From: Terebella lapidaria
Taxonomy: Eukaryota; Annelida; Polychaeta; Terebellida; Terebellidae
Length of the DNA stretch: 64,000 nucleotides
NCBI GenBank assembly: GCA_949152475.1
Contig: OX424569.1
Coordinates: forward strand, 30,673,950-30,737,949
Reading direction: 5' to 3'
Shown: positions 1-64,000 of the stretch, piece by piece
How positions within the stretch are numbered: position 1 is the first letter of the stretch
How the letters are laid out: the number at the start of each line of letters is the position of its first letter
Translations under genes and position numbers: made by a program
Notes under the pieces: generated by a model
What the model saw: only the letters and a program-made list of their open reading frames with translations
What the model was told of the DNA's origin: nothing
Databases searched by the model: none

Positions 1-565
1 CTTCTATGGCAATGATTTTTAGCACAAAATATTACACAAAGGGGATTTTTGAAAGAAAGAGTCGTATTTTGTGCCAATGTGGTCAAAGCAATTAAGATTT
101 TTGACAATCAGAGATAAATGCAAACCACGTACTTCTTCCAGACATGATACACACTCGCTTGGTTTCTTCTGTCAAGCGTTGCCTTGATCCATCAAAATTC
201 ATTGGCACAAAACGCACTGCCTGGCCGTTCTGTTACAGTGTTTATAGCGCATTAATGATTGCAGGTTGTGGTCAGTCCATCTAAACACCTCGGAAGCATT
301 TCACAGTTTTGTGAAAGGTCCATACGTAATTGTGTAATTTCACCATTAGTGCTCATTAACTGGCAATGTCCAGTGGAATGATGTCTAACAAATGAAACAT
401 TCCGCCGTGCCATTTTATCAGGTGATATTTTGGGAGAAGACCCTCCCACCCACCACACTCACAGCTGACCGCTAATGCCAGCCAAACAGAAAGCATTGTG
501 GGTAGTGCAAAAGTGAATGCAAACAAGCAACGTATTTTGTTATGTTGGATGATTAAAATGTGCAG
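1..565. repeat. Dispersed repeat family C, copy 1
   Basis: Bases about 1-110 match 35134-35227 in direct orientation, sharing the motif GCACAAAATATTACACAAAG. Bases about 165-565 match the inverted segment 46895-47345, including TTTTGTGCCAAT and the stretch around GGCAATGTCCA/TGGACATTGCC. Divergence with small indels suggests an old interspersed element. No terminal repeats or protein could be recognised. Confidence 0.5.
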
Positions 566-2455
566 TTTGCTGTCACCTTATATCAGCACCATGGTGCTAT
601 GATATTACTGTTCGAATTTCCACGACACCCTTCTATTTTTTTGTAAGTTATGTCCCGCATACTGGTTTGTCGGAATATCATATCGATTTATCGGCTTTTC
701 GACCTATACCCGCCAATGGGACAGAGCGATGACCCTTTTGGAACACCATAGTCATGGCCTCATTATGTTAATGCTTACACGATACCACTCACGAATACTC
801 GCTCAGCATTCAAGAGCCTCCAATAAAACAAACTGCATCAAATATTAATATGAGATGAAAACTAGGAAACTATTGCTAGTAAACTGTAAAAAATGTTATC
901 AATAACTAATTACGATTAAATAATCTAGAACAACTCATTATGTTGTATGATTTGTCGAAGGCATCGGACAAACATCATGTGATGAAGTAATAATGAGTGT
1001 GAACATATATTCACTCATATTTGCGTCTCCGAATGGTTGTTAAGGACGCCGTGGTTCATGTATGTTTAAACATGATCAATCCATCAGATGACGTTGCAGT
1101 CTGACAATCGTAAATGCTATCGTCTCTTATGGAGTCATCAAACACAGATCTGGTGGCCTTATAACTGCAATACCATGTGAAGTCACGAACGTAATATTCC
1201 CTAATTTGATGTTTTTCCTTAAATTACTTGAACCAATTTATTAGGATGGGCGTAATTTCATGTCTGATGCATAATGAGGGTCTAGCAGATGGAGACAGTC
1301 AAGAGACACACCAGAAGAGATGCCATTTAATCGAACTCATCCACGGATATACAAATTGTGTTCTTTTACACATGTTATCAAAGGTCTTGAACTTTTGATT
1401 GATGCCTTTCAATTATAGAGTTATGAGAAACGTGTTACCAATTACCAATCACTTGTGTCGTCGGTAGTTTAGCAGTTTATAAAGCAATGACATATGTAAT
1501 TATATGTTTGTCTCTCAAGAATGGGATAGTTTGAGAATTTCAATCTACCACATGATAAGAATAAGTTTCGTGTGGAGAGTGTTACTGTTGCAACTTAAAT
1601 TTAACCTGACTGAATTTACCTTGAAAGATTATAACACTATTTATCAAAACACAGATCTGTATTATTTTTCATCTGTACTCGTGTACACGGGGAGCTCGAA
1701 ATGTACAGTATCGCCTGATGGTATACTGATGACACAATGTATACAATTGTGGTTCGGAAATGCGTTTTCAATTATCATACTTGATATGAAAGACATGGAC
1801 CTTTCCTTTCAAGAAATATCCATACTTATTACAGTATCTATGAATGTATCTCTGTTTTTTCTCAAATTCACCAGGTTATATAAGAAGTGAACAAGACAAA
1901 GAATATAATATCATAAAATAATCAGAAAGTAGTTCGCACTAAACAAACTTAATGACACCTCACAATAGTTATTAGCACTTTATTAATATCGTCCAATGAC
2001 ACCAATTCTCCTTTGTTTTGCACTTGATAGTTGGTGTCTTCAAACAGAAAACCCAGTCTTACATCATTGCTAGGATCAATACATATCTGTGTCAATCATC
2101 TTGAGTTATAATTTAATGTTTTTGATGTTGCTTTCGATATTATCACGACAGGCAAAATGAACATCATGATACACTTGCGTGCATTCATTCCATTGATGTG
2201 TTGACTTAGTTTTTGCAAGGTGGCACGTGCTTCTAGTTAGCTTCAAGAACCACACATTAGTACGATCAAATTGACTTTGAATACAATTATCGAGTTCAAC
2301 ATACTGATTCAGGTCAGGAATAAACCTTGATTCATTGATTGCTATTTTACACGGTTCCTATAAGTAATCCAGCCCTGCAAATCATGACAATGTTATGTAA
2401 ATTTATCATGGAGACTCGAGTTTTAAACCTGTTATTGTTTGTACAGTTTTCCCAG
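566..2455. other. Intergenic or intronic AT-rich DNA, nothing recognised
   Basis: An open frame of 128 codons on the plus strand (1504-1890) has AT-rich composition and no recognisable domain. Its length is within chance expectation for this base composition. I see no RNA gene or clear repeat here. Confidence 0.4.
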
Positions 2456-2572
2456 TCCGATGCACCAAGCGGGAGAAGATCAGTGCAGCAGTCTCGAGCA
2501 CAAGTAGCGCTACGGAGGATCCACGCTCTGAATGTCCCATCAGAAACAAAGACCAGTTGCCAATCAACATAA
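2456..2572 (+). CDS. Possible 3'-terminal coding exon of an unidentified gene
   Basis: A pyrimidine-rich tract ending in TTTTCCCAG (AG at 2454-2455) precedes a locally GC-richer open stretch. It reads SDAPSGRRSV and continues to ALNVPSETKTSCQST, then TAA at 2570-2572. An AATAAA polyadenylation-type signal lies at 2674-2679, about 100 bases downstream. The composition contrasts with the AT-rich flanks, which fits a terminal exon. I do not recognise the protein, no upstream exon was identified, and the opposite strand is also open here. This is a candidate only. Confidence 0.27.
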   Translation, partial: SDAPSGRRSVQQSRAQVALRRIHALNVPSETKTSCQST

Positions 2573-5081
2573 AAAAAACTCTGAACTTGTATTTGAAATA
2601 TGCCGTTATGTATTATCACATGTACTGGTTATGTACACAAAATTATCCAATAATGTTATGTGTGGGCTCTGCAAATAAACAGGTACTATGATTAATCGTT
2701 GTTTCTTTTCAAAGTGTTGGAAATTTTGCGTTGAGAATCCCCAGCTTCTAGCTGATTCCTCAAAAATAATCCACACTTCACACAATAGTGTGACGTCATC
2801 ATAATGTTTTAATAATTCATAGTACATCGTAGAAATCATGATTATGTAACAAATTATACTGTTAACAGACTTCATGAAAATCACTCATGTGACACGAAAG
2901 GCAATTGTGACTAGGCAACAGCGGTTAAGTGTTTAGTTGTCAGCAGGTTGGGTGAATTCAGATGAGCTCCTGAATGAGTGGTCAGTGGTCACCAATATTG
3001 TATTCCCCACTGGTTATTTCAAGCTCCTTGGAGGAATTCAGGCACGCCATCGAAACCTCTACAGTTCCAAAAACACAAAACTTCATTCGTCTATTCAATT
3101 CATTCATGTGCATATCTGAGACAACATTAGCATCGTTTGATAAAAAAACAAATCGCTTGAAATTACCACGATTCCACTAATCACTTTTTAATTTTGCATT
3201 GTTTCAAGAGATGGAAAGATTTGAAACCATGTAAATAATAAATCTACATCAAAGAGTCAATCCGTCATTGTCAAATCATTTCGGCATAGAGGATTTTGAA
3301 GACGATTATACATGTTATATAATCAATCAAGCTGGATCATATATATAGCCTTTTCACCTAAACCATTATGATTTATGTGGTGTTCCATTTTACAGGAAAC
3401 ATCTCAGAACAACAACTTTTTATCAGCATGGAACGACGTATGTTTTGTAAATGTTGCTAAACGTGGAAACCTGAAAGCAATTAGAGTTTCCAATTTACAA
3501 GTTGTTTGGAAATACAATATTCGGAAACAATCAATGTTTATATTGAACCTTGACAATCCACCATGAGTGTTTTGAGAATGTTTTACGTTTCATTTTCCCA
3601 TTCAATAATCCACTCGTCGTATTGTGCATAAATAACGATTTTTTGAATTCTCAGTGTCAACAAGAACCTACAATAGTACTTCATCCCTCTCGTAAGTATC
3701 ACGGCCAGCATATTCAGTTGAAGTGGTTCCAATTAATCTCGCATTTTAGCAAGTCTGCAGTACTTTTCCGGCCTCACATTGGGTTACATATACAAATCCA
3801 CTCCCATTCAGAACAACAGAGAGCATGTAACCTGGGCCTACAACCAAACACAGTGCGATACATGGCTAGAATCCACGTGTGGTCGATGTGAGATGAGAAA
3901 TCAGCACCAATCCTTAGCGGAGAGGCCTAATGAAAAACAGACAGAGGACGATGTGTAAACAATGGAAAGTGCATGGAACTGGCAGGGATTCCAATAACGA
4001 GGCAATTGCAAGGGTAAGAGGTTTCTCTCTCGGAGCTTGGGAGATGGTATATGCTTGACTCTCTTCCCTATAACTTCACTCGCTATGGGACGAGAGATAC
4101 TATTTTGTGATAAAACATTTCCACGATAAATCACATACAACGATATCAGTAGGGCAAGAAATCAAAGCGCTGATGGTTGGACACATCGGTACATCAATCA
4201 ACCAATCAATACCTCGGTCATCGCTCCATCACACTGACAGTATTCGTTACTTAGTGTCCTGTTTGTTGAACATCCTTCATCTATATGAAAACAGCAAGTA
4301 TGTCATTATTACCGACTGTATGTTGTACTGCAATCAGAAACAATCGCTGACATCAATGAGAAAAACCACATGAAGATGACAGATGAGATTGCCAGATTCT
4401 TCAAGTATCAAATTTCCTCGACCTCTTACAGAAGACTGTAAGAGGTCTTTCACATGTGTATAAATATTGAGACACACATTATATTCCAGTGTCATCCATA
4501 TCTCTGAAAACTTGATGTTTGAACAATTATACAAACCACCCACCCAGCTGATGATACTGTGGGCGTTCTGTTCAGATGTCAACCAAGCTACTGCACACTC
4601 ACACTTTTGGAATCTCGTACAGGTGAGAGGGTTATGACGTGTTCTCGCAAATATGTATTTATCACTGGTGAAGCCAGTCTATACATACATTTCTGTGTAG
4701 AAAATGTCATGGCTGATTACGGTTCCATCCAAAATGTCATTAGCCATTTTACATAACACACATATGATATTTTCATGATGAGAGAGCAAAGACCTGACCA
4801 GTCATTCATTATTGACAGGTTGCGGGTGGGATGTGTGTATGTGTAGGAGGGGGGTGGGGGTAGTAAATTGATTCGCAAGAAATCAGTTGTCTGATTTTGG
4901 TCGACGGTATTATCCATCGCTTGAGCTTTGTTGTTGTTCACCTGCGGATAATGTTTATTTATCGTTTTCACATGCTTGTTACGGTGGATGATACAATCTC
5001 CTCATTAAAAGTAATCAAGACACATGTAATCAATCTAGTATATTTTAGACTTCAAAAGGTCGATGTTTGTTCCATTGATTA
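2573..5081. other. Intergenic or intronic DNA, nothing recognised
   Basis: The stretch is AT-rich, with short open frames of 60-113 codons that look random. A G-rich tract lies near 4846-4861. No domain, RNA gene or repeat boundary could be supported. Confidence 0.4.
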
Positions 5082-5168
5082 TTTTGCTACCTGGTGTCAA
5101 TTAGCACTTAATCATTTGTTTACACATTTCAGACCACCACCGAGTTCCCAGAGCACAATGCTTACACA

Positions 5169-5196
5169 GATTAAGGTACCGCGCGGTACCTTAATC
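5169..5196. repeat. Perfect 28-bp palindrome with GGTACC core
   Basis: The half-site GATTAAGGTACCGC is followed by its exact reverse complement. The same palindrome occurs at 28095-28122 (segment F copy 2) and at 30283-30310 (an inverted related copy). It overlaps the left end of the MITE-like unit. An AAAGATGGCGG (YY1-like) motif follows at 5197-5207. Confidence 0.85.
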
Positions 5197-5392
5197 AAAG
5201 ATGGCGGAAGGTAGATTATGCTTCGACCTTTTATCGGCGATTTCTAGCATATACATGAGAAATGCGCGTATATTTTTGTGGTTTCGAAGAGGGAATTACA
5301 ACATATACACTGTGGATAAGTTATAAGCGATGTTATAGTGGCAGTCGCGAGTAATTTGAGGGAGAAGAAATCGGCTTGATTACGGTACCGCG
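5182..5392. mobile_element. MITE-like unit with 15-bp terminal inverted repeats
   Basis: The left end CGCGGTACCTTAATC (5182-5196) is the reverse complement, with one mismatch, of the right end GATTACGGTACCGCG (5378-5392). Two more direct copies of the right-end motif follow: GATTACGGTACCACG at 5400-5414 and GATTACGGTTCCACG at 5433-5447. An inverted related copy occupies about 30036-30325. No coding capacity is seen, so it is non-autonomous. The true ends may lie outside the TIRs, because similarity between copies continues to a GCACA..TGCTTACACA motif just left of 5169. Confidence 0.55.
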
Positions 5393-6335
5393 TGAGGTGG
5401 ATTACGGTACCACGAATAGCCCATGCATCGGTGATTACGGTTCCACGACTACACAATTCATCCATTTAGTTTTTTTTTTCCTTACAAAGGTGCTTCTACG
5501 GTGTTACTTTTGTGACACACAGTCATATAGAGTAACAAAATTATTCGACCACTGTGCTGTGGAGCATCAAGGCTAGGAATTCAGCGTACGGCGGCGATTT
5601 CTGTGTGACCAAACAGGAGAACTACTATGGAAGTCTATACGTATATACATGATATAATTGTATATAATTGATCGACTTAAGCAGGGCCACAAATTATGTA
5701 GATGTCAATGACAGGTGTATCAGATACAGACGTTCAAGGTGTTCAAGCGTTGTACGAGAAACGGGACGGGGAAATGACTTCCTGTCACTACTGCAGGCCA
5801 CCGGCGATGGAACCCTAGATCCCCGACACATTTCTCTACATATATTATTGGATATTGGAAATTTCTTGTCGGCTGAGACTTTGAATAGCATCAGATACAG
5901 TGATGTGACACTTGACTTCTGGTCCTTGGTTTACCGGTGTGTTGATACTTCCGTCCCGGCCGTGAAATACACTTTCTGGAAGGACCATTGAGCGTCAGCC
6001 TCTTAATTTCTAACCTTGCTGTCCATTCCTTCAAGATATATATAATACACGTGGACTCCTCTCCATCAACGATATAAAATTGGTAACAATAAACAAAAGA
6101 TAACAAAAACTTATCTATTGATAAATGGGTATATAATAACAAAATCTCTTTTATTCACAACATATCTGGGATGGAACAGAACGTGATGAACACATCAACT
6201 AACATATCATCGTCGGTTTTCCGGGTTAGAGACTGGTACATTTTTTGTACAAGACAGAATTTGGAATAAAATTGAATAATTGATACACATGTATGACAGG
6301 AATTAGAAAACTTTGAATATTATAATATTACTGAA

Positions 6336-6601
6336 TGTTGTAAAACACTGATGTATATATGTTGACAATTACCTTGCTTAGGCAAGTGTCGCAGATGAGA
6401 CGAATCCTCGGCTGCAAGTAGAATCAGGCTGCGGTGTGCGAGCGTTCTTCGTGCTTTCAGTCCAAGGGTTCACATTCGTCTGACTTGCGTTTCCCGGGCC
6501 CCGGCTGTAGGGCTTTCCCCGATTACGTCCTACCCGCTGTGGTGATGCTGATTGGCTTGTTGGATTGGGACTCGCTAATTTACGGATGCAGTTTCACAAC
6601 A
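6336..6601 (-). repeat. LTR1 (266 bp), 3' LTR of retrotransposon copy 1
   Basis: It starts TGTTGT and ends ACAACA, so it has TG..CA termini inside a 6-bp inverted repeat. It appears identical to LTR2 and LTR3. On the minus (sense) strand it carries a CCAAT-type motif (GCCAATCAGC at 6547-6556). I saw no AATAAA in it and no convincing TATA box. The purine-rich PPT lies immediately outside its sense-strand 5' edge, which defines it as the 3' LTR of copy 1. Confidence 0.95.
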
Positions 6602-6610
6602 TCCTCCCCC
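6602..6610 (-). other. Polypurine tract (PPT), copy 1
   Basis: On the sense (minus) strand GGGGGAGGA directly abuts the first base of LTR1. This is the expected position and composition of the RNase H-resistant primer for plus-strand DNA synthesis. Confidence 0.8.
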
Positions 6611-6699
6611 GTTTTGAAGGATTCCGGACTATCCTGTTGAAAGCTAGAGGAAATACTGGTGGGCGTTCTGAAGAAGGACGAATACACGGACTAATGTGT

Positions 6700-7020
6700 G
6701 ACCATTAAAACTCGTAAAACTGTAGTGATGACATTCGTGAACTAAACAGGCAACCTAGCCTAACCTCTGTGTACTCCTCAGAATCAGGGGGAATATCCCA
6801 CCAACCCAAAGGGGGGCAGAGTTACAATACTGAACAGCGGCAATACTGAATGGTAACAATATATACATGAACTCAACTTGTTACAACTCGTAACTCTGAA
6901 TAATACTGGATAACATGATAAAACAATTCAGCCTGTTACAACTCGTAACCCTGGCTACGTGGAACCTTAAAACCATAAAAACTACCACCATGACAAACTT
7001 CCTGGTTACTACTCGTAACT
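6700..7020 (-). repeat. 3' untranslated region with repeated GTTACAACTCGTAAC motif, copy 1
   Basis: Between ORF3 and the PPT the plus strand carries GTTACAACTCGTAAC at 6880-6894 and 6935-6949, and GTTACTACTCGTAAC at 7005-7019. A weaker related match, AAAACTCGTAAAACT, lies near 6706-6720. Each strong copy is an imperfect palindrome (GTTAC..GTAAC), with 55-70 bp spacing. The array is repeated unchanged in copy 2. A cis-acting RNA or DNA role is an inference from position and repetition. Confidence 0.7.
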
Positions 7021-7176
7021 GAAAATCCACTTGATTTTACATACACCCTCTGTAGCGACCTTACCTCCATCCCAGGCAGAGGCAAAATGCCGCCATCCCA
7101 GGACAGCTTCCAGCCACTACAGGAACAAATTTTAAATGAATTTCAGGCACACAATACATATATATATCACAATCGA

Positions 7177-8736
7177 CTATTTCTTAGACTCTCCCTCCCC
7201 CCAGAAGAACCGGAGGGCGTTCTGACGGGCCTGGAGGGCGATCAGTGTCGGCGGGAAGTTCCGGACTCGCGCGATCCGCTGGATGATGGGCCGTAAGGCG
7301 AATGGTGTCGGGCTTTGGTACCCCGCGTCGCTCTCCAGCAGCAAACGATGACCCTCCATGGCCTTGAGCATCTGGGTGGTAGGCTCTCCCGCGCGGAGAA
7401 GTGTCTTTCCGATGCCGAACCTGACGTTTGGGAAGGCTGAGGTCCACCGTTTGGCTGCGTTCACTGTTCCCGAAAAACAATGGAGATAGACGGGGTGCTG
7501 TCGCGGCAGGACATCCTGGAGGATCCGTAGACCGTCCGAGGTCGCTTGATCGGACCCAAATGCATCTCGGATGTGCAGCACTACTGGAAGCCGCTGCTCC
7601 AAGGCAATTCCCAGTACAACTCTGAAGTACTCCCGTTGGCGGTTGTGCTCTTCCTCCTTGGTCTGCCGGAAGTAGTCGAGACCGATCTCTCCGACCCCAA
7701 CACAGTCAGGCCGCGCCACGGCAATCCGCAGTTCTGCCCAGTGGACATCCGTCACCTCGTCCCGAGAGCGACCAACCACCGTCGGATGGTAGCCCAGTGT
7801 GAAACTCACACCAGACAACTTCTCCAAACGGGGCAGGAAGCGCCCGAAACCAGGAAAGTTGAGGCTCGCCACAATCCTGTCCAGTGCAACACGCTGTCCC
7901 TCTGGGGTGTTGGCCTCTAGTCGTGGAAGGTTGACGTGACCATCTCCTCCAAGGAACTTCTCGAGGTGAGCGTGAGCATCGATGGTGATGAGCTGCAGCC
8001 CGGGGATGACTGGTTGTATCGGTTGGATAATATCCGGCAAGCGGACCTGGCGTTCATCCAGCACGACAATCAGCTTGATCACGATAGACCAGTGAGTCAG
8101 ACAGGCGACGGAGCTCTGCGGGATCAGAGCAAACACCTCCATATGGTCCAGTCTCCCGTTCAGCACCTCAAAGCTGTGGAAGAGCTGCTGGTAGGACGGG
8201 GGAATGTTCTGCGACCGGTCGTCATTGTAGAGGCGCTGTTCGATCACCAGCTGGAGTAGGTCCTGCAGAGTAGAACAGCAAAATTCCTGCCGGAGGAAGT
8301 TAAGCAAACCATTCATCTGGCCTACCCATTGTGTCAGCCGTCGGTCGGTGAAGAAGTCCTCCTCTAGGTGGTCAAGTTTGGACTCGTGACAGGCAATCAA
8401 GAAGGCTCGGCTGAGTTCGGATTTCTGACACCGGAAGCAACAGTGGTCGGGCCGCACATACCAGGGCAGATGGCAGTCTATCAGGTGACGCTTCATGGCC
8501 GCTTGAGTAGGCTCCTTGCAGATGGTGCAAACCTTCAACTGTTTGACTTTGCCGTCGGCAGTGCGCTTCACTGAGGGTGGCCGGTCAGAGGGCCCACGCA
8601 GACTGTCGGCACTAGCTGTTACCAGCCGAGTCTCAGCATGAGTCTCCGAGGTCCCGGACAGGGCCGTTGACACCGACTCCTCGAGAAGAGTCTCGTCATA
8701 GTCGGGGATGAATTCTGATTCATCAACGATCTCCAT
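7177..8736 (-). CDS. ORF3: zinc-finger plus TatD-family metal-dependent hydrolase, copy 1 (519 aa)
   Basis: Residues 1-65 are low-complexity and acidic. Two zinc-finger-like motifs follow: C70-x2-C73-x10-H84-x4-H89, and C100-x2-C103 with H117 and H123. From about residue 249 to the end the protein is a full TatD-type TIM-barrel hydrolase. It has DAHAH (D253, H255, H257), GVGEIGLDYF (E350), LPVVLHIRDA (H388), YLHCFSG (H419), LLLESDAGY (D470) and a C-terminal QNALRFF (N506). All expected metal ligands are present. TatD proteins are Mg-dependent DNases/exonucleases, so nuclease activity is expected from the family. The gene occupies the env position, 208 nt downstream of the pol stop. No signal peptide or membrane segment is seen, so it is not an envelope protein. 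The ATG is chosen because a splice acceptor ends 2 nt before it. Copy 2 differs at residue 207 (Q here, P there). Confidence 0.93.
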   Translation of the reverse strand: MEIVDESEFIPDYDETLLEESVSTALSGTSETHAETRLVTASADSLRGPSDRPPSVKRTADGKVKQLKVCTICKEPTQAAMKRHLIDCHLPWYVRPDHCCFRCQKSELSRAFLIACHESKLDHLEEDFFTDRRLTQWVGQMNGLLNFLRQEFCCSTLQDLLQLVIEQRLYNDDRSQNIPPSYQQLFHSFEVLNGRLDHMEVFALIPQSSVACLTHWSIVIKLIVVLDERQVRLPDIIQPIQPVIPGLQLITIDAHAHLEKFLGGDGHVNLPRLEANTPEGQRVALDRIVASLNFPGFGRFLPRLEKLSGVSFTLGYHPTVVGRSRDEVTDVHWAELRIAVARPDCVGVGEIGLDYFRQTKEEEHNRQREYFRVVLGIALEQRLPVVLHIRDAFGSDQATSDGLRILQDVLPRQHPVYLHCFSGTVNAAKRWTSAFPNVRFGIGKTLLRAGEPTTQMLKAMEGHRLLLESDAGYQSPTPFALRPIIQRIARVRNFPPTLIALQARQNALRFFWGEGESKK

Positions 8737-8738
8737 CT

Positions 8739-8765
8739 CTGCAAGTTCAAAACAGACAGTTAGGG
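8739..8765 (-). promoter_or_regulatory. 3' splice site for ORF3 subgenomic RNA, copy 1
   Basis: On the sense strand a CTAACTG branch-point-like motif is followed by a T-rich stretch and ACTTGCAG, with the AG at 8740-8739. The next bases are AG then the ATG of ORF3. A second acceptor-like CGCAG and two GGTGAGAAT donor-like motifs lie in the same 208-nt pol-ORF3 spacer. This resembles the spliced env strategy of retroviruses and errantiviruses. Splicing itself is inferred. Confidence 0.6.
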
Positions 8766-8944
8766 AACCAGAGAGAAATTCTCACCAGTTCCAAAAACAA
8801 ATAAAACATTGGAATACAAATTAGGAAATCAGAAAGGAATTCTCACCGATTTCTGCGGAAATTTAGAATACACAATTTAGACATTATCCGGAGTGACCAA
8901 ATTCAGGGTTAGTTATTAAGTAACTTATCTAGAATTGTGTGATC

Positions 8945-11900
8945 CTACTGCTCGTAGTCCGCCAGGTATGCAGGTGGCCTGACCCTTCTTCCCGCTCTCG
9001 ATTGGGTTGGCTCTTCAAATAGGCGAGTCAGGCCCCAGTCATCATGGATCTCTGATGTCTCTTGATCCCTTTGCCGGCCCCGACCTTGATTTCGGGGTCC
9101 ATCTGGAACTTGTTCGAGTTCTAGATCTGGGTCTGCTTGTTCACATTCCGGATCTGGATCTTGGTCCAATGTTACTGAAGTTCCCCTGTCTCTTTCTTCA
9201 CTCAGCAGCTGTTGACGCCTCCGCCGGACCCATAAAGGAATATCCCGGTCTTCACAAATGCGTAACCGATCGTGGTGGAGTATGGACTTCCTCTTCCGAG
9301 ATTCCACCTCGTAGAGGATAGGCGACACTACGCGGGTCACCAGGAAGGGACCCACAAACACCGGCTGCAATTTTGCGCTCTGGCCCGGCTTGGTGGCACT
9401 GTCCAACTTGTAGACGAGGTCTCCGACCTCGAAGAGTCGTTCCCGCACACGAACGTCATACTGTTCCTTTTGGCGAACCAGTGACTTTTTAAGGACTTGT
9501 CGGGCAGATTCCTGAGCATCCTGCAGACGCTCGAGTAATTGCTTGACATAATCTGGTGGATCTTGGGTAGCTCGGTCTTGGATGCCGAAGATCTGAGATG
9601 CCAGGGAGATCTCTCGCCCCAGCATAAGCATATTTGGGGTGAACCCGGTGGTGCGGTTGACGGTTCCCCGGATAGCCATTCCAATGAGCGAGAGATGTTT
9701 GTCCCAATCCTTTTGGGTGCCTTTCAGATAACATCGTATTGTTTGCAGGATCGTCCGGTTGTAACGCTCCACCTGTCCATTTGCTGACGGACGATATGGC
9801 GTAGTTCGGGTCTTGGTAATCTCCAGGACTCGACACAGCTCAGCAAACAGCGCCGACTGGAAATTACGACCCTGGTCACTATGGATAAAATGGGGAATGC
9901 CGAATCTACAGATGAAATTGTCGATCAGTGCCTGACAAGTGACTTCAGCAGTTTGTTGCGGAACAGGGTAGAGCTCGACCCATTTTGTGTATTGATCGAC
10001 GAGTACCAGGATGTAGCGATTACCACAGTTGGACTCCACAAAAGGACCCATGAAGTCGAGGTGGACACGTTCCATTGGGTAACCGGCATGAAAGGTGGTC
10101 AATGCAGCCTTCGCTTTCTTAGACGGACGCTTGTTGGTGTTGCATGTCTTGCAGGTCCGCACATACAGTTCACAGTCACGCTGCATCAGATACCAGTAAC
10201 AGGACGTTTGTAATCGAAGCAAGGTCTTGTGTTGCCCAAAATGTCCTGAAGATTTTACGTCATGGGCCAGGCGTAATGCCTCGTCTTTCAATTCTTCAGG
10301 CACCACAAGCTTTCTGGTCACTCGATTAGCTTCTTCCCAGGAGTAGTACAGTACACCGTCTACCAGAGACAGCTGGCGTCTCAAGTTCCACAAGTACTTT
10401 GTACCTCGCCCATACAGGGTCAGCTCGGCTTGATCAGGTGTTCGAGAGTCACGGAGCCAGCTCATGATGGGCTCTAGTACGGGATCTTTTGATTGTAGGC
10501 CCTCTAGCTCTGTTGTTGTGTAAGCGGAGATGAGGGCAATTGGTTCCTGGCCCTCTGAGACACTGACCTCTCGAATCGCAAGAGGTACGACATCATCTAC
10601 ATCCTCGTGAAATCTCTTCCATTGGCTATGGACTTTGGAGCAATATTGACAACCCCCACAGGGCAGATGCTGCAGCTCAGCACCAGCCCGATAACAGTCA
10701 CACTCCTTGTCTAGTGTTGGATAGCGGCTGAGGACATCAGCGTTGACGTGTAGACGACCACTCCTATGGGCGATGGTCATATCATATTGGCTCAACTCCT
10801 CGAGCCAACGAGCCAGTTGACCCTCCGGCCGCTTAAACCTCATCAGCCAGATCAAACTGTGGTGATCCGTTCTGATGATAAAGGCACGTCCAAGCAAGTA
10901 ATGGCGAAACTGCCTCGTGAATTTCACCACGGCTAACAGTTCTTTGCGTGTCGTGCAATACTTGCGTTGAGCCGGGTCGAGAGAATTAGCTGCATAGGCG
11001 ATGGTTCGCTCCTTGCCATCTTGGACTTGGGAAAGTTCAGCGCCTATGGCATAGTCGGAGGCATCCGTATCCAGGATGAATTGGTCTTCAGAGTTGGGAA
11101 ACGCCAACACAGGTGCCGTCAAAGCCAGATGTTTGAGATGGTCAAAGGCCTCCTGGTGAGCCGCACTCCAGATGAACGACACTTTCTTGGAAGTGAGCTG
11201 GTACAGCAGATCAGTCAGCTGGGAGTAGCGTGGTATGAACTGACGGTGATAGTTCATAAATCCAAGAAAGGATTCGAGGTCCTTCTTGGTCTTGGGCGCT
11301 TCCCAATTCCGTATGGCTTCCAGCTTCTGATCAGATATCCGCATACCTTCCCCACTGACGTGTCGGCCCAAAAAATCAACAGATGTTTGGAACAGTTCAC
11401 ATTTCCGAGGTTTCAGCTTTAGTTGGAACTGCTGCATCCGTTGGAAAACCGTTTCCAGGTTCTGGATGTTGTCCTCAAAGGAGCTTCCCAGGACGATAAT
11501 ATCATCCAAATAGGCTAACACCTGCTTCCATTCCAACCCTCGTAAAACCAGTGTCATGACTCTCATGAAAGTTGCTGGGGCATTGCAAAGGCCGAAGCCC
11601 ATTCTCACATGTTCGAACAGCCCGTAGCGAGTGATGAAGGCAGTTTTGGCCCGGTCTTCTGGACGTATCTGGATCTGCCAGTACCCTGACGCCAGGTCGA
11701 GAGTACTGAAGTATTTGGCCCCGTAGAGCGTGTCCATGCACTGGTCGATTCTCGGCAATGGAAAGGAGTCTTTGATGGTCTTAGTGTTGAGGCCCCGGTA
11801 GTCTATACAATAGCGTACCGAGCCGTCTTTTTTCCGGATTAGCACTGGAGCTGACGCCCACTCTGAGTTGGAGGGTTGAATGACGCCGAATTCCAACATC

Positions 11901-13183
11901 TTCTTCAAGTGGCCTTGTTCCTCATTTTCAAACCCCAGTGGCGTTCTCCGCATTCTTTCTCTGACTGGAGGCGTTCCATCCGTGATAATGCCATGTTCCA
12001 CAGCCGTGAAATTGCCCAGGTCAAAATCGTCTCGTGCAAATGCACTGGCATATGTATTCAGCAGTTGACGTGCCTGCTCTTTCTGGGTTGACGTCAGGAG
12101 TGTGGTACTCTTTTCATAGAGACCACGAAGGTGCTCAGGTAGCTCTCCAGTTGACTCTTGGGAGACCTGTTGGATTTCTGCTGAAAACTCGGTCTTGTCC
12201 TCAATCCGAGGGTCTTCCAAGTCGAAAGCTGTGCCAATCAGTTGCTTGTGACGCAGTGTGATGTAGCGATCTGTTACATTCATCACACAAACTGGCACAT
12301 CCCTGTTGTTATCTACGACCAGTTTCGGAATTAGTAGTCCATCTGTGACCATGACAGGTTCTATGATCAGCCCGTCCTGCTGGACTGTAGGACCTGACAC
12401 AAAACAGTTTACTCTCCGGACGCTGTTAGGTGCGATCACAGTTCGTTTTTTCATCAATACTTGTCGAACCAGGTGTTTGTTTTGATGACGGTCAAACTGT
12501 GACATGGCTGGGATAACCTCCCCAGGAATGACCATGACATTACTGTTGAAGTCAATGATACATTCATGACGATGTAGAAAATCATGTCCTAGCAGCATGT
12601 CGTCCTCTATGTTGGCGCCAATGAGATCAGTGCGGAAAACCTTGGTTCCCAGCTGTAACGGCACATTCCGGAACACGATCCCTCCTTCCTTCTTTCCAAA
12701 GGCTCCCGTTAATCGGATGTGTTCCCCACTCTGCCTTAGTTTAAGCTTGTCTGCGACTGCCGGTTTGATGAGAGTTACCTCTGCAGCCGTGTCAACGATC
12801 GCTTCCAGCTGGGATCCCTCAATGACCACTGGCACCGACATATTCCAGGGCTTGCCTTTTGTGTTCCCGGGTTCCCTTCCATTACTTTCCTTGGTTTCCA
12901 TCAGAGCTCCAGTTTCATCCTGTCGATGTACATCTTGATCCACGAACAAAGCAGAAGGAGAATCCCGCCACTCCGAACATGGATCCCGGTGCTTCGGATT
13001 AACTGTTTCTCTGACTTGTCCTGGGTGATCCACAATTGGCACAGAGGGAAAATCCCACTGGTCCGCACATGGATCCTGCTGTTCTGAACTTGACCAGTCA
13101 TCACCTGCCCGGCTGGGTACGGGACCAGTTTGAACCCCAGGATCAGTTGACAAAACAGAGGGAGCATCCCACCGCATCGACAA
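8945..13183 (-). CDS. pol: pol polyprotein: protease, reverse transcriptase, RNase H, integrase, copy 1
   Basis: Numbering is from the codon at 13183, a TTG. The open frame actually extends upstream to a TAG at 13346-13348, and the first ATG is at 13177. The protease has DTAAEVTL (D131) and LLGHDF (197-202). The RT has LDLASG (D496) and YLDD (558-561). RNase H has D705, E748 and D773. A Cys-rich linker (CDC, then CGGCQYC, about 828-848) precedes the integrase. The integrase has the HHCC finger H974, H981, C1011, C1014, and the DDE triad D1043, D1103, E1139 (Dx35E). A GPF motif (1278-1280) and an acidic tail follow; no chromodomain is seen. The frame is -1 relative to gag and overlaps it by 85 nt, so a Gag-Pol fusion by frameshifting is likely. 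Catalytic residues are intact, so it is expected to be active. Confidence 0.95.
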   Translation of the reverse strand: MSMRWDAPSVLSTDPGVQTGPVPSRAGDDWSSSEQQDPCADQWDFPSVPIVDHPGQVRETVNPKHRDPCSEWRDSPSALFVDQDVHRQDETGALMETKESNGREPGNTKGKPWNMSVPVVIEGSQLEAIVDTAAEVTLIKPAVADKLKLRQSGEHIRLTGAFGKKEGGIVFRNVPLQLGTKVFRTDLIGANIEDDMLLGHDFLHRHECIIDFNSNVMVIPGEVIPAMSQFDRHQNKHLVRQVLMKKRTVIAPNSVRRVNCFVSGPTVQQDGLIIEPVMVTDGLLIPKLVVDNNRDVPVCVMNVTDRYITLRHKQLIGTAFDLEDPRIEDKTEFSAEIQQVSQESTGELPEHLRGLYEKSTTLLTSTQKEQARQLLNTYASAFARDDFDLGNFTAVEHGIITDGTPPVRERMRRTPLGFENEEQGHLKKMLEFGVIQPSNSEWASAPVLIRKKDGSVRYCIDYRGLNTKTIKDSFPLPRIDQCMDTLYGAKYFSTLDLASGYWQIQIRPEDRAKTAFITRYGLFEHVRMGFGLCNAPATFMRVMTLVLRGLEWKQVLAYLDDIIVLGSSFEDNIQNLETVFQRMQQFQLKLKPRKCELFQTSVDFLGRHVSGEGMRISDQKLEAIRNWEAPKTKKDLESFLGFMNYHRQFIPRYSQLTDLLYQLTSKKVSFIWSAAHQEAFDHLKHLALTAPVLAFPNSEDQFILDTDASDYAIGAELSQVQDGKERTIAYAANSLDPAQRKYCTTRKELLAVVKFTRQFRHYLLGRAFIIRTDHHSLIWLMRFKRPEGQLARWLEELSQYDMTIAHRSGRLHVNADVLSRYPTLDKECDCYRAGAELQHLPCGGCQYCSKVHSQWKRFHEDVDDVVPLAIREVSVSEGQEPIALISAYTTTELEGLQSKDPVLEPIMSWLRDSRTPDQAELTLYGRGTKYLWNLRRQLSLVDGVLYYSWEEANRVTRKLVVPEELKDEALRLAHDVKSSGHFGQHKTLLRLQTSCYWYLMQRDCELYVRTCKTCNTNKRPSKKAKAALTTFHAGYPMERVHLDFMGPFVESNCGNRYILVLVDQYTKWVELYPVPQQTAEVTCQALIDNFICRFGIPHFIHSDQGRNFQSALFAELCRVLEITKTRTTPYRPSANGQVERYNRTILQTIRCYLKGTQKDWDKHLSLIGMAIRGTVNRTTGFTPNMLMLGREISLASQIFGIQDRATQDPPDYVKQLLERLQDAQESARQVLKKSLVRQKEQYDVRVRERLFEVGDLVYKLDSATKPGQSAKLQPVFVGPFLVTRVVSPILYEVESRKRKSILHHDRLRICEDRDIPLWVRRRRQQLLSEERDRGTSVTLDQDPDPECEQADPDLELEQVPDGPRNQGRGRQRDQETSEIHDDWGLTRLFEEPTQSRAGRRVRPPAYLADYEQ

Positions 13184-13260
13184 CTGACCCAGACATTCAG
13201 AATCGGCCAGCTCTTCTGTCGCTGGGATTGGGCCCTGCTGAGAGTAGGTTGACGATCGCC

Positions 13261-15393
13261 CTACTTCGTCAACCCGTTGGAGTTTGACGCCTGGTTTGAG
13301 CGAGTAGGCGAGGCACCTGCACGATATCGGTTGGGACAGTCTCGGCTAAGATGAGGGCCTCCACAGACATAACAACCTCTGTCATGGTTCTGAGCCGAAG
13401 ATGACGCTGAAGCTGGACTTCCAAGCCTCCTTGGTGAAGATTGTTTATCACAATCCCGTGCAAAGTGGTTGCCACCACATCGGAAACATCCTGTTCCGGC
13501 CCGAGATGTGGGTGGTGGTGACCTAGCAGGTCGGTTAGGTGACAAAGCCTGCTGGTATCGCTGTGGTGATGACGAGCGATCTTGCAGAGATCTTGATCTG
13601 GGATCCTTGCTTGGGCAATTTGATGCGAAATGCCCAGGGTTTCCGCACCTGAAACAAACATCCTTGGGAGCAGCCCCTGGTTGCTGACGAGTCGGTGTAG
13701 ACTCTCGGGTGCTGTTTTCACGCCGATCCATTAGTAGATCACAGAGACGCTCCACGAGCGTGTTGAGATCAGATTGTTGAGATCGCTGAGGCGAGACAGC
13801 CCGAATGGTTCTCGATTCTGGTGAGTAACCTGGATCTTCAAAGGTTACTTGACGAGCAGGGTGATGCTTGCCTTGATTGAAGGTCTTCTGATTTTGCAGA
13901 GAGCTCTTCACATATTTCAGTGCCTTGCTGATGTTCCGAGGATTTTTCTCGGCGGCTCTGAAGGCTGCGGCCTTTTCCTTGCACCCTCTGAGGAAGCATT
14001 CTACGGCCAAGGGGTTTATCATGTTGTGGGGAGCATTCGGATACCCATCAACGACAAGTCGGTAGACCCGATCCGCAAATTCATCAAGATCCTCCCCTTC
14101 TTCTTGCAACGTTGAAGTCAGCTGCTTCCTGACAAGTGAGGCTGGGTCTTTCTGGCCATATCTTTTCTTCAGGGCCTTGATCAACTCATCGTATGGCTTC
14201 CTACCCAGAGATGACCTTGACTGTAGGAACTCGATTGCTTTGTCCCGCAGACAGAGAAGCAATTTCTCCTTCTTAGTTTTGTTCCCCCAGCGGTACATCT
14301 TCGCCATACGTTTAAATTGGAAGTAGAAGCTACTCCAATTCTTGGATTCGCCGTGGAATGTAGCGAGTTTTGGTGTAGGGTCTTTGCTGCCTCTACGCTG
14401 CTGCGGCTCCTCCTCGCTATCATCATCACTGGTTTCGTCCGAATCCAAATAATCATCTTCACTCTCACTGCTGTCTGACTCAGAGCTGGATCTCGGCTTT
14501 CTCCGTTTGAGCTTGGGAGAGAGTGGCTCCTGCCTGTGGTCAGCACGCGGCTGTCTTTCCTTTGGGAGATCTTGCCGCTCCAAGTGTCTTGGATTGACTG
14601 GCTTGGTCGATGACTTCCCCAAACCCTGGGTTTCCTGTTGAAGACCGGCCGTCTTCCGTTGCTTGGTGACAGACTTGACCTTCTCGGTCCTCGGTTTTGC
14701 ACCAGCATACACTCCATCTTCTGGGAATCCAAGACGGCTCACGTAGCGCTCATGATCCGACAATGGCTTAATGTCACGATTAATCTCTCGCTCTAGCATG
14801 GATTCCATCTTCCATTGCTTCCCAGGAGCAGAATCCGGCTGGATGTTCGAGAAGTTGTGTTCATCTGGCTCACACTCTCCAAATTTAGCTGGTTGTTGCT
14901 GCCCCTGATGTGATGTAGGCAGAGACCAGTTTGGCTGCGACTGAGGCACCGGAAATGGTGGTTGTTGAGTGACTTGTGGTGGCGGCTGGAAACGGAGAGA
15001 TTTTATCAGGTCGGTCATGTCGGTCCTGAGCTGTTTCATTTCATTCGACAGCTTATCGAATCCTTTTGCCGTCTCATCCCTCAGTTGATGTAGTCCCGCC
15101 TTTGTAGCATACTGTTGGTCCATTCCAGATTCTGTACCTGTAGTCATTCCTGATGATTCATCACTAGCAGACGTACCTTCTGGAATAGGTTGGAGGACAC
15201 CAGATGCCATCAACTCGGTGAAGTGTCGACTGGGCAAATTGGTTACAGTAACCAATTGCAGCAGATCAATCTCCTTGTCGGGAGACTGGATTTTAGCTAT
15301 CTCCCTAGCTTTTTGTTTCCCAATCTGAGGCAACTTCTGAAGTTCCTCCACTGAAGCCTTATTTATATCCATGCTCACAATGTTCCCTACCAC
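13261..15393 (-). CDS. gag: gag polyprotein with N-terminal HhH motif and three zinc knuckles, copy 1 (710 aa)
   Basis: Residues 9-35 (DINKASVEELQKLPQIGKQK, then AREIAKI) fit a ComEA-like helix-hairpin-helix. A coiled-coil-like stretch lies at 100-133, a Pro/Gln-rich region at 136-168, and a basic then very acidic Ser-rich region at 290-330. A capsid-like helical region spans about 345-500 (WSSFYFQFKRMAKMYRW, later LDEFADRVYRLV). Three CCHC knuckles start at C580 (CX2CX4HX4C), C636 and C674 (both CX2CX3HX4C). The gene ends TAG at 13261-13263 and overlaps the -1 pol frame. It is the structural particle protein. Copy 2 differs by G100E. The ATG at 15393 follows the AT-rich leader and the HhH begins at once, so this start is plausible; another ATG lies at codon 8. 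Confidence 0.93.
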   Translation of the reverse strand: MVGNIVSMDINKASVEELQKLPQIGKQKAREIAKIQSPDKEIDLLQLVTVTNLPSRHFTELMASGVLQPIPEGTSASDESSGMTTGTESGMDQQYATKAGLHQLRDETAKGFDKLSNEMKQLRTDMTDLIKSLRFQPPPQVTQQPPFPVPQSQPNWSLPTSHQGQQQPAKFGECEPDEHNFSNIQPDSAPGKQWKMESMLEREINRDIKPLSDHERYVSRLGFPEDGVYAGAKPRTEKVKSVTKQRKTAGLQQETQGLGKSSTKPVNPRHLERQDLPKERQPRADHRQEPLSPKLKRRKPRSSSESDSSESEDDYLDSDETSDDDSEEEPQQRRGSKDPTPKLATFHGESKNWSSFYFQFKRMAKMYRWGNKTKKEKLLLCLRDKAIEFLQSRSSLGRKPYDELIKALKKRYGQKDPASLVRKQLTSTLQEEGEDLDEFADRVYRLVVDGYPNAPHNMINPLAVECFLRGCKEKAAAFRAAEKNPRNISKALKYVKSSLQNQKTFNQGKHHPARQVTFEDPGYSPESRTIRAVSPQRSQQSDLNTLVERLCDLLMDRRENSTRESTPTRQQPGAAPKDVCFRCGNPGHFASNCPSKDPRSRSLQDRSSSPQRYQQALSPNRPARSPPPTSRAGTGCFRCGGNHFARDCDKQSSPRRLGSPASASSSAQNHDRGCYVCGGPHLSRDCPNRYRAGASPTRSNQASNSNGLTK

Positions 15394-17026
15394 AGTTACA
15401 ATAATTGTAATTATTAACCTGTTTGATCTTTACCTACGAGGTTACAATAGGAATTCACCTATACCGATTTTATAATTATTATACACTAGTTACTGTATAT
15501 TTATATCCAAATTACCTATTGTAAATTACAATAATTCTTTTAGTGGCTGTAACAATTACATACAATAGGTATATAATGAATAGTCTGGTTTAACTGTTTA
15601 CACCAATATCAATATTGAAAAACACGAATATGGATACACTTATAAATACCAATTACTTTAATAACATATACGTGATGTAAGCTCGAGTACGTGTCAAAAT
15701 ACAATGACTGTTTACATTAACATACAATCGATAAATACATGCAAATACTGAATATAATCAATACATATACAATATTCAATCAATACACACAATTCTTGAG
15801 TTTATAACTCAATAAATATTACAAGCAAGCAATAAATAATACAACACACAAATAATTATCACATCACATGCAAGACAATTATTACATAATCATTTTGATA
15901 TCACAATGACACCGTAGTATAATACTAGTCTTGTTCAGTATTAGTACCACTTAAGTAAGCGATTTGGTCACTGTTGATGATTCAACAATTTTGTTTGCTT
16001 CAGTTGATGTGTGCGGATACCAATGTCAGCGAATAATTATGATGGGTTCAAAGTATTACACATATAAATTATATAATGACAATTTCACAACAGATCCACT
16101 TAATTTGTCACTAATTGTGGCAAGCAATAATTTTGAACTGTATGTTATTGATAACTTACTGGTCACGAAATCAATGTAAGTATCAGAGTGTATCTCACAC
16201 CACACCTAAATTAACAAGTGACCCGAAATTATTTACTGGGAAAGTAGCAAAGTCCAAAAATACAATTACCAATGAATCTGTTGGGAAAGGTACACAAATA
16301 ATATTTGATCAGTATATTGTGGAATGAATATGATGTAGATCTAGTTATGAGCTAAATGTAGCTAAATGTATAGGTATTGTGTCAATCAATCTATGATTAC
16401 CGCGAAAATACTCAGGAATTCAGCAAAGTAATAACTATTTACTAAAGTATTGTAATATGTATGGTTACAACATTGTCACGACAGACACATTACGGTATTC
16501 ATCACGAATTGTGACAATATAGAATGATTTGCAATAAATTATCAGTCACTTGGTTGAATTAATACTAGAGTGTAAGTCACACCAACTTTAAATCAGCAAA
16601 TGACCAAACACAATTCTATAAGCCGTGAAAATTTATACGGATTTATCAATGAGTCTGTTGGGAATAATACACGCACAGTTGTTGACTGTATGTCCAAACT
16701 TGGTGACTGTAATCTAACCAAAACTGTCAACTATTTTCTATTACTGTGATTGTAATGTTATTGAATAGGAAGGACAACTTGCAAAGTCAAATTTGTAAAC
16801 AGTATTGAATACACACGATATTGGATTTGAAATGGATATGGTGAATTCTACACGGTACGGTGGAAAATTTCAATACATGCGCTCACACTGGTGACCTAGT
16901 TTTAATCCGCATGTGGAAATCACACCTGCGGTCAATCATGCGTGAAGCAAAAAATGTCTGGCCGGATTTTTCACGAATTTTCAATCCGATGACAATCTGG
17001 TTTTCCAGGCGACATATACACTTTTA
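15394..17026 (-). other. AT-rich 5' leader of retrotransposon copy 1
   Basis: This is 1.6 kb between the PBS and gag, much more AT-rich than the coding region, with only short unrelated open frames on the opposite strand. It should hold the packaging signal and a splice donor if ORF3 is made from a spliced RNA. I could not identify either with confidence. Confidence 0.7.
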
Positions 17027-17037
17027 TTCTGACACCA
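17027..17037 (-). other. Primer-binding site, tRNA-Leu type, copy 1
   Basis: One base inside the 5' LTR the sense strand reads TGGTGTCAGAA. This is complementary to the 3' end (TTCTGACA plus CCA) known for some metazoan tRNA-Leu species. The match then stops at about 11 nt, shorter than the usual 18 nt. Confidence 0.7.
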
Positions 17038-17038
17038 A

Positions 17039-17304
17039 TGTTGTAAAACACTGATGTATATATGTTGACAATTACCTTGCTTAGGCAAGTGTCGCAGATG
17101 AGACGAATCCTCGGCTGCAAGTAGAATCAGGCTGCGGTGTGCGAGCGTTCTTCGTGCTTTCAGTCCAAGGGTTCACATTCGTCTGACTTGCGTTTCCCGG
17201 GCCCCGGCTGTAGGGCTTTCCCCGATTACGTCCTACCCGCTGTGGTGATGCTGATTGGCTTGTTGGATTGGGACTCGCTAATTTACGGATGCAGTTTCAC
17301 AACA
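17039..17304 (-). repeat. LTR2 (266 bp), shared between the two retrotransposon copies
   Basis: It serves as 5' LTR of copy 1 (PBS on its left side on the plus strand) and 3' LTR of copy 2 (PPT on its right side). It has TGTTGT..ACAACA ends and I see it as identical to LTR1 and LTR3. Sharing one LTR is the signature of LTR-LTR unequal recombination or of a concatemeric insertion. Confidence 0.95.
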
Positions 17305-17313
17305 TCCTCCCCC
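17305..17313 (-). other. Polypurine tract (PPT), copy 2
   Basis: GGGGGAGGA on the sense strand, directly abutting LTR2, as in copy 1. Confidence 0.8.
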
Positions 17314-17402
17314 GTTTTGAAGGATTCCGGACTATCCTGTTGAAAGCTAGAGGAAATACTGGTGGGCGTTCTGAAGAAGGACGAATACACGGACTAATGT
17401 GT

Positions 17403-17723
17403 GACCATTAAAACTCGTAAAACTGTAGTGATGACATTCGTGAACTAAACAGGCAACCTAGCCTAACCTCTGTGTACTCCTCAGAATCAGGGGGAATATC
17501 CCACCAACCCAAAGGGGGGCAGAGTTACAATACTGAACAGCGGCAATACTGAATGGTAACAATATATACATGAACTCAACTTGTTACAACTCGTAACTCT
17601 GAATAATACTGGATAACATGATAAAACAATTCAGCCTGTTACAACTCGTAACCCTGGCTACGTGGAACCTTAAAACCATAAAAACTACCACCATGACAAA
17701 CTTCCTGGTTACTACTCGTAACT
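17403..17723 (-). repeat. 3' untranslated region with repeated GTTACAACTCGTAAC motif, copy 2
   Basis: The same motif array as in copy 1. Strong copies lie at 17583-17597, 17638-17652 and 17708-17722, with a weak copy near 17409. Confidence 0.7.
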
Positions 17724-17879
17724 GAAAATCCACTTGATTTTACATACACCCTCTGTAGCGACCTTACCTCCATCCCAGGCAGAGGCAAAATGCCGCCATC
17801 CCAGGACAGCTTCCAGCCACTACAGGAACAAATTTTAAATGAATTTCAGGCACACAATACATATATATATCACAATCGA

Positions 17880-19439
17880 CTATTTCTTAGACTCTCCCTC
17901 CCCCCAGAAGAACCGGAGGGCGTTCTGACGGGCCTGGAGGGCGATCAGTGTCGGCGGGAAGTTCCGGACTCGCGCGATCCGCTGGATGATGGGCCGTAAG
18001 GCGAATGGTGTCGGGCTTTGGTACCCCGCGTCGCTCTCCAGCAGCAAACGATGACCCTCCATGGCCTTGAGCATCTGGGTGGTAGGCTCTCCCGCGCGGA
18101 GAAGTGTCTTTCCGATGCCGAACCTGACGTTTGGGAAGGCTGAGGTCCACCGTTTGGCTGCGTTCACTGTTCCCGAAAAACAATGGAGATAGACGGGGTG
18201 CTGTCGCGGCAGGACATCCTGGAGGATCCGTAGACCGTCCGAGGTCGCTTGATCGGACCCAAATGCATCTCGGATGTGCAGCACTACTGGAAGCCGCTGC
18301 TCCAAGGCAATTCCCAGTACAACTCTGAAGTACTCCCGTTGGCGGTTGTGCTCTTCCTCCTTGGTCTGCCGGAAGTAGTCGAGACCGATCTCTCCGACCC
18401 CAACACAGTCAGGCCGCGCCACGGCAATCCGCAGTTCTGCCCAGTGGACATCCGTCACCTCGTCCCGAGAGCGACCAACCACCGTCGGATGGTAGCCCAG
18501 TGTGAAACTCACACCAGACAACTTCTCCAAACGGGGCAGGAAGCGCCCGAAACCAGGAAAGTTGAGGCTCGCCACAATCCTGTCCAGTGCAACACGCTGT
18601 CCCTCTGGGGTGTTGGCCTCTAGTCGTGGAAGGTTGACGTGACCATCTCCTCCAAGGAACTTCTCGAGGTGAGCGTGAGCATCGATGGTGATGAGCTGCA
18701 GCCCGGGGATGACTGGTTGTATCGGTTGGATAATATCCGGCAAGCGGACCTGGCGTTCATCCAGCACGACAATCAGCTTGATCACGATAGACCAGTGAGT
18801 CAGACAGGCGACGGAGCTCGGCGGGATCAGAGCAAACACCTCCATATGGTCCAGTCTCCCGTTCAGCACCTCAAAGCTGTGGAAGAGCTGCTGGTAGGAC
18901 GGGGGAATGTTCTGCGACCGGTCGTCATTGTAGAGGCGCTGTTCGATCACCAGCTGGAGTAGGTCCTGCAGAGTAGAACAGCAAAATTCCTGCCGGAGGA
19001 AGTTAAGCAAACCATTCATCTGGCCTACCCATTGTGTCAGCCGTCGGTCGGTGAAGAAGTCCTCCTCTAGGTGGTCAAGTTTGGACTCGTGACAGGCAAT
19101 CAAGAAGGCTCGGCTGAGTTCGGATTTCTGACACCGGAAGCAACAGTGGTCGGGCCGCACATACCAGGGCAGATGGCAGTCTATCAGGTGACGCTTCATG
19201 GCCGCTTGAGTAGGCTCCTTGCAGATGGTGCAAACCTTCAACTGTTTGACTTTGCCGTCGGCAGTGCGCTTCACTGAGGGTGGCCGGTCAGAGGGCCCAC
19301 GCAGACTGTCGGCACTAGCTGTTACCAGCCGAGTCTCAGCATGAGTCTCCGAGGTCCCGGACAGGGCCGTTGACACCGACTCCTCGAGAAGAGTCTCGTC
19401 ATAGTCGGGGATGAATTCTGATTCATCAACGATCTCCAT
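17880..19439 (-). CDS. ORF3: zinc-finger plus TatD-family hydrolase, copy 2 (519 aa)
   Basis: Full-length and open, with the same zinc-finger pairs and TatD ligands (H255, H257, E350, H388, H419, D470) as copy 1. The only protein difference I see is proline instead of glutamine at residue 207, between the finger region and the barrel. It is placed after pol with the same 208-nt spacer and splice-acceptor-like signal. Retention of an intact catalytic domain in both copies agrees with a functional role in the element, although the copies are so young that intactness alone is weak evidence for selection. Confidence 0.93.
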   Translation of the reverse strand: MEIVDESEFIPDYDETLLEESVSTALSGTSETHAETRLVTASADSLRGPSDRPPSVKRTADGKVKQLKVCTICKEPTQAAMKRHLIDCHLPWYVRPDHCCFRCQKSELSRAFLIACHESKLDHLEEDFFTDRRLTQWVGQMNGLLNFLRQEFCCSTLQDLLQLVIEQRLYNDDRSQNIPPSYQQLFHSFEVLNGRLDHMEVFALIPPSSVACLTHWSIVIKLIVVLDERQVRLPDIIQPIQPVIPGLQLITIDAHAHLEKFLGGDGHVNLPRLEANTPEGQRVALDRIVASLNFPGFGRFLPRLEKLSGVSFTLGYHPTVVGRSRDEVTDVHWAELRIAVARPDCVGVGEIGLDYFRQTKEEEHNRQREYFRVVLGIALEQRLPVVLHIRDAFGSDQATSDGLRILQDVLPRQHPVYLHCFSGTVNAAKRWTSAFPNVRFGIGKTLLRAGEPTTQMLKAMEGHRLLLESDAGYQSPTPFALRPIIQRIARVRNFPPTLIALQARQNALRFFWGEGESKK

Positions 19440-19441
19440 CT

Positions 19442-19468
19442 CTGCAAGTTCAAAACAGACAGTTAGGG
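19442..19468 (-). promoter_or_regulatory. 3' splice site for ORF3 subgenomic RNA, copy 2
   Basis: Same branch-point-like CTAACTG, T-rich stretch and ACTTGCAG two bases before the ORF3 ATG as in copy 1. Confidence 0.6.
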
Positions 19469-19647
19469 AACCAGAGAGAAATTCTCACCAGTTCCAAAAA
19501 CAAATAAAACATTGGAATACAAATTAGGAAATCAGAAAGGAATTCTCACCGATTTCTGCGGAAATTTAGAATACACAATTTAGACATTATCCGGAGTGAC
19601 CAAATTCAGGGTTAGTTATTAAGTAACTTATCTAGAATTGTGTGATC

Positions 19648-22600
19648 CTACTGCTCGTAGTCCGCCAGGTATGCAGGTGGCCTGACCCTTCTTCCCGCTC
19701 TCGATTGGGTTGGCTCTTCAAATAGGCGAGTCAGGCCCCAGTCATCATGGATCTCTGATGTCTCTTGATCCCTTTGCCGGCCCCGACCTTGATTTCGGGG
19801 TCCATCTGGAACTTGTTCGAGTTCTAGATCTGGGTCTGCTTGTTCACATTCCGGATCTGGATCTTGGTCCAATGTTACTGAAGTTCCCCTGTCTCTTTCT
19901 TCACTCAGCAGCTGTTGACGCCTCCGCCGGACCCATAAAGGAATATCCCGGTCTTCACAAATGCGTAACCGATCGTGGTGGAGTATGGACTTCCTCTTCC
20001 GAGATTCCACCTCGTAGAGGATAGGCGACACTACGCGGGTCACCAGGAAGGGACCCACAAACACCGGCTGCAATTTTGCGCTCTGGCCCGGCTTGGTGGC
20101 ACTGTCCAACTTGTAGACGAGGTCTCCGACCTCGAAGAGTCGTTCCCGCACACGAACGTCATACTGTTCCTTTTGGCGAACCAGTGACTTTTTAAGGACT
20201 TGTCGGGCAGATTCCTGAGCATCCTGCAGACGCTCGAGTAATTGCTTGACATAATCTGGTGGATCTTGGGTAGCTCGGTCTTGGATGCCGAAGATCTGAG
20301 ATGCCAGGGAGATCTCTCGCCCCAGCATAAGCATATTTGGGGTGAACCCGGTGGTGCGGTTGACGGTTCCCCGGATAGCCATTCCAATGAGCGAGAGATG
20401 TTTGTCCCAATCCTTTTGGGTGCCTTTCAGATAACATCGTATTGTTTGCAGGATCGTCCGGTTGTAACGCTCCACCTGTCCATTTGCTGACGGACGATAT
20501 GGCGTAGTTCGGGTCTTGGTAATCTCCAGGACTCGACACAGCTCAGCAAACAGCGCCGACTGGAAATTACGACCCTGGTCACTATGGATAAAATGGGGAA
20601 TGCCGAATCTACAGATGAAATTGTCGATCAGTGCCTGACAAGTGACTTCAGCAGTTTGTTGCGGAACAGGGTAGAGCTCGACCCATTTTGTGTATTGATC
20701 GACGAGTACCAGGATGTAGCGATTACCACAGTTGGACTCCACAAAAGGACCCATGAAGTCGAGGTGGACACGTTCCATTGGGTAACCGGCATGAAAGGTG
20801 GTCAATGCAGCCTTCGCTTTCTTAGACGGACGCTTGTTGGTGTTGCATGTCTTGCAGGTCCGCACATACAGTTCACAGTCACGCTGCATCAGATACCAGT
20901 AACAGGACGTTTGTAATCGAAGCAAGGTCTTGTGTTGCCCAAAATGTCCTGAAGATTTTACGTCATGGGCCAGGCGTAATGCCTCGTCTTTCAATTCTTC
21001 AGGCACCACAAGCTTTCTGGTCACTCGATTAGCTTCTTCCCAGGAGTAGTACAGTACACCGTCTACCAGAGACAGCTGGCGTCTCAAGTTCCACAAGTAC
21101 TTTGTACCTCGCCCATACAGGGTCAGCTCGGCTTGATCAGGTGTTCGAGAGTCACGGAGCCAGCTCATGATGGGCTCTAGTACGGGATCTTTTGATTGTA
21201 GGCCCTCTAGCTCTGTTGTTGTGTAAGCGGAGATGAGGGCAATTGGTTCCTGGCCCTCTGAGACACTGACCTCTCGAATCGCAAGAGGTACGACATCATC
21301 TACATCCTCGTGAAATCTCTTCCATTGGCTATGGACTTTGGAGCAATATTGACAACCCCCACAGGGCAGATGCTGCAGCTCAGCACCAGCCCGATAACAG
21401 TCACACTCCTTGTCTAGTGTTGGATAGCGGCTGAGGACATCAGCGTTGACGTGTAGACGACCACTCCTATGGGCGATGGTCATATCATATTGGCTCAACT
21501 CCTCGAGCCAACGAGCCAGTTGACCCTCCGGCCGCTTAAACCTCATCAGCCAGATCAAACTGTGGTGATCCGTTCTGATGATAAAGGCACGTCCAAGCAA
21601 GTAATGGCGAAACTGCCTCGTGAATTTCACCACGGCTAACAGTTCTTTGCGTGTCGTGCAATACTTGCGTTGAGCCGGGTCGAGAGAATTAGCTGCATAG
21701 GCGATGGTTCGCTCCTTGCCATCTTGGACTTGGGAAAGTTCAGCGCCTATGGCATAGTCGGAGGCATCCGTATCCAGGATGAATTGGTCTTCAGAGTTGG
21801 GAAACGCCAACACAGGTGCCGTCAAAGCCAGATGTTTGAGATGGTCAAAGGCCTCCTGGTGAGCCGCACTCCAGATGAACGACACTTTCTTGGAAGTGAG
21901 CTGGTACAGCAGATCAGTCAGCTGGGAGTAGCGTGGTATGAACTGACGGTGATAGTTCATAAATCCAAGAAAGGATTCGAGGTCCTTCTTGGTCTTGGGC
22001 GCTTCCCAATTCCGTATGGCTTCCAGCTTCTGATCAGATATCCGCATACCTTCCCCACTGACGTGTCGGCCCAAAAAATCAACAGATGTTTGGAACAGTT
22101 CACATTTCCGAGGTTTCAGCTTTAGTTGGAACTGCTGCATCCGTTGGAAAACCGTTTCCAGGTTCTGGATGTTGTCCTCAAAGGAGCTTCCCAGGACGAT
22201 AATATCATCCAAATAGGCTAACACCTGCTTCCATTCCAACCCTCGTAAAACCAGTGTCATGACTCTCATGAAAGTTGCTGGGGCATTGCAAAGGCCGAAG
22301 CCCATTCTCACATGTTCGAACAGCCCGTAGCGAGTGATGAAGGCAGTTTTGGCCCGGTCTTCTGGACGTATCTGGATCTGCCAGTACCCTGACGCCAGGT
22401 CGAGAGTACTGAAGTATTTGGCCCCGTAGAGCGTGTCCATGCACTGGTCGATTCTCGGCAATGGAAAGGAGTCTTTGATGGTCTTAGTGTTGAGGCCCCG
22501 GTAGTCTATACAATAGCGTACCGAGCCGTCTTTTTTCCGGATTAGCACTGGAGCTGACGCCCACTCTGAGTTGGAGGGTTGAATGACGCCGAATTCCAAC

Positions 22601-23886
22601 ATCTTCTTCAAGTGGCCTTGTTCCTCATTTTCAAACCCCAGTGGCGTTCTCCGCATTCTTTCTCTGACTGGAGGCGTTCCATCCGTGATAATGCCATGTT
22701 CCACAGCCGTGAAATTGCCCAGGTCAAAATCGTCTCGTGCAAATGCACTGGCATATGTATTCAGCAGTTGACGTGCCTGCTCTTTCTGGGTTGACGTCAG
22801 GAGTGTGGTACTCTTTTCATAGAGACCACGAAGGTGCTCAGGTAGCTCTCCAGTTGACTCTTGGGAGACCTGTTGGATTTCTGCTGAAAACTCGGTCTTG
22901 TCCTCAATCCGAGGGTCTTCCAAGTCGAAAGCTGTGCCAATCAGTTGCTTGTGACGCAGTGTGATGTAGCGATCTGTTACATTCATCACACAAACTGGCA
23001 CATCCCTGTTGTTATCTACGACCAGTTTCGGAATTAGTAGTCCATCTGTGACCATGACAGGTTCTATGATCAGCCCGTCCTGCTGGACTGTAGGACCTGA
23101 CACAAAACAGTTTACTCTCCGGACGCTGTTAGGTGCGATCACAGTTCGTTTTTTCATCAATACTTGTCGAACCAGGTGTTTGTTTTGATGACGGTCAAAC
23201 TGTGACATGGCTGGGATAACCTCCCCAGGAATGACCATGACATTACTGTTGAAGTCAATGATACATTCATGACGATGTAGAAAATCATGTCCTAGCAGCA
23301 TGTCGTCCTCTATGTTGGCGCCAATGAGATCAGTGCGGAAAACCTTGGTTCCCAGCTGTAACGGCACATTCCGGAACACGATCCCTCCTTCCTTCTTTCC
23401 AAAGGCTCCCGTTAATCGGATGTGTTCCCCACTCTGCCTTAGTTTAAGCTTGTCTGCGACTGCCGGTTTGATGAGAGTTACCTCTGCAGCCGTGTCAACG
23501 ATCGCTTCCAGCTGGGATCCCTCAATGACCACTGGCACCGACATATTCCAGGGCTTGCCTTTTGTGTTCCCGGGTTCCCTTCCATTACTTTCCTTGGTTT
23601 CCATCAGAGCTCCAGTTTCATCCTGTCGATGTACATCTTGATCCACGAACAAAGCAGAAGGAGAATCCCGCCACTCCGAACATGGATCCCGGTGCTTCGG
23701 ATTAACTGTTTCTCTGACTTGTCCTGGGTGATCCACAATTGGCACAGAGGGAAAATCCCACTGGTCCGCACATGGATCCTGCTGTTCTGAACTTGACCAG
23801 TCATCACCTGCCCGGCTGGGTACGGGACCAGTTTGAACCCCAGGATCAGTTGACAAAACAGAGGGAGCATCCCACCGCATCGACAA
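19648..23886 (-). CDS. pol: pol polyprotein: PR-RT-RNaseH-IN, copy 2
   Basis: By reading, the protein is the same as the pol of copy 1 over all 1412 residues counted from the TTG at 23886. Protease D131, RT YLDD, the RNase H acidic triad, the integrase HHCC finger and the DDE triad are all present. The open frame continues upstream to about 24048, overlapping gag in the -1 frame. It appears competent, so copy 2 could act as an autonomous element. Confidence 0.95.
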   Translation of the reverse strand: MSMRWDAPSVLSTDPGVQTGPVPSRAGDDWSSSEQQDPCADQWDFPSVPIVDHPGQVRETVNPKHRDPCSEWRDSPSALFVDQDVHRQDETGALMETKESNGREPGNTKGKPWNMSVPVVIEGSQLEAIVDTAAEVTLIKPAVADKLKLRQSGEHIRLTGAFGKKEGGIVFRNVPLQLGTKVFRTDLIGANIEDDMLLGHDFLHRHECIIDFNSNVMVIPGEVIPAMSQFDRHQNKHLVRQVLMKKRTVIAPNSVRRVNCFVSGPTVQQDGLIIEPVMVTDGLLIPKLVVDNNRDVPVCVMNVTDRYITLRHKQLIGTAFDLEDPRIEDKTEFSAEIQQVSQESTGELPEHLRGLYEKSTTLLTSTQKEQARQLLNTYASAFARDDFDLGNFTAVEHGIITDGTPPVRERMRRTPLGFENEEQGHLKKMLEFGVIQPSNSEWASAPVLIRKKDGSVRYCIDYRGLNTKTIKDSFPLPRIDQCMDTLYGAKYFSTLDLASGYWQIQIRPEDRAKTAFITRYGLFEHVRMGFGLCNAPATFMRVMTLVLRGLEWKQVLAYLDDIIVLGSSFEDNIQNLETVFQRMQQFQLKLKPRKCELFQTSVDFLGRHVSGEGMRISDQKLEAIRNWEAPKTKKDLESFLGFMNYHRQFIPRYSQLTDLLYQLTSKKVSFIWSAAHQEAFDHLKHLALTAPVLAFPNSEDQFILDTDASDYAIGAELSQVQDGKERTIAYAANSLDPAQRKYCTTRKELLAVVKFTRQFRHYLLGRAFIIRTDHHSLIWLMRFKRPEGQLARWLEELSQYDMTIAHRSGRLHVNADVLSRYPTLDKECDCYRAGAELQHLPCGGCQYCSKVHSQWKRFHEDVDDVVPLAIREVSVSEGQEPIALISAYTTTELEGLQSKDPVLEPIMSWLRDSRTPDQAELTLYGRGTKYLWNLRRQLSLVDGVLYYSWEEANRVTRKLVVPEELKDEALRLAHDVKSSGHFGQHKTLLRLQTSCYWYLMQRDCELYVRTCKTCNTNKRPSKKAKAALTTFHAGYPMERVHLDFMGPFVESNCGNRYILVLVDQYTKWVELYPVPQQTAEVTCQALIDNFICRFGIPHFIHSDQGRNFQSALFAELCRVLEITKTRTTPYRPSANGQVERYNRTILQTIRCYLKGTQKDWDKHLSLIGMAIRGTVNRTTGFTPNMLMLGREISLASQIFGIQDRATQDPPDYVKQLLERLQDAQESARQVLKKSLVRQKEQYDVRVRERLFEVGDLVYKLDSATKPGQSAKLQPVFVGPFLVTRVVSPILYEVESRKRKSILHHDRLRICEDRDIPLWVRRRRQQLLSEERDRGTSVTLDQDPDPECEQADPDLELEQVPDGPRNQGRGRQRDQETSEIHDDWGLTRLFEEPTQSRAGRRVRPPAYLADYEQ

Positions 23887-23963
23887 CTGACCCAGACATT
23901 CAGAATCGGCCAGCTCTTCTGTCGCTGGGATTGGGCCCTGCTGAGAGTAGGTTGACGATCGCC

Positions 23964-26096
23964 CTACTTCGTCAACCCGTTGGAGTTTGACGCCTGGTTT
24001 GAGCGAGTAGGCGAGGCACCTGCACGATATCGGTTGGGACAGTCTCGGCTAAGATGAGGGCCTCCACAGACATAACAACCTCTGTCATGGTTCTGAGCCG
24101 AAGATGACGCTGAAGCTGGACTTCCAAGCCTCCTTGGTGAAGATTGTTTATCACAATCCCGTGCAAAGTGGTTGCCACCACATCGGAAACATCCTGTTCC
24201 GGCCCGAGATGTGGGTGGTGGTGACCTAGCAGGTCGGTTAGGTGACAAAGCCTGCTGGTATCGCTGTGGTGATGACGAGCGATCTTGCAGAGATCTTGAT
24301 CTGGGATCCTTGCTTGGGCAATTTGATGCGAAATGCCCAGGGTTTCCGCACCTGAAACAAACATCCTTGGGAGCAGCCCCTGGTTGCTGACGAGTCGGTG
24401 TAGACTCTCGGGTGCTGTTTTCACGCCGATCCATTAGTAGATCACAGAGACGCTCCACGAGCGTGTTGAGATCAGATTGTTGAGATCGCTGAGGCGAGAC
24501 AGCCCGAATGGTTCTCGATTCTGGTGAGTAACCTGGATCTTCAAAGGTTACTTGACGAGCAGGGTGATGCTTGCCTTGATTGAAGGTCTTCTGATTTTGC
24601 AGAGAGCTCTTCACATATTTCAGTGCCTTGCTGATGTTCCGAGGATTTTTCTCGGCGGCTCTGAAGGCTGCGGCCTTTTCCTTGCACCCTCTGAGGAAGC
24701 ATTCTACGGCCAAGGGGTTTATCATGTTGTGGGGAGCATTCGGATACCCATCAACGACAAGTCGGTAGACCCGATCCGCAAATTCATCAAGATCCTCCCC
24801 TTCTTCTTGCAACGTTGAAGTCAGCTGCTTCCTGACAAGTGAGGCTGGGTCTTTCTGGCCATATCTTTTCTTCAGGGCCTTGATCAACTCATCGTATGGC
24901 TTCCTACCCAGAGATGACCTTGACTGTAGGAACTCGATTGCTTTGTCCCGCAGACAGAGAAGCAATTTCTCCTTCTTAGTTTTGTTCCCCCAGCGGTACA
25001 TCTTCGCCATACGTTTAAATTGGAAGTAGAAGCTACTCCAATTCTTGGATTCGCCGTGGAATGTAGCGAGTTTTGGTGTAGGGTCTTTGCTGCCTCTACG
25101 CTGCTGCGGCTCCTCCTCGCTATCATCATCACTGGTTTCGTCCGAATCCAAATAATCATCTTCACTCTCACTGCTGTCTGACTCAGAGCTGGATCTCGGC
25201 TTTCTCCGTTTGAGCTTGGGAGAGAGTGGCTCCTGCCTGTGGTCAGCACGCGGCTGTCTTTCCTTTGGGAGATCTTGCCGCTCCAAGTGTCTTGGATTGA
25301 CTGGCTTGGTCGATGACTTCCCCAAACCCTGGGTTTCCTGTTGAAGACCGGCCGTCTTCCGTTGCTTGGTGACAGACTTGACCTTCTCGGTCCTCGGTTT
25401 TGCACCAGCATACACTCCATCTTCTGGGAATCCAAGACGGCTCACGTAGCGCTCATGATCCGACAATGGCTTAATGTCACGATTAATCTCTCGCTCTAGC
25501 ATGGATTCCATCTTCCATTGCTTCCCAGGAGCAGAATCCGGCTGGATGTTCGAGAAGTTGTGTTCATCTGGCTCACACTCTCCAAATTTAGCTGGTTGTT
25601 GCTGCCCCTGATGTGATGTAGGCAGAGACCAGTTTGGCTGCGACTGAGGCACCGGAAATGGTGGTTGTTGAGTGACTTGTGGTGGCGGCTGGAAACGGAG
25701 AGATTTTATCAGGTCGGTCATGTCGGTCCTGAGCTGTTTCATTTCATTCGACAGCTTATCGAATCCTTTTGCCGTCTCATCCCTCAGTTGATGTAGTTCC
25801 GCCTTTGTAGCATACTGTTGGTCCATTCCAGATTCTGTACCTGTAGTCATTCCTGATGATTCATCACTAGCAGACGTACCTTCTGGAATAGGTTGGAGGA
25901 CACCAGATGCCATCAACTCGGTGAAGTGTCGACTGGGCAAATTGGTTACAGTAACCAATTGCAGCAGATCAATCTCCTTGTCGGGAGACTGGATTTTAGC
26001 TATCTCCCTAGCTTTTTGTTTCCCAATCTGAGGCAACTTCTGAAGTTCCTCCACTGAAGCCTTATTTATATCCATGCTCACAATGTTCCCTACCAC
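23964..26096 (-). CDS. gag: gag polyprotein with HhH motif and three zinc knuckles, copy 2 (710 aa)
   Basis: Same as the copy 1 gag except glutamate instead of glycine at residue 100, at the start of the coiled-coil-like stretch. The N-terminal HhH, acidic Ser-rich region, capsid-like region and three CCHC knuckles are intact. It ends with TAG at 23964-23966 and overlaps the -1 pol frame. Confidence 0.93.
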   Translation of the reverse strand: MVGNIVSMDINKASVEELQKLPQIGKQKAREIAKIQSPDKEIDLLQLVTVTNLPSRHFTELMASGVLQPIPEGTSASDESSGMTTGTESGMDQQYATKAELHQLRDETAKGFDKLSNEMKQLRTDMTDLIKSLRFQPPPQVTQQPPFPVPQSQPNWSLPTSHQGQQQPAKFGECEPDEHNFSNIQPDSAPGKQWKMESMLEREINRDIKPLSDHERYVSRLGFPEDGVYAGAKPRTEKVKSVTKQRKTAGLQQETQGLGKSSTKPVNPRHLERQDLPKERQPRADHRQEPLSPKLKRRKPRSSSESDSSESEDDYLDSDETSDDDSEEEPQQRRGSKDPTPKLATFHGESKNWSSFYFQFKRMAKMYRWGNKTKKEKLLLCLRDKAIEFLQSRSSLGRKPYDELIKALKKRYGQKDPASLVRKQLTSTLQEEGEDLDEFADRVYRLVVDGYPNAPHNMINPLAVECFLRGCKEKAAAFRAAEKNPRNISKALKYVKSSLQNQKTFNQGKHHPARQVTFEDPGYSPESRTIRAVSPQRSQQSDLNTLVERLCDLLMDRRENSTRESTPTRQQPGAAPKDVCFRCGNPGHFASNCPSKDPRSRSLQDRSSSPQRYQQALSPNRPARSPPPTSRAGTGCFRCGGNHFARDCDKQSSPRRLGSPASASSSAQNHDRGCYVCGGPHLSRDCPNRYRAGASPTRSNQASNSNGLTK

Positions 26097-27729
26097 AGTT
26101 ACAATAATTGTAATTATTAACCTGTTTGATCTTTACCTACGAGGTTACAATAGGAATTCACCTATACCGATTTTATAATTATTATACACTAGTTACTGTA
26201 TATTTATATCCAAATTACCTATTGTAAATTACAATAATTCTTTTAGTGGCTGTAACAATTACATACAATAGGTATATAATGAATAGTCTGGTTTAACTGT
26301 TTACACCAATATCAATATTGAAAAACACGAATATGGATACACTTATAAATACCAATTACTTTAATAACATATACGTGATGTAAGCTCGAGTACGTGTCAA
26401 AATACAATGACTGTTTACATTAACATACAATCGATAAATACATGCAAATACTGAATATAATCAATACATATACAATATTCAATCAATACACACAATTCTT
26501 GAGTTTATAACTCAATAAATATTACAAGCAAGCAATAAATAATACAACACACAAATAATTATCACATCACATGCAAGACAATTATTACATAATCATTTTG
26601 ATATCACAATGACACCGTAGTATAATACTAGTCTTGTTCAGTATTAGTACCACTTAAGTAAGCGATTTGGTCACTGTTGATGATTCAACAATTTTGTTTG
26701 CTTCAGTTGATGTGTGCGGATACCAATGTCAGCGAATAATTATGATGGGTTCAAAGTATTACACATATAAATTATATAATGACAATTTCACAACAGATCC
26801 ACTTAATTTGTCACTAATTGTGGCAAGCAATAATTTTGAACTGTATGTTATTGATAACTTACTGGTCACGAAATCAATGTAAGTATCAGAGTGTATCTCA
26901 CACCACACCTAAATTAACAAGTGACCCGAAATTATTTACTGGGAAAGTAGCAAAGTCCAAAAATACAATTACCAATGAATCTGTTGGGAAAGGTACACAA
27001 ATAATATTTGATCAGTATATTGTGGAATGAATATGATGTAGATCTAGTTATGAGCTAAATGTAGCTAAATGTATAGGTATTGTGTCAATCAATCTATGAT
27101 TACCGCGAAAATACTCAGGAATTCAGCAAAGTAATAACTATTTACTAAAGTATTGTAATATGTATGGTTACAACATTGTCACGACAGACACATTACGGTA
27201 TTCATCACGAATTGTGACAATATAGAATGATTTGCAATAAATTATCAGTCACTTGGTTGAATTAATACTAGAGTGTAAGTCACACCAACTTTAAATCAGC
27301 AAATGACCAAACACAATTCTATAAGCCGTGAAAATTTATACGGATTTATCAATGAGTCTGTTGGGAATAATACACGCACAGTTGTTGACTGTATGTCCAA
27401 ACTTGGTGACTGTAATCTAACCAAAACTGTCAACTATTTTCTATTACTGTGATTGTAATGTTATTGAATAGGAAGGACAACTTGCAAAGTCAAATTTGTA
27501 AACAGTATTGAATACACACGATATTGGATTTGAAATGGATATGGTGAATTCTACACGGTACGGTGGAAAATTTCAATACATGCGCTCACACTGGTGACCT
27601 AGTTTTAATCCGCATGTGGAAATCACACCTGCGGTCAATCATGCGTGAAGCAAAAAATGTCTGGCCGGATTTTTCACGAATTTTCAATCCGATGACAATC
27701 TGGTTTTCCAGGCGACATATACACTTTTA
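26097..27729 (-). other. AT-rich 5' leader of retrotransposon copy 2
   Basis: Repeats the 15394-17026 leader of copy 1. No additional feature is seen. Confidence 0.7.
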
Positions 27730-27740
27730 TTCTGACACCA
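27730..27740 (-). other. Primer-binding site, tRNA-Leu type, copy 2
   Basis: TGGTGTCAGAA on the sense strand, one base inside LTR3, as in copy 1. Confidence 0.7.
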
Positions 27741-27741
27741 A

Positions 27742-28007
27742 TGTTGTAAAACACTGATGTATATATGTTGACAATTACCTTGCTTAGGCAAGTGTCGCAG
27801 ATGAGACGAATCCTCGGCTGCAAGTAGAATCAGGCTGCGGTGTGCGAGCGTTCTTCGTGCTTTCAGTCCAAGGGTTCACATTCGTCTGACTTGCGTTTCC
27901 CGGGCCCCGGCTGTAGGGCTTTCCCCGATTACGTCCTACCCGCTGTGGTGATGCTGATTGGCTTGTTGGATTGGGACTCGCTAATTTACGGATGCAGTTT
28001 CACAACA
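27742..28007 (-). repeat. LTR3 (266 bp), 5' LTR of retrotransposon copy 2
   Basis: Complete, with TGTTGT and ACAACA ends. The base after its last A is the first base of segment F copy 2, so the right edge of the array is a clean LTR terminus rather than a truncation. Confidence 0.95.
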
Positions 28008-29261
28008 TTTTGCTACCTGGTGTCAATTAGCACTTAATCATTTGTTTACACATTTCAGACCACCACCGAGTTCCCAGAGCACAATGCTTACACAGATTAA
28101 GGTACCGCGCGGTACCTTAATCAAAGATGGCGGAAGGTAGATTATGCTTCGACCTTTTATCGGCGATTTCTAGCATATACATGAGAAATGCGCGTATATT
28201 TTTGTGGTTTCGAAGAGGGAATTACAACATATACACTGTGGATAAGTTATAAGCGATGTTATAGTGGCAGTCGCGAGTAATTTGAGGGAGAAGAAATCGG
28301 CTTGATTACGGTACCGCGTGAGGTGGATTACGGTACCACGAATAGCCCATGCATCGGTGATTACGGTTCCACGACTACACAATTCATCCATTTAGTTTTT
28401 TTTTTCCTTACAAAGGTGCTTCTACGGTGTTACTTTTGTGACACACAGTCATATAGAGTAACAAAATTATTCGACCACTGTGCTGTGGAGCATCAAGGCT
28501 AGGAATTCAGCGTACGGCGGCGATTTCTGTGTGACCAAACAGGAGAACTACTATGGAAGTCTATACGTATATACATGATATAATTGTATATAATTGATCG
28601 ACTTAAGCAGGGCCACAAATTATGTAGATGTCAATGACAGGTGTATCAGATACAGACGTTCAAGGTGTTCAAGCGTTGTACGAGAAACGGGACGGGGAAA
28701 TGACTTCCTGTCACTACTGCAGGCCACCGGCGATGGAACCCTAGATCCCCGACACATTTCTCTACATATATTATTGGATATTGGAAATTTCTTGTCGGCT
28801 GAGACTTTGAATAGCATCAGATACAGTGATGTGACACTTGACTTCTGGTCCTTGGTTTACCGGTGTGTTGATACTTCCGTCCCGGCCGTGAAATACACTT
28901 TCTGGAAGGACCATTGAGCGTCAGCCTCTTAATTTCTAACCTTGCTGTCCATTCCTTCAAGATATATATAATACACGTGGACTCCTCTCCATCAACGATA
29001 TAAAATTGGTAACAATAAACAAAAGATAACAAAAACTTATCTATTGATAAATGGGTATATAATAACAAAATCTCTTTTATTCACAACATATCTGGGATGG
29101 AACAGAACGTGATGAACACATCAACTAACATATCATCGTCGGTTTTCCGGGTTAGAGACTGGTACATTTTTTGTACAAGACAGAATTTGGAATAAAATTG
29201 AATAATTGATACACATGTATGACAGGAATTAGAAAACTTTGAATATTATAATATTACTGAA
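28008..29261. repeat. Segment F, copy 2 (1254 bp), right flank of the retrotransposon array
   Basis: Collinear with 5082-6335 without indels or differences seen. It ends in ATTACTGAA and continues into unique sequence GTCACTTTGAA. It carries a second copy of the palindrome (28095-28122) and MITE-like unit (about 28108-28318). Confidence 0.9.
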
Positions 29262-30035
29262 GTCACTTTGAATATTATGCGAATCGCAAGCGTACACAAT
29301 CACACAGTCAGTTATAATCGATGTATCACAAGTCTACACATTTTCGATGCACTGTTTTAAACATTGATTGGCACATACCTGGTCTTCATTCTGCTGTTCA
29401 TCGGAGCTGAAATTGTAACCATGAATACGTAAAATTTAAGTGACTAATCGAAAAATTTAGCGCACCGAACTATATCGAATATATCTCCAATATACCAAAT
29501 ACATTGGATAGGTCTATGATGACCGTAGTTGCAATTTCCTGAACTAATGCTTTTTATTCAGTTTCGATGAAGATATCGAACCTTCTCCACTTTACATATC
29601 ATCGTTCAGAAAATGGGTCACATCGACTGAGAAAGCATGTTTCGATAATCATATACTTGCATGAATCTTGCACAATGACATACTCATGTATTATTTGACA
29701 ACATTGTATTGCTGTCTTGTTTGCACCCAATAAGTCGTTGCTATGAGTCCAAAGGATGCAGCTACGATATGATAAATGTTGATCGTGTTTATGGAAGGGG
29801 GTGGGCTGCATGGCTGGATGTAGGCGGCGTTCATGCAGGAAACGTCGCCTCACAGTAATCCCCTAGCCAATATCAGCAGATTCCGAAAATTTGATTGAAT
29901 CCCGGCTTTAATACGATAACAGTGTATGTATAATGCAGGTAGTAATTTACCATTGTGATGGAAACGGAAAATATATGCTCTGTCTACTCTATTATCCCAC
30001 CAAGGTGAATTTATGTTCGAAAGTACACACATTTT
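29262..30035. other. Intergenic or intronic DNA, nothing recognised
   Basis: AT-rich, with short random open frames only. I see no supported feature. Confidence 0.4.
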
Positions 30036-30325
30036 TCTGACGTGGTACCATAATCTTTTATGGTAATCACAGGCCGCTCAGCTCTGCGTGGTACCGTAAT
30101 CAAGCCGATCTTTTCTCCCTCAAATTACTCGCGACTACCACTATAACATTTCTTGTAACTTATCCACAGTGTTCATGGTGTAACTCCCTCTTAGAAACCA
30201 CAAAAATATACGCGCATTTCTCATGTATATGCTAGAAATCGCCGATAAAAGGTCGAAGCATAACCTACCTTCCGCCATCTTTGATTAAGGTACCGCGCGG
30301 TACCTTAATCTGTGTAAGCACTGTG
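30036..30325 (-). mobile_element. Inverted copy of the GGTACC MITE-like element
   Basis: This is the reverse complement of about 5155-5410 in segment F with scattered differences. It includes the full 28-bp palindrome at 30283-30310, the AAGATGGCGG motif and the GGTACC end motifs near 30046 and 30090. The match ends around TGTGTAAGCA at 30311-30320, so the element extends slightly beyond the palindrome. Confidence 0.6.
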
Positions 30326-30340
30326 CAGAGGACGTCTCAG

Positions 30341-31098
30341 GGTATACAAACACATATAGGATTGCCATTTAACTCCATTGTAACGTTTTATGAGAGAAAT
30401 CACTTTCAAAATGTTTCAATTTTCATAAAATTTCATTATGTTGAAGCAATATATATAACTTACAAAATATTAAAAAATCAGCACATGTTGTTGGAATAGA
30501 TCACACGCTACAAGCATTTGACCGTTAGCTGCTGACACCTGGCGAATTCCTCGGAAAGCAAACTCCCAAAAGGGCCGGTTTGTTTATATGTATTCATGCG
30601 CACAGTAACAGCTCCAATCAACAGGAAAATTCACATGTACATAGAAGAATACTCATAATACCACTATACAAACCAAAACAGAGACATTTTAAAGTGATAC
30701 ATGTGCATTTGGAGGAGAAACTGGGAGTTTTTAAATAATAACTCAGTAGCCTTCTGGCTTGTGATTGGGTACTTTTGTACTTGTCATGTATCTATTCCAT
30801 GGGGTTAGTTTCGGATTTCTAAATTATTTTCATAGGTTGTTGGGCAGTTGTATACTAATTCCATCAGGTGTACAGTAGAAACAACTACATTTAACACACT
30901 GTCTGCCCCTGATGACGCCAGTGTGTCTTTGGATAAACTATTTGGTTGGGCTTTGTTTCTATTGCAAAATGTTGTTCTTTACGTTTCTTATTGGCATCAT
31001 CAAAATCTGATTGTATTGGTGGTAATAGATTGATACTTACATAGTACTTTGATGCCTCATTTTGACCATATAAGGAAATCAATACCGGTCCATAACCT
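30341..31098. repeat. Dispersed repeat R2, copy 1 (occupied by family A)
   Basis: 30341-30740 and 31041-31098 together match the continuous segment 32303-32760 at high identity, with a few substitutions and a 1-2-bp indel. The intervening 300 bp is a family A element that is absent from the other copy. No coding capacity is seen. Confidence 0.8.
30741..31040. mobile_element. Family A non-autonomous element, full-length insertion
   Basis: It begins ACTCAGTAGCCTTCTGGC and ends near GGTAATAGATTGATACTTAC. Its ends are defined by the empty site at 32703/32704. It recurs at 60675-60974 (near full length), 62649-62754 (3' part) and 42661-42842 (diverged, partial). Insertion is between A and T with at most one ambiguous base and no clear target duplication. 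There is no clear terminal inverted repeat. The minus strand keeps a short shared open reading (YVSINLLPP) in two copies, which may be chance. Confidence 0.65.
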
Positions 31099-32302
31099 TA
31101 ATTAATGGCAATTTTCTTCATTTTTTCCAATTATAACACCTCACATACAGAGGTGATAATACCCAATTATTGAGCTCTTATGTGAAAAGGGAAGACTTGT
31201 AGAGAAGAAATAAAACAGTGATTTTTGCACTTAAGAAAGGAAATATTTTGAACAAAAAAGTGAGATTTTCTTTGGAAATTTTGATTTGACGCCCGATCAA
31301 ACATGCTCAAGGACAATTTGGGGTTTGTTTCAGATAAATGTATTATTCACCCATATATTACCATCAGTTTGATTCCCCTTGGACTAAATGTGACAAAATT
31401 TTAAAAGGGTTGGTAGTCCTACCCCGCTGCTTAGCACCCAACACTTTCTACCATACTGCTGTCTACACCAATAGTATTCAAATGTCTTAAAATGCTACCA
31501 CCACACTCTCAATATAGTATATTTCTAAATTAAGCAAAAATTCCAAGGTTTTAATTTTGATAAAACACAAAAACGTAGACAATTTGTTGAGAATATGGTT
31601 CCTGTAAGCCAGAGATCACCGACATTAGATCACATAGGTGTCTTGTACAGGGGATTAGTTTAGGTGTTGCATGAAATTTATTTATAAAACACATTTATAT
31701 GATGGACTGCAATCGATTAAATGGCAAAAGACACATATGGGGTCAAAAATGTGGTTCTGCGGCAATATCGGAAAAAAAATATGGTAAAAAAAAATCGGAA
31801 AAGTGCGCATTTGACCAGATATGGTGCCAAAATTGCGGATAATATACCAAATGCATTCTGCAATGCCTAACTTAGCTTATTTATGATCGACTATATAGGT
31901 TATGGTGATGAATTTCAGAGACACCTAGTATTATTCACCCTTCAATTTTTGGAGGCCATTTCGACACCTTTTTCGGTTAGGCTGTGTCTGAGTCCAGTAG
32001 TCCTCAGTGAAAGTGTATAATATTTTACAGTGATTTGACATATTGGTTACTATATGAAAATAAAGAAAATAAAAAGGCACTGACTCCATGTCTTTAGCAT
32101 TCGGGGGGGGGGGGGGGGGAACTCCGCCGCTACTAGCATGTAGATATAATCCTACATATGTAATAAAATCCACGTGAACGAAAATTATGATTGCAATGGT
32201 GAAAAATTCCTGAACACTGCACAGTATCCACCCACAAATTAAAGAAATGCCACAAAACCTGCTAAAAATCTATAATGCACAAAATTCCATGTCCTCAGTT
32301 TA
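31099..32302. other. Intergenic AT-rich DNA with a 17-nt poly-G tract
   Basis: A run of 17 G at 32103-32119 is the only distinctive feature. Several A-rich runs are also present. No gene recognised. Confidence 0.45.
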
Positions 32303-32760
32303 GGTATACAAACACATATAGGATTGCCATTTAACTCCATTGTAACGTTTTATGAGAGAAATCACTTTCAAAATGTTTCAATCTTCATAAAATTTCATTA
32401 TGTTGAAGCAATATATATAACTTACTAAATATTAAAAAATCAGCACATGTTGTTGGAATAGATCACACGCTACAAGCATTTGACCGTTAGCTGCTGACAC
32501 CTGGCGAATTCCTCGGAAAGCAAACTCCCAAAAAAGGCCGGTTTGTTTATATGTATTCATGCGCACAGTAACAGCTCCAATCAACAGGAAAATTCACATG
32601 TACATAGAAGAATACTCATAATACCACTATACAAACCAAAACAGAGACATTTTAAAGTGATACATGTGCATTTGGAGGAGAAACTGGGAGTTTTTAAATA
32701 ATATAGTACTTTGATGCCTCATTTTGACCATATAAGGAAATCAATACCGGTCCATAACCT
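32303..32760. repeat. Dispersed repeat R2, copy 2 (empty site)
   Basis: Matches 30341-30740 plus 31041-31098 without the family A insertion. The junction AATAATA|TAGTAC at 32703/32704 is the empty target. Confidence 0.8.
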
Positions 32761-34604
32761 CAGAACATGCTGTGCAACTCTTTCTAACACCCAATTATTG
32801 ATCATATTAAATTCATTTGCCAAGCTGTTAAGTTTAATTAGTGAAAATGCGTGGTTGAACAATAAGACATAAGTATGTAAGTATAATAAGCACTAGTTTA
32901 AGTGCTATAATTCTTATAATGTCGGCCTGCGTAAAGTGGGAATATGGAAATATGGTGCCAGCTCATACTCGTGTTAAAAACATCATCTAAAGTAACGGTC
33001 GTCCATCAATATGGTTACAGTCTTCAACGTTGTATTATTACGGGAGAATACCTACGATGTTTGCTCTTTAGTGGCATCATTAGAGGCATATCAGATTCAT
33101 GGCAAAATCACCAATTCAGAAGAAAGCTGAGGGACCACTCCCTTGATCTATTTGTCTGGTGAGATAATTCCATAAGCGCAATAGAAATTTGATGAGATTG
33201 ATAACTGCCGAAAGGTATTTTCAGGGGCATATCCCAAATATAATATGGTAAGTTAATTACAGGTTGATGTGAGGTCACATAATGCCTTTACAGCCCGAGA
33301 CGAATCGGTTGGTGAAAATGTATTCTTGAGCCATTAAGTTCAATCACCACCAAAATGTCAAGACCGAAATTCATTAGTGCATTAGTGAAACGTGCATAAG
33401 AAATTTGCTATGCTTATCTAATTTACCTATTATGAATATTGAGAATATGCATCTGCATGTTGATATCAGGTCAAATATGAGTTTCCAACATTAAGCAAGA
33501 GTAGTTTTGACGAATAACGTGAACGTTTATATTCATGAACTTTGGACGGTAATTGTCAGTTTCAAGAGTGCATACTTCTTCATTGAGTTTGATGGTTCAG
33601 TGTGACTCGCATGTTTGAATGCGTCATGAGTAAGTTGAAAATGGAAACAGACATGGATCCCTACTAAAACACGTTTCAAAAGTTCCAAATGCAGAAGAAA
33701 CACCATTTACCAACTGAAAACCCTGTGTGTGGCGTGCAAACTTAAGGGTACAATGTGACACATTCCACTCGTGACAAGCTACAATACAACGCTCAAAGAA
33801 AATAAGGAAATATCGAGCCATTAATCAAATTTCGCTCACAAAACACGCACAATGAAAACATACCACATCCAACCTCGGCAGGTTGACACAGTGCCATGAT
33901 GCACAAAACCTACATTGTTGTCCCCTCCGTGGGAATCGGAGAGTATCCAGTTGACTATTCATGTTGAGAAATATGTTAATACTCTGATTTGACCAATTTT
34001 GCAATTGGGATCGATATATTTTGATTAAATGACCCTCATATGGCATTCCTCAGATACACTGTTGCAATAACCTTATTGCAAACGTTATCTCCACATGTGA
34101 ACTCACACAGTTCATGTGTCATGTGACCAAAGGCTTTAGGACGCCCTTAAATTGTAATATTGCATAACTTTTCTGTGTTTTGCTTCCAAATGGCAATGAA
34201 CTACAGTTCTTTACGACCAATATCAGACGTTATTACATGCTAAATCACCTTACTAGTCAATACATCAATAAAATACAATGATAATTGAAGAGTGTTTGAG
34301 TTATTTTGCCACATGACATTATGATAATAACCCCCAAGTGAAAGTCCGTGACAGGTAAATTATGATGTTTTATATCAAGATGGCAGCTATTTATCACCTT
34401 TAATATGTCATATATATTGGATCCACTTTATTATAAGTTGTGACACATAGTGACACGCACATGCCTGGATTTGACATCAAAGGGCTCGGTCTTGTTCTGT
34501 GCTGACTATGATCCAGATTGCAAGTAGGGAGCTGAAATCTCACACTTTATCATTACCCAACAAATTGATCAAATCAACGTTCATGATGGAAACAATTACC
34601 AAAC
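32761..34604. other. Intergenic or intronic DNA, nothing recognised
   Basis: AT-rich, with short open frames only, none with a recognisable domain. Confidence 0.4.
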
Positions 34605-34820
34605 ACGCACGTGGTTATCATTCAGGAAGAATCAACACGGATAAGCATCAATGCGCTAAGGTATACTTATCTGCACAATCCGATACTGCTTGGCATGTAA
34701 TACAGGAGTTATCAGGCCGGGCAATACGGGGATATTGCCTAGAGGAGCACATACTTTCCCTGGGGAATTGTTCCTATAAGTTCCGCACACTACTGGTTTG
34801 GCAGAAAAGGATTGCTCAAT
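34605..34820 (+). repeat. Dispersed repeat family B, copy 1
   Basis: It shares a 200-bp core, around CAATACGGGGATATTGCC and CCTGGGGAATTG, with inverted copies at about 42035-42262 and 48280-48480. Copies are diverged, so the family is old. Open frames across it are not conserved in frame. Confidence 0.55.
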
Positions 34821-36197
34821 TGCTCCTATCGTTTTGTCCTTTCGAGTTCATAGTAGCAATCCCATAGTGTGGCGTGCGAGGTCTAATATTTTAACTTTTG
34901 ACTTTGAGCTTCGATAGATATTACGATAGATATTCCAGTTGAAAAAGCCTGGTTAATTCCAATTTTCATATAGACACTGTTGGATAAATGAGCAATTTAC
35001 AATTCAAGTCAGGATGATCTTCGACAAAACTTCAACAATCAACATGCAAAGAATCAAAGACATGTAGGAACCAATAAAAACTATATGATTTTGGGTTTTG
35101 CATGTTAGAAAATATTGGGAGAGCAGTTTCGAGGCTTCTATGGGAATGATTTTAAGCACAAAATATTACACAAAGAGAATTGTTGAAAAGTCGTATTTTG
35201 TGCCAATGTGGCCAAAGCAATTGAAGCAGCTGCCTTCGAGACCAGTCAATATCTTTTTGAAAACTATATTTCATGTTAAACATGCTGAACTAACTGAATG
35301 AAACACATCAAATGTAATGAAAATAACCGGCCCTCAGGGAAATTTTGATCATTTGAACAGGCGGTTCTCGCATAAATACAATAAGCAGCATGGCAGTGCG
35401 AGATAGACGTACAATTCCACGCACACCATGGTATATCACTGATTATTTTGTCACAACTACACTATATATGCACATATGAACTGAAAAATGTACTCGATGT
35501 GGACTTTTAAACGCGATTTGTGCATTTGTTTAAATTCGGATTCGATGGATACACTTCGTTTGTTCATTTACAAAACCGGTACAACATGGGCACGAAAACG
35601 GATGAAGAGACAACTAGGACGGACTGTCATCGTCAAGATCATTGAGCACAGCTTTTGTTATGTAGCATTAGATGTGTTTAACAAAAAATTGGTTTTGCAA
35701 AAAATATTGCATACATACATAGGTAGCAGCTTCAAGATGTTCTTCTCCTAGACATGACACACATTCTTGAGGAACCACCTGGAATGCTGGACGATGTTGG
35801 TGCAAAAATTATCAATTTGCATATATTTATTCGACACAACAGACTAAAATCATCAGGGAAAAGCGGAAAGTAGTTTTTCACTGAACCAGCTTAGATTTTT
35901 GAAAACATTGCTTGTTTCTTGTTCTTCGAAAAACAAAAATGCATTCATAGTATGCCCTGCGACAGGATAAAATGTACAGCAATTTCCGTGATTGTACTTC
36001 TCATGGCGATAGAGCAAAAAAACTTCACAATGTATATATGTATAGCACTGTGTTCATTTACATTAGTGCTATTGAAAAACGTACACTGAGTGTTTCCCAC
36101 GTTGGTGATGGACCTTTTTTCTGTCACGTGTAAAAGTGGCATATTCGATTTGAAACATATCTGTTATATTATTTCCGAAATTATGTCTCGATTATAA
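34821..36197. other. Intergenic DNA with a partial family C match
   Basis: 35134-35227 matches 1-110 and 35705-35770 weakly matches 120-180, so this is a second, decayed copy of family C in the same orientation. Nothing else is recognised. Confidence 0.4.
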
Positions 36198-36204
36198 GTA
36201 TGAA

Positions 36205-36272
36205 TGCATGTATGTATGTATGTATTTATTACTTATATTGCGCCTCTTCAGACATCTGCTCGAAGCGCATGT
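36205..36272. repeat. (ATGT)n microsatellite joined to a GCGCCTCTTC-type repeat core
   Basis: A short ATGT run is followed by TTATATTGCGCCTCTTCAGA and CTCGAAGCGCATGTGA. This resembles an interspersed core I associate with mollusc and other marine invertebrate genomes (TTTATATAGCGCC..GCTC.AAGCGC). The assignment is from memory and tentative. Confidence 0.35.
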
Positions 36273-36370
36273 GAACACTAAATTCGTAACTGAATGGGAA
36301 AGTGGTTCATGACAGACATACTGACGTTCAGACGTTCTTTTTATTAGATAACATATAGTACACACATAGA

Positions 36371-36466
36371 GTTGATATAACAGGAAAAATACATGTCTTA
36401 TGGATCTAAAGAGACCAAGTTGATATAACAGGAAAAATACATGTCTTATGGATCTAAAGAGACCAA
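36371..36466. repeat. 48-bp perfect tandem duplication
   Basis: Two identical 48-bp units start GTTGATATAACAGG at 36371 and 36419. This looks like recent slippage or microduplication. Confidence 0.85.
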
Positions 36467-38366
36467 GTAAAGTCTTTTGGCTGAATTACACTTGGCCTCA
36501 GTTTCATGTGCAATCCATCTTCAACAGGATGGTCAATGTTGGAATAAACACGAGTAAGCTCAATAGCTCGCGTTCTCCCTAAACTAACAGTCAGTGATAG
36601 GTGTGGAACTTTGACGTTATGATACAAATTCCAATGTTAGGAAAATATATGTATTATCACCCTTTTATTTCTGAGTGATGTTTTTTTTTCTCTCGAACTG
36701 ACAGTCATCAATCTGTTCTAAGAAGCCGCTACAAAAAAATCAAGTTAGTACAATTAATGGGTCCCAGTACCTTGTACTACTCAGTATTAGTACTTGTCCT
36801 AGGATAAGATACTATTGTCTTACAAATAATACTGTTTACAAATTATGTTCGTTACAAATTATGTTTAGTTCCTATATTTTTATGGTGTGATTGTTTCACA
36901 TGGACCACAAGGGAAAATGTGTTTTATCATTAATATATTCATGTTGTATGTTTATATGGCTTTACAAAATCAACTCAATCAATCAATTAATGGAACAATC
37001 AATCAATGAGTCCACTGAAAACATACCATTATTCAGTCTCTCACCTGTATAATCTTTACTGAATACAGAGAAATAGGCAGTAGAAGTCATTTGGGCCAAA
37101 TGGCCCATGTAACGTAGGATATTCTTTTTCTAAATTCGATGAAAAAATTAAAAATGTTAAAAATACGTATTCAGTGGGTAAGTGGTTTTAGTAGAGTATA
37201 GTGCGCTACATGGGCCCGCAAACTTAGCTTAGGCCACACCAATTTATAAAGTTGGTCTATGGATTTTTGTCCAAAAAAAATCGTACGTGGGAGCGAAATT
37301 TTTTTACATTTAATATTAAATTTTCTGTCTTTGGAATATTTTACTTCAAAAATGGTATGAGCGATATATTCTTTTTTACTGATAAGTTCTGTCTTTGGAA
37401 TTTAGATTGCCAAAATTCTTGCAAGGGTTTTTATTTTGAATGATAACTTAATGTATTTTCCACTTATTCTTATATTGTATTCGACCGTCATGACCTTATA
37501 AAATCAATTGGCCAGTTTTGCGGGAAAATAGGATCATTTAAATCGACTATAACCTGTTCTTTTCTCTGTTAACCCATCTACATGTATATATCTAGGCCGT
37601 ATGGGTAATTTTTGGTAGATGAACAATTCAATATGTATTCTGTAACTTTTTTCACAGTAAATAGTTTAGAAATTTGTGATCGATTTTCAAAATGTCATGT
37701 TGAATTACATGTCATGTCATGTTCATGAATTTTATCTAAAAAAACGCAAATTATTGCAGTATTATTTAGTAAAAATCCAAACTGTCCTGCTGTATTCAGA
37801 TAACTATAGTTAGATATGAGTTACAGAAAAATTATCTATCGCAAAAAAACAATTGGTTGAGCTCTGGAAGATTTTTGGTATTGAGATATATTTTGTTAAA
37901 ATCATGTATATCAACATTTCATGCCAGGAAGACCCGCCCGGAGCTGTGCCAACAGCCCAAAATGCCGAAATTTTCCGCTCACAGGTGATCCTGTTTAGTG
38001 TTGGCACACGATGATTCAAACAATTCCTCGGAAAATATCAATACTGGCTCTTTAAATGCGGTTTTTGACAACCATTTGGGTGGATACTGACTGATTTTTA
38101 TTTGGAAACAAAACTAAGTTGTCGATGGATTTAATCAGGTCAAAATAGGTGCGGCGATTTTTTTTACCGAAATTTTGAGACTGAATTTTTAGGGGCGGCA
38201 TTTCCATAGACCAACTATATAAATTGGTGTGGCCTTATGTATGCACCAAGGGATTGTCAACCGATACGTCGTTTTTCTTGCTAAACCTTTGCTTGAAAGT
38301 GAAAATGAAAATCTTTGCTATCGAAACTCATATTTTACCGATTCCTAGAATTGACAAAATTATTAT

Positions 38367-38367
<1 letters not shown>
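36467..38367. other. Intergenic or intronic DNA, nothing recognised
   Basis: AT-rich; short random open frames. An inverted pair (GCCACACCAATTTATAAA..TTGGTCTATGG near 37232-37261, and CCATAGACCAACTATATAAA near 38202-38221) brackets about 1 kb. This could be the eroded termini of an element. Confidence 0.35.
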
Positions 38368-38405
<38 letters not shown>

Positions 38406-38416
38406 GCTGTTGTTGT
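38368..38416. repeat. (TTG)n trinucleotide microsatellite
   Basis: About 16 TTG units with one CTG interruption. It makes artificial poly-Leu and poly-Cys open frames that are not genes. Confidence 0.9.
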
Positions 38417-41400
38417 AATAGGGTCCCAAATAAAAGTTATTCGATAGTACATGCATGGACACCTATATTCGGACTTTGTCACATTTTGTTGAAACGGGAA
38501 TGTACTTTGTGACCTTAGCGATTTTGTATTTTCTGGGACACCATGAACAGGTATACTTGATACGCACGGGATACCCTGCCCAGACGAAAAATCACAGACA
38601 TTTTACTACAAAAAACCACTTCAAGTGGTTCTCACTCCCCCACTAGTGAAATCACGTGGTGTTGGAGGACGTAGCGTCACAAGTGGCATAACGGGACAGC
38701 TCAGCAGTGACAAGATGGTTATTGATTGTGATATGGATGGTAACGAGCCACTTTAAGTTGCTTCATCTACACTTCAAGCGTGGTCATGCCAGGTCGAACT
38801 GCTAATCAATAGTGTCAATGTGTTTGGTGCCTTGTTGTCTTGGATTTGAGAATCGATCGATTTGTTTTCATTGTATTTGTTTGGGCGAGTATGTTATAGC
38901 TTAAATTGCAGGAAGGCTGCCAAAATACTAATTCCAGATACGGATATTGTGGAAAAAATACTATATTCCTAGATTGTTTTATATGTAGTTACACGGATGG
39001 GACAAATGTATGTTTTACTCATGCGTATACTCAACTACAATTGCAATGATAGCGCGAGTTCATTTTCATCAATGTCAGCTTTAGATTAATGGACTACCGC
39101 TCTCGACCTTGCACCTTGTAGCAGATGTAAACCATATGGACAAGGGCTTGATAATACACAGCTATATTTCACTTCAGGTAAACAACGAGTTATTTGCCAA
39201 CCAGCTGCCGTTTTATAATGCCGTGTAGGGAAGTAATTCCACCAATAAGTTGCCAGATAATCCATCGCAGAGAGTAATTTCATGGTTGAGACCCGCGGTG
39301 TAGAACGGTTGCCGTCTTGCCGACAGCTCAAACGTTAAGCTCCCCGGACAACCCAGGCTCGCAGCCAAAGAGAACAGCAAGCTTTAACTCGCACCTCGAT
39401 GTTCTACTCATGCAATTCATTTCTCATCCTGACGCTCCTACAAGCTATCTATCGCCAGATCGCTAAGTTGTGAAAATCAGGATTTAATGAGTAACAGCGC
39501 TCCGTTTGCAATTAATTACCGATGCCTTTTCGGCCAGTCGTCTGTGTTAACTGATCACCAGACGCCTTCCTCTCGTCTTGACCACGGGGGATGGATCTCC
39601 ATTTGAGCCGCTAAAGACCAGTCAGGAAGCGAGCACTCTTACCGCTGGAGAGGACTGTTCCTGCTCTGTTAGATACCAATACTGATTTGCGCTCTGCTGG
39701 ACAAAACAAATTTGCCCACGATGTCATTTGTTTGGCATTGCCTGGTGGCCGGGGCATCTCTGATAGTAGTGTTGGACTCGCCTGTTTAACCTATTCAGAG
39801 GCGATCAGTGTAAACAAATCACAATCATCCAATATCATCGAATGATAACATGTTCGTTTTTCATCACTATAAATCACATGACTGTATTTGTATATGCAGC
39901 AGATATTCAGACGAGTCAATCAGAATGAAGGGACCAAAGTAAAGTCCGACTAACCTGTTTACCTTGACAAGCACCATGTACTCTTTGTCATGTGTATCTT
40001 ACAACATAAGTACTACTGTATATGATAGCAACCAATTAACTTTGTTGAGCCTGGGAACACAATATTTGCATGTATATCCAACGAGACAGTTACAGTTATC
40101 TGGGTAGAGCAGAAAGGTACCAAGAGTTACCTATGTGGGCTGTGTTGCCATCAGCTTGGCTTGGATAACTTTTAATGATAGTTAAAATTGAATGCTTTGG
40201 AACTAGGAAGCAACATCTTGTGTAATGAATACTGCTGCCTGGACAGACGTGGATGTAGTGAATGTGTGCTAAACCAATTATTTTTTTTTGGGGGGGGGGG
40301 GGGGGTTGAGCCAAATGCCATTAGTGACATTATCCATCCTTTTTGATGCCACAAATTCTCAAAATACACATATCACACAGTACAGTAGTTCAATGAGAAA
40401 AATTCTCTGCAATGTTGGGGAATGAAATTAGAAGCTTCCTTCTAAATCTGCCCGTCTCTAAATAAAGAGACGCAACAGGTAATCAAATAGCGAACATCAT
40501 ACACATGAAATGACCTGGAATTCCAATGCGCATGAGCGGAAGTCATTGTGCCTCCATACCTAGCCAACTCATGAAGGCTTTTCTACTATAATTTTTATTC
40601 GTCACGAACAATCCAAAAAGGGTTAAACATGAAGATTAAAAGGGAAACACCAACGAACAAATGGGTTGACTTCAATATCACGTACTGGACGCACGTAGCA
40701 AGGTGTGCACCTCTAAGATTGCGAAAAACTCGTTCTACTCCTGGAGTGATTCTCTCTGAGGCTGAAGAGCATTTATTACGCGGCTTAAGAAGACCACAGT
40801 CAATTTTAATGGAGTGGCTCGACATGTAAGGGTGGAGGTTCATGAGGTATATTGGGGAATGCCATATCGCCACCTGTGGTCTTTTTATTGTTGGTAACAC
40901 GCATCAGCTGCCATCTTTATTAACTGAAAAAAGTGAACATTTTTCTCTCAAATGGTTTCATTATAGACAATATTCTCAGTAAAAGGTGATATTGGAAGTT
41001 TTATATTATATTCGTATGTTGATATATTTGATAAAATATCTGGAGAATTTGAAAATAAAACCTGATTATGATTATCAGTAGTGATGATGTCATAAAACAG
41101 CAACAAATGCATTGTGCAACAATTTGTAGTGTCATTTCTATTTTAGCTGGGCACATTATTTCCCCTTTCATGCTTAACATGTTTGCATGCTTAATAAAAC
41201 TGATCTTGAATATATTCACGAGATTCATCTAAACTGGAAGGGGTTTTCATCTGTTGGTTCTCAGTCTTAATAATTAATAATATTGACAATGTCATCACGA
41301 AATCGATTTGATCATAATCATAGTATTCCTCTTCCGGACATAACCTTTATATAGGCATGTCTTATTGATCAATCCAAACACTTGTTCAGGACAAAATTAA

Positions 41401-42034
41401 TTATGAGGAATATTTGTTATTTTTTTGCTGTTTCATAGACTGCCACAGGAGAATCAATATATATGTTTATGGTAGCAACTAATCCGTAGTCGGCAAAAAG
41501 TAGTACGAAGCGCCTGAATAGGAAGATTGTTCTCATAGAATGGTTCAGCACATATGAATCCCAATGTAGACATTCTGATAATAATTCAGTTTTTATTGAG
41601 TCTGAAAATTCAGCCTCTTGTTTTCATTTCTTCGAATTTGAGAAGCGCAAATACTTCTGAATCGAATTACCTAAACTTGCAATACATAGCAAACGAAAAC
41701 ATAAAAAAATTGTGAAGATTGTTGTGCAATTGAACAACACACCATTGTCACAAAACGCAGGATAAAACGTATCGGAAACCAACAATAGTAGTGTGTCAGG
41801 CTATGAAGAAATTCTTTTGCAATTTGTGAAACCAATCGTTCTATTTCAATAAGGTATATATTCGTGAAATTGCAAAGAACAATTCGCCGAAATACAATTG
41901 TATATCCTAGATTGAAACAAACCTTCATATTAAATCAGCATACCATATCTCACTTAGCATGCTGTCTCGCTTCGTAAACATGCTACTAGGGAACTAGATA
42001 CCCAAACGCAATATTACAATGAATCTCTTCACTA
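38417..42034. other. Intergenic or intronic DNA; GC-richer block at 39080-39830
   Basis: 39080-39830 has higher GC and sequence complexity than its flanks but no supported exon. It contains an AATTAATTA homeodomain-type core near 39510. A T9-G16 homopolymer junction sits at 40281-40305. No gene recognised elsewhere. Confidence 0.35.
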
Positions 42035-42262
42035 GTTGTGCAAAGGAAACCAAGACAGCAGTGTGCGCAACATATGCAAACAATTCCCCAGGGGAAAGAC
42101 GTGTTCCCCGGGGCAATATCCTCGTATTGTCCGGTCTGATGATTCCTGTATTACATGCCGTATGGTATTGTTGTTTCGGAAGTGAATGCAAGCCCATCGA
42201 TGCTCATAGGTGTTGATTTCTCCTGGATGGTGAATGCACGCGCCTATGGCACATATATAACG
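42035..42262 (-). repeat. Dispersed repeat family B, copy 2 (inverted)
   Basis: Reverse-complement match to 34605-34820, sharing CAATTCCCCAGGGGAAAG-like and GGGGCAATATCC motifs. Confidence 0.5.
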
Positions 42263-42660
42263 GTGTGTTACCACCGAACCCTGGGATTTAGTTTTTTTGC
42301 CTCGTACATTTGAATATTGTGATTGTTAGGCCTTTACAGCTTCTGTGAATTTAGTGTCATTCGTGATACTTATTGTCATAAAATACTCATAGTGAAAACA
42401 CTATCACCAATTTATCTTGTGAACGTGAGTAAACAATTACGCCAAGAACATTCACGTTGACTTGGACACTCAGTTGTGTACTTGACGAACCCGTGAGATG
42501 TTAGGTTCTTGTTGCAATCTGGATCACAAAATGCGCAAAAGGAGACGGGGTGCTGCTTTGTTGTTAGTAATATCTTGATAGTTATATTCATACCTCTGAG
42601 CCCCTCTCACTGCTGGCGGACGTCAAATCTGTCCCTGGGGATACCATATAAACAATAGCC

Positions 42661-42977
42661 GTTTGGCTCGTGAGATTGGGTACTTATGCACTTGTCATAC
42701 AGCTATTGCGTGGGATCGCTAAGGATTTCTCGATGGTTCTAACAGGTTGTTGGGCAGTTGTATACTAATTCTTCTTATTAAAGTTGTACAGTAGAAACAT
42801 CAATATTTCACAAACTGTCTGATGACGCCAGCGTGGCCTTGGTTGTAAATATTTAATCAGACATTTTTATTCCAAAAAGTATTTTAGGTATGTTATTGTC
42901 ATCATCCATAATAATGGGCAAACAGTCTGTGAATGTAGTTGTTTCTACTATACACCTAAATGGAATTAGTATACAGC
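42661..42977. repeat. Two partial family A copies facing each other
   Basis: 42661-42842 is a diverged family A 5' half in the same orientation as 30741. 42919-42977 is the reverse complement of the same internal region (TGTAGTTGTTTCTACTATAC). The pair could fold into a long hairpin with a 75-bp loop. Confidence 0.5.
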
Positions 42978-43931
42978 TATATCCAATGTTTAGAACATTT
43001 GAATCATTGAATGTTAATTTCAATGATGAGACTAAAATCCATTACAGAGCCTAAAATACTAAATGTATATCCATTCGTTCATTAGTTCATCAGATATTGA
43101 CTCGACTCATCAGATATTGAGCTTTGTGTAGATATTGAATCACCCCATGTTGCATGCAAATATGCTTGGGTTTGTCAACAGGATACAAAATTGTGCCACT
43201 GTGTTACCAATGATATTTCTGCTCTCGGATTATCCTGTTGATGAAAATAGAGCAGTTGTTAAGATTGGCTGCTGAAATTGGGCCAACCCTTTCTTTTCAT
43301 ATTCTATGACATAAATTATAGCGTGTTTATCTGAAACAATTATCAAACAAACATTGTAAATATTGCCCATAAGTATTTAATTACTTTGTTATGTTCCCTT
43401 TCAGCTGTTTCTCACTTGCAGTTGATATCACTTTCACAAGAGAAGAAAACACCTTGACCTATCTGTTTCTTCTCACTGAGGTCGCTGGAATGTTCTGGTA
43501 CCACGGGACTATTGCTATTAGCTTCTCAAACCAGGACATAAGTGCGATCTTGTAGCATCCGTGTGCTTCAGTGTGAACCAGAATATTTATTTATTTTATG
43601 ACAAGTGAATCTCGTAGCAGTTCTTGGTAAGCAGACTGAGCCAGAACTCGTGTATCGATGTGAAATTAGTCAAGACATTTCGAGATGAGTCGTATATATG
43701 TATCTCCCTCAAGTGTACTAACATATCTACACAATAGTATACTGTTCAAAATCATGTAGTGGCAGCAGATTCATGATACATTCATGTATGAATACTAACA
43801 TTCCTTTACACATACACAAAACACTTAGTTTAATGTAGGCCTATGTAATTACTTTAGAGGAAGTCATCTTTTGTGCATTTATCTGTCAATATTCTTTCCA
43901 CGTCGAAATGGAGTTGATTTGGGACACACGA
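42978..43931. other. Intergenic or intronic DNA, nothing recognised
   Basis: No feature supported. Confidence 0.35.
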
Positions 43932-44020
43932 TGTGTGGTCAGTGGTTCTGAATCGAATACTTAGCATCGTTGACAGATGCATTTCATTGAACCTGGCAAT
44001 GCACCGAGTTCGATTCCAGA
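43932..44020 (+). repeat. tRNA-derived SINE head or tRNA pseudogene, tentative
   Basis: A Pol III A-box-like TGGTCAGTGGT (43936-43946) and a B-box-like GAGTTCGATTCC (44006-44017) are spaced about 60 bp apart. I could not fold a complete cloverleaf with confidence, so a functional tRNA is unlikely. Confidence 0.3.
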
Positions 44021-45774
44021 ATAAAGACAAATGTTTTACTACAATTAGTAGCTTCTAATAACCAGCATATGTTCAAAAGCATTCCTGCATTCGTTGCCCG
44101 TTCTGTGTTTGAAAGGTTTCAGGTTGCTAGGTTGACGAGTCAGCAGCATTAATCTGCGAAGCAATCAATTGATGAATTATTTTTTTGACGAAACACCAGT
44201 CATCATTCTGCTTTATGTGCGATATTTAATTCGACGTAGGTGGTTATTTTCTATAGAACTGCAGGCCTGAACGCACTTTACTCCGATGATCCTAGACAGG
44301 TGTGTTCACAAATACTTATTTATGGTGCTTTACTTGGTTCAAATGTAATTATTATGGATGCAGGAATTACATCATATGTTGTCAGACACTGGGGGTAAAA
44401 CCTCAATATGCTTGGTAATCTGGCAAATCTATCACATTTCACACTCTCAAATACCACAGTCTCTGAACAGAAAATATTGTGAAAAAAGTCATTACCTTGA
44501 TCGTTAGGCGCAACATCTGAACTAAAAATTGTGAGTCTTACTTTACAGGTGAATGATGTGAGTTGTGATTGGGAATCTAAATGAAATGTGTTCTGGTTGC
44601 TTCCTTTAAATTTTCGGTACAAGTTTGAAATATCACACCTTTGGCTTGTCATCACCACAGACATTTAGAAAGCCCCAATCATTCAACTTTAACTCCTCCT
44701 GTCATTTCCCTTTAATTGATAGATCAAATTTCCACTCAGCAGAAGCCGAAACAGGAATGGCAACAGTTTGTAGCAATACATGTACACTTCGTGGTTATTA
44801 TTTTTTGGTCCAAAGCTCTATGATTAGGTCTATGTCATAACTCCATTGGATTCAGATACGCTGTATATATAACCCTAATGTACACTGGAAATAATGCCTT
44901 GTACCTTGCCTTGATACTAATTGTTTACTTAAATTACGCTAGACATTCTTAGAGTCTAGTGTTCTTACTGTAATGTAGTTAACCCCGCGGCTATGTAACA
45001 ATTTTAGTGAAGATGAAGCAAGTGTTGGTTTTCGAAGTTTCAGAGGTGATCAAATGGCGGATCGCGGATGGCCGACAAGTAAACGTAACTCAGGCCAAAA
45101 CCAACGTTAATCTGTAACGAAGCCTAGATGCACAAAATGACGTGGATGGGCGGTGTCTGATCTGATTGTTTACCGACTCTTGACAAAGGTGCATTTTCCT
45201 TGGTTTTCAGATGCTAGAACCGGACTATCTAAATAAATAACCGAACGTACTTACTGTACATTCATATATATACATGTATATGCATGGAAACAGCATGAGA
45301 ATGCCTGTTGTTACATGTTTAACCGCCAATTAAATGACGTCCCTACATTTAACTCATGCAGTTTTACATTACTTGACTGCTCGCCTTACATCTACAATAA
45401 GTAGTGCAGACTTGTTGCCGTTAGATAAGGTTCGTGTTGTGTAAGAGAACTGAGGATTGTTGCATCCAGTCACATGACTGTACTGAAATGGCAATTCGAA
45501 TAGTTACAAACTCATCTCCAAATATCCAAGCTGGTGGCTGCCTATTTATTCCAGAGCATTGTGGAGCTAGAAGTAGTGGTGTTATCGGAGGCAATGGTAC
45601 TCTACTCCTTGGTGTTCCTCTTCTCCATCTTCTTGCTCCGAGCTCCGAGGAAACGGTTGCCATTATTCAATAAAATAACCAAAGCCACGCTCCATGTTAA
45701 AATGACAAAGAGGGTAATGACTTTCACAGTAACACGATTCCATACTATAAATCACTACATTACTGTCTATCCCA
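44021..45774. other. Intergenic or intronic DNA; possible membrane-helix reading near 45540-45660
   Basis: A plus-strand frame near 45540-45660 reads as a hydrophobic helix ending in a basic stretch (VLYSLVFLFSIFLLRAPRKR). All frames are open here and no splice sites fit, so it is not called as an exon. Confidence 0.25.
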
Positions 45775-45968
45775 TCAGTGGGATATGTCTTTTGAGGTTG
45801 AATGCTACTGTGTTTTTGACGGTCGACCTGTGGCTTGAACTTGGCATCATGTGGTAGCTACGATCATAAGAGTCAGGATTAACTTCTCCCAGATGCTGCA
45901 CCACCTCCATGCTGACATCTGAGATGTACTGGAAACGTGCGGCCCCGAGATGACGGCCAAACGATTAC
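45775..45968 (-). CDS. Possible terminal coding segment, unidentified
   Basis: The minus strand is open for 64 codons, running from SFGRHLGAARFQYISDVSME to AFNLKRHIPLMG and TAG at about 45775. Composition is more coding-like than the surroundings. There is no convincing splice acceptor at its upstream edge and I recognise no domain. The length alone is not significant. Confidence 0.22.
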
Positions 45969-46222
45969 TCTTAATACCACATTTTAACAAATGTATTGGT
46001 CATTGGCGTCGTAGGCAGCTACTGGTAGGTTCTTTTTATAGAGAGCATGCGACTTGAAATTTTGGTGTCAAGGTTTACGGCCAAATCCAGGAATGAGTGA
46101 CTCGTGAAACGTTTGAGAAGTGCGTGGACTTAAGAATTGTATTCCCTCAGTTGTATCCAGGCAATATATATACAACACCTGAGACTCTGGGACACTAACA
46201 TTATTCTTATCCGTAAAATCCA

Positions 46223-46249
46223 CAGAGAGAGAGAGAGAGAGAGAGAGAG
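46223..46249. repeat. (GA)n microsatellite
   Basis: About 13 uninterrupted GA units. Confidence 0.9.
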
Positions 46250-46894
46250 TACAATCAAGATATTGCTTCGGAATTGCCGAAAAGGGAATATATCTGAAAA
46301 TATGCAGTGTGTGATATTATTCTGGTGTTGTGAGAAAGCGGATGATTACGGACTTGAGATAAGGAAGTACCAATTGCAGACGTGTCAATGATATATTCAC
46401 CACCCAGTGATGTGATATCAAAATATTCCAGGTCGTTTTGAAGGAATGGTAGTCGTCGACGCTTCCTACAAATGTTCCACCCGCATCCAATAGTACTATT
46501 CTGATATATCAGTGCTTTGAAAAAATGATTTTTTACGTATCGTATCATTATCCAAAATCAAAACTTATTCGGCTCTATTGTATACCTCATGTATTGTCCT
46601 GTTCAATTACACCCTGGCTTGTGGGGAATTCATTGTTCAAAGGCAAATAGTGTGAAAAATAATGTCGAAAAATCCAGGGCTTAACTCTTATTTATGAGCT
46701 GGATGATGTCTCCATTGTCATTTATCTTCCGTCAATATATCCTTGTTGTCAACTCCACACATAATGATGCCATGGCATTTTATTCATACTATATACATAA
46801 TAAATAATGGACGGATATCAGGGGAATATTACACTTTGTTACGCCATGACGTATAGTAAGACAACAGCAAACCTATGAATAGTGATCAACTAAC
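46250..46894. other. Intergenic or intronic DNA, nothing recognised
   Basis: No feature supported. Confidence 0.35.
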
Positions 46895-47345
46895 ACAACA
46901 AAAGATGTTGCTCATTTGCATTCACGTTTGCAATATCCCACAATGCTTTATGGCTGGCGTTAGGTTTCAGCAGGGAGGGGCCTTTTTCCAAGATATTACG
47001 TAATAAAATGGCATGACGGACCGCTTCTTTTGACTGGCGCTATTCCATTGGACATTGCCAGTTAATGGCGACTAAATGAAAGCTGCACCACAGTGAAACT
47101 ATGACATATTCCTCGCCAAGGTGCTGAAATGGCAGCCACAGCCACGGTTTTTCAGGCGACGTCCATTAATGAGCTATAAAAGAATTTATCCGTACCACCA
47201 AAATACACGTCATAAAAGTACATGACTCTTGCTAATAATACAGAAACTCATCTTTCGTGTTGGTTTATAAGGGCACTCTGTTTGCTGTTAATCTTCTATG
47301 GTGTGTATTTTGTGCCAATAAAATTTGATACATCAAGGCCACCCC
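46895..47345 (-). repeat. Dispersed repeat family C, inverted copy
   Basis: Reverse-complement match to about 165-565, including TTGCATTCACGTTTGCA, the CCACAATGCTTTATGGCTGG region and TTTTGTGCCAAT near 47310. Confidence 0.5.
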
Positions 47346-48279
47346 ATGTCTGCCGAAACTGAGCAAGTATGTTCATGTCCAGCTGATGAACCTGTATTTC
47401 ACTCTAATTGCTCATGATTGTAATGCCCGCATTGGTGATTTGCTGTAATGTATGGAAGTGGAAGCTAACAACCGCCTTCCAATTTTTGCTTTCTCTGTAT
47501 GCCATTCACAATCTATTTATTGAAGGTTCCTCAACCTGTGTAAGAAAAATATTGCAAGGGGAGAAACCAAACTAAATGTTCACAGAGAAACTGATCCCTC
47601 TCACTGTGTGAATTCGAAACTAGAAGTCAGACGTACTAAATATAATGAGAGGTGTTACTAATCTGATGTGATAAAGCAACACTACTGTAACTCAGTGTAG
47701 ATATTCATATCACAATTTGGTTGATATCCGGTGCAAAACTATTTTTTTGATTTTGAGATGCTCAAATATTTCTGAATGGAATGTCCAAATCAATTTTATT
47801 ACTTATATTCAGCAAATTATGAAATTGTGAAGTATGAATTCATTATAAAATTTAAAAAATATCTGTGCACTCGAATACAGTTTAATTTTTTTGAAACACA
47901 AAAAATGTATCGTGTATGGCTTCATTAAGCACTATCTATACCCAATCAAAGGTGAGTTTTACGTTAGTCAAAAATGTTTTTCGAAACATTGCCGAACGCC
48001 ATCGAACCTGTTCTGTTTTAATTGAGGTATACATTCATGGAATTAACCCAAAAAACCCAATTCTTTGAAAACCAATTATGCTTTGCAGATCTAGGGGGAA
48101 AACGCAGTCAATTTATATCAAAATCCAACACCTTTTGCTTCAAACTCTTTCATTCACATGCTGCTAGGAAATCAAAACAACTGAAACCTATGAAAACAGG
48201 AATTTTGTTGGAAAAATTCGCCGAAAACCCCACCATGAGAATACCCCCACCATCTCCGCATATTGTTGTCCACAGGTAA
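47346..48279. other. Intergenic or intronic DNA, nothing recognised
   Basis: AT-rich; no feature supported. Confidence 0.35.
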
Positions 48280-48480
48280 CCAAGCCAGCAGTTTACCCAA
48301 CTTGTGCAAGCGATTCCCAGAGAAAGCATGAGGGGTTCGGGGGAATATCCCCGTATTGACCGGTCTGATAACTCATGTATTACATGACAAGTGGTGCCTG
48401 ATTGTGCAACGAAGTGATCACAAACCAACTGATCCTTATCGGAGCTAATTCTTCCTCCATGATTAACGCATGCACGTATT
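48280..48480 (-). repeat. Dispersed repeat family B, copy 3 (inverted)
   Basis: Reverse-complement match to the core of 34605-34820 (GGGGGAATATCCCCGTATTG region). Confidence 0.5.
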
Positions 48481-48969
48481 GGACGTAGGATAAGATATGA
48501 TAAGAAAACAAATATTTTACGTCGACATGGAGTGATAACAGAAGACATTAGCAGACAAGTGATATATCGACCCGGTAGCACATATGCCTTAGCTGTCTTA
48601 CTGTATGAGCTTTAGCGTGTTTTGTCCTGTTAGAAGTTGGTCATTCTCGGTGTTGCCATTCTATCAATGTGTCTATATAAGGTGTTGTAATACTTCAATA
48701 TTTTTGTAATACGTATTGCAATTTCTCTGGATTTCATGTTATTCTTGGTATTCGAAGGTGCTTGTGCATCTGTCTAAATCGATAAAAGTAAATAAGAATA
48801 TATTATCCATCTATTCACATGTATATCTTGACTACAAGCGAAAGCACTTTTCGGGATAAACTTTTGCATTGATATAAATACTTCCTACTAATGATGAAGT
48901 GTGAATCCAAAGAACCCAAGTCATATATTCGTCGAAACCGCGTGTGTATCACAGAGCAAAGCATATATA

Positions 48970-50157
48970 TGATGCGCTTTGGGTGAAATCAAAGAATAGA
49001 ATCTATGTACTGTAATATTTAGCACCAGTGGGAGTGAAAAGTGGTAAATCAAAGATGGCGAATAGCCGTTGTAGAACATCATGATTCACCCCATTGTGCA
49101 ATTTGCTTTGGTGGCCATTATCACTCCTCATTTTCTCGAAATCACACAGTATGTCATACTTCAACGGTTGCTGTACTATATTACTTTTTTGAATTGTGAT
49201 GTGAATCATGTGATGCACCACACAATGTGGTCTGATAACTCTATAACACATGCATAATACTGTACATGCACGTCTTCGATATTTTCGTTCATATTTGCGA
49301 GAACTTCAACGAGGGTATGGCAAAGAGATGTTTCATGTCCCGATAGGACGCGGCTCGATCCATGTGATGCTCTCAAAAAGTAAGGCGAGTGGGAACACCC
49401 AATGAAACTAAGGAAAAGCTGTACCCTGACAACAGAGTCACACCTTTTCCACTTCTATTTATAAACAACATTTATAGTCAATCTGATTACAATGTCTCAA
49501 TTCCAACCACAAGTCCATACCAAGTGTTTGGTAATTAATACTGCCAATTTCATCACACGAGCTTTCATTTGGGGTTTATGATGGTGTATAGAATGTTGCA
49601 CGATGGATTAAAACTTGTGATTGATAGAAAATGCATACTGCCTAATTGACTGATTTGTAAATTCAAAAACAACATTCAGCAAGACTAATAAATTGAATAT
49701 GACACGTTTAACAAGTAATTACCTTAAATGATTATATTCCCCCTAGATGTTATCATCATGTTCTCTGTTTGACAAAAATCACAGCATATGCACAATATAT
49801 GCTCAACAAGTTAGGCTGCATATTGATTCATTGAATGTATCGAATTATTGAACTTATCAAATTTCACACAAATCATATATCACTCAACATTTTGAAATAA
49901 AATCACGGTGTTTTACATATTTTCCTTATCTTCTTCGAATGGATATGATGGAATTCTTCTTTGATATTCCTATTTACATACCGCTATACGAAGTAGTAAT
50001 ACATGTAAGGCTATGCCTAGGTGAGAGATTTGGTATCTTTCCAATCATCTTTTATGTGGCATTTCAGTTTTTGTATCAGATAATGTGGCTAAGAATGAAT
50101 ATCGCGGTTACTATTCAGACTGTAAAGCGAAGAGATAAGATGCAGTTTGATATTGTT
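48970..50157. repeat. Tandem segmental duplication D, unit 1
   Basis: Collinear at moderate identity with 50662-51976, the units being offset by about 1.7 kb. The match includes GTAGAACATCATGATTCAC, GAGGGTATGGCAAAGAGATG and, near the end, a 60-codon reading that stays open in both units (FYVAFQFLYQ..WLRMNIAVTI). Several substitutions there are synonymous, so a decayed or rare exon cannot be excluded. Confidence 0.7.
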
Positions 50158-50489
50158 TCGAACTTACATGGAAAAAGAATAAAAAAGAAAACAAAAACAT
50201 GTAGACATATTCCTGGAAGATGGAGTTTTATTAGTCATGACCGTGAAAGATATCATGCAAATGACAAAACTACACATTTTCATATCAAGTCCTAGGAACG
50301 TCCAGATATGTCTCGACATACATTTAACTTTCAAAATGATTCTGGAATAAGTGTACATGTACATACTGATCACTTATCACGAATTAAACAAAAGGAATAA
50401 AATTACAACTTGCATGACATCCACTTCAAATTGCCTTTTCATTTACATGTTGATATGTGAGGTCTCGGTGGTTTATATCACCTTCTAAG

Positions 50490-50545
50490 GGAAATATATT
50501 GTATAAATGTAGGTATGTAGGTATGTATGTAGGTATGCACCTTCA
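50490..50545. repeat. Degenerate GTAGGTAT/GTATGTAG simple repeat
   Basis: Short tetranucleotide-type repetition between the two D units. Confidence 0.6.
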
Positions 50546-50661
50546 AAGGTAAGTATTTTGTATATATGTACGGTATGTAGGTCTTGGTGGTGCGAAACAC
50601 CTCCTACTGAGAATATCTTGTATGTATTTTCGGTATGTAGTGAAAATAAATGATTATTGTA

Positions 50662-51976
50662 TGACGCGCTTTGGGAGATGTCAAGAAATATAATTTATGT
50701 ACTGTAATATTTAGCATCAAAATTAGTATTTAGTATCAAATCAAAGATTGCAAATAGCCGTTGTAGAACATCATGATTCACTCCATTGTGGAATTGGCTT
50801 TGGTGGCCATTATCACTTTTCTTTTTCTCGAATTGAAACATATCATACTTCTACGGTTGCTGTATTATATTACTTAATTGAATTGTGATGTGATGCACCA
50901 CATAATATGGTCAGATAACTCTATAATACATGCCTAATACTGTACATGCACGTCTTCGATATTTTCTTTCATATTTATTTTCTTTGCGCGAATATCTGCA
51001 ACGAGGGTATGGCAAAGAGATGATTCTTATCCCGATAGGACGCTGTCGGGAACACAAAATGAAGCTAATGGAAAGCTTGCCCCGACAACAGAATCACACC
51101 TATAAACAATATAAGACCATTTATCTGATGACAATGTCTCAATTCCAACTACAAGTCCACATCAAGAGTTTGGTAATGAATACTGCCAATTTCATGCAAA
51201 GTATTGCTTGCGATATTCTGATTACAAGAGAATTGCAATTATCAGGACAAATAGCATGCTTATATTAATTTGATGAATTTCAAGTGAAGGGTCATTTAAA
51301 TTCATCACACAAGCTTACATTTGGGGTTACTGATGGTGTAAAGAATGTTGCATGATGGAATAAAACTTGTGACTGATAGAAAATGCATACTGCCTAATTG
51401 ACTGATTTGTAACTTCAAAAACAAGACTCAGCAAGACTAATTGATTGAATATGCCACGTTCGACAGTAATAACGTCAAATGATTATATTCCCCCCAGATG
51501 TTATCATAATATGTTCTATGTTTGACAAAAATGACAGCATATGCACAATATATGTTTAAAAAGTTAGGCTGCATATTGATTTATTGAATGTATGAAATTA
51601 TTGAACTTTCACACAAATCATATATCACTGAACGTCTTGAAAAACAATCACAAGCATGACACTAGATAAAACCATGTATTGTGGTGGTGTTTCACATAGT
51701 TTCCTTATCTTCTTCGAATGGATATGATGGCATTCTGGAAGACAAATTGCTGTGGATATCTGATCTTAGTTTATCTTCTTTTATATTCCTATTTATATAC
51801 CGCTATATGAAGTAGTAATACATGTATGGATATGCCTTGGTGAGAGCGTTGGGGTCTTTCCAATTATCTTTTATGTGGCATTCCAGTTTTTGTATCAGAT
51901 GAGGTGGCTAAGAATGAATATCGCTGTTACTATTCAGACTGTAAAGCAAAGGGATAAGATGCAGTTTGAAATTTTG
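50662..51976. repeat. Tandem segmental duplication D, unit 2
   Basis: Second unit of the duplication starting at 48970. It has small insertions relative to unit 1, for example near 51640-51770. Confidence 0.7.
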
Positions 51977-52199
51977 TCTTTACCTTTTTTGCTGGAAATA
52001 TTTGTGATGACATTCTTGTACCTAGACCCTGGATAGATCAAAGCAAATCTAAGGATTATAACCTAGATTCATTTGCAATGCATCGGATTCCCAACTCCAG
52101 TATCCTGAGTTGAGAAAGGTTAATAACCTGTACCAATGAACTTTACACTTTTAAAGAAATAACACTATTTCCTAACAAACAGGGATACATTGACTTATA

Positions 52200-52640
52200 A
52201 TGACATGAATATTTGCAGACAAACCGCAGCAGTGACCCAACTTGGCATTTGTAACCGCGAGTATATATTTGCTGTCCGCGAGGAGGTCACGAAGAAATAT
52301 ACACTCTGCTAATGAGTGTGACCCATCTCATGTACAACAATCCCCAGATATTGTCCTGACACGCTATGGCCGCTAATCTGAGGAGGCTATCAGATTAATC
52401 CGAAGTGCTTTACGGTCATTTCTCTCCACGGTTGTGGTTCGATGACATGAGCTGTCCAGTCCAAAAGTGGTGGGTGGTCCGCGAATTAATGAACACACTT
52501 TTCGTGGGCTGGGCAGCGCGGGGAAAAGTGAGATGAGATGAATTGACACTAGGAATATCTTGCCTGTGTGCCAGTCCCAATGGGATTAGTTGAATACATG
52601 TCAATCGTTGACGTGGCATCAGCGCAATAGCGTGTGACCC
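52200..52640. promoter_or_regulatory. Candidate cis-regulatory module, tentative
   Basis: A GC-richer, complex block without supported coding potential. It contains an exact GLI-type TGGGTGGTC (52471-52479), two K50-homeodomain-type sites (TAATCC at 52396-52401 and GGATTA at 52583-52588) and an AATTAAT core near 52484. Clustered motifs in non-coding unique sequence suggest an enhancer, but single motifs arise often by chance. Confidence 0.25.
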
Positions 52641-54720
52641 TTATCTTTAACCAATGTCCATTTCAGATTCTGTGAACTGGGACTACCCATAATCACTTGC
52701 CTTTCACACCTCTACACATATAATGCAGATACGGAGGAAGGTAAGAAACATGAGACAATCCGTTCTATTCGTTTCTCGCTGTCAAGTCTTTGGACACTGT
52801 TCTAGACGTCAGCGAGACTATGACAAAACCTCTTTATGGCTACTGTTCTTGTACGTCTGACATTTTGTACGTCTGCGCATTGAGGTTGAGCAGATGTCAT
52901 GAGGATGCTGCGAATTGGACGTTATTTCATGTGACTATTGTTACACCTGGTCCGAATGGAAAATACTACATGGTAATTTTGAAGATTTGCATATAAATAA
53001 ATTCAGCACGATTTGCGGAGTAGAAAATTGGCGCTCCCTTCATTTGGGTAGATCTGTCAGCGAATAGCTTTCTGTCTGACAGCGATCTATATCTCGTCCC
53101 CACTGCACTTAAGCGACATAGATAGGGGGTATGGGGATCGCCCACTAACACAACGCAGATGAATATCGCCCTACAATGATACTCGTGAGCACCAGAAATG
53201 TAATAGAATCAGAAATGTAATAGTCCCTGGAATTTCAGTGCTATTTCTGGACGATGACATATCAACGGCGTTGCCGCGATCTCTCGCCGTCAGCAAATCA
53301 CAGACAAAGTTCCCAGTGTCAACTGGGAAATGACTTTTCATAATTGGTTATTTTTATTATGGTGGCGATTCCTAACGTAGTTATGAACCTTCAATGGCCC
53401 AACAAATATGAATTATAGCTTCATAATGACGATATATAATATCTGATAGACAAAGGTTATGTGCTAATAAAACTTGAAAGGAATAATACACGATTGGTTC
53501 GTGTTAATGAACATGTTGACTCAAAACTAATATTTTGTTACAACCGGATAATATTTGTGGATATGCAAAAAAATCAGTCTACAAATTGGTTAAGCCCTGA
53601 CGATTGGCTAAAAATAAAAATTCATAGGGGAAGTGAACAAATACTCGGAACTGTCGGAATGACTGTAATTGCAAACAGACTTGCTTGTATCTGCTCTCAT
53701 GCGAGTTGCATTAATAAACTCCATGTTTATTTAAAAACTAGAATAACCTCGTTGAAAAACTATCAATGTGCTCGCTACTTTTCAGGTATTTCTGATAGAT
53801 CCGCCGACTTATATTGTTGAGCGGCGAGGATGAGCAAACCTTGGAATTGCTCTTTGGGCACCTTGTTTCCTAGAGAAAGTAAATATCGCACTTCCCAATG
53901 GCTAACAAGTGCTGAGTCCTGCAAAACGGGATGATAAGGTATCTGGTTGAGAGGAATTTGGCGTTAGAGAGTTATCAGCCAATGGTATTCGTTTGGCCTT
54001 CCCAAAATGATTGAGACTGTTTATTAAGGATTAAGAACGACATCTGATTTCACTCCGTGCGATGGTTCTATATTGATGGAAGGTTTTTCACTAACTCAAT
54101 ATGTTCCATGCCTCTTACGAAAACATAGGAAATATTACATGTATTGGAATTCTCGTCTGTTGGTTGCACTTTGGCATTTTTGTGGCAATGGCAGTAGGTT
54201 ATAATGCTAATAACATTGACATTATGTACATGAATGTTAATGTTGAACTCTCCGAAATATCTTGATAAGTAGCATCTGCATTCTATTTCAATACTAGATT
54301 GGTAGCTTTTGCTTGTAGACCTGATAGAAATAGATTGTCAACACGAAAAAAAATCGCAAATGACCCATATATATATATATATAAACGCACTTTTAGGCGT
54401 TTGAAATTATTATTCATGATGACCGCCAAAAGTGCCCATGGTGGCTTCGGATATATGATTGAAAATAGATAAAAGTATACCCGGGTCCAAAATCTAAATT
54501 TGTTTTGCTCTTCGACCTATCATTTTCAAAATATTCAAACTTTCACATATGCATAATACATGCGCCTGGAATTTAAAGTGATATTCACAACAGGCAAGCT
54601 AAAACATCAAATTCAATTTGGCGTTCATTTGTTCATCATTATCTGCAAGATTTGCATTTGAAAACTGTTAGTTGGCAGTTTCGCAAGATTCCTCTAACGT
54701 AAAAATACTAATCCATATCA
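52641..54720. other. Intergenic or intronic DNA; (AT)n at 54368-54382
   Basis: A 119-codon plus-strand frame at 53461-53820 starts with GTG, is AT-rich and lacks any recognised domain. It is within chance expectation. No other feature supported. Confidence 0.35.
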
Positions 54721-54900
54721 TCACAGTGATCCATTCAATGGCGACTCTGGAGTATCCGTAACACTGTCACCTAACTCATCATTGTCCGTAAAGGGGCACA
54801 TGACGTCAGAAACAGTCACGGGAGAAATCCCTTCCGACATTGTAAGGTGACCATAGAAAGCCTGTTCAAATGAAGATGTCGACACTCGAGTTCGTGCAAT
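54721..54900 (-). CDS. Candidate 3'-terminal coding exon, unidentified protein tail
   Basis: The minus strand shows a pyrimidine-rich tract and GTCAACGCAG, followed by 59 phase-0 codons and TGA. They begin IARTRVSTSSFEQAFYGH and end ELGDSVTDTPESPLNGSL. The tail is acidic and Ser/Thr-rich, like a receptor cytoplasmic tail. The GC and codon texture differ from the AT-rich flanks. It lies 4.8 kb downstream, on the same strand, of the GABA-B-like exons and could belong to that gene. This is not shown by the sequence. Confidence 0.4.
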   Translation of the reverse strand: MARTRVSTSSFEQAFYGHLTMSEGISPVTVSDVMCPFTDNDELGDSVTDTPESPLNGSL

Positions 54901-54972
54901 CTGCGTTGACAGTGTAGTGGGAAAAATATGTGGATTGTTATTAATATCCGCATCGCCATGCAACACTTTCAT

Positions 54973-55552
54973 TCAACCACCAGTGTTTGTGTTCAGTTCA
55001 GAAGTATATAGTAAAATGGCATTTAAGTGATTTCATTCACATCTGATATAAGGTGAATAATGTACATAGTGGTGAGATAGATATTGGAAACTGTTATTCA
55101 GACTCTTCAGATGATGTTTGTGTTATTACTATTGCTAAGAATTTTCTTGGTGGTGGTTGTCAATGTGTTTTCCACTCGCAATCTCCGTTTCTCCCATACC
55201 ATACATACCGGTACTGATATTATTAAGGCATTTCAGCAGAAATGCCTTTATGGTTTTGTCAACAATTTTGTTTTTCACTTTTTGGTTTCCGCACGTTAAC
55301 TTCAGTTTGCTTTGATGTATCTTCGCCAAATTTTCACTGCTGGTCAGAAATGTTGTGACTAATGTTTCTGAGTCGGCTCCGGGGTCCGTGAGGTCTGTGA
55401 GGATGAAATCAATGTTTTTGGTTTCCACACAATAACTCAAAAAGTATTATGGCAATGACTGTGAAACTTTGCATGGACGTTCATATATCTCCTATCGATT
55501 TTGAGGCCGATCCGTCAAACGACCTCCGACCTAGGGCTGGGAATAATTTTAG
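54973..55552. other. Intergenic DNA with a 10-4-10 hairpin
   Basis: AAGGCATTTC-AGCA-GAAATGCCTT at 55225-55248 is a perfect short inverted repeat. No gene recognised. Confidence 0.5.
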
Positions 55553-56310
55553 CTGAGTCATCCTTGAGGCTGTCATGTATATCTCAGAAACGGTGCGTCG
55601 TAGAGCCAAACGGACGTGTTTTTGGACCCTCTTCCTAGACAAACAAGCCTAAGGGGTATTATGGATAACCTTTGACCTTGACCTTAAATTTTTTCGCTGA
55701 GTCGGCATTTTTCGCTTTCGTCGATATCACGGAAACGGTGCGCCGTAGAGCGTAACGGACGTTATTTTCGGACTTGTCGCCCTAGACAAACATGTTTTAA
55801 GGGTAATAGGGATGACCTTCGACATTGACCTTAACTTTTTTCGCTGAGTCGGCATTTTTCGTTTTCGTCGATATCTCGAAAGCGGTGCATCGTAGAGCGA
55901 AACGGACGTTATTTTCGGACTCGTCATCCTAGACAAACGTGTCTAAGGGGTATTATGGATGACCTCTGACCTTGACCTTAAATTTCTTCGCTGAGTCGGC
56001 ATTTTTCGTTTTCGTCGATATCTCGGAAACGGTGCGTCGTAGAATGAAACGGACGTTATTTACGGACCTGTCATCCTAGAAAAACATGTCAAGGGGTATT
56101 ATGAATGACCTTTGACCTTGACCTTGAATTTCTTCGCTGAGTCGTAATTTTTTGTTTTCGTCGATATCTCGGAAACGATGCATCATAGAGCGAAACAGAA
56201 GTTATTTTCGGACTCGTAGCCCTGGACAAACATATCTGAGGGGTATTAAGGATGAACTTGACTTGACCTGAAATTTTTTTGCCGAGTCGACATTTTTCAT
56301 TTTTATCGAT
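55553..56310. repeat. Minisatellite, about five units of 147 bp
   Basis: Anchor TAGACAAAC occurs at 55636, 55783 and 55930, with variants at 56077 and 56223, giving a period of 146-147 bp. Each unit carries a TTGACCTTGACCTT-like motif, GATATCTCGGAAACGGTGC and AACGGACGTTATTTTCGGAC. A minus-strand frame stays open because 147 is a multiple of three. I regard this as a by-product, not a gene. Confidence 0.85.
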
Positions 56311-56537
56311 AGCTTCACCCTGAAATGCCTCCAAGGCCTTTAGGCCTTGACGTCTACATTTGTAGTTATCAACTCGGGTTTTAGCAGCTGATGACACGAC
56401 AGTGGTACTGAACAGCGTCCCAAAAATGTGGCTCCCGATTCCGATGCAAAATAGTGGACTGTTTATGTCAGTAAATATAAATGGTATACCGGTATCAAGC
56501 ATTGCAAAATTTGAAAAATTAGGCCAAGGGCCAAAGA

Positions 56538-57471
56538 TAGGTTACCGGACAATGTTAATATATTAGATGATAGCCGGGTCACTGGTTAAATTCAAGGTCA
56601 AGAGAATATTCAGCATATATAATATTAAGCATATATCATGTCCACATTCGATCGCTAAGCTGTAATTTCAATAATCAGAGAGATATTAGCAATTTTGTGC
56701 TGTGGCCTTGAAAATGAAGGCATATCATTTCCTATATGTCTACAATTGATTTCTAAGCTGTAGAGTCGATAATAAGCGAGATATAAGCCATTTTGTCCTG
56801 TGACCTTGAAAATGGGGTCAAAGGTCAAATTCAAGGTCGTCAGAATATTCAGCATATATCATTTCCTATATGTCCACAATTGATTCCTAAGCTGTAGAGT
56901 CGATAATAAGCGAGATATAAGCCATTTTGTGCTCTGACCTTGAAACTGAGGTCAGAGGTCAAATTCAAGGTCACGGGAATATTCAGCATTTATCATTTCC
57001 TATATGTCCACATTGATCCTAGTCTCTAATCTCAATATTAGGTGAGATATTAGGCATAACATGTCCCATTATGAAGCATAGGAGAATTTAACATGGGAAA
57101 GTCCCATTTGGGCCGAGTTTGGGCCAAAATGGCCCACTTCGAGCGATTCAAGCGCAACGAAATTTATGCACATTATAGGAGTACATATGAGGAGTGTTAT
57201 GTATCAAAAAGAAAAAAAAGTTACTGAACAGATTTTGAGAAAATGGCCGCCAAAGTCCAAAATCAGGCATTTTTCGTTGAAAACGGCCGCCATTTTGAAA
57301 ATAATGCGAAAATCAAAAAACTAAAATATACCTCCTTCTTGAATTATTTTTAGGTATTTTTGTGCAAAATTTCAGAAAATTTAGCCTGTAAACAAAAAAG
57401 ATTTAAAATGTGGACAACGACGGACGCAATGCCATGCCAATAGGTTATCGGACCATAGGGCCGGTAACCTA
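56538..57471. mobile_element. TIR element with internal satellite (934 bp)
   Basis: TAGGTTACCGG at 56538-56548 is the exact reverse complement of CCGGTAACCTA at 57461-57471. Next to the right end, TAGGTTATCGGACC (57441-57454) makes a subterminal hairpin with that terminus. The interior has a 134-bp tandem repeat and two GGCCGCCA (YY1-like) motifs near 57250 and 57290. No transposase is encoded, so it is non-autonomous. Confidence 0.6.
56634..57012. repeat. 134-bp tandem repeat inside the TIR element
   Basis: ATTTCCTATATGTC recurs at 56727, 56861 and 56995 (period 134), with a shorter unit before the first. Units contain AAGGTCA half-sites. One unit has a perfect DR1, GGGTCA-A-AGGTCA at 56815-56827. 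Confidence 0.85.
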
Positions 57472-59399
57472 AAAAATGGGAGTGAACAGCAAGTATCGCA
57501 TCTGAATCATTACTATACGGTCAAGGTATCACGACCTTCCAGTTAATATACTTACTTCTATTTTCTTGAGCAGAAAGTCATGTATGCGGAAAAAGTAAAC
57601 ATGGGAAACAGTGCATAAGAGGCATCAACTTGTAACTCACCAAGGCAACGGGCACACCAATCAGGCATAATACTACTACTACCTTGTATAGGCCGATCCC
57701 AGCAACAAAACGGTAATGGTTTTTCAAAGGAATTTCTGTAAAGGTGAATAATGATAGAGTGTGCTCTGTTATGTGGAATAAATTTTGCTGAGATATTGCA
57801 TCATAAAAATCAGAAAAAAATTGAATAGCTATGAACTTCGTCTAAATTAGCTAAGAATGCACCAATGATAGTCCTTCGAATAATTCTAATGATGCATTTG
57901 AAACGACAATTCAGGTAGTTTTTTAGTGGTTAGTATATAAGACATTCACATCACCACCATCAGCCTCAACATATTACCCTTTCAAATTGATGCAATTGAT
58001 AAGTGGTGGTTCTGCTTTGATAGCTGGCTGGAATGTTTGAACTGACAGTGTACTTTGATTGCGTATATTATCCCGGCAAAGTACCACATGTGTCTGGATT
58101 CAAACTGTCTCTGGGGTATTAATTCCTGGTTCTCGTTACATGGATCCGGCTAGAAAAAAAACAAGCAGTTCATGATCGACACATGGTAATTCAAACCATC
58201 GCTGTCTAATGTATATTGTCTATTCTTAATCACGAATCCGTTTTGAGTCCTGTAATATTTTATGTTGGAATACCGTTTGCTCGTGTTTTGTTGTAGAATG
58301 TCGATTGTAGAGGGTCCAAGAATTCCCAGACGGTAAGCACAGTAACATCCAGACCAACCTAATTACAAACTATTCACATCAACTGGTAATCATTTATCAG
58401 TGGTTGGAACTATTTATTCAGTAGATATATATACACATCAATATTATACGCTAGGGGATAATAGTAATAATAATAATCATAACATCATAATTGTAATAAT
58501 AATCAAATATTTAATCGTGTTAGCTGAAATTTGTCGTTGATTATATAGGTATTTATTACTTGATATTTTCTTATACAAAACTGAAGGGAAAACTATTAAA
58601 GTGATAAGTTCTGTGATATTTGTTTAGTGTTATCTCCACATTTTGATAAACAACACTAATAGATTTGGTATTCACCAAGTCCAGCAATTAAATATACACG
58701 AAGAATGCAAAAGATTTCTTCATAATTTTCTGAACTTTCACTTTGATGGATTTGAAGTTCAGCCTGTGGACGAAAAATATGATCTTAGTCATTTCCGATC
58801 TATTAAGGTGTCTGAAGTGAATTGCATAGGGATAAAATGTGACACCATTGTTGGTATATGTCAATTCGGGTATGTTATGTATAACTCAATTGAATTTGGT
58901 TAGATTTTGCCTTCCAATTTGGCCTTCATACACCTGTTATGCGTGCATTTTTTGTAGAAAAGAGTTAATCCTGAATTTAGTTGTCTTGCACACTGTCTGT
59001 CCATGGTTAAAGCAGTGTGGGATTGATGTAGTTGTTTGGTCAGTCTTTGTTTCCAGTACAAAGTTATTATATTCTGGTGTTTATATCAGCTCAATGATAA
59101 TCATTATTCAAAATAGTGGCAATATAAATATCCATGAAATAACCACTTGCCATTCGGTGTATTACCAGTATTGTTCCTAATTATTTTGTGAATTCTCCAC
59201 TGTTTGCTGAATATTGCACCGAATATTCAATATTCAGCCCGGTGTTATAGTCCAATTTTAAAACTGATATATCCATGTATCATTCAGATTGAATCGAGAC
59301 AAAATAGTTACAAAACAGTTACTGATTTATATTAATGAGGTAGTGAAAATCATATTGGTATTATACATCTGCAAATATACTGTCTGACACTGGATTATG
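57472..59399. other. Intergenic or intronic DNA, nothing recognised
   Basis: AT-rich, with a short (TAA)n-like run near 58463-58500. No exon could be supported. Confidence 0.35.
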
Positions 59400-59572
59400 C
59401 TATTGGACAACGGACTTTGTTCCCTCAGATACAGATTCTTGGGTGTTGGTTCCATGTTCATCGATATTAGCCATGACAGTAATCGTCATCGTAGCGTCCC
59501 ACCATTCCCCCAGCGACACCATTTTGTTGTCAACAACCATTAAATTTTCATGAGCAATAAATGCATCTCCCA
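59400..59572 (-). CDS. Candidate terminal coding exon, unidentified
   Basis: A strong acceptor (TTTTTTTCAG on the minus strand) is followed by 2 bases completing a codon, then 57 codons including TAG. They begin GDAFIAHENLMVVDNKMVSL and end TNTQESVSEGTKSVVQ. It lies 155 bp downstream of the GABA-B-like exon, but the intron phase does not match (phase 0 out, phase 1 in). It is therefore either joined through another exon or belongs to a different transcript. I recognise no domain. Confidence 0.35.
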
Positions 59573-59727
59573 CTGAAAAAAATATTCCAAAAAGGGTAAT
59601 TGTTTATGAACATGATGAACAACAATAAAACACGCAGTTCATGTGCACCTAAACACGTAGTATATGGTTACAATCGAGATCCTTCACCTTACAAAAGGCT
59701 TTCGTGACCTCTCCATGATTAACCGAC

Positions 59728-59860
59728 CTTGCACATGATAAGCTGTACCTGAGCAGAGCTGACATTGCTATCGACCCCACCCAGAATCACCGAGAGAAAA
59801 GCCAACATCGCCTCTGCCAGGATAATGTTGTTCATGTTGGGGCTCGACATCTTGATGTAT
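59728..59860 (-). pseudogene. GABA-B-receptor-like (class C GPCR) exon: intracellular loop 1 and TM2
   Basis: The minus strand has acceptor TTTCATAG and donor AAG|GTCGGT, enclosing one base plus 44 codons. The reading is YIKMSSPNMNNIILAEAML, then AFLSVILGGVD, ending QLIMCK. [K/R]YIKMSSP.xNN is the conserved loop 1 to TM2 block of GABA-B receptors. The spacing to a Cys (normally the extracellular Cys before TM3) also fits. The split codon (AA from the upstream exon plus A here) joins in frame to RKYIK. It is listed as a pseudogene only because of the stop in the upstream exon; this exon itself is intact. Confidence 0.65.
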
Positions 59861-60219
59861 CTATGAAACAAAGGATTGGGGCTACATAAATGTTTGTGGT
59901 CATTCAGTGCAGAGGTTTGGTAGGACGGAAAAATTGTTGGTATTGGCGTTGTTTGATCAATCATTCATTGTTGTGAATGGAACTTTATTGTTGTTAATGT
60001 TTATAATTTAAACACGGTCACATCTATTATCTTCCTCTGGGAACCAAGAGTTATTCTCAGTGTTGAATTATGGTATATTTATATCGGTAAGACGAACAAA
60101 CAACAAACTTTAAAAGAGTATTTGTATAAACGACAAACTTTGAAGCAGTGTTTGTTGGTATGTCACATGGTGAATTGAAATTGAACAAAAAAAAATATTT
60201 ACGTGAAAGACTAACCTAC

Positions 60220-60370
60220 TTCCGATGTCTGTATTAAATGTTGAAAACCAGAAACAGAATCGTGAGAAACAGACCCAAAGCCGCTATAACCGTCATTGCG
60301 ATGAACAAGCTGACCGAAATCACGCGAGGTACTTCTTTTTCAGTGATGGAATCAGGCGGAGGGTCACCGT
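60220..60370 (-). pseudogene. GABA-B-receptor-like exon with TM1 and an in-frame TAA
   Basis: On the minus strand acceptor TTTTCACAG and donor GGAA|GTAGGT enclose GDPPPDSITEKEVPR, then the hydrophobic TM1 VISVSLFIAMTVIAALGLF and ILFLVFNI, then TAA at 60234-60236, then YRHRK. DGxPPPD before TM1 and FNI before the first loop are hallmarks of GABA-B receptors, where FNI is normally followed by a coding residue. Frame resumes correctly into the next exon, so a single base change created the stop. Either the locus is a pseudogene, or it carries a nonsense allele or a sequencing error. Ligand-binding-domain exons expected upstream (higher coordinates) were not recognised. Confidence 0.7.
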
Positions 60371-60674
60371 CTGTGAAAAGGTCGCGTAGTTATACATGTT
60401 TTATCAGTAATGGCTTCGGCAAGGGACACAGATGCGTCTGCGTTTACAATTTTTCTTTGTTTTTACAACTGTCACATATATGCAGATTCTCCACACATAA
60501 ATAAAATAACTTCCATGAAGGTAAGTAATCGTCTGACGCCAGGCATTATCTAATGCAACAGACTTACCAGTGTGAAAATCGCATACACAACTGCCAAACT
60601 CTATATGAAAATCTTACACACCCTTCCCATTGATTGACCTCGTGCCTGGATGTATCATATATTTTTCGCCATCC
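60371..60674. other. Likely intron of the GABA-B-like gene
   Basis: AT-rich sequence upstream of the TM1 exon; no further exon seen. Confidence 0.4.
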
Positions 60675-60974
60675 ACTCGTAGCCTTCTGGCTTGTGATTA
60701 GGTACTTGTCATATATCTGTTCCATGGGGTTTGTTTCGGATTTCTAAATTATTTACATAGGTTGTTGGGCAGTTGTATGCTAATTCCATAAGGTGTGTAG
60801 TAAGAACAACTACATCTAACACACTGTCTGCCCGTGATGACGCCAGTGTGTCGTTTGATAAACTATTTGGTCGGGCTTTGTTTCTTTTGCAAAATGTTGT
60901 AGGCCCTATTTTACGTTTGTTATTGGGATCATCAAAATTTGGCTGTAATGGTGGTAATAGATTGATACTTACAT
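60675..60974. mobile_element. Family A non-autonomous element, second near-full copy
   Basis: Collinear with 30741-31040 from ACTCGTAGCCTTCTGGCTTG to the terminal GATACTTACAT, with scattered substitutions and a short deletion and insertion. Confidence 0.65.
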
Positions 60975-62648
60975 ACATCTACGATCATTTCGATGTTATT
61001 TTGTATCTGTTCTGTGTTTGACTCAATATATCCCCATTGTATTAAACATCACTGGGCCTTGGAAAGTTGTGAAGAATATTACAAGCATGTTCATATCTGA
61101 GGGTGAAGACATTCTCTCCTGTAAAGACACGTTATAATTGCAGGCTATCCAAGTGAAGCATATATTACAATAACGCAATGGTATGCATCACATAATAAAG
61201 ATTCCCGAAATATTCACGAATATTGACTCACAATGACAAAAACAAATCAACAAGGTATGTGGCATCACGAATGACGAGTCAATGATGAACTCATCTAAAC
61301 TGCCACAGCACTTCACATTATTATTTTTTAATCAAAGAGTGCTGATGTGTATGGAATTATGTTGATTTTTTTTATAAATATAATTATCACTCTGGCTGAT
61401 AAATTCAAATAAACCCTACAATAATTGACTTTCGAAACTCTGTCACAGCTATGAACATGCACATTTTTCCTTGTTAGGTAATTATGATTTTGTAATCCTT
61501 GTCGTCACGGATTGTGGACAATGAAAATACGAATGGAATATCAGGTGAATAATGATCAGGGTATCCGAGCATGAACGTTGGGATTAGGTAATGATAATTT
61601 CATAAATTTTTCATCACATATTTCACTTTTTTTTTTCGCTTATGTTTTATAAGAAAACCACACCTGTTTCTGCATTAAATTCATAATTGGAAAAGTTATG
61701 TGTAATTTCGTTGTAACGATTACCATTTTATTTTATGTAACTTAGTTCGCTTTTGGTGGTAACCAGTTGCATTTCATTCCTGAGATTCCACCAGATTCCA
61801 TCAATTCTTGAAATTATCTTGTATCACATATTCGCATATCTTCTCAGCGAGGCATCGGCTCTGTAGAAATTGCGGTCGATGAGCAGGGCATATCCGTTTC
61901 TTTCTGTTATGTGAACCATCTGCAGCCATCTGATTTCCAAACGGGAAAATGCACGCTACCTAAAACATCCCATCAAGAATACTCCCCGCGTAAAGGAGTG
62001 ATGACCGGACGGGGTGAGAGTTTGATAGGAAGATGAGCTGATTGTGTATCGATGTGTACAGCCTTCATTGCTATGATTTCTTGCCAGTCTGATATCGTTG
62101 TATGCTGGTTAGTGTTCATACTGATACGATTTATCACAAAAGGGGCTCTTTCACACCACAGAGAACGGAATTATCTGGAAGATCACAGGATCATCCATCT
62201 ACCCCAATCTCTATACTCAGGAAAGAGGAGGCTTCCAGTCCACATTTGTTGGTTGTGGTAAATTCTCTCTAGTTTTGTGGATGGCAGTTGACGTGCATAT
62301 GTAACCTCATATTAGACGATACATTTTGAACAGTTGAAATGGGAGATGGGTTGGAACGAGTTCCACTCAATTTGCTGCTTGCGATGTGATGGAACGAATT
62401 TGATAGTATTGGAGTGTTTTGCCGACAAGAATCGTTATCATTACCAAGAAGAGTATATTATTGAATGGGAAATTTTGAAACACTTTATATTGGTTTGATA
62501 TATTATATTGGCATATTGGTTTGATTCCAACAACGTCACAGTCACATAGGTTAATCCTATAAACTATTAATCGGATTACCAACATACATCATCATTTGGG
62601 CAACTACAACAAGGAATGCCACTCATTCGGACAGTGTAGAATACGTCG
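60975..62648. other. Intergenic or intronic DNA; one GC-richer block near 61850-61960
   Basis: The minus strand of 61850-61960 is open (reading WLQMVHITERNGYALLIDRN) but lacks convincing splice sites, so it is not called. Nothing else supported. Confidence 0.3.
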
Positions 62649-62754
62649 ACTGTTTGGTCGGGCTTTGTTTCTATTGCAAAATATTGTATTTTTCGTTTCT
62701 TATTGGCATCATTAAAGTCTCACTGTATTGGTGGTAATAGATTGATACTTACAT
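62649..62754. repeat. Family A element, 3' fragment
   Basis: Matches the last 105 bp of 30741-31040, from TTTGGTCGGGCTTTGTTTCT to GATACTTACAT. Confidence 0.6.
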
Positions 62755-62945
62755 TCTGCTCGCTTCTTTTTTAATACATCGAGTGTGTTTTGTTATGCTG
62801 ACGACACACTTCCGAGCTGTTTCACCGTTCGTGGTAGTTCTCATAAGCTTTGACTTTACCGTCGATGTATCCAAGCATCTCTTTTTTTCAGTGCACCGAT
62901 TTCTTTTTTTTATTATTTCAGATGATATGCTCGCAATCATTTCAG

Positions 62946-63039
62946 TTTTGAAGTCTGCAAGCCAGGCGGCATATCCTCGTCCCTGGTGCTATTTCGTCCT
63001 CTCGAGGCGGTAGACATGGCGTTGAAGGCGGTGGAACAG
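62946..63039 (+). CDS. Candidate internal coding exon, unidentified
   Basis: A long T-rich tract ending CATTTCAG and a consensus donor CAG|GTAAGA enclose one base plus 31 codons, beginning FEVCKPGGISSSLVLFRPLE and ending AVDMALKAVEQ. The segment is GC-rich against AT-rich flanks. The AVDMALKAVEQ helix pattern resembles the first helix of ANF-receptor-type ligand-binding domains, but this is a weak visual similarity. Strand is opposite to the GABA-B-like exons. Confidence 0.4.
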
Positions 63040-64000
63040 GTAAGAAATGTTGCGGGTATGATGTATACCCAGCTTTGTTATGGTCGGTTGGTATGGGTTG
63101 CAGGCGTCTGCTGTTGACTCACGATAAAATGGCGTCCAGTGGTTTTCAAACACAGCTTTGAACAGGTCAAATTAATCGAGTAATTTCAGTGAAGAGAATA
63201 GTGATTCTGTCACTATATGAATCCTGGTGGTCTTACATCACATACCATCCATGATATACTCTGATCAAGCCAGAAACTGGAGTTTTCAGGAGATGTTCAG
63301 GTAGAACTAATATTCCTGTTCACATGATTTTCAATAGGCGACATGATTTTCAATGAGCAATTGCAACCACTTTTAAAGCTGTAATCACTTTTAGAATTGA
63401 CAAAATTTATTCATTCTGCGGTAGATTTATTTTGTCTATAGAATGAGATATCGTACACATTTGGGTCTGAAAATGTTTATTGCGTGCCTAAATTGAGTTG
63501 TCAAATCAAGATTCAAATCATTTTTTTCCTCAAAGCGGCCCGCCTTGCGAGCGATTTCTACACACAGTCTCGTGACGTCATTGGTGTTTGTGTAGATCTG
63601 TGGCAACCGGCAACATAGGCAGGCCGATCATTCACTATCCACTGTTTTCATGCACGATTAACGGCAATTTTCTGAGTATCGGTTGTCGAACTGTGCCTAT
63701 TTCCTATATATTCCTGACTCTCTCAAGATGTAGTTTCAAATTTGCGTGACAATCAATATCGCTAAATTTGGCTGATTTTAAAATTGATTCCAACTTTAAT
63801 GACGTGATTTTTCACATGATTTTCAATGCGCAAAATTTGCGAAAGTACTTGTTATAATCATAACATATGATGTGAGTACGTCTCAGTCAGTTAACTTCAC
63901 GTGTTTAATATGAAATATAGTTTTCCAAGAAATATTGCCTATTACCGGAGGCAGTTGCTTTAAATAAACTGCATAGTACTACAGTACGGACATGTGGGTA
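63040..64000. other. Intron or intergenic DNA, nothing recognised
   Basis: If the preceding exon is real, this begins its downstream intron. A short repeated phrase (ACATGATTTTCAATRRGC) occurs at about 63322, 63341 and 63815. Confidence 0.35.

What the first reader, a model, noticed from the sequence alone, without database searches (positions are those of the whole stretch)
7177..8736. Gypsy-type retrotransposon carrying an intact TatD-family nuclease in the env position
ORF3 joins two zinc-finger-like motifs to a complete TatD hydrolase with DxHxH, GEIGLDY, the LHIRDA and LHCFSG histidines and the ESD aspartate. It lies inside the element between pol and the PPT, in the same orientation, and is intact in both copies. 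LTR elements usually carry env or nothing here. A TatD DNase/exonuclease could trim cDNA ends, resolve RNA:DNA hybrids, process integration intermediates or counter host defence. I know of no described LTR element with a TatD ORF, but I cannot search. If the family is widespread, many predicted invertebrate TATDN2-like genes may be retroelement ORFs.
Basis: partly seen in the sequence, partly recalled or inferred. Interest (0 to 1): 0.92.

Follow-up and report, generated by a model that had tools for sequence, protein, structure and literature searches.

The report
Jumping gene family carrying TatD nuclease
A family of jumping genes in what appears to be an invertebrate genome carries, in the slot where related viruses keep their envelope gene, an intact gene for a nuclease-type enzyme related to an animal gene, and selection seems to have kept it, so it probably helps the element.

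Summary
Confirmed and extended. Window 6336-28007 (minus strand) holds two almost identical Ty3/Gypsy-type copies (10701 of 10703 positions) sharing the middle 266-bp LTR. Between pol and the polypurine tract each has an open 519-aa ORF: a C2H2-type finger, a second Cys/His motif and a complete TatD domain (PF01026, 3.7e-36).

It does not look like passive cargo. In the host genome (762 Mb), 67 of 76 scored integrases at 49% identity or more have a TatD match downstream on the same strand, against 0 of 32 at 38-42%. Ten of ten diverged copies read are flanked by LTR-like direct repeats. TatD motif residues are invariant in 13 of 13 aligned proteins. In 14 own-family copies, shared changes give omega 0.11, single-copy changes 0.72. 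A putative 3' splice site lies within 2 nt of the ATG in 7 of 9 families, as for env. The TatD domain groups with a host TATDN2-like gene.

Best reading: an old capture, now an accessory nuclease of a lineage; activity and substrate are inferred. Precedent: nuclease ORF3s of another fold in bdelloid LTR elements (PMC5408684).

The parts
6336..6601 (-). 3' LTR of copy 1 (266 bp, TGTTGT..ACAACA)
6602..6611 (-). purine tract CGGGGGAGGA (minus strand) next to the LTR; also 17305-17314
   Evidence: read; purine-rich tracts before the 3' repeat in most of the relatives printed
7177..8736 (-). ORF3, copy 1: acidic N-terminus with PDYDE motif, C2H2-type finger, second Cys/His motif, helical region (low-confidence model), TatD domain
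7204..7983 (-). TatD domain of ORF3 (residues 252-511)
   Evidence: PF01026 3.7e-36; Foldseek best match 6l25, TMt 0.86
8470..8529 (-). C2H2-type finger (residues 70-89)
   Evidence: C70,C73,H84,H89 conserved in at least 90% of 13 aligned proteins; pattern found in 14 of 15 proteins, the exception (P0004) lacking that part
8386..8439 (-). second Cys/His motif (residues 100-117)
   Evidence: C100,C103,H117 conserved in at least 90%
8739..8763 (-). putative branch point CTAAC and 3' splice site CAG, 2 nt before the ORF3 ATG
   Evidence: same placement in relatives, 7 of 9 families within 2 nt; splicing itself not seen
8945..13183 (-). pol: aspartic protease, RT, RNase H, integrase
13261..15393 (-). 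gag: N-terminal helix-hairpin-helix, PNMA-like region, CCHC knuckles (first ATG at 15372)
17027..17037 (-). primer-binding site TGGTGTCAGAA, copy 1 (tRNA-Leu match recalled)
   Evidence: read for copy 2; copy 1 is identical there
17039..17304 (-). LTR shared by the two copies
17880..19439 (-). ORF3, copy 2
19648..23886 (-). pol, copy 2
23964..26096 (-). gag, copy 2
27730..27740 (-). primer-binding site, copy 2
27742..28007 (-). 5' LTR of copy 2
5082..6335 (.). host flank X, identical to 28008-29261
28008..29261 (.). second copy of host flank X

Best explanation
ORF3 is an element-encoded accessory nuclease. An ancestor of this Ty3/Gypsy lineage most likely captured the TatD domain of an animal TATDN2-like gene once, and the lineage has kept it while splitting into at least nine families in this host. 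It is probably translated from a spliced, env-like subgenomic RNA, because a 3' splice site lies at the ORF3 start. The finger region and, in several families, a basic NLS-like stretch suggest a nuclear, nucleic-acid-binding protein. The TatD barrel, with all its motif residues, then acts as a 3' exonuclease/endonuclease on RNA, RNA:DNA hybrids or 3' ends formed when the element copies and integrates itself. Shown by sequence analysis: the anatomy, linkage, intact active-site motifs, purifying selection, splice-site placement and grouping with a host gene. Inferred: a single capture, splicing itself, nuclear location, enzymatic activity and substrate. My probability is about 0.95 for 'selected accessory TatD gene of the element' and about 0.4 for the hybrid/3'-end-processing role in the element's own life cycle.
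For: PF01026 over 252-511 and a TatD fold. Motif residues D253/H255/H257/E350/H388/H419/D470 (metal site of TatD proteins, recalled) invariant in 13 of 13 aligned proteins whose pairwise identity is 24-45%. 10 of 10 diverged copies read are flanked by LTR-like repeats, 8 of 10 with complete gag-pol domains upstream. 67 of 76 close integrases have TatD downstream on the same strand, 0 of 32 distant ones, none with TatD in another order or strand nearby. Own family, 14 copies: shared changes 26 syn/9 non (omega 0.11), singletons 18/40 (0.72). Splice acceptor within 2 nt of the ATG in 7 of 9 families, random mean 0.41, not reached in 10,000 draws. RT and ORF3 trees both give clade B+D+P, 99/98 and 100/99. 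ORF3s and the host's multi-exon TATDN2-like gene together at 97/95. Human TATDN2 is reported to resolve R-loops with RNA exo- and endonuclease activity (PMC12709183, passages read).
Against: No activity, RNA or protein data. 9 of 76 close integrases have no listed TatD match downstream, so it may be dispensable, lost, too decayed or unlisted there. The window copy's basic stretch is weak (at most 3 K/R in 8 residues). In the eight best copies the contrast between shared and single-copy changes is smaller (0.11 against 0.26), and the end of pol gives 0.66 and 0.54, so weaker constraint occurs elsewhere in the element. L001-L008 were chosen as the best protein matches, a bias against amino-acid changes; one search adds the weaker full-length ones. 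Two close pairs in other families give 0.50 and 0.44. One diverged copy (C1:98987619) has lost the conserved His of the HCF motif. Most forks of the RT and ORF3 trees are unresolved, so one capture is not proved.
Confidence: 0.6

Rival explanations
1. Counter-defence: the nuclease destroys host silencing intermediates (small RNAs, nascent-transcript hybrids or sensing-active cDNA) rather than serving replication.
For: A separate, probably spliced message is typical of accessory proteins (recalled). ORF3 evolves faster than RT: median end branch 1.38 against 0.39 in matched eight-row trees, as host-interacting proteins often do (recalled). TATDN2-type enzymes act on RNA in hybrids (PMC12709183, passages).
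Against: No small-RNA or expression data. omega of 0.11 on shared changes shows constraint, not a visible arms race, at this time depth.
Confidence: 0.25
2. Competitor control: the nuclease acts on other retroelements or viruses in the same cell, as the TatD nuclease QatD does in a bacterial anti-phage system.
For: ORF3 matches the QatD model at 3.7e-13, though far below its cut-off (49 of 230 bits). Many related families coexist in this genome.
Against: The general TatD model scores better (110 bits, itself under its cut-off of 206); gag, pol and ORF3 are the only large ORFs on the element's strand and none other resembles a defence gene by Pfam. Qat partner genes were not searched for.
Confidence: 0.08
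3. The TatD fold is used as a nucleic-acid-binding or packaging module without needing catalysis.
For: Finger motifs and basic stretches point to nucleic-acid binding.
Against: TatD motif residues invariant in 13 of 13 aligned proteins.
Confidence: 0.06
4. Passive cargo or artefact: a recently captured host gene copy, or a mis-assembly placing a host gene next to pol.
For: The two window copies may be joined by assembly.
Against: Nine families, 67 of 76 linkage, flanking repeat pairs in 10 of 10 and 4-bp target duplications in 6 of 10 diverged copies read; omega 0.11.
Confidence: 0.01

Closest known systems
Bdelloid rotifer LTR elements with ORF3 coding for DEDDy exonuclease or GDSL esterase (PMC5408684; abstract and passages read)
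   Same: LTR element with gag, pol and a captured enzyme in the env position, a nuclease in one case; that paper says such ORF3s are typically expressed from spliced messages
   Different: Enzyme fold: here TatD (metal-dependent barrel) with its own finger region. No DEDDy or GDSL family was matched by ORF3 or its aligned relatives.
Drosophila gypsy/errantiviruses with env ORF3 (recalled)
   Same: Position after pol, apparent splice acceptor at the ORF3 start, LTR/PBS/PPT plan
   Different: No env family match; the protein is of nuclease type.
Cellular TATDN2 (R-loop role from PMC12709183, passages read)
   Same: The TatD domain groups with a multi-exon host gene that I call TATDN2-like from recalled motifs
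   Different: Open without introns, multicopy, within LTRs, with an N-terminal finger region that has no confident Pfam match.
Bacterial TatD/YcfH nucleases (6l25, 1yix, 4p5u)
   Same: Fold and motifs
   Different: 22-25% identity in the bacterial matches among Foldseek ranks 1-13; bacterial proteins of the family fall outside the ORF3 + host-gene group.
Plant LTR elements with additional ORFs (PMC7264820, search listing only)
   Same: Extra ORF in an LTR element
   Different: Not among the 14 papers that hold both 'TatD' and 'retrotransposon'.

Membership tests
Ty3/Gypsy LTR retrotransposon | Pair of LTRs beginning TG and ending CA | tested here: met
   266 bp, three identical
Ty3/Gypsy LTR retrotransposon | Pol order PR-RT-RNase H-IN | tested here: met
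   118-205, 449-608, 672-800, 961-1132
Ty3/Gypsy LTR retrotransposon | PBS after the 5' LTR and PPT before the 3' LTR | tested here: met
   the tRNA identity is recalled
Ty3/Gypsy LTR retrotransposon | Short target-site duplication | tested here: inconclusive
   Absent at the window's joined flanks; 4-bp duplications read by eye in 6 of 10 diverged relatives, not seen in 4
Ty3/Gypsy LTR retrotransposon | Place in a named Gypsy clade | not tested
   No reference RT set was at hand
TatD nuclease family (PF01026) | Profile match over the whole domain | tested here: met
   125.2 bits, cut-off 27
TatD nuclease family (PF01026) | Metal-site motifs (ligand roles recalled) | tested here: met
   13 of 13 aligned proteins
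TatD nuclease family (PF01026) | Fold | tested here: met
   Foldseek E 3.1e-13, TMt 0.86 to 6l25
TatD nuclease family (PF01026) | Nuclease activity | not testable with these tools
   needs an assay
TATDN2 subgroup | Groups with TATDN2 rather than with TATDN1/3-like or bacterial proteins | tested here: inconclusive
   Split at 97/95 with the host gene at C1:31959692-31960629, but that gene is named from recalled motifs, only fragments of it were used, no named TATDN2 was in the tree and the root is a midpoint
Env-bearing Gypsy (errantivirus type) | Env-type fusion glycoprotein | tested here: not met
   No env family in Pfam for ORF3 or its 12 aligned relatives; transmembrane segments were not predicted
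Env-bearing Gypsy (errantivirus type) | Splice acceptor at the ORF3 start | tested here: met
   7 of 9 families within 2 nt; splicing itself not seen
Bdelloid-type ORF3 (DEDDy or GDSL) | DEDDy or GDSL domain | tested here: not met

The most novel reading that the evidence does not exclude
A whole animal Gypsy lineage has made a TATDN2-derived nuclease a standing part of its replication machinery, delivered by env-like splicing: as far as the searches here show, the first retroelement lineage found to carry its own RNA:DNA-hybrid or 3'-end nuclease of this fold. Many 'TATDN2-like' gene models of invertebrates would then be its ORF3s.
Probability: 0.4. Interest if true: 0.85.

Novelty: new variant of a known kind. 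Interest (0 to 1): 0.74.

Why it matters
It adds a new enzyme class to the accessory genes of LTR retrotransposons, with linkage and selection evidence that the element uses it. It makes a question testable: which step of reverse transcription, integration or silencing needs an extra nuclease beyond RNase H and integrase? It also warns annotators: in this genome 56 of 83 long TatD matches have a close integrase upstream (a lower bound), while by eye I saw two multi-exon host-type genes in the listed matches. Gene-family expansions called TATDN2-like elsewhere deserve checking.

Tried and rejected
Viral contigs scanned with the ORF3 alignment and the pol alignment: no relatives. Genome contigs scanned with the pol alignment: one MAG contig (L035), RT 45% identical, no ORF3 match. 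BFVD fold search: one match at E 0.001 or better, a Yasminevirus protein. Protein searches with ORF3 (13 proteins) and with the 13-protein alignment (37 proteins): four relatives over more than half of ORF3, P0001-P0004; only about 8000 candidates were scored each time, and P0003 itself was missed, so absence there says little.

Considered and rejected: host gene next to a fragment of pol (flanking repeat pairs); X as part of a long LTR (it lies outside the LTR ends); ORF3 as a fusion with pol (separate open frame, 208-nt gap); chance splice acceptor. My first automatic acceptor scan used a stricter pyrimidine rule and reported one site; the sequences printed there led to the looser rule, so that rule was chosen after seeing the data. 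Family D's acceptor (CAG 11 nt upstream) fails even the looser rule. My first ORF picker missed six of ten copies through a bad regular expression and was replaced. Family F was left out of the acceptor count as a near-duplicate of D (and its first-ATG choice is wrong), V as a near-duplicate of R. The omega test uses 14 of the 15 near-complete own-family copies (C3:8134882 left out); fragments were not used. The repeat pair of copy L (C9:15675050) is in two overlapping pieces without a clear TG end, and copy E (C3:12354830) sits in a nest of repeats; both are counted among the ten.

Full report
Observation. The ORF at 7177-8736 (minus strand, 519 aa) is real and open. Pfam finds TatD_DNase over residues 252-511 (3.7e-36, 125 bits, cut-off 27) and nothing else up to E 0.1. 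Upstream on the same strand are pol (8945-13183) with protease, RT, RNase H and integrase, and gag (13261-15393) with CCHC knuckles. The LTR is 266 bp, TGTTGT..ACAACA, with a purine tract CGGGGGAGGA on one side and a PBS TGGTGTCAGAA on the other. A second copy follows at exactly 10,703 bp and differs at 2 of 10,703 positions.

Tandem copies. The three LTRs are identical and the host stretch left of the array (5082-6335) is repeated letter for letter to its right (28008-29261). Two insertions 1254 bp apart, joined by crossing over between LTRs or by an assembly switch between haplotypes, would explain both facts (inference). I therefore do not count the two copies as independent.

Family in the genome. 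The window lies in a 761.6-Mb, 438-contig assembly. ORF3 finds 86 matches, among them 14 copies matched over residues 1-519 at 96-100% (two are the window's own) and one over 21-519, all without stops, and many near-full-length copies at 28-36% identity. Six own-family copies outside the window (L003-L008) each have the same LTR (98.5-100%) and then a different flank, so they are independent insertions. cox1 on the 16-kb contig C438, which I take for the host's mitochondrial genome, reads sensibly with the invertebrate mitochondrial code; I do not name the species.

Linkage. I read stretches around 10 diverged copies. All 10 have a repeated segment of 206-520 bp at 98.9-100% identity in LTR position (L and E less clear-cut); 8 of 10 have gag, PR, RT/RH and IN upstream on the same strand; one lacks PR/RT, one is rearranged. 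Four-base target duplications can be read in 6 of the 10 and not in 4. These ten form eight families; with the window there are nine, at most 44% identical to each other in ORF3. Genome-wide I compared integrase coordinates (108 scored of 7539 candidates) with the 150 listed of 152 TatD matches: 67 of 76 integrases at 49% identity or more have a TatD match downstream on the same strand within 4.5 kb (62 of them within 1.0-1.6 kb; two integrases share one TatD match), 0 of 32 at 38-42%, and none has a TatD match nearby in another order or strand. In reverse, 66 of 150 TatD matches, and 56 of the 83 that are 730 bp or longer, have one of these integrases upstream.

Active site and fold. In 13 aligned proteins the columns D253, H255, H257, E350, H388, H419, E468 and D470 are invariant, and C70, C73, H84, H89, C100, C103, H117 are conserved in at least 90%. 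The AlphaFold model, from a five-sequence alignment, is confident in much of the TatD part and poor in the N-terminal half (mean pLDDT 61). Its best solved match is 6l25 (TMt 0.86); TATDN1 and TATDN3 also match. A PDYDE-type acidic motif is found in 11 of 15 proteins, and a basic stretch precedes the finger in several families but is weak in the window copy.

Selection. In 14 own-family ORF3 copies I count 44 synonymous and 49 non-synonymous distinct changes (P 1.4e-6 against neutrality, omega 0.36). Changes shared by two or more copies are 26 to 9 (omega 0.11); those in a single copy 18 to 40 (omega 0.72, P 0.15). This is the pattern expected when selection acts while the element is copying and relaxes after insertion. 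In the eight copies with the best protein scores, ORF3 gives 0.11 shared and 0.26 single, the last 429 codons of pol 0.66 and 0.54 on few changes; so ORF3 is at least as constrained as that part of pol, but the shared/single contrast is weaker in this biased subset. Two close pairs in other families give 0.50 and 0.44 with few changes.

Expression. The ATG follows ...CTAACTGTCTGTTTTGAACTTGCAG-AG. In most other families a CAG or TAG likewise sits at or next to the ATG: 8 of 9 within 11 nt (random mean 1.56) and 7 of 9 within 2 nt (random mean 0.41), neither reached in 10,000 draws. The scoring rule was loosened after a first look. No RNA was examined.

Origin. RT and ORF3 trees both support the clade B+D+P (99/98; 100/99); most other forks are unresolved, so co-inheritance is supported but not proved throughout. 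A TatD-only tree puts nine ORF3s, four outside relatives and a host gene split into exons (C1:31959692-31960629) on one side of a 97/95 split, with bacterial and TATDN3-named proteins and a second host gene on the other; the ORF3s and the four outside relatives form a group at 92/93. The drawing is rooted at the midpoint, and I call the host gene TATDN2-like from recalled motifs. One outside relative, P0003, and a pol relative, P0018, are each reported with a longest contig of exactly 10,289 bp, so they probably share a contig; that suggests a second host, but I could not fetch it.

Mechanism. Shown here: a selected, intact TatD ORF in the env slot of a lineage of elements. Inferred: env-like splicing, nuclear action, nuclease activity. 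I think action on RNA, RNA:DNA hybrids or 3' ends of the element's own intermediates most likely (about 0.4), by analogy with TATDN2 (PMC12709183, passages read); counter-defence is the main rival.

Known or new. Ten searches of open PubMed Central text listed no paper that I recognised as describing a TatD ORF in an LTR element. Fourteen papers hold both 'TatD' and 'retrotransposon' (all listed) and 27 hold 'TatD' and 'transposable element' (25 listed); apart from PMC6962438 (passages) I judged them by listing only. Most subscription papers and, I expect, Repbase reports are not covered. The nearest precedent is the bdelloid DEDDy and GDSL ORF3s (PMC5408684, abstract and passages read). Hence: a new variant of a known kind.

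Noticed in passing
window 13261-15372: Gag begins with a ComEA-like helix-hairpin-helix (HHH_3, 2.3e-6; comE model 0.0018, below its cut-off), and tblastn finds this N-terminal part in 6 of the 10 diverged relatives: an unusual nucleic-acid-binding start for a Gag.
   Followed up: partly
window 5082-6335 and 28008-29261: 1254-bp identical host stretch on both sides of the tandem array: recombination between two nearby insertions, or an assembly join.
   Followed up: partly
window 30341-32703: Two 400-bp direct repeats, 99% identical, starts about 1.96 kb apart, without TG..CA ends: possibly another, non-autonomous element.
   Followed up: partly
window 55579-56311: Array of five 147-bp tandem repeats, 83% matches.
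   Followed up: no
window 5153-5392 and 30087-30326: 240-bp inverted repeat at 94%, each copy with a GATTAAGGTACCGC palindrome, inside and outside the duplicated flank.
   Followed up: no
relatives P0055 and P0066: Related pol polyproteins carry a Macro domain (PF01661), and several others a PHD finger (PF00628): further accessory domains among relatives.
   Followed up: no
G000:C417:44633-46450: A second cox1-like match in two pieces about 460 bp apart, with TGA codons, and a weak cytochrome b match, on a contig separate from the 16-kb contig C438: possibly another organism or a nuclear insert.
   Followed up: no
PMC6962438, Hox cluster figure legend (passage): The giant squid Hox cluster figure lists a TATDN2 gene beside ZMYM1 and pogo-like genes; it might be an ORF3 of such an element.
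   Followed up: no
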